A stretch of DNA of 64,000 bases from Hyalella azteca (lineage: Eukaryota > Arthropoda > Malacostraca > Amphipoda > Hyalellidae), in NCBI RefSeq assembly GCF_000764305.2, contig NW_025931881.1, positions 33,639-97,638 of the forward strand, given 5' to 3'. The notes below the pieces were generated by a model, which made no database searches, was not told where the DNA came from, and worked only from the letters and a program-made list of their open reading frames with translations. The position numbers and the translations under genes were made by a program. Below are positions 1-64,000 of the stretch, in pieces (position 1 is the stretch's first letter; each line of letters opens with the position of its first letter).

Positions 1-1383
1 GCTAGAAAAGCATCCGGCACGACGCCACTCTGCAACGTCTGTAATTTAAAAATATCTTATTATTGAGAGCATAGAACTGTACTGGGAACAATTTATTATT
101 TGACAATTGATTTGCACACACTATTCCATTGGGCGCGAAGCTCATCGTAGAAAAAATTGGTACGTTTGGGCACATTCAGAAAGATAACAAGAATGTGGAA
201 GAAAATTTGACGGACAGGCGACTGACAGATGGTTTGTTATCCTTCGTTCCTTGGGTATTTAAGTAACTTTAAGGTCAGTAAAGTTCCAGGCTTATATGGG
301 CCTGCAGCAGTAAAGTATTAAATTCGAAATCTTTCGACAGTCGTCAGTTAAATTCCATAATTCACCGTAAAAACAGTTTGATTTTGCTTGCGACGTATTG
401 AATTAATTTTCATCGATAAAACAATATTTCTCTTTTCGTAGTTTTAGATTTTTAGATCAGAAACGGCTTATACATAGATTATACGATTTATGAAAGAAGC
501 CTATTAACACAAAGTTCATAGTTAGAGTCTTACCTGTGATAGCAAAAGCTTCGGCAAGCTTTATTGAATTCATTATCTGAGCTGCTTTCGATAGATTTTT
601 ATTCGTAAACAATTTAAATATTATCTCAGATGATTTATACAAACAGGATATACGAATTCAATTCGAACTATTTCTGTGATATTAATTATAGACATTTAGT
701 GGCTTTTCTGAGAGTACGGTATGGATGGATATTTATACCGTGATTGATCCCAATTGAAACAGAGTCTGCATTGCCCATACTAATATTTTATTGTTTAAAT
801 GAGCGATGAAACTACAATACATAAAAATATTTCCGAATTCGGAACAACGCAATAAAGAATTATAGCTCCATTATACGTATGAGTTTAATGCCATCGTAGT
901 GGGTATATAATGGTATCCCTTACGTTCAATGATCAGAAAAATCGTTCGTCATATTAAAAAGCTACATTTCACAATCACATTGAAAGTTTTCTATATATAT
1001 AAATAGGAGTCGAGGCTCATCTTAATGGAAAACGATCAAACTACCATTTACTGAGATATGTGTTACTTCCGTTTATTGGGATACAAATGTTCTCTAAAAA
1101 TTCTTGCAATTCTACCTTCCATAAATATTGCCTAATACCTGATTAATAAAACATCCTTCCACTAAAACCTCTTCACGCTATTAACTCGTAAGCTTATTAC
1201 CCCTAAGTAGTTAACATATTATGATTAATTCATCATTATTTCATTGACATATTGTCATTAACTCATAAAAATGTCACTATTAAATCAAAAACATATTACC
1301 ATTACTTAGCAAATAGGTAAACAATTCTAAAATGTTTTATAATGACCTCGAGGCAGGCCAGAATAATATTTCATGAACCAGGA
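1..1383. other. AT-rich non-coding stretch
   Basis: I see no supported gene, RNA or transposon end here. The longest frame (61 codons on the minus strand near 457-642) has no recognisable features. Confidence 0.5.
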
Positions 1384-1457
1384 GAGGAATTGCACCGCAT
1401 TAAGTGTTATCTTATACATATTTTGACATGTTGATACGGTTTGACACGTACCAGATT
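1384..1457. repeat. Left arm of a 70-bp inverted repeat (partner 2369-2434)
   Basis: The arm reads GAGGAATTGCACCGCATTAA onward and its reverse complement reappears at 2,369-2,434 with a few mismatches and a small indel. The arms are about 0.9 kb apart, which suggests the ends of a decayed inverted-repeat element. No transposase frame lies between them. Confidence 0.7.
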
Positions 1458-2368
1458 ATTGTCGAATTTACTCGTAAACAAATTACCTCTCCTAAAATAA
1501 TTTAGACTGTATTCACTACCTGTCGTTTCCACATAGAATGTGGAAACGATTAGAATGCTACTACATGATTTCATTTTATCACGTATTTAAATTCACGAAT
1601 TTAGGAATTGTTTCGCAATTTTCCTTCACGAGGAGACGAGCTTATACATATATGAAGCTAACGCAATTTTTAACGTGCAGAAAAGTATTGGAAACTTCCG
1701 GCAAATATTTGGACCCCGGAAATATATCTTTACGGGATGTGGCATGTTCCGTGAGGATGCTCTTATGCGTGTAAAGCAAAGGTACATCGGTAAATTGAAT
1801 GACCTCGATACTTGAGCAAAAATATAAATTTTTTTGGATGATTTAAATTGCCACAAACGATTTTGGTGTCAAGTTGAACCCATGATAACCTCGATTATTA
1901 TAGAAACAAATGAAGTGGCCCTCGTTTTCACTGTTGCTCAATCAAGTGAACATTTTTTTTTCTTTTAAAAAGGCCTCCCACACTCACCATTCCAACAAAA
2001 AGGAAATTAATTTTATTAATTATAAACAGGGAATTGTTTCATGTCAATGATCAGGGCCCCGACCTTAACGCCCCTGATGGTGGCCTACACCGACTCCGAG
2101 GGTCACTGAGCTGTGACGTTGTCGACGCAGGTTGCATCCCAGCACAAACACCTCCCATTAGAAAATGGGAAAACCGTTAAGCGAACATTAATGATACAGA
2201 TACTTAATCTATGCAATGAATAATCATGCATAATGTCTCGCCCACTCCTCATTTAAGGGGTGACCAAAATGAGTTGATATTAAATAATTACCGTGTGAAT
2301 TTCACAGGTAACTTTCAACCTCATCAATCCGTTCTGAACTGTGCTCATCTACCGCATTGGTACGTGTC

Positions 2369-2434
2369 AAATCTGGTACGTGTCAAACTGTATCAAGATA
2401 TGTATAAGATAACACTTAATGCGGTGTAATTCCT
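2369..2434. repeat. Right arm of the inverted repeat with 1384-1457
   Basis: This is the reverse complement of 1,384-1,457, ending GCGGTGTAATTCCTC. It directly abuts the 57-bp tandem repeat. A block at 2,042-2,160 between the arms is GC-richer, but only a 22-codon frame is visible in it. Confidence 0.7.
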
Positions 2435-2727
2435 CATGCTCCCTGTTTGACTTGATGGTATCCATGATACGGCAGTGCCGCTCCCGCATGCCATGCTCCC
2501 TGTTTGACTTGATGGTATCCATGATACGGCCGTGTCGCTCCCGCATGCCATGCTACCTGTTTGACTTGATGGTATCCATGATACGGCCGTGCCGCTCCCG
2601 CATGTCATGCTCCCTGTTTGACTTGCTGGTATCAGTGATACGGCCGTGTCGCTCCCGCGTGCCATGCTCCTTCAGTGACTTGATGGTATCCGTGATACGG
2701 CCGTGCCGCTCCGCGTGCCACGCATTG
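2435..2727. repeat. 57-bp minisatellite, 5 copies
   Basis: Units begin CATGCTCCCTGTTTGACTTG at 2,435, 2,492, 2,549, 2,606 and 2,663. Because 57 is divisible by three, both strands stay open, which explains the overlapping repetitive frames here. I do not call a gene. Confidence 0.9.
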
Positions 2728-3339
2728 TTCGTGTTTATTCATGAAAATGAGTTAAATCGGCACAAAGTATGAGAACAAAGATGTTAATTTTGAGGTGTAC
2801 GCATTTCTGACGAGTTGCTGTTAATTTTATGTGTCGAAAATGTCACTAAAATGTAGTTGTGACGTATTGAACAACGAAACACGTAATTATCTCTGCGAGA
2901 AAATTAATAAAAATTTATTTAAGCATATTTTTACCGTAGCAAACTTTTTAAAAAAATTGTTATTTACGTTGAGAGAGCATAAATGCGAAAGATTTCTATA
3001 GATTTTGCATGACTTGAGTTATCTTGCAATGCACACTTACACTTGCTTCCAATATACTCATTTTTTACATCCTATTTATGTGTTCATAAAAAGTTTTATA
3101 ATTTCAGTGCTAGAGCTATCGTTCACGAGGAAAACTAGAGATAAGAAGTGTCACTTGCTGTCCAAATAATCTAGTTGAAAATACGCAAAATTGTGGCGGT
3201 ATTTCCTAGAAGTCGGGAGTTCGTTGGCGTGGGCGACAAATTGCTCTCCGCACTTCTGGCCATGAGTGACCGCCTGAGCAGAGCGCCACGCAAGACGCCG
3301 TGAACGCGACACTAGCGTTCACTTTATGATTACGAGCTC
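2728..3339. other. Non-coding stretch, nothing recognised
   Basis: The sequence is AT-rich up to about 3,180 and then GC-richer (3,190-3,330). I found no frame or motif I can support. Confidence 0.4.
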
Positions 3340-3973
3340 GTGCATGCAGCCTCACGTATCCTCACGTGCCCTCACGTACCCTCACATGCAGCCTCACGTA
3401 TCCTCACGTGCCCTCAGGTACCCTCGCGAGTGATAACATTCCATGACTTGCCCTCATATATTCAAGCGTGTACCCACGAGCTCTTTATCAACACAATAAT
3501 ATCTAATGTTCCTGTACATATCGTCAGGAGCTCTCCCGTAGCAACCATTGACGGGCCAGTACGTGCCTTCTTAAACCTTAATAATCCCTAACGTACCTTC
3601 ACATGCATGTACCCTCAAGTGCTCTCCCGTAGCAGCCATTAACGGGCCAGTACGTGCCTTCTTAAACCTTAATAATCCCTAACGTACCTTCACATGCATG
3701 TACCTCAAGTGCTCTCCCGTAGCAACCATTAACGGGCCAGTACGTGCCTTCTTGTACCATAAAATTCCCTGACGTACCCTGACACGTCATTGCCAGCCCC
3801 CACGTAACATGTCGTGTCATAACAATCCCTGACGTACCCTGACACATCATTGCGTGCCCCCACGTACCATCTCGTGCCATAACAATCCCTGACGTACCCT
3901 GACACATCATTGCGTGCCCCCACGTACCATCTCGTGCCATAACAATCCCTGACGTACCCTGACACATCATTGC
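3340..3973. repeat. Three adjoining tandem repeats (CCTCACGTA-type, 90-bp and 60-bp units)
   Basis: 3,340-3,430 repeats CCTCACGTATCCTCACGTGC. About 3,530-3,760 holds three copies of a roughly 90-bp unit containing AACGGGCCAGTACGTGCC. About 3,770-3,973 holds a 60-bp unit with CCCTGACGTACCCTGACAC; two consecutive copies are identical. The array runs into an N gap. Confidence 0.85.
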
Positions 3974-4284
3974 NNNNNNNNNNNNNNNNNNNNNNNNNNN
4001 NNNNNNNNNNNNNNNNNNNNNNNNNNNNNNNNNNNNNNNNNNNNNNNNNNNNNNNNNNNNNNNNNNNNNNNNNNNNNNNNNNNNNNNNNNNNNNNNNNNN
4101 NNNNNNNNNNNNNNNNNNNNNNNNNNNNNNNNNNNNNNNNNNNNNNNNNNNNNNNNNNNNNNNNNNNNNNNNNNNNNNNNNNNNNNNNNNNNNNNNNNNN
4201 NNNNNNNNNNNNNNNNNNNNNNNNNNNNNNNNNNNNNNNNNNNNNNNNNNNNNNNNNNNNNNNNNNNNNNNNNNNNNNNNNNNN
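3974..4284. other. Assembly gap of 311 N
   Basis: The gap joins a 60-bp minisatellite to a 20-bp minisatellite, so the true length and order across it are unknown. Frames reported through the N are meaningless. Confidence 0.99.
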
Positions 4285-4626
4285 GGCCAGTGACGGGCGT
4301 CTTTCGCCAGTGACGGGCGTCTTTCGCCAGTGACGGGCGTCTGTCGCCAGTGACGGGCGTCTTTCGCCAGTGACGGGCGTCTGTCGCCAGTGACGGGCGT
4401 CTTTCGCCAGTGACGGGCGTCTGTCGCCAGTGACGGGCGTCTTTCGCCAGTGACGGGCGTCTGTCGCCAGTGACGGGCGTCTTTCGCCAGTGACGGGCGT
4501 CTGTCGCCAGTGACGGGCGTCTTTCGCCAGTGACGGGCGTCTGTCGCCAGTGACGGGCGTCTTTCGCCAGTGACGGGCGTCTGTCGCCAGTGACGGGCGT
4601 CTTTCGCCAGTGACGGGCGTCTTTCG
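4285..4626. repeat. 20-bp minisatellite, about 17 copies
   Basis: The unit is CCAGTGACGGGCGTCTTTCG. Copies mostly alternate TTTCG and TGTCG endings, which makes a 40-bp higher-order unit. Confidence 0.95.
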
Positions 4627-4834
4627 TCAGTGTACGCCTGGATTTTATGACCGACGCCTGGTTCTTCGTCGGGGAGCGCAGCCGTGGGTAACAAAATTGA
4701 CTCGTAAACAAGCCCTGGGCCCAACGCCAATCATCAGCATGCAATATCTACACATAGCCTCAGATCAATGAGCTGTGGGTAACTCCGGCTAACAATAAAT
4801 CCGCTTTGCACAACACAGCCTCTGCTTCACAGCG

Positions 4835-4957
4835 CCGGAGCACAACTGGCCGGAGCTCAACAGGCCCTACCGCAACAGGCGGCGCAGGTTAGGTTAAGTT
4901 ACGTTGGGAGTAGTTGTTGCGGTAGGGCCTGTTGCAGCCCGGCCAGTTGTGCTCCGG
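4835..4957. repeat. Hairpin-forming inverted repeat
   Basis: The arms are 4,835-4,877 and 4,915-4,957, about 43 nt each with few mismatches, both containing CCGGAGCACAACTGG or its complement. A loop of about 37 nt contains GGTTAGGTTAAGTTACGTT. This is probably a foldback or MITE relic. Confidence 0.85.
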
Positions 4958-5849
4958 CCTGTACGCGCTCCGGCCTGTGACTGAACGGCGCTGTTATGGT
5001 GGGCGCTTTGTGTCAAAAGCCGTGAAGATGCCCGGCTGCACTACGCTCGGGAAGGTATATGAATCGCACTGTGGACTTGGGCTATGCTGACCTCTAGCTA
5101 TCCGCCCCTTCGTCGCATGTGAAGTGGATCCATGAGGAGCCAAGTCTACGCGTCCGTGCCTGATCTCCTAGCCTCGGTCGCAGCACTCGTCATCTCGAGC
5201 CCCTCGCCCCAGCCTCACACGAGACGTAAGTCCGCGGCACCGCAGAGTCGTGGGGTGTGCCAGACTGTATCGTAGGCTGACAGAGCTGTGCTCTACCTCT
5301 TGGCCTAACTAAAATAAAGGTGTTGCAATAACTTAATTTAATAATCTACATTTTACCAAATAGATGTATGAATAAATTTTAGTAATAGTTGCAGGCTAGC
5401 GTGCAATATTGTTTTAACCGATAAAAGGGCTGTGCCCGACGCTTGAATTTTAATTGATAATTGATGGAATTATAATTTATAATTGAAAATATTTGTAGTT
5501 ATTCCTAAAAGATTAAGAGATAGATGTCTATAATTCGCCTCCTGTTAATTTAGGGTATTAAGCAGCAATCTATAATCAAAAGTTTACCGTTACTCTGAGA
5601 GAACCACGATAATTCGATGGATATTCCATAATTTTGAATTCCAGTATATGGGCAGCACTGAACGGAACGCGTTGGGGCATGGACCGCGGGGGCAGCTCGA
5701 AAGGTTGTGGTTGGGGTGATAACGAACACACCCGCAGTCTCCCGGCTCTGTCACCTTTCACCTACCCATTTGCGATCTTATTGCCAAGTAAAGAAAATAT
5801 TGGTTAGGCTATTGATCTTGTTTTATTGTCAACTCCGACCCCCATTCGC
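4958..5849. other. Non-coding stretch with a GC-rich block
   Basis: 4,960-5,300 is GC-rich, followed by TAAAATAAAGG, which resembles a transcript end on the plus strand. I cannot find a frame to go with it. The rest is AT-rich. Confidence 0.35.
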
Positions 5850-6560
5850 TGAAATTTCGTTAGCATCAGTTCAGCCGTTTCTAAAATAAAATAAAATTAG
5901 TGTTAATAACTTTTTACATTCAATTCAAAAGTTTTCCCAAATCCACAAATTTATTCGCTTTAAAGCGGTAAAAAGTCTTTCATAATATCACTAGACTCAG
6001 TTTAGCCGTTTCTAAAATGGAATTAGAATTCATAACTTGTTAAATTCAACTGGAACGTTCTACCAAACCAAGAAATTTATTTTCATAAGGAGGCAAAAAG
6101 CCTGAAATAAATTCACGCGACAATCAGTTTAGAACAACATCATCAGGTGCTGTACCAGCTGCAGCAATAACAGCAGGTGCTGTACCAGCTGCAGCAACAT
6201 CATCAGGTGCTGTACCAGCTGCAGCAACATCATCAGGTGCTGTACCAGCTTCAGCAACATCATCAGGTGCTGTACCAGCTGCAGCTGTTTGAATTTCACA
6301 GTCTAATTTCAGAAGTTATTGATACTAATTATATTTTCGAAACGGCTGAACTGATAGTCGTGAAATTTTAACAGACTTTTTACTACTTTGAAGTGAATAA
6401 ATTTCTAGATTTATAAGAACTTTCTATTTGAATTTCAGGAGTTATGAATACTAATTCTATTTTCAAAACGGCTGAACTGATAGTCATGAAATGTAAACGG
6501 ACTTTTTACCGCTCTAAAGTGAATAATTTCCAGATTTGCGAGAACTCTCTTATTGAATTT
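5850..6560. repeat. Inverted-repeat element enclosing a 30-bp minisatellite
   Basis: The left side (about 5,850-6,120) and the right side (about 6,285-6,560) are imperfect inverted copies, both carrying the block around CAGTTTAGCCGTTTC, AGCGGTAAAAAGTC and ATTCATAACT. Between them, 6,133-6,288 is a 30-bp tandem repeat containing CAGCAACATCATCAGGTGCT. This is likely a non-autonomous foldback element. Confidence 0.75.
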
Positions 6561-6889
6561 ACGATAATTTATACGATTTAAATTCGCGACATTTTGTCCG
6601 TGACTAGGAAACCACAAAACTCGAATATAAAGTCCTAAAGAACTTTATATTCGACTTTATATTATATATATAATATAAAGTCCTAAAGAACTTATTTATA
6701 TAAATATATAAAGAACTGCTAAAATTTTACTCAAATGTAAGCTTTTTCTGGCATATTTAACAGCGTTTAGAGCACTACCTAGGGGCTAGGTATGAAGCAG
6801 ACCGAAACAGCGCTCGCAAGGGCGTATTATAATAATAAAAATTACGGTTTCAATGACGATTCTGAACATCGCTGAAAATTCACAGGTTG

Positions 6890-7055
6890 TTTCGGGTCTC
6901 GAACTCGTAACTCGCTGTTCCAATTTTGTTGTGCTTAATTAACCGCCCGGCTTCCGTGCCAATTCTGACCAGAAACTGGAGCACAGAGCTGGGATCGAAC
7001 CCGCGCCTCTCCTGCTCTAATCCTGGTACTCAGAACTGTAACCACTGGGCTATCC
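6890..7055 (-). mobile_element. tRNA-derived SINE
   Basis: Read on the minus strand it starts GGATAGCCCAGTGGTTACAG, matching a pol III A box (TAGCCCAGTGG). About 50 nt on it has GGTTCGATCCC, a good B box. A tRNA-unrelated tail follows. A truncated copy of the same head is at 18,533-18,590 in the inverted duplicate. Confidence 0.7.
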
Positions 7056-7515
7056 TGCATTATATTGTAGATAAAAGATGTGTTCCTAATTAGTGGCTAA
7101 TCTGTTTTGATTTGACCAAGTTACCAGTAGAAACAATGCTAAAAATCATGATGAATATTTATCAACAACTCGTGTAGCCAATACATAATTTAATGCAAAT
7201 GTATACATACCATCAAATGGACATTTTCTAATTGTGTGACTAGAGGAGTTTCAGTTCGATATATTCGCATTGCTATCAGCGGAGGGAACAGTAACCCCGC
7301 GGCGTATTAGGTCTATTAAAAATATCCTTAAGCTCCTGGCATTATTTTATGCTCATTTATTGCATTCATTCAAGCTTTATATATATTGTAATTCCGACAA
7401 ATTCAGTAAAATGTGGCTTGAATATAAGTGTAATTTGAATAAATAACCACACAACAAGCCATTATTAGCTTAAATATAAATCATATGGCGCTAAGCCTGC
7501 CCTCCATGACCCTAA

Positions 7516-7755
7516 AACGCCGCGACGCCGCTGCTGTAACCCATGTTACTTGTGTTGCACTACAGGATTAATGGCCCACTTCAGATTATCAACGCAACGC
7601 CGCGACGCCGCTGCTGTAACCCATGTTACTTGTGTTGCACTACAGGATTAATGGCCCACTTCAGACTATCAAGGCAACGCCGCGGCGCCGCTGCTGTAAC
7701 CAAGGTTACTTGTGTTGCACTACAGGATTAATGGCCCACTTTAGATTATCAACGC
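7516..7755. repeat. 80-bp tandem repeat, 3 copies
   Basis: Units start AACGCCGCGACGCCGCTGCT at 7,516, 7,596 and 7,676. The inverted duplicate has only one copy (about 17,985-18,062), so the expansion happened after duplication. Confidence 0.9.
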
Positions 7756-8194
7756 AATGAAATATCATAATTTTTCACATGTCTGTATTACTCCAACAAA
7801 TTTAGGTTCATCAGTTACAACATAAGCGTAGCAAAACCTTCACTTTGCTTGATAATTAGTAATGTGTAAGTGTATTCGAACCGTCGTAATACTATAGCGA
7901 AATTTACTTATGAAACTTTATATTAAAATCCTACAGTCTAATTTATCGTAATTCCTAAAAATAAAAAAATGGAATAAAAAGGCAGCGCCAACATCATAGT
8001 GATGTTGGCGCTGAAGAATAGGCCTGGTGAGGCCTGTCGCCGATTCTTGTACTTTTCGTGACTTGTTCACAGAAGATCTAAAAACAAGGTCCTTCGATGA
8101 CCGGATCTTTTCCAAACTGACGATAGTTTGAAATAGCTACTAGACTTCAACAGGGTTCGATATGGTGCTAGGCTTTTAAAGTCTGAGCATATAT

Positions 8195-8412
8195 TTCTCT
8201 TTAGCTTTACGCGTTCATACCCAGAGCGTCAAATGTGTAATCGGAGTGGCTGTTCCACATGTCGGTGACACGAAGAGAGAAGAAATGTTGTCGTGCGGAT
8301 AAGTTGCAACGCAGTTTTTTTAGTTTATAGTCGTGGCCACTGATGTTGGTTCTTGTTTCAAATGCTGTAATCTTTCGGGGAACTTTAAAAAAACATCTCC
8401 ATACATGCATAC
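8195..8412 (-). pseudogene. 3' fragment of a LINE reverse transcriptase
   Basis: The frame contains GHDYKLKKLRCNLSARQHFF followed by SLRVTDMWNS, the conserved C-terminal block of many CR1/L2-like and related LINE polymerases (RGH-x-x-KL, FF-x-x-RV-x-x-x-WN). No catalytic core is present. It lies in the 8,075-8,805 segment absent from the other copy of block A, so it arrived as an insertion. Confidence 0.65.
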
Positions 8413-9612
8413 TTCAATTGGGTGCCCACGCAAACATTGATAGAAGAGGAATGGAGCCTCAACAACCTGCAATTCAATCATAGGAGCAGCAGTCAATTCA
8501 CCTTTATTACACGTTTTTTCTCATTAATTTTAATTATTTCCACTCATTGGATATGATTATATTAAATTCCTGTGAGCAATTACTGAAAACATGATAATAA
8601 ATTCCGGTGAAACATCTTTTTAGTGGGTAACATAACAAGTCATTTCGCTGGGCGAAGCGCCGTTGGCAAGCCAATCTTCGAGATGGCAGACGCCATGTTA
8701 GTTCATTGCTAATCGGCAATCCGCTTATTGAGCTTAATTTACTATATAATTTAGGCTTAACTTGACTTATAGAAACGGTTTATATTGTAAAAGCCATGTT
8801 TAAAATAAGCTATGTAAAGCTATGTTTAACGTGTTTCTAACAAGCGCCTCTAATATTCTTATAACAATTTTCGTACGTCACCACCACCATCATTCTTATT
8901 CATCGGCACCTTTTTAGGTCCGATTCTGAACGCTGATAAATTAGAGCCTGAAGAGGTTTAATGAAGAAAAAGTATCCCAGTGAACGTAGACCTTTATGCT
9001 GTGAAGTCTGGCACGAATCCTCCTATTCAATATCTACTTAAGAGAAGCTTTCTTTTAATATCCATTAGAAATCTTTGAAAATTATATTTACTATACGGGT
9101 TTTTTTCAAGTGTGTACAAATATTTAATGTCAATTTCGCCATATTTGGTGTGCAACAGATCAATTCGGATACGATTATAAAAAGTAACGATATACTGTAC
9201 CCATTTCACCCATACATTTCGCCCACATCATTGTGAATATTCCTTCCTTTTAATTTCTTACACTGTTCACTTGGTGCGAACGAATCGGTCTAGTTTAACA
9301 TCTTACATAGATATCGTGCCATGTGATAACTTACTCAGTTACACCTCGAAAAAAAAGTGATGGGGCGAACTTATTATGAAATATTCAGTATTTTAGTTGA
9401 TCTGTTCTAATTCGCTGATTAAGTGTTATACGTATTGCCGCATTGTAAATCTCTACTATTTTTGAACGCTGCCAAGAGATTGCAATCGATTGCATCTCGC
9501 AGCAGCGTACCTAAGACGAAGATGTAATGCTAAAAATTTAATCAAAATATTCATTACGCAGGAAAAAGAGTTGTAACAAGAATCCTCCTTGACTTATATT
9601 CAAGCCTATAAA

Positions 9613-10284
9613 TAATGAATTCAAGTTATAATGCAATGGAATTCAGCATGATTCCCAAATGCCATCAGAACAATAATAACAGCTGCACAATATTCAAAAT
9701 AATTAACCTATTTGTTTCCGTTGAGGAATCCTAGACAAGAGTTCTCGTGTAGAGAACTATAAGAAAGAAAATAGTGAAACAGTAATAGGAGTATAGGAGT
9801 GTTCGCTCGTACTTAAAAGAGTTAAGCGCATGCAAGCAAGCAAGTTAATTCACAGCACCAAGGCAAGTGACAAAATTAGGTTAAAACTCCGATGGTCCAG
9901 GGAGCCAACAATCCTACGGGTTTCAACCACTGGCGTGAAGCCAGTTAAGTAAGATCTTAAACGAGCGAACACAGAAGTGCTAGCATGCATTTAAATGGAG
10001 CAAAACAACAGGAAAACACACTGGCACAAACTCAAATTAAGGTATAGAAAAGCAAGATTTAACACAAGTAGTAATACGGTTTGAGCAGGAGGTCTTCACA
10101 AAGGTAAGGTTCAAGTATTAATACTTGGTTAAGATGAGGCGCGTCAGCGACTGAAGTATAGGCGCTAAGTAATAATAAATACAATCGAGCTAATAAGCGT
10201 CGACTTCGCCTCCTATCACGAGACAAACGATAAGCGTATAAACAATAATGACGTAATTAGATAATAAATTTTAACAACTTCTTT
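9613..10284. other. Non-coding stretch between blocks A and B
   Basis: Nothing coding is seen. A short block at about 10,125-10,170 (GAGGCGCGTCAGCGACTGAA) recurs at 19,277 beside the hairpin. Confidence 0.4.
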
Positions 10285-13070
10285 ACTTGAAAGTTCTATC
10301 AGAACTGAGGTAATTTACCGTAATCTGTGCATTTCAAGCATCCTAGAATGTCAGGGCTGAGTAACAACGTTGGCCATGTATAAATTTAAGGGTTCACACA
10401 TTGAAATAATTATCTCAATAGGGGGAGCGTCTGGGTCACAGAAAAACTTTTTTATTTACGGACGGATCACTTTGAAAATTGGTACACATATGTAAAACAG
10501 AAATCTAAGACTTTTTGTTCGTGTGAATTCTTCGAAAAATGAAAGAAAACGTGAAATTCTTAGAAAACGGCCAAAAAGGGGGTACTGTAGAAAATCTATC
10601 TCCTGCCAGGATTTTCAAGCTAAAACATCGAGACGCATATCATTCGATGCGTAAGGACCATATCCATCGATTTGTCTTAGTTTTTTTTTCGAAATTAGAG
10701 TTTTGTGGGCGGGGGGGCATTTACCGTGAAATTTTCGAAAACTTTTTTATTTTCCCCCTTTTTCAAAATATTTTCATAACTATAACGAAATTAAAAAAAA
10801 GCTAAGACTAATTTCTAAATATTTTATTTGCGAATCGAATGGTATTTCTCTCATTGCTGTAGCTTCAAAACTGTAGGAGGAGATAGTGTTCCAGTGAAAA
10901 TAAGTGTCAATGTTCAGTAGAGCCCGACAAAGTCCCGGGAGCCTCGAAATCGGCATTCAAATTTGCAAGCTGCAAGACAAGACGATACTGGAACTTAGTT
11001 TATGTCAAGGATGTTGTGAACGACGGCGCGCCAACCATCCCACACGACTGCAGAAGGGTTACTGGACTGGAACTGTAAGTGTGAAGACTAGCTATTTAAG
11101 GTGCACTGCGGCAACTATATAACTCCATCACCCCTAACTCTTTCGGGATCTGTCGTGAACTCATAAACCAACGTACAGAGATGGCTTGGTACCGTTGGAT
11201 AGGTCAGAATGTCAGCTTTAATATCAAACTAAAAACCGGAAAGGCCAATAGTGTCGATTTTGGACCCAGACGCTCCTTAAATATATTAATCTAATAATTT
11301 TTAATTATCATCCCAGGCATGGCCGTTGTTGATTTTATCTTCGATTATCAACTCGTATGCATTATCTCTCGGAGAGTTCGTGTTATATATTTAGGTTAGT
11401 TTCCGCTCGAATGAGTTTGTCTAGAAGTTCCTAGAAAATTTTGATTTTTACGGCAATTTCTAGTCAAAATTCATGAGTTTGAGTAGTGAATATTTATTTG
11501 AGTAATTATTCTCTATGTTAACTGTGATGGAATAGCTCACTTTATAGCGCCAAACATATTTGCAGGAATTTGAAGTTTATATAACTCATTGATTAGTGCA
11601 CTCAATCAATAACAATATATATTGTATTAATTAGTTAAAATAAATAGCATAGCTATTATCCCTTTCCCGGGCGGACATAGAAATTCGATGAAATTACAAT
11701 ATTTGATGATTGTACCTAAAAGTATGACCAATTCTAAGATATATTTACTCGTTAGCATTTTTCGAAAAATTTCTTATATAAGTAGTAAATCACAATTAAT
11801 GAAGTGATCATATATGGGGCCTTGCCGGCTTAAGGTACAAAAAATTTCCTGATTTTGACATTGAAAGTTTACTATTTAGAGGTTAAAAAACATCTTGTTT
11901 GCTCTTTTATGCTTGTATTATAACACATACAAAGGAAGCAATCAAGATGAACAAAATTATAGGTACATTTAGTATTTCATGGCAATATATTCCCTGAACA
12001 TCCATATAATGAGACATCCATGCCGTATGTAAAGAGTCACATTCATATACAACATATACCTATAAATTGTGAAAAAATTATCAGTTCAAATTAGTATTGG
12101 TGAAGGACATGTCATCGTCTGGGTCAGTGCAGAGGCCATCTTCTTTGCAACCGCGTCGGCTCTATGTTCTGTAGCGAAGGAAATGCGATGAGCTTGGACT
12201 GCAGTCAAAGTCTGGAAAAGCATAAAAGTGGTGAACTATAGGTACGTTAGACTGAAAAACATGGCTTCAATCATAGTTTCGCTAACCACTAAGGGCTAAC
12301 AAACATATTTACCAAGCGCTGTAGAAAATTACCTCTAGCGGGCATATGACCAAACATAGTCAATTCCCTCTCTAAGCATTGGCGGGCGTATGATCATATA
12401 TGATCACACTAATTTTCGCCATTTTATTTCACCATCTTACATTTGCTTCAAGTAAATGGCAGCATAATCAGTCGATAAAGCAAGTTTTTAACCATGATAC
12501 TAGCAACTATCATGGCCTTACCTACAGTTCTTCGTGGGCTAGAGCTGCTAAAGTGAATATGATGAGGGCCCGACATGCCGTTTTGCCATTTCTCCAGAGT
12601 ACTTAGTTTTTAAGTCAGCTCACACAGACGCAAGAGCGCGTCAGAGTGCTACGTCATACATGACGTAACTCATACACCATCTGTGATTGGTTGGAGCTTG
12701 TTGGCGGGCTGTGGTGATGTGGGGGGACTTTTTTTACTCTCATTTTAATTACCATATATGGTAACTTACCCGCGAGAGGTATAATTATTCTGAAAAATGT
12801 ATGGGTCATACGTGGTCGATGGGTTTGTTCTCGAATTCATCTACACGATTTCGAGGTAGAAATTCACTCTAAATAAATAGAAAATTAGGTTTTTCACAAA
12901 ATTGTTTAAATACTACATCATAATGAGGGTATTTCTTCAGTACTATGGATTTCAAAATTGTTAGGTCATCTTATGGGACTTATTTCTGTTGCAAAATAAC
13001 GGAGCATTTAGTTTGTTAGTCCAGAATTTAATTTTAGGCAAATAAATAATCGGAAACATAGAAACGGACT
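10285..13070. repeat. Duplicated block B (direct copy at 15,957-16,815)
   Basis: The parts 10,285-10,420, 11,280-11,660 and 12,785-13,070 match 15,957-16,815 in order and in the same orientation. Examples are AAGCATCCTAGAA near 10,338, CCCAGGCATGGCCGTTGTTG near 11,314, and the TAACGGAGC block near 13,000. The intervals between them (10,421-11,279 and 11,661-12,784) are insertions relative to the other copy. Confidence 0.8.
10424..11276. mobile_element. DNA element with 14-bp terminal inverted repeats
   Basis: The ends are GGAGCGTCTGGGTC and its exact complement GACCCAGACGCTCC. The interval is absent from the direct copy of block B, which serves as a partial empty site. No transposase is recognisable; an 88-codon frame inside lacks known motifs. 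Confidence 0.65.
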
Positions 13071-13849
13071 CAGAGGTGGGCAGTAGCGCGCTACATGTAG
13101 CGGTAGCTGTAGCGTCGCTACATTTAAGGCACTGTAGCGGTAGCGGAAGCGCCCGCTACATATTTAAGTAGCGATACGAGGTTTTGCCGCTACAGCGCTA
13201 CCGCTATATTTATAGATAAAGCCTTTAGATTTTACTTAATAGTATTAAATATTATTTAAAAACCAGCATGATGCATGCATAATATAAATTACAGAATAAA
13301 ACTGTACGAAAGATTTCGGTGTAATGTTGTCAACCTCAGCCTGTTACTAGTGTCAACACGTTAGTTGTTACTTGTCAAGTTGTTGCCAGTTGCTACTTAC
13401 ATGTATTTTTTCATGTTTCAGTTTGCTTACAGTTATTTTTACACTGTTATTTTAATGTTTTACCTTCCCTACATGGATGTCTACTTTAATCTACCAATCT
13501 CAAAAATAATCCACCTATATATACAAATAAAAGACTGATTTTTATATGTATATGTTTATAATTTTTTAGATTGGTAGATTAAAGCACACATCCATGAAGG
13601 GAAGGTAAAACGTAACAATAACTGTAACTTTTATTTACTGTATCCAACCCGTAAGAGTTCGGTTAGGTTAATTGCAATAAAGTTGCATTGATATGTATTG
13701 AAAATGTTCATTAAATGTTTATGAGTAAATCCCAATATCAGAACAATAAATGTTTAGAGATTTCCAATAATTTTGGCCATTGTAGCGGCTAATGTAGCGG
13801 CGCTACATTTTACTGTAGCGGTAGCGGTAGCGCCCGCTACAATCTAGTG
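13071..13849. mobile_element. Truncated hAT-like element with GTAGCG-rich ends
   Basis: It starts CAGAGGTGGGCAGTAGCGCG, a hAT-type terminus, followed by many GTAGCGGTAGC motifs. The right side (13,780-13,845) has the matching inverted GTAGCG block but ends at the adapter before reaching the expected terminus. 13,457-13,611 inside it is a 44-nt palindrome. Confidence 0.65.
13457..13611. repeat. Palindromic repeat inside the hAT-like element
   Basis: The arms 13,457-13,500 and 13,568-13,611 are inverted copies (AGATTGGTAGATTAAAG on the right) with two or three mismatches. Weaker complementarity extends outward. It may be a nested MITE. Confidence 0.8.
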
Positions 13850-13887
13850 CTGTCTCTTATACACATCTAGATGTGTATAAGAGACAG
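13850..13887. other. Nextera mate-pair junction adapter (artificial sequence)
   Basis: The 38 nt consist of CTGTCTCTTATACACATCT followed directly by its exact reverse complement. That is the Tn5 mosaic end in both orientations, as left at the circularisation junction of Illumina Nextera mate-pair libraries. It is not biological. Sequence on the two sides may not be contiguous in the genome. Confidence 0.97.
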
Positions 13888-15956
13888 GACTTTAGCCGAA
13901 AATATGTCTCAACTGCAAATGTCTTTTGCTCTGTAGTCCAAGGCATCTCGAAGCTCACACGTGGTAGACTCTTAGATCAATCCGTCTTCTTAATGAATCT
14001 GAAACAAATAACAGGATTACTTGAGTATTGTGGAAATTATTCAACTTTTTATGAGCTCTGTTTTTTTTTGTGTCACCCTGTATATGTTCATTTGCAGTGA
14101 CATAAATGTTGAGTCATCTTATGGCTTTTATATCCGGGCTAATCAATGGAGCCATCAGATTCAATTTGGTGCCTGGCGATAATTAGATGGAAATATATAA
14201 CCTGAAATATACATTTAGTTGTTCTTGTCCTCTAAATAGTCAGTGTGAGTAGTTAACTTCATCTAGCACAAATTTCATGCCAACAAAATGAATTTTTTTT
14301 TCTTTGCATTGAATTATTTAACAGGATATATTAGTGCTGTTATTTATTTTTTGAATTATTATTTAAGGTAATTAAATTATTCAACAGGAGTTGGTCCAGG
14401 GTACGGGTAATTCTTGAGGTTTGTAATGACATTCATCAACTTTAATCATCCCTCTTGTCACGAAATTCTATCACTTGAGTATGTTTATTTCAATACGAAT
14501 CAATTCAAAATCTAAATAAAATATGAACGCTCTTCTTAACCTCATCCGCTCCTTTACTACCATCGTAAATAATTTTGTCTCTTCCCTAACGCATTACCGA
14601 CAGACGCAATAGACTAAGGGCGCCTGAACCTGAACTTTAAGTCCCTCTTATTACAAAATAAGGCGGGAACTTTCGATCCGGCGCGGCGTTATGTGTGAAG
14701 ATTCCGTGTTAAAATCGCCTTGATGATTTTGAAATCCGAAATAAATCCTGCTCATCAATATCTTCTTAAGCGAATAATTTTTTATATATTCATTTGAACT
14801 CACTGAAAAAAATGACTCCAATACGGGATTTTTTGTCTTGTGTGTACAAATATTTGATGCTAGGTTCTCATATCTGAAGTGCGCTAAATCCATCCGGTGA
14901 CGACTTGAAAACGCTTTGCACTACTGCGATCATTTTGCATTTAACTCCAGTTGGGACATTGCCTCTTAATAATTTCTGTATATTTTTACTTGATACACGA
15001 ATTTTGGATTAGCAGGGAACGAAGCAGTCTAGACCCACCTCAACGAAATGCATTCATTGCAGCCGTGCCAGCTACCAGATGATAGCTTATTTAGCTACCG
15101 CTCCAAAATTGTCAGTGAACGCGCTTTATTGTAATGTTTTAATTGTCTATGGACTTATATTCTTTCGTCTCAAATGCGATGTTAAGGTCTTCTTAAGTTA
15201 TAACGTAGATGTGTTTTAACGCTGTCAAAGAAAAGGCCAGAAGTTGTATCACAGCAGCGTTCGAGGCGTTGACTTCTCTGCAGGTATCATAATTTTAGCC
15301 GATGACTAGTCGAAGTTTGCCAAAATATTCGAGGAATCTTCATCTATTAACCCTTATGTGGTCCACTATTATATTAACCCTTATGTGGTCCACTATATAG
15401 CGAAGAATTGTCGCTCAAAGTCCCATGTTACTGTCATAGGAAAACTACCAAAACCATGAAATTGTCCTATTTTAAATCTGATTATCCTTTTCTGTTGATG
15501 CCTCCCTCATATCAGTGTTGTTCCGGTTGCTTCATTGCAAATATCATGCAAGGTGATAAATGATAATATATCAGCAATATCATATGCGACATTTTCAAAA
15601 ATTGTTGACTAGAATGCTAATTCCAATATATAAATCAGGATGATACCTAAAATTGCTACCTTTGCAATATGGTGGAACCTTGCACCCCGGCCATTTCACT
15701 ACCCCCGCTGTTCCAGGGCACCTGTAGCCCGGCTTCCTTCTACTTTTCCTTCCTCCATTTTCATTGTTTATTAAATGATACGACGAGGCCCGGCTGCGTT
15801 AGTGCGTCCACCATAGATTCCATAGCTGAACTCTGGACCGTAATTGCGATTTTCCAGCTTCTCTGGACTCCGGAAAGGGCAGTAGGTCTTAATTCCTGTA
15901 CAGATGGACAGCCCTGCTCCTCAGCGTTAACAGATCCACCATTTACCGACTTATTT
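13888..15956. other. Non-coding stretch with a diverged third copy of part of block A
   Basis: About 14,690-14,900 resembles 9,000-9,150 (TTGTGTGTACAAATATTTGA is shared in near-identical form). 15,346-15,395 repeats TTAACCCTTATGTGGTCCAC twice. A 97-codon frame at 15,669-15,962 has no recognisable features. Confidence 0.4.
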
Positions 15957-16815
15957 ACCTGAAAATTCTATCAGAACTGATGTAATTCACCGTAATTAGT
16001 GTATTCCAAGCATCCTAGAAAGTCAGGGTTGAGAGACAACGTTGCCGATGTACAAAATTATAGTGTTCACACATTGAAATAATAGTTAAATAGTAATAAT
16101 AATTATTTTTATTGTATTATACATTGAAATAGTAATAATAATAATAATAATCAATTTTATAATTTTTCATTATTATCCCAGGCATGGCCGTTGTTGATTC
16201 TTCTTGGATGATTTACTCGTATGTCTTATCATTCTAGGAGCTCGTGTTATATATTTAGTTTAGTTTCCGCTCGAAAAAGTTTTTTTCTGCATGTTTTTGA
16301 AAAATTTAGATTTTACGGCAATTTTTAATCAAAATTCATGAGATATAGTAATAGATGCTTCTTTGAAAAATTATTCCTCATTTTAATTGGGATGAAATAG
16401 CTCACTTCATAGCGCCAAACATATTTGCAGGCATTTCAAGTGCCTATAGCTCATTGATTACTGCTCTCAAATAATAGGCATAAATATTGGATATTGTAAT
16501 TAAAGTAAATAGAATAGTGATTGTTCGGGGAAAAAGTGACGATATGCGGGTGGTATGTGGTCGATGAATTGAATCTTGAATTCATTTACACGTTTTCGAG
16601 GTAGAAATTCACTATAAATAAATCCAATATTAGATTTTTGAAAAAATTATTTAAATACTACATTATATTTAGGGTAATTCTCCAGTACAATTAATTTAAA
16701 AATTGTTGAGTCACCTTATGGGACTTATTTCTGTTCCAAAATAACGGAGCGTTTAGTTAGTTGGTCGAGAATTTAATTTAGGCAAATAAATAATCGGAAA
16801 CATATAAACATGGTT
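15957..16815. repeat. Second copy of block B
   Basis: This is the direct-orientation counterpart of 10,285-13,070, without the two insertions. It includes a short (TAA)n-rich stretch near 16,130-16,152. Confidence 0.8.
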
Positions 16816-16844
16816 TACTGTTTATTTTTTAATTTGCGCAGTTT

Positions 16845-18590
16845 ATGCATATAAGTCAAGAAGGATTTGTGTTACAACTCTTTTTCCTGCGTAATGGATA
16901 TTTGAAACAATTCATAGCTGAACTTGAATCTTCTTCATAAGTATGCTGCTGCGAGATGCAATCGATTGCAATCTCTAGGCAGCGATCAAAAATGAAAAGA
17001 GATTTACAATGAAGTCCTCCGTACAACTGATCAGCAAATTAGAACTGATCAGCTAAAATACTGAACATTTCGTAATAAATTCTCCCATCACTTTTTTTCG
17101 AGGAGTAACTGAGTAAGTTAGCACATGGCACGATTTTACCTGCTATGCAAGATGTTGAACTAGACCGCTTCGTTAGTACCAAGTGGATAGTGAAAGAAAT
17201 TGAAAGAAGGCAATATTCACAATGATGTGGGCGAAATGTATGGGTGAAATGGGTACAAAAGTGCGATACTTTTTCAAATCGCAGGCGAATTGATCATGTG
17301 CTCTCCAGATGGGGGGGAATTGACATTAAATATTTGTACACACTTGGAAAAAATCCCGTATAGTAAATATAATTTTCAAAAACTTCTAATGGATACTAAT
17401 CGAATGTTTCTCTTAAGTAGATATTGGATAGAAGGATTCGTGCCAGACTTCACAGCATAAAGGTCTACGTTCACTGGGATACTTTTTCTTCATTAAACTT
17501 CTACAGGCTCTAATTTATCAGCGTTCAGAATTGGACCTAAAAACGTGCCGATGAATGAGAATGATGGTGGTGGTGACGTACGAAAATTGTTATAAGAATA
17601 TTAGAGGCGCTTGTTAGAAGCACGTTAAACATAGCTTTACATAGCTTATTTTTTAGATCTCATGAGAACAAGTCACGAAAAGTACAAGAATCGGCGACAG
17701 ACCTCACCAGGCCTATTCTTCAGCGCCAACATCACCATGATGTTGGCACTGCCTTTTTATTCCTTTTTATTTTTTTAGGAATTAGGATAAATTAGACTTT
17801 AGGATTTTAATATAAAGTTTCATAAGTAAATTTCGCTATAGTATTACGACGGTTCGAATACACTTACACATTACTAATTATCAAGCAAAGTGAAGGTTTA
17901 GCAACGCTTATGTTATAACTGATGAACCTAAATTTGCTCGAGTAATAGAGACATGTAAAAAATTATGATATTTCATTGCATTGATAATCTGAAGTGGGCC
18001 ATTAATCCTGTAGTGCAACACGAGTAACATGGGTTACAGCAGCGGCGTCGCGGTGTTTTAGGGACATGGAGGGCAGGCTTAGCCCCATATGATTTATATT
18101 TATATTTAAGGTAATAATGGCTTGTTGTGTGGTTATTTATTCAAATTAAACTTATATTCTAGCCACATTATACTGAATTTGTCGGAATTACAATGTAAAA
18201 AGTTGAAAGTAACGCAATAAATGAACGTAAAATAATGCCAGGAGCTTAAGGATATTTTTAATAGGTCTAAAACATGCCTAATACGCCGTGGGGTTACTGT
18301 TCCCTCCACTGATAGCAATGCGAATATATCGAACTGAAACCCCTCTAGTCACACAATTAGAAAATATCCATTTGATGAGATGCGTACATTTGCATTAAAT
18401 TAGGTATTGGCTACATGAGTTGTTGATAAATATTCATCATAATTTGTAGCTTTGTTTTTACTGGTAACTTGGTCAAATCAAAACAGATTAGCCACTAATT
18501 AGGAACAAATATTTTTATTTGCAATATAGTGCAGGGTGGCCCAGTGGTTACAGTTCAGAGTATCAGGATTAGAGAAAGGAAACTTTAGAT
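16845..18590. repeat. Second, inverted copy of block A
   Basis: This is the reverse-complement counterpart of 7,020-9,612, ending in a truncated SINE head (GGCCCAGTGGTTACAG at 18,537). It contains one copy of the 80-bp unit found three times in the other copy. Confidence 0.8.
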
Positions 18591-19289
18591 TTCACTAAAG
18601 TTTTAGCAGTTATTTAGGCGTTTACTATTAAGTTTCGTCGCCCTTCAAGCACGGACAATATTTTGCGGATTCAAAATGATATGTATTATTTTAAATTTTG
18701 TAAAAAACTCCTGCTTGTAGACAACGCTGTTTTCTGCCAAATGTGCGTTCAGGGAGCAAGCTCACAATTTTTATTGATAATGAGGTACTTGAAGACATTT
18801 AAAATAACAAGTAGCAGGCATTGAGAGGAAATGTGCTAGGTCTTCTGGCGCTTGTGAGGTAATTTCGGCAGCGCACAGACTTAATTACTGCAGGTAATAT
18901 ATACGTCGATTATATGGACCACAAGTTGAAATTCACTAGAAAATTTTTGATATAATAACTCAGATTATAGATAAACTGTTTAACTTCTTCAATCGCTGAT
19001 GTGAGAAATTAGAAAAAAGTAGTTAGGTTATACCTACATGATATTACGCAGTTTCGTCCATAATGAAAGGTTTAGTCACTCCATAATTCTGGACGCCAGG
19101 ACGTTCTGTGTACTTAATATTGTATAGTCTACCATAAATATTTTCTTTGATATCCGATTGACCCGATCGTAGAAAACGGCGCATGATGGACCCACTAAAA
19201 CATGTAAAGTTCTCTTCAACCTTGCATATTATAACCTGTAGTAGTGTAGTTACTTGCTTGGTTACTTGGTAAAGACGAGGCGCGTCACC

Positions 19290-19364
19290 GACTGAAGTAT
19301 TGGCGCCCTCATTCAGCAGTCTTCGGGGGGCAGATTGCTGAATGGGAGCGCCAATACTTCAGTC
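19290..19364. repeat. Hairpin with 29-nt arms
   Basis: The arms 19,290-19,318 and 19,336-19,364 share GACTGAAGTATTGGCGC and CATTCAGCA with their complements. There is a 3-nt internal mismatch and a 17-nt loop containing TCTTCGGGGGG. Confidence 0.9.
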
Positions 19365-20084
19365 AAACAGAATCAAACAGAACATTGAAGAAGTCAAACA
19401 GTTTATAATAATCTTAGTTATATATATCGAAAATTTCCAGTGAATTTCAAATTGTGGTCCAGTAAAATCAACAAATATATTGAATTTTGGTACAAATGGA
19501 AATTGAAGAAGAATGGAACCGTTGAAACCTTCATTGAAGTGGTTCCGTAAATGAAGTGGTTCGCGGAACGAAGCCAGGAGGAAACGATAACAGAGTTAAA
19601 ATTTAGGGCAGGGAATAGAGCAGGCCGTCGCCGGCTGCAGAGCCGACGTAGAGACGCGACAGAGCAGCGATAGAGCAGAAATGTCCGCATTAGAGACGAT
19701 ATCGCCAGCCGCGTAGCAGCGCTAATTCACCTCGGAGTACCTGCCTAGGTGTGCTCCGTCCTGCCGACACGCAGCCCTTACTGAGCACCGCCTGCTCAAA
19801 CCAGCCCAACGCCTGCTCTGGGGCGGCTCTGGCAGTGTATGCGTCAGTTACACGTTACCGTTTGTCAACGATTTAAGAAATTTTTTCTTCTCTCTCTCTC
19901 TCTCTGAGATCACCTAGACTTCTCTCTTGCAATGACAGGTTGTATTGGCTATGGTTCTTGACATTCATATCGTATGGACATTATTACATTAACAACGGTA
20001 TTTAGAAACTAACACATTCAATTATCGAGGAAATATACACATCAAACTACTCACCGCTATGAACTATCTGAAAACGTCTACTGC

Positions 20085-20155
20085 AGCTCCGAAAATTGAA
20101 CGCAGATCCTCCGCGTCGTAGTCCACGCCTGTACCAGCTAGGCCACGCGAACACC
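20085..20155 (-). mobile_element. Possible tRNA-like SINE head
   Basis: On the minus strand GTGGCCTAGCTGGTACAGG resembles a pol III A box region and TGCGTTCAATTTTC a degenerate B box about 35 nt later. No tail or flanking duplication was identified. Confidence 0.3.
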
Positions 20156-21585
20156 TTACCAGCCTATGCTCTATGAACTACTTAACTATAATACGGAACA
20201 AATGACTCGCCACCATCTAGCAAATCGAGGGATAGCTATATATGTGGTTGAACTTGATAGATGTTATTCATAATGCACTAATTTTAAACAATGAACAAAG
20301 TAGCCATTCGTATGATCCCGCCAGTTTGACGTGAGTATTACAGCTAAATTTGTTTAGCAATTTATCTTATTGCATTAGCTTCATGTCATTCGATAGTTTG
20401 ATAGGAAAATTAACAACGTACGCAAATCATTAGTCTACTGACATCGCAAGTTCTCCAAGAGTTTTAATGCAAAGAAAGCGCCAAATAAATTCACCATATC
20501 TTCAATGAAAACGTTTCGGAGACCAGCACTGAAACGCAGGGAAAGTCGATCAATTTTATGAACCGATGATGGTGCTGGTTTACACATTTTCACTAAAAAT
20601 ATGGTGAATTTCCTCGGTATTTTCTTTGCTCTAACATTTACTGTTATTAACGCGTTTTCTGTACATCCACGTTAGAAAACTTTCTCATGATAAACTGATT
20701 GATATCTCGCTTTAGAAAAGCGTGAATGACCTTCAACGTTTCTGTTAGGGTGTTAAAACTGGAAGAGCATATAAAATTCTTACGTAATTCAAAGTATTAA
20801 AATACTGACGTGAAATAAATATCACAAATGGCACCGGAAATTGGCCCAAAATATCGTGCTATGCGAATGAACTAGATGGAGGATGAAGTTCATTCTCCCG
20901 TCACTGTTTCCAACCACTACCCCTACTCCCTCTCTCAAAACATCCCCATGCACGGCCTGCTTAGGTGCTCTGTTCAGCTCCCTGCCGGGCAATCAAAGTA
21001 CCAGCGCTAAAACAGCGCAGCCTTTTGTCCCTACCGAGCTGCTAGAATTTTGTCTCTATATCAGCCATGGCGCAGCGCAGCTTTAGGGATAGATGGCCGG
21101 TTATAGTTTCACGGCTCCATCCTGCTAAAGCGCGACCAGCCCGGCTAAATTCGGCGCCGGTCTCGGCTCAAAATTTTAACTGGGCAGTGTAGGTCCTATG
21201 AATAATATATTCAAGTTTTAGCCATATAATTGTGTCTACATTTTTTAAACTATTCAAGATGAAAGTTGATATTATCGGCTAGATTGTAAAGTGCGGACCT
21301 TTAGAAAACACTTTAATTTTGCTTTCAGAAAAAAACTCACCATTTATAGAATTGTATATATTACTAGGCCCTCTAGCTTGCTCTATAGTCATTCAGGACT
21401 AATAAAAAGCAGCACCAGATACCTCATTCATGTCCAAGTCCGTTTAGTGACTATAGTGATTTTCGTGGTTCTCGCACCATTTCATTTTATCATTTCATGG
21501 CCATTTTCTCGTATTTTGATGTCACAATTGAAATTTCACAAATATTTGATTCAAGTAACTTATACACGTTATTTACATACGCGTT

Positions 21586-22860
21586 ATGTTTAACAAAGGA
21601 GGCGCAAGAGACAAACCCCAAAATTACAGGCCGGTTACATTAACATCACACGTAATCAAAGTATTTGAGAAGGTTGTTGCCAGAAGGTTGGTGCAGTACA
21701 TAGAAGACGCTGACCTTTTCAACAGAAGACAACACGGTTTTAGACGAAATCGTTCCGGCTTGTCTCAGTTACTGGAGCATCACCACCAAATCCTGGCCAT
21801 GCTGGAGGAGGGGGCCGGGGTGGACGTGGTGTATTTGGACTTCGCGAAAGCGATTGACAAAGTCGACCATGGGGTGCTCTTCAGAAAATTAAGACTGCTG
21901 GGAGTCGGAGGTGAATTGCTGGCATGGATCCACAGCTTCCTAACAGAAAGACTACAAGCTGTAGTTGTTGGAGGCTCGAGATCGAGCGTGGCTAAGGATG
22001 AGGTACAGAGGAACCGGAAGAGCTGGAATGGATCACCGCTACCTGGCACCTGACAACTCGGAAATCGAAGAGAAGCGACTCGTTCGCGATCTAGGAGTAT
22101 TGATGAACAATTAGGTCAATTTTGGTGATCACATATACCGGCAATAACCGCAAAAGGTAGACAACAGATGGGGTGGATCTGGCGGACGTTCAGAACGAGA
22201 GAAGCGGAACCGATGATCACACTCTTCAGAGCACTTGTCATACCTATCCTTGAATACTGCTGCCAGCTCTGGACTCCGTTCACACTAGGCGCAATACGGC
22301 AACTGGAAGGAGTCCAACGAACCTTTACATCCAGGATCAGAGGGATGGAGAATTTTAACTACTGGGAGAGGTTACAGCGACTGAGTCTGTACTCACTGTA
22401 GAGGAGACGGGCGAGGTATGTCATTCTGTACACATGGAAAATGATAACCGGAATGGTGCCAATCTTCGAGAGCGAGACCTTCAAGATTCAGAAATATCAC
22501 AACGAGAGAAGGGGGAGACTGTGCAAGATCCTTCCCCTGCGTAACAGATCCGCAGTCAGATTTCAATCCCTGCGAGAAGGATCACTCTCCGTGGCAGGAC
22601 CAAGGCTGTTCAACGCCCTACCAAGGGATTTAAGAGAGGAGGAGTTCACCCTGGAGACCTTCAAGAGACAGCTAGACGTGTTACTGAGCACAATCCCAGA
22701 TCGACCTCCCCTGCAACACTACCAGCGGCGAGAAGCAAGCAACAGCATCGTGCATCAGGTGGCCCAAATGAGGGCGGATGAACGATAATCAGAGGCGGCG
22801 ATCCATCGTGGCCTGGGACTGCTATGTCCCAAACAAATACTAAGGATACTAAGGAACATT
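21586..22860 (+). pseudogene. CR1/L2-like LINE reverse transcriptase, 5'-truncated and internally deleted
   Basis: The first part contains KPQNYRPVTLTSHVIKVFEK, QHGFR and VVYLDFAKAIDKVDH (RT blocks up to the first catalytic Asp). The second part has VIPILEYCCQLWTPFTLGAI and, later, SVAGPRLFNALPRDLR (polymerase C-terminal region). The segment with the YADD motif is missing between about 22,000 and 22,050, and stop codons interrupt the frame near 22,053, 22,113 and 22,401. The 3' end is followed by TACTAAGGATACTAAGGA, a short tandem tail typical of CR1-like elements. It is not active. Confidence 0.88.
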
Positions 22861-24104
22861 ATTTTTAATTTCTGTGTTGATCTAATTTAGGCATTAAAGC
22901 TTTTTCAAATCGAATATAACATTTTTTCAATCTTGAGAAATTGTCCAAACCTGAAACTGTTTTAGCTAGAGCGGTAGATGAAGGCTCACGTTTTGGTAAA
23001 GATTTCAGATGCTATGCCCGTTTCGGAAAAAGTTCTGAGAAAAAATGAAGAAGTTTTGTTATAATGGCCTGCACTAGATATGTTGATGTTGAAAAGTTAT
23101 ATTACAAAACGTTAAACGGCAACATATTATCTGCTTTCCAACATTGTTAACGTTGATACATAAGACTTCATGCCCGTACGTTATATACTGCTGGTGATGA
23201 AGCTATCATTCACAAGGGAAACTACATTTGATGTAGTTGCAGACCTGCAGAGCTGAGGTGCCGTGAGATCTGCGAGGCATCGAAGTCTACTTCATGGCAG
23301 GGACTTCGAGCGTAGGATGGAGGGGCTCTTGAAGTGCGGCGTCACGAGGTTCCCGCAGGAGAGAACAGGTCCTTCTAAAGCTGACTGACGTGGAGACGTT
23401 CAGCTCTCCTGTGTTCCTCTTCAGTATAACTCTGTAGCAGTCACGTGACAGAGTTGGTGAACAACCGTCAGTAGTTGGTGCTCCCAGCATCCGTACTTGT
23501 CTTCAGGAATTAACGTTGCGTGACGGTTGAGCGCTCTGATCGATGAGGTCACAAGCATCAGTGCGGCTGTGGCCATTAAATGCTTCATCAAAGATGGTTT
23601 GATAACAGTCGTGATATTGTTCATTATTCTCTAAAAAGTAAGTGACGATTCACGCATCCACCTGTCACGTCATTGAATGAATGTCAACTGTCTGGGCCTG
23701 CCTCCTTCCCCATATCCATCACGTATGCATTACATTTGTCATTTTTAAAATTTTGTTCGTGCAAATGAAGAACGCAATTAAAGCGCAGAAGACAACGAAT
23801 AAGACGGAGAAGCATTATAGTCTATTAATTTCTCCAACGTGATTAACTGTGCGGTAATTCCAGTTCTACATATATGCTGCTTTATGTTGATCTTAAAGCT
23901 CTTGTTTGGAAATATCGACCTTAAGAAATAATAAGTGTTAACTGTGACTCAGTATGTAATATTATTATGTATATATATCGATTCTACTACCTTACATATA
24001 TGAATGACCTAATTCCAGTAATTGAATTTAATGATGCTCAGTTAACCAATTAGTTTCTGTTAATACAAATGTTCGCAATAATATGAGCCATTCGACACAG
24101 CAGG
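22861..24104. other. Non-coding stretch with one unclear minus-strand frame
   Basis: On the minus strand a frame from 23,624 contains MKHLMATAALMLVTSSIRA, which resembles a signal peptide, then NRHATLIPEDKYG. It stops at 23,421, and a second frame (23,490-23,287) overlaps it. It may be the first exon of a small secreted protein or chance. I do not call a gene. Confidence 0.25.
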
Positions 24105-24745
24105 GAGATACGACTCGGCAACACAACTAATTTGTTCTTGAAACGAAGGAACAATAATAAAACACCGACTTGGCAACTCGAATCATTTATTTTTTAAACG
24201 AAAGAACAATAATAAAGCCTCGACTTGGCAACTCGAATCATTTATTCCTGAAACGAAAAAACAATCATAAAGCCTCGACTTGGCAACTCGAATCATTAGC
24301 TTTTAACGAAAGGACAATAGTAAAGCCTCGACTTGGCAACTCGAATCATTTATTCCTGAAACGAAAAAACAATAATAAAGTCTCGACTTGACAACTCCAA
24401 TCATTTATTATTGAAACGAAAGAACAATAATAAAGCCTCGACTTGGCAAATCGAATCATTTATTCTTGAAACGAAAGAACAATAATACAGCCTCGACCTG
24501 GCAAATCAAATCATTTATTATTGAAACGAAAGAACAATATTAAAGCCTCGACTTGGCAAATCAAATCATTTATTTTTGAAACGAAAGAACAACAATAAAG
24601 CCTCGACTTGGAAACTCGAATCATTTATTTTTTAAACGAAAGAACAATAATACAGCCTCGACTCGGCAACTCGAATCATTTATTATTGAAACGAAAGAAC
24701 AATATTAAAGCCTCGACTTGGCAACTCGAATCCTTTATTCATGAA
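24105..24745. repeat. 61-bp minisatellite, about 10-11 copies
   Basis: The unit contains AAAGCCTCGACTTGGCAACT followed by CGAATCATTTATT and GAAACGAAAGAACAATAAT. It lies about 1 kb downstream of the receptor gene's stop codon. Confidence 0.92.
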
Positions 24746-25747
24746 ACAAATGAAGAGCAATGATGCAAATTGAAGCACGAATAATGTAATCATAACAATA
24801 ATCGATAGGTTACACACTATATTAGTGAATAATTCATGAAGGCAATAGCGAGCACTCACGCACTCGCCGCTGGTGCATCACTGCCCTGCTGCATTGCTGC
24901 ACTGTTAATATATTAATATTATATAACAGGCTAATCAGGCGAGTAAATCATTGCAGTGAAGATGCAATCAATAACGAGGCGCCTCCACGCGGCAAACTGG
25001 ACACGTAACATGGATACGGGCGTGCCATGCTTATCCGTTGGCATGGCTTGGCAGGCGAGCAATAAAGCTCACGAGGCCTTCCAGCCTGGAGAACAAACTT
25101 GGAACTCTAAACTAATTTAGACATATCAAAACAATCCTAAATAGTCAAGACAACTAGGGAATGCAGCACCTGAAGTGGCATTTTATCATCAATCATAGTC
25201 ATTGGCATGGAAAGCATGGAACCCTCAAGCGAAAAGTTCAGCTACATTATGATGACTAACTGCTTTCAACGTCACAGGACAGCTGGCATACACAAACAAC
25301 CCACGGATTCAGCAGGATATGACGGTCAGTCCGCCCCTTTATAACGCTGGGTTCCAGCAATGCAGGAACTCCAGAACCGGCGCCACTTCTCGTTCGCTGG
25401 TCCACGTCGCGGACAGGAAGTCACAGGTCGTCGCAGATGCGCAGACGGCGCCAGCCCGCACTGTAGATAAGAAATGAACGTCACTGCGACGACCCGCGCG
25501 CCGTGAAAACATTGAATGTAAATTAACTCACTGCGCATCGCCTCTAAAGAAGCCTTACGTAGCCCTACATCAGGCATGAGGAAGCAACGTGCGCCTTCAA
25601 TACCTTACAGTTTTAGGCTTCAAATTTAACGTCCATCCTGTTGTATAATTTACTGAAGCTGTCCTAACCCCCACCATCCCCCACTACAGCCCTCCCAACC
25701 CCACACCATCCCCCACTACAGCCCCCTCCTCCCAACCCCACACATCC
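24746..25747. other. 3' flank of the receptor gene
   Basis: No gene is seen. Just beyond the stop codon, 25,671-25,745 is a CCCCACTACAGCCC-rich short duplication that would be 3'UTR. No AATAAA was found close by on the minus strand. Confidence 0.4.
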
Positions 25748-25877
25748 TCACTCGTCGATGTCGCTGCGCGTGGCGCCCGCGTCGCTGGTCCTTATCCCCT
25801 CCTGGTGCAGGCGCGCCAGCAGCCGTCGCTCCTCCTTTGCGCTCAGCTCTTCCGTAGCCAGGCAAATGGCCTCGTAC
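25748..25877 (-). CDS. Exon epsilon3, terminal exon with stop codon
   Basis: Acceptor TTGTATCGCAG leads into YEAICLATEELSAKEERRLL, then ARLHQEGIRTSDAGATRSDI and DE, followed by TGA. It aligns with epsilon1 (I-x-L, EL, LL-x-x-L-x-x-EG-x-R) and ends in a hydrophilic tail. The phase of 1 nt in matches delta3. No in-frame splice donor competes with the stop here, unlike epsilon1 and epsilon2, so this is the genuine 3' coding end. Confidence 0.85.
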
Positions 25878-26678
25878 CTGCGATACAATATAATAACAAT
25901 AAATAAATGGATAAATTAATTCTACTGATTGCTAGAAGGGATAATACTTCGCATAATATTATGCCAGCAGCAAATTCACTAAGAAAATGAATGGATCAAA
26001 TTGTCCAAATAACGGCCCACTTTATTACACTCAGCACGATGATTCACGCAAGGGCACAAGTTGAGCGTATAAGGGCTATTTGGACCCTCTCATTCCTCTT
26101 AATAATGTTTCCCAGTATCCCCGCGTGGGGAAATAAGGAGTCACTCCCCCGCTCCTCCGGCAACTCTGCGGCTTCCGTGCTCCCAGGGCGCGACAAGGCG
26201 GAAATGCAGCGACGTCAACATGATATTGTTGCTGCGTTTAGCGGACAATCATGATGGCCGCTGTCAATAATTGTTAATTGAATGGAATCAATTACATATA
26301 AATGTTACGCGCCTATTTATTCGTAACTGCATATACTATTTAACCTGTCGCAGCATCAATGGCGGGCGAACAATATTGTTAGTTATGAGTCCTCACGTTC
26401 CTTATAACAAATATAGCCCACCGTTACCTTGCACTAGTATTATTAACAAGCTATATAATACTTCTGTTTATTGTGTCGGGCGCAAATTGTTTCACAGTAA
26501 TGGGTCTCCCGGCAACAAATGACGACCTTTCGTCTGCCATCAACCTGCCACGGAACTAAAATACCAGCAATAATAATCAATGCATTTTGCGGTGCTTATG
26601 TGAACAGAATATTATTTTGTATTGTAAGTTCGATGGACTGATAACCTTAGGCCCACATCAGGCAACTACACAACTGAC

Positions 26679-26826
26679 CTCTTACTGCTGGGTGCATAAG
26701 CCTGCACCGTCTGGGCCACAGCCTCCCAGCTCCCCGCCGTCGATCCCAAAACAAACAGCCGGGGAGGAGGCGTGTCTGGTAGTGGCACTGCTGACACGGC
26801 AGTGTCATTCACTGGCGTATAAACGT
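26679..26826 (-). CDS. Exon delta3 of receptor (cassette 3)
   Basis: Acceptor TTTCTCCCAACAG and donor AGAG|GTCAGTTG bound 148 nt, phases 2 in and 2 out. It encodes VYTPVNDTAVSAVPLPDTPP, then RLFVLGSTAGSWEAVAQTVQ and APSSKR. It aligns with the C-terminal half of delta1 (L-x-V-x-G, GS, A-x-A) and lacks most of the proline-rich insert. An alternative donor AGCA|GTAAGA 9 nt earlier would shift the frame, so I prefer GTCAGT. Confidence 0.8.
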
Positions 26827-26884
26827 CTGTTGGGAGAAAGAAATGAAGTTTACTGGTCAATCTCAATTATTTTTTCGTGAGTTC

Positions 26885-27475
26885 CAACGAACGCTGTCTC
26901 CAGCAGAGCAGCACGTGTAGCTAGAGTAGCACGGGTGTTGCTAGAGCAGCACGGGTGTTGCTAGAGCAGCACGGTTGCTGCTAGAGTAGCACGTGTGTTG
27001 CTAGAGCAGCACGGTTGCTGCTAGAGTAGCACGTGTGTTTTTAGAGCAGCACGGGTGTTGCTAGAGCAGCACGGGTGTTGCTAGAGCAGCACAAGTGTTG
27101 ATAGAGCAGAACGGTTGTTGCTAGAGCAGCACAAGTGTTGCTAGAACAGAACGGTTGTTGTTACGGCAGCACGAGTGTTACTATAGAGCAGCACGGGTGT
27201 TGTCAGAGCAGCACGAGTGTTGCTAGAGCAGCACGAGTGTTGCTAGAACAGAACGGTTGTTGCTAGAGCAGCACGAATGTTGCTAGAGCAGCACGGGTGT
27301 TGCTAGAGCAGCACGAGTGTTACTAGAGCAGCACGGGTGTTGTCAGAGCAGCACTAGTGTTGCTAGAGCAGAACGGCTGTTGCTAGAGCAGAACGGTAGT
27401 TGCTAGAGCAGTACGAGTGTTGCTAGAGCAGCACAAGTGTTGCTAGAGCAGCACGCTTGTCGCTAGAGCAGCATG
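26885..27475. repeat. 20-bp minisatellite in intron between gamma3 and delta3
   Basis: About 29 copies of a unit like GCTAGAGCAGCACGGGTGTT, with many single-base variants. It lies between the delta3 acceptor and the gamma3 donor. Confidence 0.93.
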
Positions 27476-27764
27476 CGTCGTCATCTTTCACAGCTGGAGC
27501 TGTTCGGGCTATCACGGACGCCAACGCCAATATATTATATATATAAGAAAATGACTAAATGACTATACTTTATTATAATATAATTATAATAAAGTATAAT
27601 TGAATTAATTTTGTAATTGTAGGTGAAGAAATTAGAGAACAATATTGCTAAAATGCAAAATAACAATAACTTTTATAATGTGAAATTCCGAACCCAACGC
27701 GCCACCCGCAAGTATCAATGATACTCCAAACAATGACACTGATATTCCCGCTGGTAATACTGAC

Positions 27765-27910
27765 TGAGGTCATTATATTTTCCCCGCAGGGCGCTGAGGT
27801 CCAGCGGAGCCTCGAGGCGGATGAACAGCCAAGCTGAGGCCGCGACGGCTGCCAGAGCCGCGACGCCTGCAGCCGTCCTGATGCCGCCCTCGAAACGCTC
27901 AACTCTGCAC
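27765..27910 (-). CDS. Exon gamma3 of receptor (cassette 3)
   Basis: Acceptor CTTCCTGCAG and donor CTCA|GTCAGT bound 146 nt, phases 1 in and 1 out. It encodes CRVERFEGGIRTAAGVAALA, then SAWLFIRLEAPLDLSAL and RGKYNDL. It aligns with gamma1 at C, GI, AAGVAA, the L-I-L strand and L-x-GKY-x-x-L. The alanine-rich stretch followed by WLFI is hydrophobic but interrupted, and I read it as a helix-strand unit and not a membrane segment. Confidence 0.83.
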
Positions 27911-28509
27911 CTGCAGGAAGTTCATAATATTCCTGATGTTGGACCAAACACAAGAAAACACGCGAGCTTTGCAACTCCGCCGCACGGGAGCCGCGTGCGG
28001 CAAGGCCGACAAACATCCAGACACAAAACATTCTGTTCAACAAAAATTAAAAATGCTGAAAATAGTGCTAGTAAATAATTATTTCAAAATTTTTATGCAA
28101 TTTTTAACTTATAATTAGTTAAAATTGGAATAATAATGTATATAATGAAAAAAGTATTATAAATTAAAAGCGCTGTAATTTAATCCAGTTACATAAAATT
28201 AATTTTGATGTCAACAGCACAAGGTAATTGAATTGAGCCTAAAAACTATTTAAAAGGAAGCAGTCCTGTTTCACTCATACTATCGTCACATTAATAATAT
28301 TAAATTAATATATTATTATTAAACTAAGGATTCCACATTATTACTCCATCATCGTAATAATAATATTTTATTAGCATGCTAGGTAAATGAATGATACGTA
28401 ACGTTATTATCATAGTATTATGATGATTATAAAGACATTATTATGGCTTTAAATGAGATTCCCGACGAACCTATATAAAGATCGCTATGTTGCCTCGAGA
28501 CTCCATCAA

Positions 28510-29085
28510 ATATCACATACATAACCATTGATGCATCAAGCTCATCCAACACCACATGCATGACCATTGATGGCGTCTAGCTCATCCAACACCACATGCA
28601 GGACCATTGATAACATCAAACTCATCCAACACCACAGGCATGACCATTGATAACATTAAACTCATCCAACACCATAGGCATGACCATTGATAGCATTAAA
28701 CTCATCCAACACCACATGCATGACCATTGATAACATTAAACTCGTCCAACACCACATGCATGACCATTGATAACAACATTAGACTCTTCAAACACCACAT
28801 GCATGACCATTGATAACATTAAGCTCATCGAACACCACATGCATGCATGGCCATTGATAACATTAGACTCATCCAACACCACATGCATGACCATTGATAA
28901 CATTAAACTCATCCAACACCACATGCATGACTATTGATAACATTAAACTCATCCAACACCACATGCATGACCATTGATAACATTAAACTCATCCAACACC
29001 ACATGCATGACCATTGATAACATTAAACTCATCCAACACCTCATGCATGACCATTGATAACATTAAACTCAATACGTTAATCATG
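28510..29085. repeat. 39-40-bp minisatellite in intron between beta3 and gamma3
   Basis: Units contain CATCCAACACCACATGCATG followed by ACCATTGATAACATTAAACT, about 14 copies. It reaches to within about 40 nt of the beta3 donor. Confidence 0.93.
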
Positions 29086-29117
29086 CATGGCGGGAAGCGG
29101 AAGAGTTGACGCCTCAC

Positions 29118-29322
29118 CTGCTGCCGACCAGCTGCTGAAGGAGGTCGTCGCAGGGCAGGAACTCTGAGCCCAGGACTGGAAGATGGAGCCACAAGTCCCC
29201 GCGGTGGTGCCGGGTAATCTGCTGCCACGCGGGAGTCCCCAGAACTTCCGGTGACGCCTCCACCGTCACCATGACGTCACCAGCATAAGGCAGCATCAGG
29301 GCAACCGCCTCCAGGTCTCGGC
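29118..29322 (-). CDS. Exon beta3 of receptor (cassette 3)
   Basis: Acceptor GTATCCACCAG and donor CAG|GTGAGGC bound 205 nt, phases 2 in and 2 out. It encodes RDLEAVALMLPYAGDVMVTV, then HHRGDLWLHLPVLGSEF and LPCDDLLQQLVGSR. The framework EAVALMLP and PCDDLL is shared with beta1 and beta2, while the strand region WLHLPVLG is different. The intron after it holds the 39-40-bp minisatellite. Confidence 0.85.
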
Positions 29323-29518
29323 CTGGTGGATACGCGCTTGTAAGAAGTTGCTCTGTACTTTATTTCATGCCTGCTAACGAAACAAATAATTTTTCATAAT
29401 AAATAACAGTCAGCTGACTCACATCTAAAATTCCTCTGACTTACGTCTGACTTTTCGTATGCTGAACTACGTTCATCTAACAGGTTCGTTTAAATGCACA
29501 AACAAGCGCGCATCTCAC

Positions 29519-29739
29519 CGCACGTTATTCTGAACTTCCTGTCTTCCGCCCTGGTCGCCTGCGCGGCTGTGATGGCGAGCCTCGCCTCGTGGGGGCGGCA
29601 CAGCAGCGCCTCCCGCCAGTCCTGCGCTGAGGCGCCCGCTTCATTCATGGCGAGCTGCACTGCTGGCCACTGCGCCTCGAAGTCCTCAGCTTTGATGGAC
29701 TGCAGTCGTGTGAGGACTTGGCCTACGGCCTCCACAATC
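29519..29739 (-). CDS. Exon alpha3 of receptor (cassette 3)
   Basis: Acceptor CTTTCACTCACAG and donor GCG|GTGAGATG bound 221 nt, phases 1 in and 1 out. It encodes IVEAVGQVLTRLQSIKAEDF, then EAQWPAVQLAMNEAG and DWREALLCRPHEARL. It aligns with alpha1 at the W-P, AG and DW-x-x-x-LL positions but is well diverged, so cassette 3 separated from cassettes 1 and 2 long before those two separated from each other. Confidence 0.85.
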
Positions 29740-30905
29740 CTGTGAGTGAAAGAGACTTGAAGCAGTCCGCTCAACTCTGATGAGCTTGGCAAGACTTGCA
29801 TTGCCTATCCAAGACTTGTTTATGTTTTACATTATATAAATCAACGAACGATTTAAGTCTCATCAACACAAAACGTAAGAAACTCGAAATTTTTAGGAAA
29901 AATAAACAAAGAAAGCGATTTTCTGAATAAATTCCCAATGTATTTACGAAATTAAAATACACAATTCTGCTCCGCAATAATTCAAGTTATGTAGTCAAAA
30001 CTAGTTGGATAAAAAAAACTAAAACTCTAAAAGATTCTAAAATAATATAATATCCCATGACGCGAAATAACCCTGCATGATGCAAAAAACTATGAAAATG
30101 CTGCATAAGTTTTACGTTCATTAAGAACGTTTAAAAACTGGAATAATTGCGAATAACAAAATGTCAAATTAAAGAAAATGTCAAATTAAATAAACTGTTG
30201 CATCTATGATCGACTGGTTTTTAAGCCACGAATACGTTAGTTTTTGTGAACATTTAAAACAAAATTCAATAAAATTCTTTTTAGGGTGTGAAGCTAAAAA
30301 ATTCTGCTTATTACAATTAAACAATTGCGTTAAAGCCACGATGAGCACAATGTGAAAGAAAACTGCGAATGTGAACATAGAAAACCACAGATATTTTTGA
30401 TAAAATTTTCTTGGACGCAACTTATCTGCAACGTTTTAGAAATAAAAAAATACATAAATTAGCATTAAAATTTAAAAAATATCAAAAAAGTCGATGATAA
30501 AATATTCTAAATGAACGTGGTGGCATTTACGACAGGTGGCAGGACGTAGCGTCTCCTGCCACTGCAGGCCAGGCTACCAGGGAGCTGGTGGCCAGCTCCC
30601 CACCCAGCAACCCCTCCCCAGCAACCCCTCGCAGTGGCCACCAGGGAGCCGGTGGCCACTGCGGGACACGCTACGGGGATATCTAAAAGCTATGCGATGG
30701 CGGCCGCCATTTTGGCAGCACCGGATGACCTCACCAATCTTCAAGGTCACTCACCACGTAAAGTTTATGTCATCCCCAAAGCTCACAAGACGACCAGGGG
30801 TTGACCCACTTAGATCACCCAGAGAACCCTGAGTACCCCAGGTCACTCCCCAAGTGCAGAGTAAATCACCCAAGTCACTCACCCAGCCAAGCCAGCCCCA
30901 CTCAC
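29740..30905. other. Intron between zeta3 and alpha3
   Basis: 29,800-30,520 is AT-rich with nothing recognised. 30,530-30,690 is GC-rich with imperfect repeats around CAGGGAGC and GGTGGCCA. Confidence 0.5.
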
Positions 30906-30956
30906 CCGTCGGGGTCACGGAGGACGTCCGTCACGTGAAGCCTCACCCAGCCGGCG
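30906..30956 (-). CDS. Candidate exon zeta3, 51-nt linker exon of cassette 3
   Basis: An acceptor ATTCCCGGCAG and a strong donor GG|GTGAGTGG bound 51 nt. It enters with 1 nt and leaves 2 nt like zeta1, so it fits between epsilon2 (or epsilon1) and alpha3 without changing frame. It encodes AGWVRLHVTDVLRDPD. It lies in GC-rich sequence unlike the surrounding intron. Because it is phase-symmetric it may be optional. Without transcript data this is a prediction. Confidence 0.55.
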
Positions 30957-31239
30957 CTGCCGGGAATTAACGGGCCAAGTTTGTATTAATTGAAGGCGGT
31001 TTAGTGGCACTAGTCATTCATTAACAGCTATATGTATATAACCAATGTATTTCAATTAGGTAAGTAATTTAGAGCTGAAATTAATATAATATAAGTTATC
31101 AGCCACAGACAATTTGATACGAAATGATTTTTTAAATAAAAATAACTTCGATTAACAATCAACAATAAGCTGAAAAACTAATAATTCATTAATTTCTGTA
31201 TTCATATTTGCAATATTTTATGTATTATTAATACCTAAA

Positions 31240-31560
31240 ATGTAGATACGTGTATCGGTATCTACTGAGACTCACGGCACGTGTGTCCGTATCTACTGAG
31301 ACTCACGGCACGTGTGTCTGGATCTACTGAGACTCACAGCACGTGTGTCTGTATCTACTGAGACACACGGCACGTGTGTCCGTATCTACTGAGACACACG
31401 GCACGTGTGTCTGTATCTACTGAGACTCACGGCACGTGTGTCACTGAGACTCACGGCGCGTGTGTCTGTATCTACTGAGACTCACGGCGCGTGTGTCTGT
31501 ATCTACTGAGACTCACGGCGCGTGTGTCTGTATCTACTAAGACTCACGGTTCTCTTGTGT
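31240..31560. repeat. 31-bp minisatellite carrying the epsilon2 splice donor
   Basis: About 10 units containing CACGTGTGTCTGTATCTACT and GAGACTCACGG. Read on the minus strand every unit contains CCGTGAGTCTCAG, the sequence of the epsilon2 donor itself. Confidence 0.92.
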
Positions 31561-31673
31561 ATCGCGTGTTGCCAGCAGCGGCACTCCGGACGCCTTCGCG
31601 CTGCAGTTCCTCCAGCAGTTGCCGCAGCTCATCCTCTCCCAGCTTGGAGTAGTACAGCTGTATGCCTCTCAGT
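31548..31673 (-). CDS. Exon epsilon2 of receptor (cassette 2)
   Basis: Acceptor CCGTGTGCAG and donor CC|GTGAGTC bound 126 nt, phases 1 in and 2 out. It encodes LRGIQLYYSKLGEDELRQLL and EELQREGVRSAAAGNTRYTREP. The donor overlaps an in-frame TGA (CCG TGA) exactly as in epsilon1. Splicing on to zeta3 or alpha3 is in frame. The donor begins a 31-bp tandem repeat whose every full unit repeats GTGAGTCTC. Confidence 0.82.
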
Positions 31674-32217
31674 CTGCACACGGACCAACAGATGAGCATC
31701 CACTGATCCCGTCTAACATGTCCCTGAATATACGGACTCGCATGGATTTCGGACTAGCCGAGCGTGCAAGCGTGTGAAACACAATCAAATTTTTCATACA
31801 TAAGCAGTTAGAAAAAACTGTTTTATACATAAGCTGGTAACACAGCTGAAGTAGATAGAGCGGATACTGAGGATAGAATAGGCAAATAGAAGACAAGGCT
31901 ACGGGAAATCTATCACTTTTTACAATTCCAATCAAGAAAAGCCAACAGCGGGTTGTGGCGAGACTTTTATTTGAATATAAACATGAATTAAAATTTGCTG
32001 TTGTATTGATTTTTCGACACAAGAGTGTCAAAAATATTGGTAGTGGAATTTAGAATTCAAAAGTTGCCATTGAGAACTGGAGGATATGATTTATTTGATG
32101 AAACGCTTCTAATCAAAAATGTTCGTTGTTTATTATTTCTTATCAATTACTTATTAACTTGCGAATTAGATACCACAAAACTGAATGCTTCCTCCTCTAT
32201 CACAGGAAGCAAATAAC

Positions 32218-32494
32218 CTTTTGGTGTGTGGGGCGACTTTGTTGATGGCCCGGGCGATGGCCTCACAGCTGCCGAGCCTGGCGCCCCACACATACAGCCA
32301 CGGCGGGGGCAGGGCTGGCAGACGCACGTCAGCTCGGGGGCTGGGCGGGCTCTCGACCCCAGCGTCGTGCCCCTCCTGGCACGGCGGGGGCAGGGCTGGC
32401 AGACGCACGTCAGCTCGGGGGCTGGGCGGGCTCTCGACCCCAGCGTCGTGCCCCTCCTGGCACCAGGCGGCATCCAGCGGCCAAATGTGCACGG
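32218..32494 (-). CDS. Exon delta2 of receptor, with 27-codon internal duplication
   Basis: Acceptor GACTCGCAG and donor AAAAG|GTTATT bound 277 nt, phases 2 in and 2 out. It encodes VHIWPLDAAW and then two tandem copies of an 81-bp (27-codon) proline-rich segment containing ESPPSPRADVRLPALPPP, followed by WLYVWGARLGSCEAIARAI and APHTKR. The duplication covers plus-strand positions 32,301-32,381 and 32,382-32,462 and keeps the frame. It could be a true length variant or an assembly artefact in GC-rich sequence. Confidence 0.8.
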
Positions 32495-32529
32495 CTGCGA
32501 GTCAAACAACGACCAATATTACGCGTGGA

Positions 32530-32645
32530 ACTGCTGTGCTTATGGCAACACGTGGGTGTCAGCTGTGCTTATGGCAACAAGAGGGTGTCAGCTGTGCTTG
32601 CGGCAACACAAGGGTGTCAGCTGTGCTTATGGCAACACGAGGGCC
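32530..32645. repeat. 29-bp tandem repeat upstream of delta2
   Basis: Four copies of TGTGCTTATGGCAACACG plus GGTGTCAGC. A single remnant is present at the same place upstream of delta1 (44,700). Confidence 0.85.
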
Positions 32646-32784
32646 AGACAACCCTGCTGGAAAACTCATATCCAGCAGGCTTGCGAATATCCAGTCACAG
32701 TGTCGCCCAAAACTCACCCAGCCTGATTGTCAACCATCTTATCGGATGTTTACAACATTTACTCAGTGTTGTAATCTATTTCAA

Positions 32785-34730
32785 CCAGCATGATTGCCGG
32801 GTTGCAGCCCAGCATGATTGCCAGGTTGCAACCCAGCATGATTGCCTGGTTGCAAGCAGCATGATTGTCTGGTTGCAGCCCAGCATGATGACCTAGTTGC
32901 AACCCAGCATGGTTGCCAGGTTGTACCCAGCATGATTGCCTGGTTGTAACCCACCATGATGGCTTGTTTGCAACCCAACATGATTGCCTGGTTGCAACCA
33001 GCATGATGGCCTGGGTGCAACCGACCATGAATTTCTGGTTGCAACCATGCATGAATGCCTGGTTGTAACCAAGCATGATTGCCTGGTTGCAACCCTGAAC
33101 GACGGCCTGGTTGCAACCCAGCATGGTGGCCTGGTTGCAACCCAGCATGATTGTCTGGTTGCAACCCAGGATGATTGCCTGGTTGCAACCAGCATGATTG
33201 TTTGGTAGCAACCCAGCATTAATTTCTGGTTGCAACCCACCATGAAGTCCTGGTTGCAGCCCAGCATGATTCTCTGGTTTTAACCCAGCATGATTGTCTT
33301 GTTGCAACCAGCATGATTGCGTGGTTGCAACCCAGCATGATTGCAAGGCTGCAACCCAGCATGGTGGCCTGTTTGCATTACAACATGATTGCCTGGTTGC
33401 AACCAGTATGAATTTCTAGTTGCAACCCAGCATGAAAGCCTGGTTGCAACCCAGCATGAATCCCTGGTTGCAACCAGTATGATTGCGTGGTTGCAACCCA
33501 GCATGAAGACTTGGTTGTAACCATCATGCTTGCCTGGTTGCAACCCAGCATGATTGCCTGGTTGCAACCCAGCATGATTGCCTGGTTGCAACCCAGCATG
33601 ATTTCCTGGTTGAAACCCATCATGCTTGCCTGGTTAGTTGTAACCTAGCGTGATAGCCTGGTTGCAACCCAGCATGATTGCCTGTTTGCAACCCAGCATG
33701 ATTGCCTGGTTGCAACCCAGCATGATTGCCTGGTTGCAACCCAGCATGATTGTCTAGTTGCATCTCAGCATGATTGCCTGGTTGCAACCCAATATTATTG
33801 CCTGGTTGCAACCCAGCATGATTGCCTGATTGCAGCCCAGCATGATGGCCTGGCTGCAACCCAGCATGATTGCCTGGTTGCAACCCAGCATGATTGCCTA
33901 GTTGCAACCCAGCATGATTGCCTGGCTGCTACCCAGCATGATGGCCTGTTTGCAACCCAGCATGATTGTCTGGTAGCAACCCAGCATGGATTTCTGGTTG
34001 CTACCCAGCATGAATGCCTGAATGCAACCAGCATGAATCCCTGGTTGCAACCCAGCATAATTACCTGGTTGCAACTCAACATGATGACCTGGTTGTAACC
34101 CAGCATGATTGCCTGGTTGCAACCCAGCATGATTGCCTGGTTGCAACCCAGCATGATTGCCTGCATGGTAGCAACCCAGCATGATTGCCTGATTGCAACA
34201 GAGCATAATTGCCGGGTTGCATCCAGCATGATTGCCTGGTTGCAACCCAGTATGATTGCCTGGGTGCAACCCAGCATGATTGTCTGGTAGCAACCCAGCA
34301 TGAATTTCTGGTTGCAACCCGCCTTGAGTGCCTGGTTGCAACCCAGCATGATTGCCTGATTGCAGCCCAGCACGATGGCCTGGCTGCAACCCAGCATGAT
34401 TGCCTGGTTGAAAACCAGCATGATTGTCAGGTTGCAACCCAGCATGATTGCCTGGTTGCAACCCAGCATGATTGTCTGGTTGCAACCCAGCATGATTGCC
34501 TGGTTGCAATCCAGCATGATTGTCTGGATGCAACCCAGCATGATGGCCTGGTTGCAACCCTGCATGATGGCCTGGTTGCAACCCAGCATGATTGCCTGGT
34601 TGCAACCAGCATGATTGCCTGGTTGCAACCCAGCATGATTGCCTGGTTACAACCAGCATGATTGTCTGGATGCAACCCAGCATGATGGCCTGGTTGCAAC
34701 CCTGCATGATTGCCTGGTTGCCTCGGTAGC
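32785..34730. repeat. 25-bp minisatellite, array 1 (intron between gamma2b and delta2)
   Basis: The unit GGTTGCAACCCAGCATGATT plus GCCT is repeated roughly 78 times with many variants. Each typical unit contains the perfect palindrome GGTTGCAACC. Long open frames on both strands here are artefacts of the repeat. Confidence 0.95.
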
Positions 34731-35520
34731 ATGCTTGCCAGCCTACACTCGACCATCTGGTCAGCCAGTCCTTCACCCAGCGTTGATCTAAGTTGTTCAT
34801 GGGAGCCCGCGTGGGGCGGGCTTATGCTTACATGGCTCGTGCTTATTACTACTATATTATATATAATAGTATATAATATATGTACTATTATATATATTAT
34901 ATGCTTACATGGTTCGTGGGGCACACGGGTTCTACCATGAGTGGACTAACTCAAAATTCTTTGAGTTATCCTTAGAACGAGGCCGTTAAGCTAAACTTGT
35001 TCCTACTGCAGCAGTTCTAGCAAGGCTGCATATCCCAAACCACCCGCCCTCACCTAGGTACTTATATTTGCCGTGCAGGGCGTGCAGGCTGAGGGGGGCG
35101 GGGAGTGCGATGTGCAGCTCAGTTGTGGCCGTAGCGACCGACGCCACAGCAGTGACGGCAGCTGCGCTGCTGATGCCGCACCACAGCTCAGTGAGCTGAC
35201 ACCTGCGACAGAATTGTTGGTGGTGTCTTGATGTCAGCGCCTGAGAAGCTGAATAAGCACTTATAGTTATTGCAAATGAAATAAAAAGCCGGGCTGTGGG
35301 GTAGGAATAATATATTAAAGAATAGACTTACTCAACTCATAACAATAAACGATTATGATTAGGGATATATAGCGTGGTGCGCTATATATCCCCACGCTTC
35401 CTAGCGTGGTGCTTCCTAGCGTGGTGCTTCCCAGCGTGGTGCTCCCAGCGTGGTGCTTCCCAGCGTGGTGCTTCCTAGCGTGGTGCTTCCCAGCGTGGTG
35501 CTCCCAGCGTGGTGCTTCCC
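34731..35520. repeat. Duplicated gamma-exon block, copy 3 (others 37,960-38,770 and 44,980-46,228)
   Basis: Each copy runs from CTCGGTAGC through GACCATCTGGTC, the gamma exon and the AGCGTGGTGC/GCTATATATCCCCACGCT hairpin to a 15-bp AGCGTGGTGCTTCCC array. An AT-rich palindromic run lies at 34,850-34,905 in this copy. The array ends at a single N (35,521). Confidence 0.85.
35054..35202 (-). CDS. Exon gamma2b of receptor (cassette 2, second alternative)
   Basis: This is a third 149-nt gamma exon with acceptor GTCGCAG, donor CTAG|GTGAGGG and the same phases. It encodes CQLTELWCGISSAAAVTA, then TTELHIALPAP and HALHGKYKYL. Relative to gamma2 it differs at R/W, G/A, D/T, E/A, Y/H, S/A and L/Y plus three silent changes. 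It lies in a duplicated block with gamma2, each copy followed by its own array of the 25-bp minisatellite. The frame is intact with no sign of decay. Confidence 0.8.
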
Positions 35521-35521
35521 N

Positions 35522-37960
35522 CTGGTTGCAACCCAGCATGATGACTTGGTTGTAACCCAGCATGATTGCCTGGTTGAAACCCAGCTTGATTGCCTGGTTG
35601 CAACCAGCATGATTGCCTGGTTGCAACCCAATATGATTGCCTGGTTGCAACCCAGCATGATGGCCTGGTTGCAACCCAGCATGATTGACTGGTTGCAACC
35701 CAGCATGATTGCCTGGTTGCAGCCCTGCATGATTGCCTGGCTGCAGCCCAGCATGATTGCCTGGTTGCAACCCACCATGATTGTCTGGTTGCAACCAGCA
35801 GGATTGTCTGGTTGCAACCCAGCATGATTGCCTGGTTGCAACCCAGCATGATTGCCTGGTTGTGACCAGCATTATTGCCTGGTTGCAACCCAGCATGATT
35901 GTCTGATTGCAACCCAGCATGATGGTCTGGTTGCAACCCAGCATGATTGTCTGGTTGCAACCCGGCATGATTGCCTAGTTGCATCCCAGCATGATTGCCT
36001 GGTTGCAAATTAGAATGATGACCTGGTTGTAACCCTTCATGATTGCCTGGTTGCAACCCGGCATGGTGGCCTGTTTGCATTTCAGCATGATTGCCTGGTT
36101 GCAACCCAGCATGAATTTCTGGTTGCAGCCCAGCATGAGAGCCTGGTTGCAACCCATTATAAATCCCTGGTTGCAACCGAGCATGATTTCGTGGTTGCAA
36201 CCCAGCATGATGACCTGCTTGTAACCCATCATGCTTGCCTGGTTGCAACCCAGCATGATTGCCTGGTTGCATTTCAGCATGATTACCTGGTTGCAACCCA
36301 GCATGATTGTCTGGTTGCAGCATGATTGCCTGGCTGCAACCCAGCATGATTGTCTAGTTGCAACTCGGCATGATTGCCTGGTTGCAACCCAGCATGATTG
36401 CCTGGTTGCAACCCAGCATTATTGCCTGGTTGCAACCAGCATGATTGCCTGGTTGCAACCAATATGATTGACTGGTTGCAACCCAGCAAGATTGCCTGGT
36501 TGCAACTCAGCATGATTGCCTGGTTGCAACCCAGCATGATTGCCTGGTTGTATCCCAGCATGATTGCCTGGTTGCTACCCAGCATGATTGCCTGGTTGCA
36601 TCCCAGCATGATTGCCTGGTTGCTACCCAGCATGATGGCCTGTTTGCAACCCAGCATGATTGTCTGGTAGCATCCCAGCATGAATTTCTGGTTGCAACCC
36701 AGCATGAAAGCCTGAATGCAACCCAGCATGATTGCCTGGTTGCAACTCAACATGATGACCTGTTTGTAACCCAGCATGATTGCCTGGTTGAAGCCCAGCA
36801 TGATTGCCTGGTCGCAACCAGCATGATTGCCTGGTTGCAACCCAGCATGATTGTCTGGTTGCAACCCAGCATGATTGCCTGGTTGCAACCCAGCCTGATT
36901 GTCTGGTTGCAACCCAGCTTGATGGCGTGGTTGCATTCCTGCATGATGGCCTGGTTGCAACCCAGCATGATTGTCTGGTTGCAACCCAGCATGATTGCCT
37001 GGTTGCAACCCAGCATGATTGTCTGGTTGATACCCGGCATGATTGCCTGGTTGAAACCAGCATGATTGCCTGGATGCAACCCAGCATGATGGCCTGGTTG
37101 CAACCCAGCATGATTATCTGGTTACAACCCAGCATGATTGCCTGGTTGCAACCCAGCATGATTGCCTGGTTGCAACCCAGCATGATTTCCTGGTTGCAAC
37201 CCAGCATGATTGCCTGGTTGTGACCATCATGATTGCCTCGTTGCAACCCAGCATGATTGCCTTGTGCAACCCAGCATGTTTGCCTGGTTGCGACCCAGCA
37301 TTATTGCCTGGTTGCAACCCAGCATGATTGTCTGGTTGCAGCCTAGCATCATGACCTAGTTGCAACCCAACATGGTTGCCTGGTTGCAACCCAGCATGAT
37401 TGCCTGGATGCAACCCAGCATGATTGTCTGGTTGCAACCCAGCATGATAGCTTGTTTGCAACCCAGCATGAATGCCTGGTTGCAACCAGCATGATTGCCT
37501 GGGTGAAACCAGCATGATTGTTTGGTACCAACCCAGCATTAATTTCTGGTTGCAACCCACCATGAATGCCTGGTTGTAACCCAGCAAATTTCTCTGGTTT
37601 TAACCCAGCATGTTTGTCTGGTTGCAACCCAGCATGATGGTGTGGTTGCAAACCAGCATGATTGTCTGGTTGCAACCCAGCATGATTGCCTGGATGCAAC
37701 CCAGCATTATTGCCTGGTTGCAACCCTGCATGATTGCCTGGTCGCAACCTATCATGATTGCCTGGTTGCAACCCAACATGATTGTCTGGTTGCAACCCAG
37801 CTTGATGGCATGGTTGCATTCCTGCATGATGGCCTGGTTGCAACCCAGCATGATTGTCTGGTTGATACCCGGCATGATTGCCTGGTTGCAACCAGCATGA
37901 TTGCCTGGTTGTAACCCTGCATGATTGCTTGGTTGCAACCTAGCTTGATTGCCTGGTTGC
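35522..37960. repeat. 25-bp minisatellite, array 2 (intron between gamma2 and gamma2b)
   Basis: This is the same unit as 32,785-34,730, about 97 copies. It directly follows a single N at 35,521, so the join to the 15-bp array is an unresolved assembly gap. Confidence 0.95.
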
Positions 37961-38775
37961 CTCGGTAGCGTGTTGGCTGGCTTACACCCGACCATCTGGT
38001 CAGCCAGTCCTTCACCCAGCGTTGATCTAAGTTGTTCATGGGTGCCCTCGTGGGGCTTACCTGGCCCTTGGGGCACACGGGTTCAACCCGTGAAAGGACA
38101 CTTATGTCAACTAACTCAAAATTGTTAGAGTTATCCTCTGAACGAGGCCGTTAAGCTAAACTTGGTCCTGCTGCACCAGTTCTTGCAAGGCTGCATATCC
38201 CAAACCACCGCCCTCACCTAGGAGCTTATATTTGCCGTGCAGGGCGTGCAGGCTGAGGGGGGCGGGGAGTGAGATGTACAGCTCAGTTGTGGCCGTAGCC
38301 ACGGACTCCACTGCGTCGACCCCAGCTGCGCTGCTGATGCCGCAACGCAGCTCAGTGAGCTGACACCTGCGACAGAATTGTTGGTGATGTCTTGATGTCA
38401 GCGCTAGAGAAGCTGAATAAGCAATTATCGTTATTTAATTATTTTAATTTAATTATCGTTATTTAATGTGAAATAAAAAGCCGGGCTGTGGGGTAGGAAT
38501 AATATATTAAAGAATAGACTTACTCAACTCATAACAATAAACGATTATGATTAGGGATATATAGCGTGGTGCGCTATATATCCCCACGCTATATATGCGC
38601 TATTTATCCATGCGCTATAGCCTACTGCCCTATATATCCCCACGCTTCCTAGCGTGATTCTTCCCAGCGTGGTGCTTCCTAGCGTATTGCTTCCTAGCGT
38701 GGTGCTTCCCAGCGTGGTGCTTCCAAGCGTGGTGCTTCCTAGTGCGGTGCTTCCCAGCGTGATGCTTCCACACAA
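37960..38775. repeat. Duplicated gamma-exon block, copy 2
   Basis: This block contains gamma2 and ends with a short AGCGTGGTGCTTCCC array (38,641-38,770). Confidence 0.85.
38218..38366 (-). CDS. Exon gamma2 of receptor (cassette 2, first alternative)
   Basis: Acceptor GTCGCAG and donor CTAG|GTGAGGG bound 149 nt, phases 1 in and 1 out. It encodes CQLTELRCGISSAAGVDA, then TTELYISLPAP and HALHGKYKLL. Against gamma1 I count 11 amino-acid-changing and 1 silent base difference. If joined to both beta2 and gamma2b it would break the frame, so gamma2 and gamma2b should exclude each other. Confidence 0.8.
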
Positions 38776-39387
38776 TAATAGCCTGACGTGTATTCTAATC
38801 CTCATGTCCATACTTTTCTTGTCAATGTAGTTTAAATAGTGCAGAACATAAAAACTAAATCATGCGGAACGTTTTTAACAATCGAAAGAAATTATCATAT
38901 ACATTTCTTCAGGAACAATTATGCTAGTAAATAATTCAAAAACCTTTGACCATAAATACCTGCATACTCTTGTATAAAGGTCTTCTTGTTTTATGAATGT
39001 AATGAAACATTGACGCCATCGTGCCCAATTCTCTCAACATTTCTTATTCTATACTATATTCAACTACACATATAATCACCGAGCATGCGTTCTTCACTAT
39101 AAAGTTAATGCGTGGCAAACTTAACTCCGATTCTTCAGTTTACTCAGCACTACTCATGCATGCTTCTGTCCTTCACAATATCTTCTTGCGTGTATTATTC
39201 ATTATGAGTTTATTTTTACATTGCGCAGAACAGAAATACGGCAATAGTTGTCGTTATATGTTCCTGAGTCTTGTTGGTTTTTTACAGAACCTCACAAAAT
39301 TTCGTTTTTAGCAGCACCTTATAACATCCTGGCGCATGAGCAAAACCGACATAAACGATAATCACTAAAGGGGCAAATGTCACTGAC
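38776..39387. other. Intron between beta2 and gamma2, unique part
   Basis: AT-rich sequence. A 96-codon plus-strand frame at 39,021-39,311 has no recognisable features. Confidence 0.5.
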
Positions 39388-39604
39388 CTGGAGCCCTTGA
39401 GGCACTCCAGCAGGTCGTCGCAGGGCTCGTGGCTTGCTACCACTCCTGTTGGTCTGATGTCCAGCTTCAGTTGTCCCTCGTAACGCCGCGCCAGGTCAGA
39501 CCAGCTGGTGCCTACAGCGCGCAGCACCGCAGCTGGCATCACGATGTTGATGACTCGAGGCTGCTGATGTGGCAGCATTAGTGCAACTGCCATCACGTCT
39601 CCAG
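39388..39604 (-). CDS. Exon beta2 of receptor (cassette 2)
   Basis: It has the same acceptor as beta1 and donor CAG|GTCAGTG, 217 nt, phases 2 in and 2 out. It encodes the same framework as beta1 (GDVMAVALMLPHQQPRVINI start, CDDLLECLKGSR end), with changes K to V, S to A, A to V, K to E, L to K, A to T, P to V and P to H. It cannot follow epsilon1 in frame (2 nt plus 2 nt), but it can follow alpha1. It therefore looks like an alternative to beta1 and not a serial repeat. Confidence 0.82.
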
Positions 39605-41269
39605 CTGCGGACGAAGGATGAGGATACTTGTTGCCTGATGTGGCGTGAGCTTGGGTAGAGCGATAGAAGGATGATAGGTGAAGAGGTATGTTGAGTAACG
39701 TAGAGAGGTAGAGACAAGAACGATGGACAATTGGCTAGTTGAATGAAGTTGATAAGTAAATAATGAAGTTGAAGATGGGAGTAGGTAAGTATAAAAGTAT
39801 CGCTACCGCATGTATAGGAAGCCAGCCATCCTCGTCTAGAAAAATTGATGACAAATTAAGATTAATATAAAGAGACGGGCGAAGAGGAATGTGAAGTACG
39901 GAAAGGGCAGTTAGGTAAAGAGAAAGAAAAATTATAGAGCAAGAGAATATAGCAATTAAATAGGGATAAAAGAATGATTTGAAGAGAGGAAAGATAGGTA
40001 GGGTGAGGAGTTATTAGCCGAGGGATGGTAAGAAGAAAGAGGGACGATAGTAAGAAAGTGGGATGACGGCAAAAAGAGATGATGAGTATAGAGAGAGCAA
40101 TGACATGAAGAAAGTTGTATGATTGTCGGAGAGTGGGATGCTGCGTTGAGAGAGAGAGAGAGGGATGATAGGTAGAACGAGAGGGATGATTAGTAGTGTC
40201 AAATGATAGAGAGGGGGGAGGGGTGAACGCTATTCTCTTCGTGCATCCTTGGTGACCGCGCATCAGGACGGTACCTAAAATTAATATATCATGTTTTATG
40301 TAGTGTGTGCAAAGATATGCATTGTTATTCAGGCAGTGTATATGTCTGACTAAGTTCTGTTTTCTATAAATCTCTTTTCTCTCGTAAATCCTGTTTTCTA
40401 TAAATAAAGCACTTTCAATGTTGAATTTATTTTCTCTTGTTTGTTTTGTTATTAATGAGGACTTTGTTTTGCTATATAATATTTTTTAATCAGTAAACAA
40501 AAAGACCTTATTAGCAACACAGGGCGCATTAGCTCATTTTAGGTTACTGAATAACGACATGTAAAAATATCGTGTTGCATTAATGCACCATTGCGACTCA
40601 TTCAACTTTCTTCAATGCCCTCCGCATTATATGGTGGGAAGTATAGTTAGACGGACACTGCCAGCCAGTATTACTATTACTAATACTAAATATTACTGCT
40701 ATTATTCATTATTACTAAATATTAATACTAAAATTACTATTACTAAATATTATTGCTCGGCAGTGGAAGGCATGAAAAAGTATATATGTGGTAGCAGAAG
40801 TTTGCTTTGTTTGGTGAGAGGCAGGGACGCTGAATGTGAATAGAGTTTTGATGTGTGATGTGGATGTGAAGGGAACTGTGAAGGACCTGATGGTATATGG
40901 GGCGTTGGAGTGGGAAAGATAATTGAGTGGTTAGGATGGAGGAGACTATGATTGAGGCAGTGAGAAAAGGAAGCGTGAGAAAGAATATAGGGGAAGAAAT
41001 AAAAAAATCCCTGAATAACTTGATGGAAGAAATGAATAAAGACCTGAAGAATAATTTTTCTTTATTGCAACATTTTTAAAACGTAAATTAAGCAAGGCTA
41101 TAGTTAAAGCGCCCCAGTAGTGAATAATCATACCATAATAACTGTAATTTTGGATATCTTTTATGAACCAAATTATCACATTCTCTTTTTTTATCAAATA
41201 TTTACATCTGTTTCTCTGTGTTCATTTCTTTACATTTAGCTCCTAGGTTGTCTTCTGAAAATACGCCTC
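39605..41269. repeat. Duplicated block upstream of beta2 (counterpart 47,263-48,690)
   Basis: This purine-rich stretch (GATGATAGGTAGAG-type, 39,620-40,230) and the following AT-rich stretch match 47,263-48,690. The first 75 nt next to the exon are identical and the rest has diverged by several percent with indels. Confidence 0.85.
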
Positions 41270-42440
41270 TTTACAATTAATATATTTATTCGTCCATTTC
41301 TAATTAATATATTTGTTCGCGCATTTCTTAATAATATATATATATATATATTAGCCCCATTTTAATTAATAAATACGCCCCTTTACAATTAGTATATCTA
41401 TTCACTGCTTTCTAATTAGTAAAAAGCACCTTCCTAATTAATAAATAAAACCCTTCCTAATTAGTATATTTATTCGCCCCTTTCTAATAAATAAATGCAC
41501 CCATTTTTAATTATTAAATACGCCTCACTCTAACTAATATATTTATTCGCTCCTTTCTACGTAATATATTTATTCGCCCCTATCAAATTAATAAATACGC
41601 CCTTTTCTAATTAATATATTTATTCGCCCGTTTCTAATTAATATATACGCCCCTCTCTAATTCTACGGCTCTTTAGAATTAACATATTTTTGCAAATTGA
41701 TTTATTTATCTTATTGTAATTATTAAACATACCCGGCCCTTTCTAATTAGTATATTTATTCGCCTCTTTCTATTTAATAAATACGCCCATGTCTAATTAG
41801 TAAATACGCCCCTTTCTAATTAGTATATTTATTTGCCCCTTTCTAATTAACAAATGTGTCCCTTTCTAATTAATATATTTATTCCCCCTATCTAGTAAAT
41901 ACGCCCCTTTCTAATTAGTATATTTATTTGCCCCTTTCTAATTAACAAATGTGTCCCTTTCTAATTAATATATTTATTCCCCCTATCTAGTTAATAAATA
42001 CGCCCCTTTCTAATTAGTATATTTATTTGCCCCACCTTCTATTTAATAAATAAGCTCTTTTCAAACTAATATATTTAATTGCCTCCTTGGTAATAAATAT
42101 AACACTTTCTAATTTGTATATTTATTCGCCCCTTTATATTTAGTAAATACGCCTCTTTCTGATTAGTATATTTATTCTCCCCCTTTCTAATTAATAAATC
42201 CACCCTTTTTTAAATTAATATATATATTCACTTCTTTCTAATTGGTAAATACGCCCCTTTCTAATATATTACCCCTTACCCTTATTTACCCCTTACCCTT
42301 TACCTATATTTATTTACCCCTTTCCAATTAATAAATACGCCATTTTCAAATTAATATATTTATTCACTCCTTTCTAGTTAATAAATGCACCCTTTTCTAA
42401 TTATTATGTTTATTCACCCCTTTCTAATTACCTCTTTATG
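41270..42440. repeat. AT-rich satellite with CGCCCCTTTCTAATTA units, array 1
   Basis: Units of about 27 bp combine CGCCCCTTTCTAATTA with GTATATTTATT or ATAAATA. The counterpart in cassette 1 is 48,690-49,520, and a short remnant is at 62,640-62,760. Confidence 0.92.
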
Positions 42441-43645
42441 TATGCATCATAAGCTACGTCATGGTGGCCAGTGTATGCATCATAATCTATGCCATGGGTG
42501 CCAGTGTATGCATCATAATCTATGCCATGGATGCCAGTGTATGCATCATAATCTATGCCATGGGTGCTAGTGTATGCATCATAATCTATGCCATGGTTGC
42601 CAGAGTATGCATCATAATCTATGCCATGGTGCCAGTGTATGCATGATAATCTATGTCATGAGTGCAGGTGCATGCATCATAATCTATGCCATGGGTGCCA
42701 GTGTATGATTCATAATCTATGCCATGGGTGCCAGTGTATGCATCATAATCTATGCCATGGGTACCAGTGTATGCAGCATAATCTATGCCATGGGTGCCAG
42801 TGTATACATCATAATCTATGCCGTGGGTGCCAGTGTATGCATCCTAATCTATGCCATGGGTAGTTGGGTACCACTGTGTGCATCATAATCTATGCAATGG
42901 GTGCCAGTGTAAGCATCATAATCCATGCCATGGGTGCCAGTGTAAGCATCATAATCTATGCCATGGGTGCCAGTGTAAGCATCATAATCTATGCCATGGG
43001 TGCCAGTATAAGCATCCTAGCCATGGGTGCCAGTGTAAGCATCATAATCTATGCCATGGGTGCCAGTGTATGCATCATAATCCATGCCATGGGTGGCAGT
43101 GTATGCATCATAATCTATGCCATGGGTGCCAGTGCATGCATCATAATCTATGCCATGGCTGCCAGTGTATGCATCATAATCCATGCCGTGGGTGCCAGTG
43201 CATGCATCATAATCCATGCCATGGGTGGCAGTGTATGCATCATAATCTATGCCATGGGTGGCAGTGCATGCATCATAATCTATGCCATGGGTGCCAGTGC
43301 ATGCATCATAATCTATGCCATGGGTGCCAGTGTATGCATCATAATCCATGCCATGGGTGCCAGTGTATGCATCATAATCCATGCCATGGGTGGCAGTGCA
43401 TGCATCATAATCTATGCCATGGGTGCCAGTGCATGCATCATAATCCATGCCATGGGTGCCAGTGTATGCTTCATAATCCATGCCATGGGTGCCAGTGTAT
43501 GCATCATAATCCATGCCATGGGTGGCAGTGTATGCATCATAATCTATGCCATGGGTGCCAGAGACTGCATCATAATCTATGCCATGGGTGCCAGTGTAAG
43601 CATCATAATCTATGCCATGGGTGCCAGTGTAAGCATCATAATCAA
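42430..43645. repeat. 33-bp minisatellite (CATGGGTGCCAGTGTATG), long array
   Basis: About 36 units containing GCCATGGGTGCCAGTGTATG followed by CATCATAATCTAT. 33 is divisible by three, so all frames look open (281-287-codon artefacts). The same unit flanks alpha1 (50,225-50,280) and alpha0 (63,495-63,875). Confidence 0.95.
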
Positions 43646-43646
43646 C

Positions 43647-43770
43647 GTGTGTCTGTATCTACTGAGACTCACGGCACGTGTGTCTGTATCTACTGAGACT
43701 CACGGCACGTGTGTCGGTATCTACTGAGACTCACGGCACCTGTGTCTGTATCTACTGAGACTCACGGTTC
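43647..43770. repeat. 31-bp minisatellite carrying the epsilon1 splice donor
   Basis: About 4 units of the same 31-bp repeat as at 31,240-31,560. It abuts the 33-bp array directly at about 43,646. Confidence 0.92.
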
Positions 43771-43891
43771 TCTTGTGTATCTCGTGTTGCCAGCAGCGGC
43801 ACTCCGGACGCCTTCACGCTGCAGTTCCTCCAGCAGTTGCCGCAGCTCATCCTCTCCCAGCTCGGGGCTGTCCAGCCATATGCCCCTCAGT
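43762..43891 (-). CDS. Exon epsilon1 of receptor, donor site overlapping an in-frame stop
   Basis: Acceptor CCGTGTGCAG leads into LRGIWLDSPELGEDELRQLL and EELQREGVRSAAAGNTRYTREP. This is the most LRR-like unit: L-x-x-I-x-L-x-x-x-x-LG, then an amphipathic helix. The exon ends at donor CC|GTGAGTC with the last exonic base at 43,766, leaving 2 nt. If that donor is not used, the frame reads CCG TGA and stops at 43,762, giving a complete 943-aa protein from the ATG at 52,849. Against epsilon2 the hypervariable residues are W, D, S, P and E of WLDSPE, which become Q, Y, Y, S and K. Confidence 0.85.
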
Positions 43892-44429
43892 CTGCACACG
43901 GACCAACAGATGAGCATCCACTGATGCCGGCTAACATGTTCCTGGATATACGGACTAGCCGAGCGTGCAAGCGTGTGAAACGCAATCAAGTTTTTCAGAC
44001 ATAAGCAGTTAGGAATCGTTTGAAAAGAACTGTTTCATACATAAGCTAGTAACACAGTTGAAATAGATAGAGTGGATACTGAGGATAGAATAGGCAAATA
44101 GAAGACAAGGCTACGGGAAATCTATAACTTTTAAGAATACCAATCAAGAGTAGGCAACAGCGCGTTGTGGCGAGACTTTTATTCGAATATAAACATGATT
44201 TAAAATTCGCTGGCGTATTGATTTTTCGATACAAGAGTGTCAAAAACATTGGTAGTGGAATTTAGAATTCAAAAGTTGCCATTGAGAACGGGAGGATATG
44301 ATTTATTTGATGAAACGCTTCTAATCAAAAATGATTGTTGTTTATTATTTCTTATCAATTTCTTATTAACTTACGATTTAGTGACCACAAAACTGAATGC
44401 TTCCTCCTCTATCATAGGAAGTAAATAAC

Positions 44430-44658
44430 CTTTTGGTGTGTGGGGCGACTTTTTTGATGGCCCGGGCGATGGCCTTACAGCTGCCGGGCCCGGCGCCCCA
44501 CACCGCCAGCAGCGGCGGGAGCAGGGCTGGCAGACGCACGTCAGCTCGGGGGCTGGGCGGGCTCTCGACCCCAGCGTCGTGCCCCTCTTGGCACGGCGGG
44601 GGCAGAGCCGGATGGGGCGATGAAGACCAGGCGGCATCCATCGGCCAAATGTGCACGA
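44430..44658 (-). CDS. Exon delta1 of receptor (cassette 1)
   Basis: Acceptor GACTCGCAG and a weak donor AAAAG|GTTATT bound 229 nt, entering with 2 nt and leaving 2 nt. It begins VHIWPMDAAW, has a proline-rich middle (VESPPSPRADVRLPAL), then LLAVWGAGPGSCKAIARAI and APHTKR. The block L-x-V-WGA-x-x-GSC-x-AIARAI fits a strand-turn-helix unit. Against delta2 all differences in the aligned C-terminal part are amino-acid changing. The GTTATT donor is poor, but delta2 uses the same site and delta3 has AG|GTCAGT at the matching position. Confidence 0.8.
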
Positions 44659-44779
44659 CTGCGAGTCAAACAACGACCAATAATACGCGTGGGAACTGCT
44701 GTGCTTATGTCAACACGAGGGCCAGACTTCACCCAGCACAGCTACTTGCCCTCACCCATGTGGTTGTCAGCCTTCACTA

Positions 44780-44980
44780 CATGGCTGCAACCCAGCATGA
44801 TGGCCTGGTAGCAAACCCAGCATGATTGCCATGTAGCAACCCAGCATGATGGCCTGGTTGCAACATAGCATGATTGCCTGGTTGCAACCAACATGATTGC
44901 CTGGTTGCAACCAGCATGATTGCCTGGTTGCAACCCAGTATGATTGCCTGGTTGGAAACCAGCATGATTGCCTTGTTGCC
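44780..44980. repeat. 25-bp minisatellite, array 3 (intron between gamma1 and delta1)
   Basis: A short array of about 8 units of GGTTGCAACCCAGCATGATT, the cassette-1 counterpart of the two large arrays in cassette 2. Confidence 0.92.
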
Positions 44981-46228
44981 TCGGTAGCGAGTCTGCCAGC
45001 CTACACCCGACCATCTGGTCGGCCAGTCCTTCACCCAAAGTTGCTCTAAAGTGTTCATGGGAGCCCGCGTGGCGTTTACATGGCCCGTAGGGCACACATG
45101 TTCCACCCGTGAGGAGCAGACGTGGACCGTGGGGCACACGAGCTCAACCCTTGAGGAACATACGAGGCCTGTGGGCCTCGTATGTTCACGAGTACACGGG
45201 CTGTACTCGTGTTCACGAGTACACGGGCTGTACTCGTGAGGACACGTGGTCAGTGAGGCGTTGACAAACTTTCATTTGTGCCTTCGTTTAAAGTGCAGCA
45301 CGCCTCTCCGATGGCATAAAGCGTATTTGAGCCTTAAAATACGAGACAGCATCTACGTATAAAGCATATTACAAGCAATTAAATATACTCCATATGTGTG
45401 GAATTTAAATATATGGAAACTAAACTAAACTAACTCAAAATTGTTATCCTCTGAACGCAGCCGTTAAACTAAACTTGGTCCTGCTGCAGCAGTTCTAGCA
45501 AGGCTGCATATCCCAAACCACCCGCCCTCACCTAGGTTCTCATATTTGCCGTGCAGGGCGTGCAGGCTGAGGGGGGCGCGGAGTGCGATGCGCAGCTTAG
45601 TTGTGGCCGTAGCCACGGACTCCACTGCGGCTACCCCAGCTGCGCTGCTGATGCCGCACTGCAGCTCAGTGAGCTGACACCTGCGACAGAATTGTTGGTG
45701 GTGTTTTGATGTCAGCGCCAGAGATGCTGAATAAGCAATTATAATTATTGTATATGAAATAAAAAGCCGGGTTGTGGGGTAGAAATCATATATTAAAGAA
45801 TAGACTTACTCAACTCATAACAATAAACGATTATGATTAGGGATATATAGCGTGGGGCGCTATATATCCCCACGCTATATATGCGCTATATGTCCATGAG
45901 CTATAGCCTACTGTGCTATATATCCCCACGCTTCCTAGCGTGATGCTTCCCAGCGTGATGCTTCCCAGCGTGGTGCTTCCCAGCGTGGTGCTTCCCAGCG
46001 TGGTGCTTCCCGGCGTGGTGCTTCCTAGCGTGGTGCTTCCCAGCGCGGTGCTTCCCAGCGTGGTGCTTCCTAGCGTGGTGATTCCCAGCGTGGCGCTTCC
46101 TAGCGTGGTGCTTCCTAGCGTGGTGCTTCCCAGCGTGCTGCTTCCCAGCGTGGCGCTTCCTAGCGTGGTGCTTCCCAGCGTGGTGCTTCCCAGCGTGGTG
46201 CTTCCCAGCGTGGTGCTTCCCAGCGTGG
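44981..46228. repeat. Duplicated gamma-exon block, copy 1, with a 15-bp array
   Basis: The block contains gamma1, a 25-nt palindromic repeat CACGAGTACACGGGC near 45,187-45,240, a hairpin AGCGTGGGG/CCCCACGCT at about 45,848-45,876, and about 20 units of AGCGTGGTGCTTCCC (45,913-46,228). It ends at a single N (46,229). Confidence 0.85.
45532..45680 (-). CDS. Exon gamma1 of receptor (LRR-like unit, cassette 1)
   Basis: Acceptor CTGTCGCAG and donor CTAG|GTGAGGG bound 149 nt, entering with 1 nt and leaving 1 nt. It begins CQLTELQCGISSAAGVAA and ends PLSLHALHGKYENL. The stretch TTKLRIALRAP is a beta-strand-like alternation. Compared with gamma2 the conserved L, I and L stay fixed, while the residues between them (K/E, R/Y, A/S, R/P) all change. 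The length is not a multiple of three, so exactly one gamma exon per cassette keeps the frame. Confidence 0.85.
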
Positions 46229-46229
46229 N

Positions 46230-46345
46230 CCCTATTGTTGCTGTGCGCCATCATTGCAGTGCCCTATTGTTGCTGTGCGCCCTCATTGCAGTGCCCTATT
46301 GTTGCTGTGCGCCATCATTGCAGTGCCCCATTGTTGCTGTGCACT
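46230..46345. repeat. 32-bp tandem repeat after the single-N join
   Basis: Units contain CCCTATTGTTGCTGTGCGCC and ATCATTGCAGTG, nearly four copies. 46,346-47,045 after it is unique AT-rich intron with nothing recognised. Confidence 0.85.
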
Positions 46346-47045
46346 TCATTCCCGTACACTGTTATAGTTCATTGCTGTATATCACCTACCCTATGTTTAT
46401 TGTTGTAGTTGTCTTGCTTTAGCTTTATTTAATAGAACTTTTGCAATTATTTATCTTGTCAGTGTTCAATTAGCGTGTTTTGTCCAATAAATAATTGTTT
46501 GTTATGCTTCCATTTCCTTCTTGTTGTAAATCGGTCGCAGTATTGGGTTAAGTTTCGAATCTACTTGGCTTTGTCCGCACTTGAACCTCCCAGCCTCAAA
46601 AATTGTCTAATCTAGGCCTACGAGTAAAACTGTCTTTAATTAACACGTTGACTCTGAAGTGGTACATATGCGTACCACGAATTGTATTTCTCAAGGACGT
46701 AGTGGTACATAATTAAGGGTTGCCAGATGGCCTAAAAACGGCCAAATCCGCAAACAAAAATGGCCAAGAAAGACATGGAACTAAATACATTCTAGAATAT
46801 TTTAAGTAAGTTTCGAAGTAAAAATTTCATTTTTTGCGTTTTTTTCATTTAATTTGGAAGTACCTCTATCATAAATTTTAGCGGGCTAACGCAATTGAAA
46901 AAATCTAAATCGCGAAATTTCTCCTGAAAAAGACTGTCTGGGAGCCCTATTTCAAAATTGTACAAAAAATGAAGTAATAGTACAAGATGAAGCAATCGGA
47001 GTCAACGAGTTAACTATGACCACTAAAGAGGCAAATGTCGCTGAC

Positions 47046-47262
47046 CTGGAGCCTTTGAGGCACTCCAGCAGGTCGTCGCAGGGCTCGGGGCTTGCTGGCA
47101 CTCCTGCTGGTCTGATGTCCAGCAGCAGTTGTCCCTTGTAACGCCGCGCCAGGTCAGACCAGCTGGTGCCTGCAGAGCGCAGCACCGCAGCTGGCATCTT
47201 GATGTTGATGACTCGAGGCTGCTGATGTGGCAGCATTAGTGCAACTGCCATCACGTCTCCAG
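47046..47262 (-). CDS. Exon beta1 of receptor (LRR-like unit, cassette 1)
   Basis: Acceptor CTTCGTCCGCAG and donor CAG|GTCAGC bound 217 nt, entering with 2 nt and leaving 2 nt. It encodes about 72 residues: GDVMAVALMLPHQQPRVINI, then SWSDLARRYKGQLLLDIRP and PCDDLLECLKGSR. The segment from KGQLLLDI to LLECLKG fits one LRR-like beta-alpha unit. It differs from beta2 (39,388-39,604) at 12 bases by my count; 11 change the amino acid, including three codons changed at two positions. The adjoining 75 nt of intron look identical between the copies. Confidence 0.88.
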
Positions 47263-48690
47263 CTGCGGACGAAGGATGAGGATACTTGTTGCCTGATGTG
47301 GCGTGAGCTTGGGTAGAGCGATAGAAGGATGATGGGTGAAGATGTATGTTGAGTAACGTAGAGAGGTAGAGACAAGGATGATGGACGAAGAACGAGTTGA
47401 ATGGAGTCGATAAGTAAATAACGAAGTAAAAGATGGGAGTAGGTAAGTATAAAAGTATCGCTACTGTATGTGTAGGAAGCCCGCCATCCCCGTATAGAAA
47501 AATGGATGACAAATCAAGATTAATATAAAGAGACGGACGAAGAGGACTGTGATAAGTACGGAAAGGGAAGCTAGGTAAAGAGAGAGATTTGAAAGGAGAA
47601 GAGAGCGATTATATAGGGAGAGAAGAATGATATGAAGAGAGGAAAGATAAGTAGGGTGATGGGTTATTAGTTGAGGGATGATAAGTAGAAAGAGGGATGA
47701 TAGTATGAAAGTGGGATGATAGGCAGAGAGAGGTGATGAGTATGGAGAGAGCAATGATATGTAGACAGTGGAAAGATTGTCAGAGAGTGTGGGATTCTAC
47801 GTAGAGAGAGGGATGATGGGTAGATATAGAGGGATGATTAGTAGTGTCGAATGATAGAGAGGGGGGGGGTGGGTGAACGCTATTCTCTTCGTGCAGCCTT
47901 GGTGACCGCGCATCAGGACGGTACCTAAAATTAATGTATTATGTTTTATGTAGTGTGTGTAAAGATATGCACTGTAATTCTGGCATTGTCTATATATTAA
48001 TAAGTTGTTTTCGTAAAGTGTTTTCTAAACACTTTCAATTTTGAATTTAATTTCCGTTGTTTGTTTTGTTGTTAATGCTGACTCTGTTTAGCTGTATAAT
48101 ATTTTTTAATCGGTAAACAAAGAGACCTTTTTAGCAACACAGGGCGCATTAGCTCATTTTAGGTTCATTATATTGTGGGAAGTATAGTTAGACGGACACT
48201 GCCAGCCAGTATACTATTGGTAAATATTACTGCTATTATTACTAAATAATAATACTACTATTACTATTATTAAATATTACTGATCGGCATTGGAAGGCAT
48301 GACAAAGTATATATCTGGTAGCAGAGGTGGAGTGTTTGGTGTGAGGCAGGGGCGCTGAATGTGAATAGAGTTTAAAAGCGTGATATGAATGTGAAGGAAA
48401 CTGTGAAGAACCTGATGACATTTGGGTCATTTGAGTGAGAAAGAGAATAGAGTGGATGGGATGGAGGAGACTCTGATTGAGGGCAAGGAGAAATGGAGCG
48501 TAAGTGTTATTTACTGGCGATTGAAAAACAAATAGATAAATAAATGAACAAATAAATTTCATTGATAGTAATATTTTTGAAGCAACCATGATATCTGTAA
48601 ATTAGGTCATCTTTTATGGACAAATTTACCAAATTCTCTCTTTTATCAAATATAGGTATACAAATGGTTCTCTGTCTTAATTTCTTTACA
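47263..48690. repeat. Duplicated block upstream of beta1
   Basis: This is the counterpart of 39,605-41,269. The part from 48,338 is also repeated at 62,268 onward. Confidence 0.85.
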
Positions 48691-49520
48691 ATTAGCTCCT
48701 AGGTTGTCTTCTGAAAATACGACTCCTTCCAATTAATAAATTTATTCTTCCATTTCTAATTAATATGTTTGTTCGCACCTGTCTCACTAATATATTAATT
48801 AGCTGCATTTTGATTAATAAATGCGCATCTGTCTAATTGATTTATTTATTCACCGCTTTCTAATCAATAAATACGCCCGATTCTAATTGGCATATTTATT
48901 CGCCCCTTTCTAACTAATAAATACGCCCCTTTCTAATTAATGAGTACGCCCCTTTCTAATTAATATATTTAATCGCCTCTGTCTAATTAATTAGTACGCC
49001 CCTTTCTAATTAGTATATTTATTCACCCCTTTTTAATGAATAAAAAAAAACACTTTTAATAAATATTAAATTTTTTTAGCCACTAATTAATAAAAAACCC
49101 TTTCAAATTAGTATATTTATTCGCCCAGTCCTCATTAAATATATACGCCCCTTTCAAATTAGTATATTTATTCGCCCCCTTTCTAATTTAAATACGCCTC
49201 TTTCTAATTAGTATATTTATTCACCCCTTTCCAATTAATAAATATGCCCCTTTCTAATTAGCATATTTATTCGCCCCCTTCTAATTAATGAATACGCCCG
49301 TTTCTAATTAATAAATACACCCTTTCTATTCAATATATTTATTCGCCCATTTCTAATCAATATATTTAATCGCCCCCTTCAAATTATTAAATGCGCTCCT
49401 TTCTAATTAGTATATTTATTCGCCCCTTTCTAAATAATAAATCCACCACCTTTCTAATAATCACTATATATATTTGCCCCTCTCTAATTAATATATTTTT
49501 TTGCCCCTTTTTAATTAAAA
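48690..49520. repeat. AT-rich satellite with CGCCCCTTTCTAATTA units, array 2
   Basis: Same family as 41,270-42,440, about 30 degenerate units. It lies in the intron between alpha1 and beta1. Confidence 0.92.
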
Positions 49521-50294
49521 TTGCAGTTTTTCTGCCTATGTTCTGACTATGAGCTGCGGAGCTGCCCTACGCAAAGGCCTGGCCTTAGGTCACCACAACC
49601 TAATTAGTGAATTTGAATGGTGGAAATTATTACTTAATAAAATACCATGTTTTCTACGTAAAAGTGGTATTGTAGTCGCAAATAGCAAGCATTCCAATTG
49701 AGACAAACCAACAATACCATTGACAAATAATGTACAGTACAGCATGATTTAGAGCATCTGATGCAACATTCCGAGATATGGGCTCTGGCACAGTTGTTAC
49801 AAAACTTATCGTTTCTTCATTTAAGATGTTGCTTCATCTGCCATATCCAACTGTTACCATCTATAGCGTGTTGGAACTTAGAAAATTTATAAAGAAAAAT
49901 CCTAAACTAAACCAATCAATTAGAAAACCGAGTCTCTAGGCATATCTTATCATTTCAATATGTCTAGGTTTTCAAATTGATGGATTGTAATCAGGTATAT
50001 TCTTAAGATTAGGATAACGTTTGAAAATTAAAAGATATTATTCATTCACAAAATTTACTAAAGAACTTCACGTGATTACTAAAAAATAACTCAGATGGCC
50101 TTTTTTATTAGGCCTTTCATGTTTTAAACGATCTTTAATTCAAAACAATATTTTATTGCCGCTTCTTCCGTAATGTGTATAGTGTATGCAAAGCAATGTA
50201 TGTTGAATATGCTGGTGCTTGTAAAGTAATCTATGACATGGGTGCCAGTATATGCATTATAATCTATGCCATGCAAGTGTCTACATCGACTCAC
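49521..50294. repeat. Segmental duplication next to alpha1 (counterpart 62,760-63,893)
   Basis: 49,521-50,224 is unique intron sequence repeated upstream with clear divergence. 50,225-50,280 is a short stretch of the 33-bp minisatellite, much shorter than at the other two sites. Confidence 0.85.
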
Positions 50295-50518
50295 CGCTGT
50301 GCACGCCCCACACGTCAGTCTCTTTGATCGTGACCTCGGCCGCGTGCTTCGCCAGCGCGGTGACTTCAGGGCTCCTCAGCAGCACCGCCTGCCAGTCGCC
50401 GCCCCTGGTGACGCCGGCGGCAGTGAGGGCGTCCCTCAGTTGGGGCCAGCGCTTCTGGAACTGCCGGGGGCTACTGCTGCTCAGGTCCTGCAGGACGTAC
50501 TGCAGCACTTCCAGGAAG
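50295..50518 (-). CDS. Exon alpha1 of receptor (LRR-like unit)
   Basis: Acceptor TTACACTATTCCAG and donor G|GTGAGTCG bound a 224-nt exon entering with 1 nt and leaving 1 nt. It encodes about 74 residues including FQKRWPQLRDALTAAG, then GGDWQAVLLRSPEV and a stretch ending DVWGVHS. Its homologue alpha3 (29,519-29,739) shares the pattern F-x-x-x-W-P-x-x-x-x-A-x-x-x-AG and DW-x-x-x-LL-x-x-P. The alpha0 copy at the window end differs at one base in 107 compared, although the neighbouring introns differ much more. That pattern suggests this exon is constrained, in contrast to the beta to epsilon exons. I do not recognise it as a named domain; by position it lies between the NACHT region and the LRR-like exons. 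Confidence 0.85.
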
Positions 50519-50760
50519 CTGGAATAGTGTAAATGAAAGCATAAACTTTGAATCGTGTAGTAAACTTAATTCGAAGTCAAAAACTTCGGGACCGCAAAAT
50601 AGCTAAGATGATATTTAATAATTGGCACACCCCTTCAACATGCAAATCATGTTAAGAAAGCAAACTTGCTTCGTCCGGAATAGGGAATTATATCTCATAT
50701 ATTCCTGAAAAATTTTATTGCAAGCTTCACATACGAAATTACGACGTAGTCAACACTCAC

Positions 50761-50805
50761 TGTTCGAGGTGGCACCGCTCGACAGACTCTTGTTCGGTTC
50801 CATCA
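50761..50805 (-). CDS. Exon 2 (zeta1), 45-nt linker exon
   Basis: Acceptor CCTTGGGCAG precedes it and donor GTGAGTG follows. It enters with 1 nt and leaves 2 nt, so it is phase-symmetric and could be skipped without a frameshift. It continues the frame from exon 1 (TG+T gives Cys), encodes DGTEQESVERCHLE, and joins alpha1 as His-Phe-Leu-Glu. A similar phase-symmetric exon (zeta3) precedes alpha3, which supports both. The exon is too short for domain recognition. Confidence 0.75.
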
Positions 50806-51011
50806 CTGCCCAAGGAAGCACATATTTCTAATTGAGGCATAACATTACAACATAACATTAAAAATATTATTGACATATTTTTCAACTTGACGCATAACAT
50901 CTTGATACACAGAACAGTAAATGTTCCAATTGAACAGTAATTGAGAGAACAGTTCTTTGACGTTGTTAGTCGGTATTATGCTATAAATAACCCTTGAAGA
51001 TGTGGGCTTAC

Positions 51012-52849
51012 CATAGATTTGCTGCCGGCGCCATGCCCAGGATATCCAGGAGAGGTTCGTCGGTACTCATCATGCACTTTTTAACGTAAGTTGCTGCTGC
51101 CCGTTCCTGGATGCTCTTGTGTCTGAAGGAGTAGGTCGTTTTAGCGCTATAAGACAGCGTTCTCTTCGTAATGAACATGACGGAGAGCAGCACGTCGGAC
51201 TTTAGGCCCTTGTGGCCACAGTGGGATGTTATTTCTAAGTGACATAATTCTTTCACTGGCAGGAACTCGTCTTCAAAGAAGCTGATCCTGTCGCTCGCAA
51301 GAAACTCCACAGCGAACTTGCCAATAATCACAAACAGCTTGTGAATAAGAACCTCAATGTCGAGGACATCACAGTCGCTGAGCTTTTCTTCAAAGATGAT
51401 CTTATATAGATTCAATGTGTCTCCTGACACGTCGCTTGCCCTTTTCCAATTATTTATAGTTTGTGGAGAGCGCCGGTATATAGCGCAGTAGTGCAGCAGA
51501 GCCATTGGTGTGACGAAAAGCGCTCTGATGTGTAGGTCCAGTCTGGAGAATCGTTCGGACATCGCTCCAGCTGCCGCAGGGTCTGTGCTTAGTCTTTGTT
51601 CATACTTTTTTATGAACTCTACCTGCTCATCTAAATGAGTGAGAGGTGAAATCACGTACAATGAGTAGTGACAATTATTTTTGGCAAGTAACTGGATCAA
51701 TTTTCCGACAGCGGGAGGACGGCTGGTGAAAAGAATGCGGGAATTAGGGTCCCAGGTTTTCTTTAACAGCTCACGCAGAACTGCAACGGACTCCTCGTTG
51801 TGCTCATCGAATGCGTCGACCAGGAACAGCACCCGGAGACGTGACAGCGCTTGGAGGGTTCCTTCCTTTCCGAGGTCCGAGCATACTCGACCAAAAAGTC
51901 CCACAAAGACTTCATGTAATGTTTTTGAAGTCCTATCCCGGCACTCGATGTGGACAAGAATGTCAAAATCTTCCAGAAAGTGCGGGTTGGATTTTGGCAA
52001 TTTAACGAACTGCAGGATTATGTTCTTGAGTAGGGTCGTCTTGCCAGCTCCTACGTCACCTAGGACAATTACGATTTTATCACTTGCATCGAAAACACAT
52101 TGGTACCTGAAAGTGTTAGTTTCCTCGTCTTCTAGTGTCATTTCAGTTGCATGAAACACATCTGACCGGTCCACGCGGCCGGCATCGAAAGGGAGATCTT
52201 CCACGGTGAGGTCCTGGAAACGAAGCCTTGCAAATTCCTTCCCCTCGACTAGTAAACGGTGGATGTTGTAAGCCAGCTTCTTCCCCGCTGAAGTAGGCCC
52301 ACTTTTTATCTCGGCCTGCAGATCTCGTTCCATTAATTTTGTTTCACTTTCAGGAAGTTTGTAAAAGTCTCCACTTATTTGAATCAACTCCTTCATCTTT
52401 TTTTCCATCTCATCAATTCTCTTTGGATCCCTCATCGATTTTTCGTTGTGCATCATATCATTTATAACGTCCTTGACAGCTTTTAATTTGTCTATAACTT
52501 CTACCGTGTCCCGCGGATCATTTTTCTTTACTTCGAAAATCATCTGGTAGAGTTTGAACAGCGTAGTCATATCCATGGCATCAGAAGTGGTGTCGGTTTC
52601 AAATGACCTTGCCATGGATTTGTTTCCGCAAAATTTTTTCCATTCTGTTTGAGTGAAAGATTGGCCTTGAAGTCTCTCTAGATAATCTTTATACGTTTCT
52701 GTTTGATTTTTATCTCCACATTCGATGGATAAAATCTTCCCGACGTACTTGGGGCAAAGTTCCATGATGCTGTTGTAGTTCAGGTAAAGGGTCTCCATAT
52801 CCTGGAAATCGTCTTTTTTTGCGGTACTTGCAGTTGCCGAAGATGCCAT
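51012..52849 (-). CDS. NACHT-domain exon 1 of NLR-type receptor
   Basis: This exon encodes 612 codons plus 2 nt and ends at donor G|GTAAGC. I chose the ATG at 52,849 because it has a good context (AAG ATG G) and a pyrimidine-rich tract ending in CAG lies 8 nt upstream, suggesting a 5'UTR intron; the frame stays open to an ATG at 53,020. Residues 20-165 are helical, with INDMMHNEKSM near 129-139 recalling the HEPN (DZIP3-like) motif, a weak match. The NACHT module shows Walker A GDVGAGKTTLL at 264-274, Walker B LFLVDAFDE at 341-349, sensor-1 RILFTSRPP at 371-379, the helical-domain proline motif VTPMALLHYC at 446-455, and a winged-helix end SFRHKSIQERAAATYV at 574-589, like the F-H-x-x-x-QE-x-x-AA block of NLRs. 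It should bind ATP or GTP and drive oligomerisation. No signal peptide or membrane segment is visible. The NACHT call is secure, the HEPN call tentative. Confidence 0.93.
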
Positions 52850-52857
52850 CTTGCAAC

Positions 52858-53674
52858 CTGTCTCTGCCCATAAAGAAAATTCGAATAAATAAAAAAGTTT
52901 CAGCCGCTGAGTTTCTTGGACTTTAACAAGGGAAATAGTCGTGACTGACGCTGTGTATTTGCGATGTGAATCATTGTGACTTATGTTGTGCGTATCTTGC
53001 GGTCCGCTTACGGAAATCATCGGGATTTATTCGTTCATTTCCGTACAATTAAAATGAATACATAAACGTCACGAAGTACATAATCGTTGGGAAATTGCCT
53101 AACAATTATTTATGTAGCTGTTCTGACTTTTTTATTCGCTCACTCAATCCCAATCAACGAACGACAAATTATTTTTTAGCCTGTTACCGGAATTCTCTGT
53201 ACATGTGGACCGACCATGTAATTCGTGGGACCAAATGATAGCATTTATCCCCATTCATTTACACCTTGGTATACACTACGTGTGTACCAGTTGTTCAAAA
53301 TTTGTGTACTCAGAAAAATGAGTGAGACTATGAACAAATGTCGGTGCAAATTTTGCCTTTTAGAGTGATATCTTGACCCAGTTTGGCCCGTGAAAAGGGC
53401 GTACATATCAGTAGTACGTGCGGATAGTGAGTCCCTATTTTGACAATATGACTTATTCATTTTTCTGAGTAGACAGAGGTAAACCAAGCAAATGAATATG
53501 TATAACAACGCAAGAGCATTAACAGAGTCCAATTCTCAGTGTATCCATGCAAATGGTATTCATGAATCATGAGCCAGCTCCACGCTGCCTGTCGCGTCCA
53601 GTACGCGTACGACTTGCACTTTTCGATTGTAGCCTTACGACGCGGAGCTTTATTCGGGGTCGCAGCCGCCTGCC
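52858..53674. other. 5' flank or 5'UTR intron of the receptor gene
   Basis: Minus-strand sequence just above 52,857 ends TTTCTTTATGGGCAGAGACAG, compatible with a 3' splice site. No upstream exon or promoter element could be identified. A 95-codon minus-strand frame at 53,245-53,532 has no recognised features. Confidence 0.4.
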
Positions 53675-54306
53675 ATTTATTACTGAGGTTTGGATACCTG
53701 GCTTGCTGTATAAAATAGCTCTAGCAGGGATTTCTGGTCCTTTAGCAAGATGGCTACATAACTATTTAATGGACCGCAAGGTGAAAGTCAGACTGCGGGG
53801 GGTATTATCAGACACATGCCTCTTGGCATCAGGCCTGCCCCAGGGCTCGGTGCTCAGCCCACTGCTATTCAATCTTATGCTCAGGGATCTCCCACAGCTA
53901 CCTGGAGTCTCCACTCATATCTATGCAGACGACATAACAATAGCATGCCAGAGCCCCACCTTGATTGAAACAAAACGCACTATTCAACAATACCTTGACC
54001 TTCTCCTGAACTTCTGTGACACTTGGGGTCTTGCAGTTAATGTGGAAAAAACAACTTTCCAATACTTCACGAAAAAGCGAATCAATATCCCAGTATTAAG
54101 GTACAACCATCGCCCTCTGCTCTATGTGCGGCAGCATTGAGTACTGGGAATGACTTTCGACGCCCCGCGACTCAGATGGGGTCCTCACATCACAGCTCTC
54201 AGAAGTGATGCATTGAAGCGCATTGGGATAATGAAACATTTAGCATCCCCAAACTGGGGTGCAAGTGCTAAATTCCTGCGAACCTTCTATCTTGCATACA
54301 TACGTG
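53675..54306 (+). pseudogene. LINE polymerase with RNase H, 5' half (RT domain)
   Basis: The RT frame shows ASGLPQGSVLSPLLFNLML and the catalytic block HIYADDITIAC, then a thumb-like region with FLRTFYLAYIRA. It is 5'-truncated: similarity starts near VWIPGLLYKIALAGI. A stop codon at 54,138-54,140 interrupts the frame; the frame resumes in phase at VLGMTFDAPRLRW. It is cut at 54,306 by a hAT insertion and continues at 56,233. With an RNase H domain it fits the I/LOA/R1-type LINE groups; I cannot assign the clade more exactly. Confidence 0.88.
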
Positions 54307-56232
54307 CAGGGTTGGCAATGATTAATCAAAATGATTAAATCATGTGATTAAATCACTTGATTTTTTTATAAAAAATCGTGATTTTTTTTTTATTTTTTTG
54401 ATTTTTTTGATTTTTTCATATATCTAAGTATATTGAGTGGCAGTCTTTAATTTATATTGAGGTATTGTTATTCATGGTTTAGTATAAATGTACTATGAAT
54501 GACAAATTGGTATATAAACTTGTTGCCTTTAGTGTCTATTAGGTTTCAATAAATTGAATGTTTTTGGTACAGAGGCATCAAGTGTGCAATACATTGTACG
54601 TAGCTAGCAGCTTAGCTAATTCTTATAAGGATATAAGTATAGTCTATGACTATTTTAGTATTTGTTATATATTGATTGCAATATACAATTTAAATGTGTT
54701 AGGTAGCTTATACAGGGTGGGGCAGAACTGATTGAACAGTTTTGAGGCGAAATAAAAGAGTAATGGAGGTACATAAAGAAAAAAGTTTATATTTCTCAAG
54801 ATTAGCATAACATACCATTTAAAATACTTTTGTTTTGAAAACAATATCAGGAAGATGGGGTTTGTTAGCTGCATCACACTGTTGGAGTCATTCTTGTAAG
54901 TTTTCTACAGCACGTTCACACATATGGCAAGGTATGGCCAAAACCTCTGCTACAATAATCTGTTCCCTTAGCTGTGGCAGGGTGTGAGGGAGACTTCTGA
55001 ACACCCTTTCTTTTAGATGTCCCTAAAGAAAGAAATCGCAAATGCTCAAATCAGGTGACCTCGCAGGCCACTGTAAATCACCCCTCAGAGACACCAGACG
55101 TCCGGGAAACATGCGTTTCAAAACATTGAGTGACATTCGGGCTGTGTGAGCTGTAGCCCCATCCTGCTGGAACCACACGTCTCCCAATGCTTCATTTTCA
55201 ACAATGTTTTCCATCCTGGGCTGCAAGAAATTTTGCAGCATTGCAGCATAGCGATCGGAATTCACTGTTACGGTTACTCCCTCCTCTGAGAATGACTCCA
55301 ACAGTGTGTTGCAGCTAACGGCCCCCATCTTCCAGATATTGTTTTCAAAACATAAGTATATTCTAAATGGTATGTTATGCTAACCTCTAGGAAAATAAAC
55401 TTTTTTCTTTATGTACCTCCATTACTCTTTTATTTTACCTCAAAACTGCTCAATCGGTTCTGCCCCACCCTGTATATTGAGAGGTTGAGATTGTATTGAC
55501 CTTATAGGCAATTAGAAAGATTTTCCACCCTAATACAAGTATTCTAATTAAGATATTTAATTTCAATCTTTGAATATGTGAATTTAAAACTAGAAACAAA
55601 ACAATTACAATTATAAGAATATGTAGAAAATAATTAAATGCAGTGAATTGATATAAAATATTTGAATTGTGCACATGTTTGTTTCAAGCAGTGTTAGCTT
55701 TTCTCATAACTTAGGTCTTGTTACACGTCAATGAGGTTTGTTTGGTTATTGTTCAGTTTATGTTTAGTATTGGTTTATTGGTCTGAATTAAATGGGAACA
55801 GTGCAGTCAGTCACTCAGTCACCGAGTCACTACTAGTCAGTGTGTATAGAGGGTAGAGTCTGATAGATTTTTAGGACATAAAATTACCGGTAGTAGATCT
55901 ATTGATACTGCTGTGCACTGTGCTATCAGCTACCTATCTGTTATGTGACTTCAATGTTTAGAAGATCTGCATTCCTGAAGGGTTTTTGTATATTGAAGCC
56001 AGTTAAATGGTCAATATTTAGCTCATTGCCTTGCTCCATACAAGCTTTACAAAGCTAATGAATAGACTTGTCAATAATTGTTTACCCAAAAATACCTAAG
56101 TGGTAAACACCACCTTGGCCTGTTGGCCATTATTGAAGGCAATAAGTGCCCTTTTTAGCCATCCATTATATGGTCATAATGGATGGCTTCAATTTTTTAT
56201 TTTTTTAAAAAATCAAAAAATCACCAACCCTG
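54307..56232. mobile_element. Non-autonomous hAT element with perfect 8-bp target duplication
   Basis: The ends are CAGGGTTGG and CCAACCCTG. The 8 bp CATACGTG occur immediately outside both ends (54,299-54,306 and 56,233-56,240), the hallmark of hAT transposition. The termini are rich in GATTTTTT/AAAAATC. No hAT transposase is present. A Tc1/mariner-type element sits inside. Confidence 0.93.
54711..55474 (-). mobile_element. Tc1/mariner-superfamily element, internally deleted, nested in the hAT element
   Basis: The ends are TACAGGGTGGGGCAGAAC and its complement, flanked by TA. Inverted repeats of roughly 130 bp reach inward to near the GTTTTCAAAAC motifs. The minus-strand frame at 55,328-55,023 keeps WFQQDGATAHTA and ARSPDLSICDFFL, the last two catalytic acidic positions, with 41 residues between the two Asp by my count. 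The N-terminal helix-turn-helix region and the first catalytic Asp are absent, so it cannot move by itself. Confidence 0.88.
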
Positions 56233-57055
56233 CATACGTGCTAGGGTAGACTACGGCAGTTCCCTATATGCGGCTGCCTCCCCCAACCTTTTAAGAACAC
56301 TGGATGTTATCCAAAATACCTGTCTTCGACTCATATTGGGGGCAAGAAAAACCAGCCCAATCATATCATTGCAGGTGGAAGCAAGGGTGCCTCCCCTATC
56401 ATTGCGACGCGAGTTCCTTGGAGCACAGTGGCATTTGAAAATCATGCATCGCCCCAGAGGTGACATCACAGCGGAAATACTGAGTCATGGACCTGAAGTT
56501 GACACATCTGCTCTGGCAACAGGAGCAGGACTACTGCAGCTATTTGGAGAACCAAGATGCCGGCGTTCCCACCTGGCACAGGTTGACCCAATTCCCCATT
56601 GGTCCCCTATACAACCTAAGACCTGCATTGACCCTCAATTACCTGGAGGTATCGATCTTGCTCACGGATTTAAGATACACATGAAGGAAAATTACCCGCA
56701 CCACCGCAGAATCTTTTGTGATGGCTCGCGGCAGGGAGACAACTCATCAACTGCCTGCGGAATATACATACCAGATGAGGCTCGGGCTGTGGCTTAGCGC
56801 CTGCGCCCGATGCATAGTATACTTTTTGCTGAACTAAATGCTATTCTGCAGGCACTTGTCATGATATCTGGGAGGGCACCTGCACAGTGGGTGATATGTT
56901 CTGATTCCAAGTCAGGCTTGCAACTCATAGGGTCCCCAAGCACATCTTGCACATCTATTGTATATGAGATCCGCGCACGCTTAACGGCCCTGCAGTCTAC
57001 ACCTGGAGTGACTGTTGACCTGCAGTGGGTTAAAGGCCATGCTGGAATAGAGTCA
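56233..57055 (+). pseudogene. LINE polymerase with RNase H, 3' half (RNase H domain)
   Basis: This continues the RT frame after the hAT insertion: RVDYGSSLYAAASPNLLRTL and LRLILGARKTSPI, then an RNase H domain with FCDGS, LFAELNAIL and VICSDSKSGLQL (D, E and D of the active site) and WVKGHAGIES. A stop at 56,795-56,797 interrupts it in frame. After GIES the sequence passes without a break into the 18-bp minisatellite, so the 3' end and tail of the LINE are missing. Confidence 0.88.
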
Positions 57056-60025
57056 AGGAGCAAAAGTGAGTCAAGGAACATAAGTGAGTCAAGGAACATA
57101 AGTGAGTCAAGGAACAAAAGCGAGTCAAGATACGAAAGTGAGTCAAGGAACGAAAGGGAGTCAAAGAACAAAAGTGAGTCAAGTAACAAAAGTGAGTCAA
57201 GGAACAAAAGTGAGTCAAGAAACGAAAGTGAGTCATGGAATGAAAGTGAGTCAAGGAACGAAAGTGAGTCAAGGAACAAGAGTAAGTCAAGAAACGAAAG
57301 TGAGCCAAGGAACGAAAGTGAGTCAAGGAACGAAAGTGAGTCAAGGAAGAAAAGTGAGTCAAGGATTGAAAGTAAGTCAAGAAACAAAAGGGAGTCAAAG
57401 AACATAAGTGAGTCAAGGAACATAAGTGAGTNAGGAACAATAGTGAGTCAAGGAACAAAAGTGAGTCAAGGAACGAAAGTGAGTCAAGGAACAAAAGTGA
57501 GTCAAGGAACGAAAGTAAGTCAAGAAACAAAAGGGAGTCAAAGAACAAAAGTGAGTCAAAGAATGAAAGTAAGTCAAAGAATGAAAGTGGGTCAATGAAC
57601 AAAAGTGAGTCAAGGAACGAAGTGAGTCAGGGAACATAAGAGTCAAGGAACATAAGTGAGCCAAGAAACTTAAGTGAGTCAGGAAACGAAAGTGAGTCAA
57701 GGTACGAAAGGGAGTCAAAGAACAAAAGTGAGTCAAAGAATAAAGTGAGTCAAGGAACAAATGAGAGTCAAGGAACAAAAGTGAGTCAACGAACAAAAGT
57801 GAGTCAAGGAACATAAGTGAGTCAAGGAACTAAAGTTAGTCAAGAAACGAAAGTGAGTCAAGGAACGAAAGGGAGTCAAGAAACATAAGTGAGTCAAGGA
57901 ACAAAAGAGAGTCAATGAACAAAAGTGAGTCAATGAACAAAAATGAGTCAAGGAACATAAGTGAGTCAAGAAACTAAAGTGAGTCAAGAAACGAAAGGGA
58001 GTCATGGAACGAAAGGGCGTCAAAGAACAAAAGTGAGTCAAAGATTGAATGTGAGTCAAGGAACATAAGACAGTCAGAGAACAAAAGTGAGTCAAGGAAC
58101 AGAAGTGAGTCAAGTAACGAAAGGGAGTCAAGAAACAAATGTGAATCAAAGAATGAAAGCGAGTCAAGGAACAAAAGTGAGTCAAGGAACAAAAGTGAGT
58201 CAAGGAACATAAGTGAGTCAAGGAACAAAAGTGAGTCAAGAAACGAGAAAAGTGAGTCAAGGAACAAAAGTGAGTCAAGGAACAAAAGTGAGTCAAGGAA
58301 CATAAGTGAGTCAAGAAACTAAAGTGAGTCAAGAAACGAGAGTGAGTCAAGGAACGAGAGTGAGTCAAGGAACGAAAGGGAGTCAAAGAACAAAAGTGAG
58401 TCAAAGAATGAAAGTGAGTCAAGGAACATAAGTGAGGCTAAATTTTTGTGTAGAAAAAATTAGAATCAAAATTATACAGCCAATTTACTTGAAAAGAGCA
58501 TTCTTTATTCTATATTTCAAGATAAAATGATGTTTGATTCGCAACAAAAGTGAGTCAAACAACATAAGTGAGTCAAACAACACAAGTGATTCAAATAACA
58601 GAAGTGTTTCAAACAACATACGTGAGTCAAACAACAAAAGTGAGTCAAATAACGAAAGTGAGTCAAAGAATGAGAGTGAGTCATGGAACAAAAGTGAGTT
58701 AAGAAACAAAAGAGTCAAGAAACGAAAGTGAGTCATGGAATGAAAGTGAGTCAAGGAACGAAAGTGAGTCGAGAAACACAAGTGAGTCGGGAAACATAAG
58801 TGAGTCAAGGAACAAAGTGAGTCAAGGAACAAAAGTGAGTCAAGGAACGTAAGTGAAGCTAAATTTATGTGTAAAAAATATTAGAATCAAAATTATACAG
58901 CCAATATACTTGAAAAGGGCATTCTTTACTCTATATTTCAAGTTAAAATGATCTTTGATTCGCAACAAAAGTGAGTCAAACAACAAGTGAGTCAAACAAC
59001 ATAAGTGAGTCAAACAACAAAAGTGAGTCAAATAACAGAAGTGTTTCAATCAACATACGTGAGTCAAATAAAAAAAGGGAGTCAAATAACGAAAGTGAGT
59101 CAAAGAATGCAAGTGAGTCATGGAACAAAAGTGAGTCAAGGAACAAGAATGAGTCAAGAAACGAAGGTGAGTCATGGAATAAAAGTGAGTCATGGAACGA
59201 AAGTGAGTCGACAAACACAAGTGAGTCGTGAAACATAATTGAGTCAAGAAACGAAAGTGAGTCAAGGAACAATAGGGAGTCAAGGAACAAAAGTGAGTCT
59301 AGGAACGAAAGTGAGTCAAGGAACAAAAGTGAATCAAGGAACAAAAGTGAGTCAATGAACAAAAGTGATTCAATGAACATAAGTGAGTCAAGGAACATAA
59401 GTGAGTCAAGAAACTAAAGTGAGTAAAGAAACGAAAGTGAGTCAAGGAACGAAAGTGAGTCGAGGAAAAAAGTTAGTCATGGATTGGAAGTAAGTCAAGA
59501 AACAAAAGGGAGTCAAAGAACAAAAGTGAGTCAAAGAATGAAAGTGAGTTGAGAAACAAAAGTGAGTCGAGAAACAAAAGTGAGTCAAGAAACGAAAGTG
59601 AGTCAAGGAACAATGAAGAGTCAAGGAACAAAAGTGAGTCAAGGAACGAAAGTGAGTCAAGTAACATAAGTGAGTCAAGGAACGAAAGTAAGTCAAGATA
59701 CGAAAGTGAATCAAGGAACGAAAGGGAGTCAAAGAACAAAAGTGAGTCAAGGAACAAAAGTAAGTCATAGAACAAAAGTGAGTCAGGGAACAAAAGTGAG
59801 TAAAGGAACATAAGTGAGTCAAGAAACGAAAGTGAGTCATGGAATGAAAGTGAGTCAAGGAACGAAGGTGAGTCGAGAAACAAAAAAGAGTCGAGAAACA
59901 AAAGTGAATCAAGAAACGAAAGTGAGTCACGGAACAATAGTGAGTCAAGGAACAAAAGTGAGTCAAGGAACGAAAGTGAGTCAAGGAACAAAAGTGAGTC
60001 AAGGAACGAAAGTAAGTCAAGAAAC
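57050..60025. repeat. 18-bp minisatellite (GAGTCAAGGAACAAAAGT), about 3 kb
   Basis: Roughly 150 degenerate units, most containing TGAGTCA. Because the unit is 18 bp, plus-strand frames read as S-R-N-K-S-E repeats and minus-strand frames as FLDSLL repeats; none is a gene. A single N sits at 57,432. A non-repeat segment of about 130 bp occurs twice (about 58,435-58,545 and 58,853-58,968), giving a higher-order period of about 420 bp. Confidence 0.95.
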
Positions 60026-60230
60026 CTGCACTACATTTAGGACATCATGGAGCGTGAGACTAATGTCACCTGCACTACATTTAGGACATCATGGAGCGTG
60101 AGACTAATGTCACCTGCACTACATTTAGGACATCGCAGTGGCTGAGGGACTCACGCCACCTGCACTATATCTTGGACACTAAAGTACAGGAGATGCTCCC
60201 ACTTGCACTACTTCCACGACACCACAGAGC
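60026..60230. repeat. 46-bp tandem repeat, about 5 degenerate copies
   Basis: Units contain CCTGCACTACATTTAGGACA and TCATGGAGCGTGAGACTAATG. The first two copies are identical and later ones diverge. Confidence 0.85.
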
Positions 60231-60560
60231 GTGAATTACTCAGATTTTCACCACGTTTATGACATCATAGGGAATAACTATTCACTTGTAGTAACACGTG
60301 TGAGTGAAACTAGCATTGGTGTTACTCACCCGATCGATGGTTCAGATCAAAAGTTGTCGACTACGGCTCCGAGGTTTCGAGTTCAAAATAGCAACAGCAT
60401 TGATATGTTCGCCATTCAACAGGCAACGCAATTTAATACGGAGAACAAAAATTCTTGTAGGCTTAAAAATGTACATTTCTCACATCTGAAAAGACAATTT
60501 ATGTATATTTGAATTCGATCAATTGAGTCACAAACTATCAATATAAGTAAGCAGACCAAT
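60231..60560. other. Short unique stretch
   Basis: A 93-codon plus-strand frame is open at 60,231-60,512. I recognise no domain in it. Confidence 0.35.
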
Positions 60561-60564
60561 ATTC

Positions 60565-62267
60565 GAACCCTAATCCATTCATCAAACCACAGAACTTAGC
60601 TCCATCAAACCACGCCGTAGAGCTAAATCAAACCACGCAACACAGCTCCATCAAACCAAGCAACACAGCTCCATCAAACCACGCAGCACAGCACCATCAA
60701 ACCACGCAAAACAGCTCCATCAAACCAAGCAACACAGCTCCATCAAATCAAGCAACACAGCTTCATCAAACCACGCAACACAGCTCCATCAAACCACGCA
60801 ACACAGCTCCATCAAACCAAGCAACACAGCTCCATCAAACTATGCAATACAGCTCCATCAAACCACTTAACACAGCTCCATCAAATCACACAACACAGCT
60901 CCATCAAACCACGCAACACAGCTCCATCAAACCACAAAACACAGCCTCATCAAACTAAGCAAAACAGCTCCATCAAACCAAGCAATCCAGCTCCATCAAA
61001 CCACGCAACACAGGCTTATCAAACCAAGCAACACAGCCTCATCAAACCAAGCAAGACAGTTCCATCAAACCAAGCAACACAGCTCCCTCAAACCAAGCAA
61101 CACAGCCTCGTCAAACCAAGCAACACAGCCTCATCAAACCAAGCAACACAGCCTCACCAAACCAAGCAACACAGCTTCATCAAACAAGCAACACAGCTCC
61201 ATCAAACCAAGCAGCTCAGCCACATCAATCCAAGCAACACAGTCTCATCAAACCACGCAACACAGCGTCATCAAACCAATCAACACAGCTCCATCAAACC
61301 AAGAACACAGCCTCATCAAACCAAGCAACACAGCTCCATCAAACCACGCAAAACAGCTTCATCAAACCACGTAACACAGCTCCATCAAATCAAGCAACAC
61401 AGCTCCAACAAACCAAGCAACTCAGCCACATCAATCCAAGCAATACAGCCTCATCAAACCACGCAACACAGCCTCATCAAACCAATCAACACAGCTCCAT
61501 CAAACCAAGCAACATCGCATCATCAAACCAAGCAACACAGCTCCATCAAACCGCGCAAAAGAGCTTCATCAAACAACGTAACAGAGCTCCATCAAATCAA
61601 GCAACACAGCTCCATCAAACCAAGCAACACAGCTCCATCAAACCAAGCGACTCAGCTCCATCAAACCACGCAACTCAGCTCCATCAAACCACGCAACACA
61701 GCTCCATCAAACCACGCAACACAGCTCCATCAAACCACGCAACCCAGCTCCATCAAACCCCTCAACACAGCTCCATCAAATCAGACAACACAGCTCCATC
61801 AAACCACGCAAAACAGCTCCATCAAACCACACAACACAGCTTCATCAAAGCACGCAACACAGCTCCATGAAACCACGCAACACAGCTCCATCAAACCAAG
61901 CAACACAGCCTCATCTAACCAAGCAACCTAGCTCCATCAAACCAAGCAACACAGCTCCATCAAACCAAGCAACACAGCTCCATCAAACCACGCAAAACAG
62001 TTCCATCAAACCAAGCAACACAGCTTCATCAAACCACGCAACACAGCTCTATCAAACGACGCAACACAGCTCAATCAAACCAAGCAGCATAGCTCCATCA
62101 AACCAACAACACAGCGTCATTAAACCAAGCAACACAGCGCCATCAAACCACGCAGTACAGCACCATCAAACCACGCAACACAGCTCCATCAAACCACGCA
62201 ACACAGCTCCATCAAACCAAGCAACACAGCGCCATCAAACCACGCAACACAGCTCCATCAAACCACA
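60565..62267. repeat. 22-23-bp minisatellite (CATCAAACCACGCAACACAG)
   Basis: About 75 units of CATCAAACCACGCAACACAG plus CTC with variants (CAAGCAACACAGC). The 146-codon frame inside it is a repeat artefact. The array joins the segmental duplication abruptly at 62,268. Confidence 0.95.
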
Positions 62268-63893
62268 TTGGTGTGAGGCAGGGGCGCTGAATGTGAATAG
62301 AGTTTAAAAGCGTGATATGAATGTGAAGGAAACTGTGAAGAACCTGATGACATTTGGAGCATTTGAGTGAGAAAGAGAATAGAGTGGATGGGATGGAGGA
62401 GACTCTGATTGAGGGCAAGGAGAAAATGGAGCGTAAGTGTTATTTACTGACGATGGAAAAACAAATAAATAAATACATGAACAAATAAATTTCATTGATA
62501 GTAATATTTTTAAAGCAACCATGATATCTGCAATTTTGATCGTCTTTTATGGATTAAATGACCAAATTCTCTCTTTTATTAAATATTTACATATGGTTCT
62601 CTGTCTTAATTTCTTTACTTTTACAATTAGCTCCTAGTTTGTCTTCTGAAAATACGACTGCTTCTAATTAATATATTTATTCACCCCTTGATAATTAATA
62701 AATACGCTCCTATCTAATTAGTATATTTATTCACCACTTTCTAGCTAATATATTCCGGCTTTCTGAGAGGTGTTCTGCCTGCAGTTTTTTCTGCCTATGT
62801 TCTGACTATGAGCTGCGGAGCTGCCCTACGCAAAGGCCTGGCCTGAGGTCACCACAACCCAATTAGTGAATGGCGGAAATTATTACTTAATAAGATCCCA
62901 TGCTTTCTACGTGAAGGTGGCATTGTAATCGCAAATAGCGAGCATTCCAATTGAGACAAACCAACAATTTCATTCACAAATCATGTACAATACAGTATGA
63001 TTTAGAGCATCTGATGCAACATTCCGAGATATGGGCTCTGGCACAGTTTTTACAAAACGTATCTTTTCTTCATTATAGATGTTGCTTTCTCTGCCACATC
63101 CAACTGTTAGATCTATAACGTGTTGGAACTTAGAAGATTTAAAAAGAAGAATCTTGATCTTATTCATTCAATTAGAAATTGAAATTGAGTCTCCAAGCAT
63201 ATTATATCATTTCAATATGTCTATGATTTCAAATTGATGGATTGTAATGATGTATATTCTAGAGATAAAGATAACGCTTGAAAATTAAAAAAAAGGATTA
63301 ATCATTCACAAAACTTTCTAAAGAAACTTCACGTGATGACTAAACAATAACATTGGCGGCCAATTTTTCGGTAGGTCTTGTGTTGCTTAAATGATCTTTA
63401 ATCCAAAAATGATCTTTAATTTTAAAGCCGCTTCCTCCGTTTTGTGTGCGATGTACGTCGTGTAATGTATGTTGTATATGCTGGTGCTTGTTAAGTAATC
63501 TATGCCATGGGTGCCAGTGTATGCATCATAATCTATGCCATGGGTGCCAATGTCTGCATCATAATCTATGCTATGGGTACCAGTGCATGCATCATAATCT
63601 ATGCCATGGGTGCCAATGTCTGCATCATAATCTATGCCATGGGTACCAGTGTATGCATCATAATCTATGCCATGGGTGCCAATGTCTGCATCATAATCTA
63701 TGCCATGGGTACCAGTGCATGCATTATAATCTATGCCATGGGTACCAGTGCATGCATCATAATCTATGCCATGGGTGCCAGTGTATGCATCATAATCTAT
63801 GCCATGGGTGCCAGTGTATGCATCATAATCTATGCCATGGGTGCCAGTGTATGCATCATAATCTATGCCATGCAAGTGTCTACATCGACTCAC
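62268..63893. repeat. Segmental duplication of 48,338-50,294
   Basis: Same order and orientation as the sequence beside alpha1. The AT satellite is reduced to about 120 bp (62,640-62,760), while the 33-bp minisatellite is expanded to about 12 units (63,495-63,875). It ends in exon alpha0. Confidence 0.9.
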
Positions 63894-64000
63894 CGCTGTG
63901 CACGTCCCACACGTCAGTCTCTTTGATCGTGACCTCGGCCGCGTGCTTCGCCAGCGCGGTGACTTCAGGGCTCCTCAGCAGCACCGCCTGCCAGTCGCCG
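63894..64000 (-). CDS. Exon alpha0, partial copy from an upstream paralogue
   Basis: This 107-nt part of an alpha exon runs off the window end. Donor G|GTGAGTCG matches alpha1. Within the overlap it differs from alpha1 at one base, changing Gly to Asp in DVWGVHS. It belongs to a segmental duplication of about 1.7 kb (62,268-64,000 versus 48,338-50,400). No beta to epsilon exon follows it before the NACHT exon, so it is either part of a truncated paralogue or could splice past the NACHT exon to beta1, which is in phase. Confidence 0.75.

What the first reader, a model, noticed from the sequence alone, without database searches (positions are those of the whole stretch)
31548..47262. Paralogous LRR-like exons of an arthropod NLR differ almost only by amino-acid changes, on alternating strand positions
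Comparing cassette 1 with cassette 2 by hand: beta1/beta2 differ by 11 replacement and 1 silent base, gamma1/gamma2 by 11 and 1, delta1/delta2 (aligned parts) by about 12 and 0, epsilon1/epsilon2 by 7 and 3. That is about 41 replacement to 5 silent over roughly 690 nt, with several codons changed at two or three positions. Variable residues alternate with conserved L or I (for example T[K/E]L[R/Y/H]I[A/S]L[R/P] in gamma, and GI[W/Q]L followed by four variable residues in epsilon), which is the exposed face of an LRR beta-strand. This is the signature of diversifying selection on a ligand-binding surface, as in VLRs and fish NLR families, here in an invertebrate NACHT gene.
Basis: partly seen in the sequence, partly recalled or inferred. 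Interest (0 to 1): 0.92.

Follow-up and report, generated by a model that had tools for sequence, protein, structure and literature searches.

The report
Hypervariable immune-receptor repeats in an amphipod
An amphipod crustacean carries a family of intracellular immune sensors whose ligand-facing repeat surface seems to change under strong diversifying selection, and in this copy a block of those repeat exons is duplicated in a way that looks like interchangeable versions.

Summary
On the minus strand lies an intact-looking NLR gene: HEPN-like/NACHT exon, LRR exons alpha to epsilon, a short zeta exon, then a second LRR block. Exons beta to epsilon occur twice (gamma three times). Cassettes 1 and 2 differ by 37.25 replacement and 6.75 silent changes, but that pair alone is not significant (P 0.11). 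With exons of paralogues, codon site models give 2dlnL 51.3, omega 10.5 at 10% of codons; the largest of 60 null simulations is 12.5. It stays at 30.9 without cassette 2 and 44.4 without contig C446. NACHT and alpha exons are negative controls. The second block gives a weaker signal of the same kind. A relative's predicted structure is an NLR with an LRR solenoid; codons with three or more residues are 11 of 37 at outward strand positions, 8 of 162 elsewhere, 0 of 24 inward. The genome is very probably Hyalella azteca, with at least 66 such NACHT loci. Corrections: epsilon is not terminal; mean dN/dS is below 1 for gamma and delta. Phases forbid serial use of both full cassettes; mutually exclusive splicing is possible but unproven.

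The parts
51012..52849 (-). Exon with HEPN-like helical N-terminus and NACHT domain, from the inferred start Met to the donor
50761..50805 (-). Small exon n (DGTEQESVERCHLE)
   Evidence: Homologous to a stretch of P0033; phase fits
50295..50518 (-). alpha exon (control, purifying selection)
   Evidence: omega 0.20, 2dlnL 0
47046..47262 (-). beta1, LRR-like exon, cassette 1
45532..45680 (-). gamma1, LRR-like exon, cassette 1
44430..44658 (-). delta1, LRR-like exon, cassette 1
43766..43891 (-). epsilon1, LRR-like exon, cassette 1; ends at donor GTGAGT, not at a stop
39388..39604 (-). beta2, cassette 2
38218..38366 (-). gamma2, cassette 2
35054..35202 (-). gamma3, a third gamma copy between gamma2 and delta2
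32218..32494 (-). delta2, cassette 2, with an internal tandem copy of 27 codons
31548..31673 (-). epsilon2, cassette 2
30906..30956 (-). zeta exon; only one copy found between 25500 and 51000
29519..29739 (-). alphaL exon of the second LRR block
29118..29322 (-). betaL exon
27765..27910 (-). gammaL exon
26679..26826 (-). deltaL exon
25748..25877 (-). epsL exon, read here to the first stop after SDIDE; a further short exon like the P0033 C-terminus is likely near 25456 (border not resolved), so the true end may differ

Best explanation
This is one gene of a large HEPN-like/NACHT/LRR family of intracellular sensors in the amphipod Hyalella azteca. The exons beta to epsilon, and their counterparts in the second block, build an LRR solenoid. 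Outward residues of its beta-strands change under diversifying selection while the leucine framework is kept. Shown here by computation: gene anatomy, site-specific selection, a weaker signal of the same kind in the second block, its absence from NACHT and alpha, and the strand positions. Inferred: the variable face binds fast-evolving ligands, most likely of pathogens; binding releases NACHT autoinhibition; the protein oligomerises; the N-terminal HEPN-like domain signals or cuts RNA. In this copy the HEPN-type arginine is isoleucine, so it may need an active partner. Duplicated cassettes, gene conversion and repeat copying supply the variants on which selection acts.
Confidence: 0.84

Rival explanations
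1. The two cassettes are alternative, mutually exclusive exon sets of one gene: each transcript takes one beta, one gamma, one delta and one epsilon, so one NLR gene makes several recognition surfaces (an addition to, not a replacement of, the selection explanation).
For: Phases: of 512 exon subsets between alpha and zeta, 52 read through to the common end; 7 use exactly one of each kind and none uses both full cassettes; serial use stops at residue 978. All nine cassette exons keep AG/GT borders and open frames. gamma2 and gamma3 cannot be used in series.
Against: No RNA data. Other open paths exist, for instance epsilon1 to gamma2 giving a longer LRR. Duplication of any block with these phases would give the same incompatibility. 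Single Ns lie at 46229 and 35521, inside the two cassettes. Two annotated relatives of the same order, P0033 and P0029, show one cassette.
Confidence: 0.25
2. The second cassette is an assembly product: two haplotypes or paralogues placed in tandem.
For: Three one-base Ns in this locus. Pearl oyster NACHT/HEPN arrays differ strongly between haplotypes (PMC9646362, passages). The intron 5' of beta1 is closer to contig C446 (JC 0.031) than to that of beta2 (0.089).
Against: gamma1, delta1, epsilon1, beta2 and gamma2 lie on one stretch without N (35522-46228), though it holds long tandem repeats. Flanking introns of the cassettes differ by 7-12%. The selection result stands without cassette 2 (2dlnL 30.9).
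Confidence: 0.25
3. The replacement excess is an artefact of low silent divergence (gene conversion or codon constraint) plus relaxed constraint, with no diversifying selection.
For: beta dS 0.009-0.096 against NACHT dS 0.19-0.24; mosaic relationships between introns; no overall excess over an intron-calibrated neutral count.
Against: Variable codons are not spread as under relaxation: 0 of 24 inward strand codons of the first block have three or more residues. gamma and delta, whose mean dS is not low (0.180, 0.122), hold several of the strongest sites. The outward class exceeds the intron-based neutral rate.
Confidence: 0.1

Closest known systems
Vertebrate NLRs (NLRC4, NLRP family, NOD2)
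   Same: NACHT and LRR solenoid architecture; best structural matches; LRRs encoded by modular exons, as PMC6642158 reports for human gene families (abstract and passages)
   Different: HEPN-like N-terminus; LRR exons of mixed phase in repeated blocks; no Pfam LRR match seen
Pearl oyster DZIP3-like HEPN/NACHT (LRR) proteins (PMC9646362, passages)
   Same: N-terminal HEPN with Rx4-6H, then NACHT, some with LRR; large expansion
   Different: Mollusc; the words positive selection do not occur in its main text; HEPN here only weak in Pfam
Zebrafish NLR-B30.2 family (PMC4852459, passages)
   Same: Large NLR family shaped by gene conversion and positive selection
   Different: There the selected domain is B30.2, here the LRR
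Shrimp LvNLRC (PMC12370184, passages)
   Different: Described as one gene; no hypervariability or cassette duplication in the passages seen
Plant NLR LRRs and lamprey VLRs (recalled, no call)
   Same: Diversifying selection at exposed xxLxLxx positions
   Different: Independent receptors; VLRs assemble cassettes somatically, here exons are complete in the germ line

Membership tests
NLR (NACHT-LRR) | NACHT domain | tested here: met
NLR (NACHT-LRR) | C-terminal LRR solenoid by structure | tested here: met
   Relative P0035: strand-helix solenoid; NLR matches across the whole model. The window's own LRR exons were aligned to it, not folded
NLR (NACHT-LRR) | LRR recognised by sequence profile | tested here: inconclusive
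   No LRR family for 5 long relatives at E up to 0.5, for P0032 and P0033 at E up to 3, or in the 25 of 81 families shown for 32 members
HEPN-NACHT proteins | Rx4-6H motif in the N-terminal helical domain | tested here: inconclusive
   R in 25 of 26 aligned proteins, N after it in 25, H in 26; the window copy is the one with I for R
HEPN-NACHT proteins | HEPN Pfam match above cut-off | tested here: not met
   None among the 18 families listed for the window protein at E up to 3; in relatives the HEPN matches with a printed cut-off lie below it; HEPN_DZIP3 7 of 32 members, best E 0.0016
Mutually exclusive exon cluster (Dscam-like) | Tandem homologous exons whose serial use breaks the frame | tested here: met
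Mutually exclusive exon cluster (Dscam-like) | Transcripts with one variant each | not testable with these tools
   No RNA reads available
Mutually exclusive exon cluster (Dscam-like) | Docking/selector RNA elements | not tested
   Not searched
Diversifying-selection immune receptor | Site class with omega above 1 on the presumed ligand-facing surface | tested here: met
   immune function itself not tested

The most novel reading that the evidence does not exclude
A single arthropod NLR gene carries interchangeable LRR cassettes (seven in-frame one-of-each combinations) chosen by mutually exclusive splicing, each with a differently selected ligand face: a Dscam-like repertoire built on an intracellular HEPN-NACHT-LRR sensor.
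Probability: 0.22. Interest if true: 0.88.

Novelty: new variant of a known kind. Interest (0 to 1): 0.64.

Why it matters
NLRs are described as absent from fruit flies and nematodes (PMC9646362, passage), and the paper searches here showed few crustacean studies. A family of at least 66 NACHT loci in a laboratory test amphipod, whose LRR face evolves like that of a plant resistance gene (recalled comparison), would mean that arthropods can run a diversified intracellular recognition system. It names residues that can be tested for ligand specificity, and a duplicated cassette whose use one long-read RNA experiment can settle.

Tried and rejected
Rejected: epsilon as terminal exon (its TGA is part of the donor). 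Rejected: delta starting at CCAAG|AG (delta2 lacks that acceptor; the TCGCAG acceptor fits both). The pairwise cassette test as proof (P 0.11). An intron-calibrated neutral count over all codons as proof: 13 observed against 18.5 expected. Retrieving every genomic beta, gamma and delta exon: the genome search did not complete. A fold name for the N-terminus: structural matches of the second model mostly span residues 198-613, so the N-terminus is barely tested. Relatives outside Hyalella: all proteins listed in three searches (7 at E up to 1e-10; 29 at 1e-20; 6 at 1e-8) are named Hyalella azteca, but each search scored only about 8,000 candidates. Published accounts: ten paper searches showed no account of LRR selection or cassette splicing in arthropod NLRs in the rows listed (titles and abstract starts; searches had far more papers than rows shown); four papers were read in passages. 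The H. azteca genome paper itself was not seen.

Dropped before counts: tblastn pieces under 60% coverage or with a stop, including a partial extra beta in C1791; the alpha-like match C408L_5811 in the fits; the epsL exons were not analysed for selection; the length-variable part of delta was left out of the site models.
Full report
What was checked. The window is bases 33639-97638 of a 97,638-base contig in a 519 Mb assembly. Two proteins named in NCBI as Hyalella azteca lie on contigs whose lengths equal those of our paralogue contigs (P0029: 1,062,121 = C1791; P0033: 51,851 = C444), and their sequences agree exon by exon with what was read from those contigs. The genome is therefore very probably H. 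azteca, an amphipod. A search with the NACHT exon gave 67 match rows; two rows on C1175 belong to one place, so 66 loci, the window's included. Only 66 of 227 first-look candidates were scored, so this is a lower bound.

Anatomy. The gene reads on the minus strand: NACHT exon (52849-51012), small exon n, alpha, beta1, gamma1, delta1, epsilon1, beta2, gamma2, gamma3, delta2, epsilon2, zeta, alphaL, betaL, gammaL, deltaL, epsL. Joined to the first stop after epsL, the frame is 1242 residues with cassette 1 and 1258 with cassette 2. P0033 ends with a further short stretch, and a similar one lies near 25456 with unresolved border, so the true C-terminus may differ. P0033 and P0029 show the same order with one cassette. 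The TGA after epsilon is part of the donor CC|GTGAGT, and the frame continues into zeta.

The count. Cassette 1 against cassette 2, with only the C-terminal 38 codons of delta: 37.25 replacement and 6.75 silent differences, dN 0.090, dS 0.044. This comparison alone does not reject neutrality (Fisher P 0.11, binomial P 0.07). Flanking introns differ by JC 0.076-0.123 in the aligned stretches over 100 nt, so replacement sites change at about the intron rate and silent sites more slowly.

Selection with more copies. Exons were taken from contigs C446, C444 and C408-left (close set) and from C1791, C4784, C2814, C4391, C2243 and C2877 where found. One weak alpha-like match, C408L_5811, was dropped before the fits. 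Ratios of mean dN to mean dS in the close set: beta 1.92 (10 of 10 pairs above 1), gamma 0.58 (2 of 15), deltaC 0.89 (3 of 6), epsilon 1.14 (4 of 6), alpha 0.27 (0 of 3), alphaL 0.95, betaL 0.86, gammaL 1.18, deltaL 0.74; NACHT 0.40-0.49 in the three close pairs. In 60 data sets simulated under the null (M1a, no multinucleotide changes) the largest value was 12.5. Allowing multinucleotide changes lowers the value to 35.4 and 25.6 at the two best-fitting rates tried, and to 16.2, 10.6 and 7.0 at higher, worse-fitting rates. Leaving out C446 gives 44.4, leaving out cassette 2 and gamma3 gives 30.9 (27.7/18.1 and 19.3/11.2 with the two multinucleotide rates), so the result does not hang on the duplicated cassette or on that contig.

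Second block. alphaL to deltaL with 3-4 copies give 17.4. alphaL alone gives 2.8 (not significant); betaL, gammaL and deltaL give 15.7, falling to 9.6 and 6.1 at the two multinucleotide rates. The sites gammaL 27, 29 and 47 correspond to gamma 28, 30 and 48; gamma 28 and 48 stand out in the close set, 30 in the all-copy set. Posteriors are naive empirical Bayes.

A test without silent sites. In four copies, 13 of 199 codons carry three or more residues and 4 carry four. If all codons were neutral at the intron rate, 18.5 and 1.2 are expected, and 53 codons vary against 96.6 expected. The exons as a whole are thus constrained and the total is not above neutrality. The outward strand positions hold 10 of the 13, against 3.4 expected in 37 codons (binomial P 0.0016; 0.026 if the neutral rate is 1.3 times higher).

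The cassettes. Beta needs a one-base and leaves a two-base codon remainder; epsilon leaves two. Epsilon1 to beta2 therefore shifts the frame, and using both full cassettes stops at residue 978. Of 512 subsets of the nine cassette exons 52 stay open to the common end, 7 of them with one of each kind and none with both full cassettes. This fits mutually exclusive use, but longer open paths such as epsilon1 to gamma2 exist, and any duplication with these phases would behave so. One-base Ns at 46229 and 35521 separate beta1 from gamma1 and gamma2 from gamma3; gamma1 to gamma2 is free of N. Exon duplications also occur in C2814 (alphaL and deltaL twice).

Sources of variation. Over 210 aligned bases the alpha exon differs from C446 by one silent change, and the intron 5' of beta1 by 3%, while the NACHT exons of the same two genes have dS 0.19, and the delta-epsilon intron of cassette 1 is closer to cassette 2 (0.076) than to C446 (0.172). 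This mosaic points to gene conversion or recombination. C446 has lost the end of its alpha exon with the donor, so that copy may be broken or misassembled.

The N-terminus. It is predicted helical. Aligned family members carry an RNxxxH-type motif (R 25 of 26, N 25 of 26, H 26 of 26), and the window copy has I in place of R. Several HEPN families match relatives weakly. Pearl oysters have HEPN-NACHT proteins with the same motif (PMC9646362, passages). RNase activity is an inference.

Conclusion. The selection reading is well supported in the first block and weakly repeated in the second; the mechanism steps after ligand binding are inferred from NLRs in general; alternative cassette use is a testable possibility.

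Noticed in passing
window 52849-51012, residues 129-134 of the encoded protein: HEPN-type RNxxxH motif conserved in the family, but the window copy has isoleucine for the arginine; it may be a non-catalytic member.
   Followed up: partly
window 50295-50518 and 47263-47563 versus contig C446: Alpha exon and beta1 5' intron almost identical to C446 although the NACHT exons differ at dS 0.19: a probable gene conversion tract.
   Followed up: partly
L009, about 8880-8935 (contig C446): The alpha exon of C446 runs into a different sequence before its last four codons and donor, so this copy may be broken or misassembled.
   Followed up: partly
window 35521, 46229, 57432: Single Ns in or beside tandem repeats look like scaffold joins inside the locus.
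   Followed up: no
window 62268-64000: A second copy of the region around alpha (last 128 nt 99% identical) at the contig end suggests another gene copy upstream.
   Followed up: no
L020 and L021 (contig C408, left part): Plus-strand exons of the same gene family lie tail to tail with the window gene.
   Followed up: partly
window 32700-37950, 42300-43750, 56900-60000, 60500-62200: Long minisatellites with 24-, 33-, 18- and 23-nt units fill introns and flanks.
   Followed up: no
window 32218-32494: delta2 carries a tandem copy of 27 codons inside the exon that delta1 has only in part.
   Followed up: partly
window 54709-55476: Inverted repeats about 90% alike flank an open frame that looks like a mariner-type transposase (recognised by eye, not searched).
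   Followed up: no
L027 3292-3952 and L028 4943-5545: alphaL and deltaL exons are each present twice in contig C2814, nearly identical.
   Followed up: no
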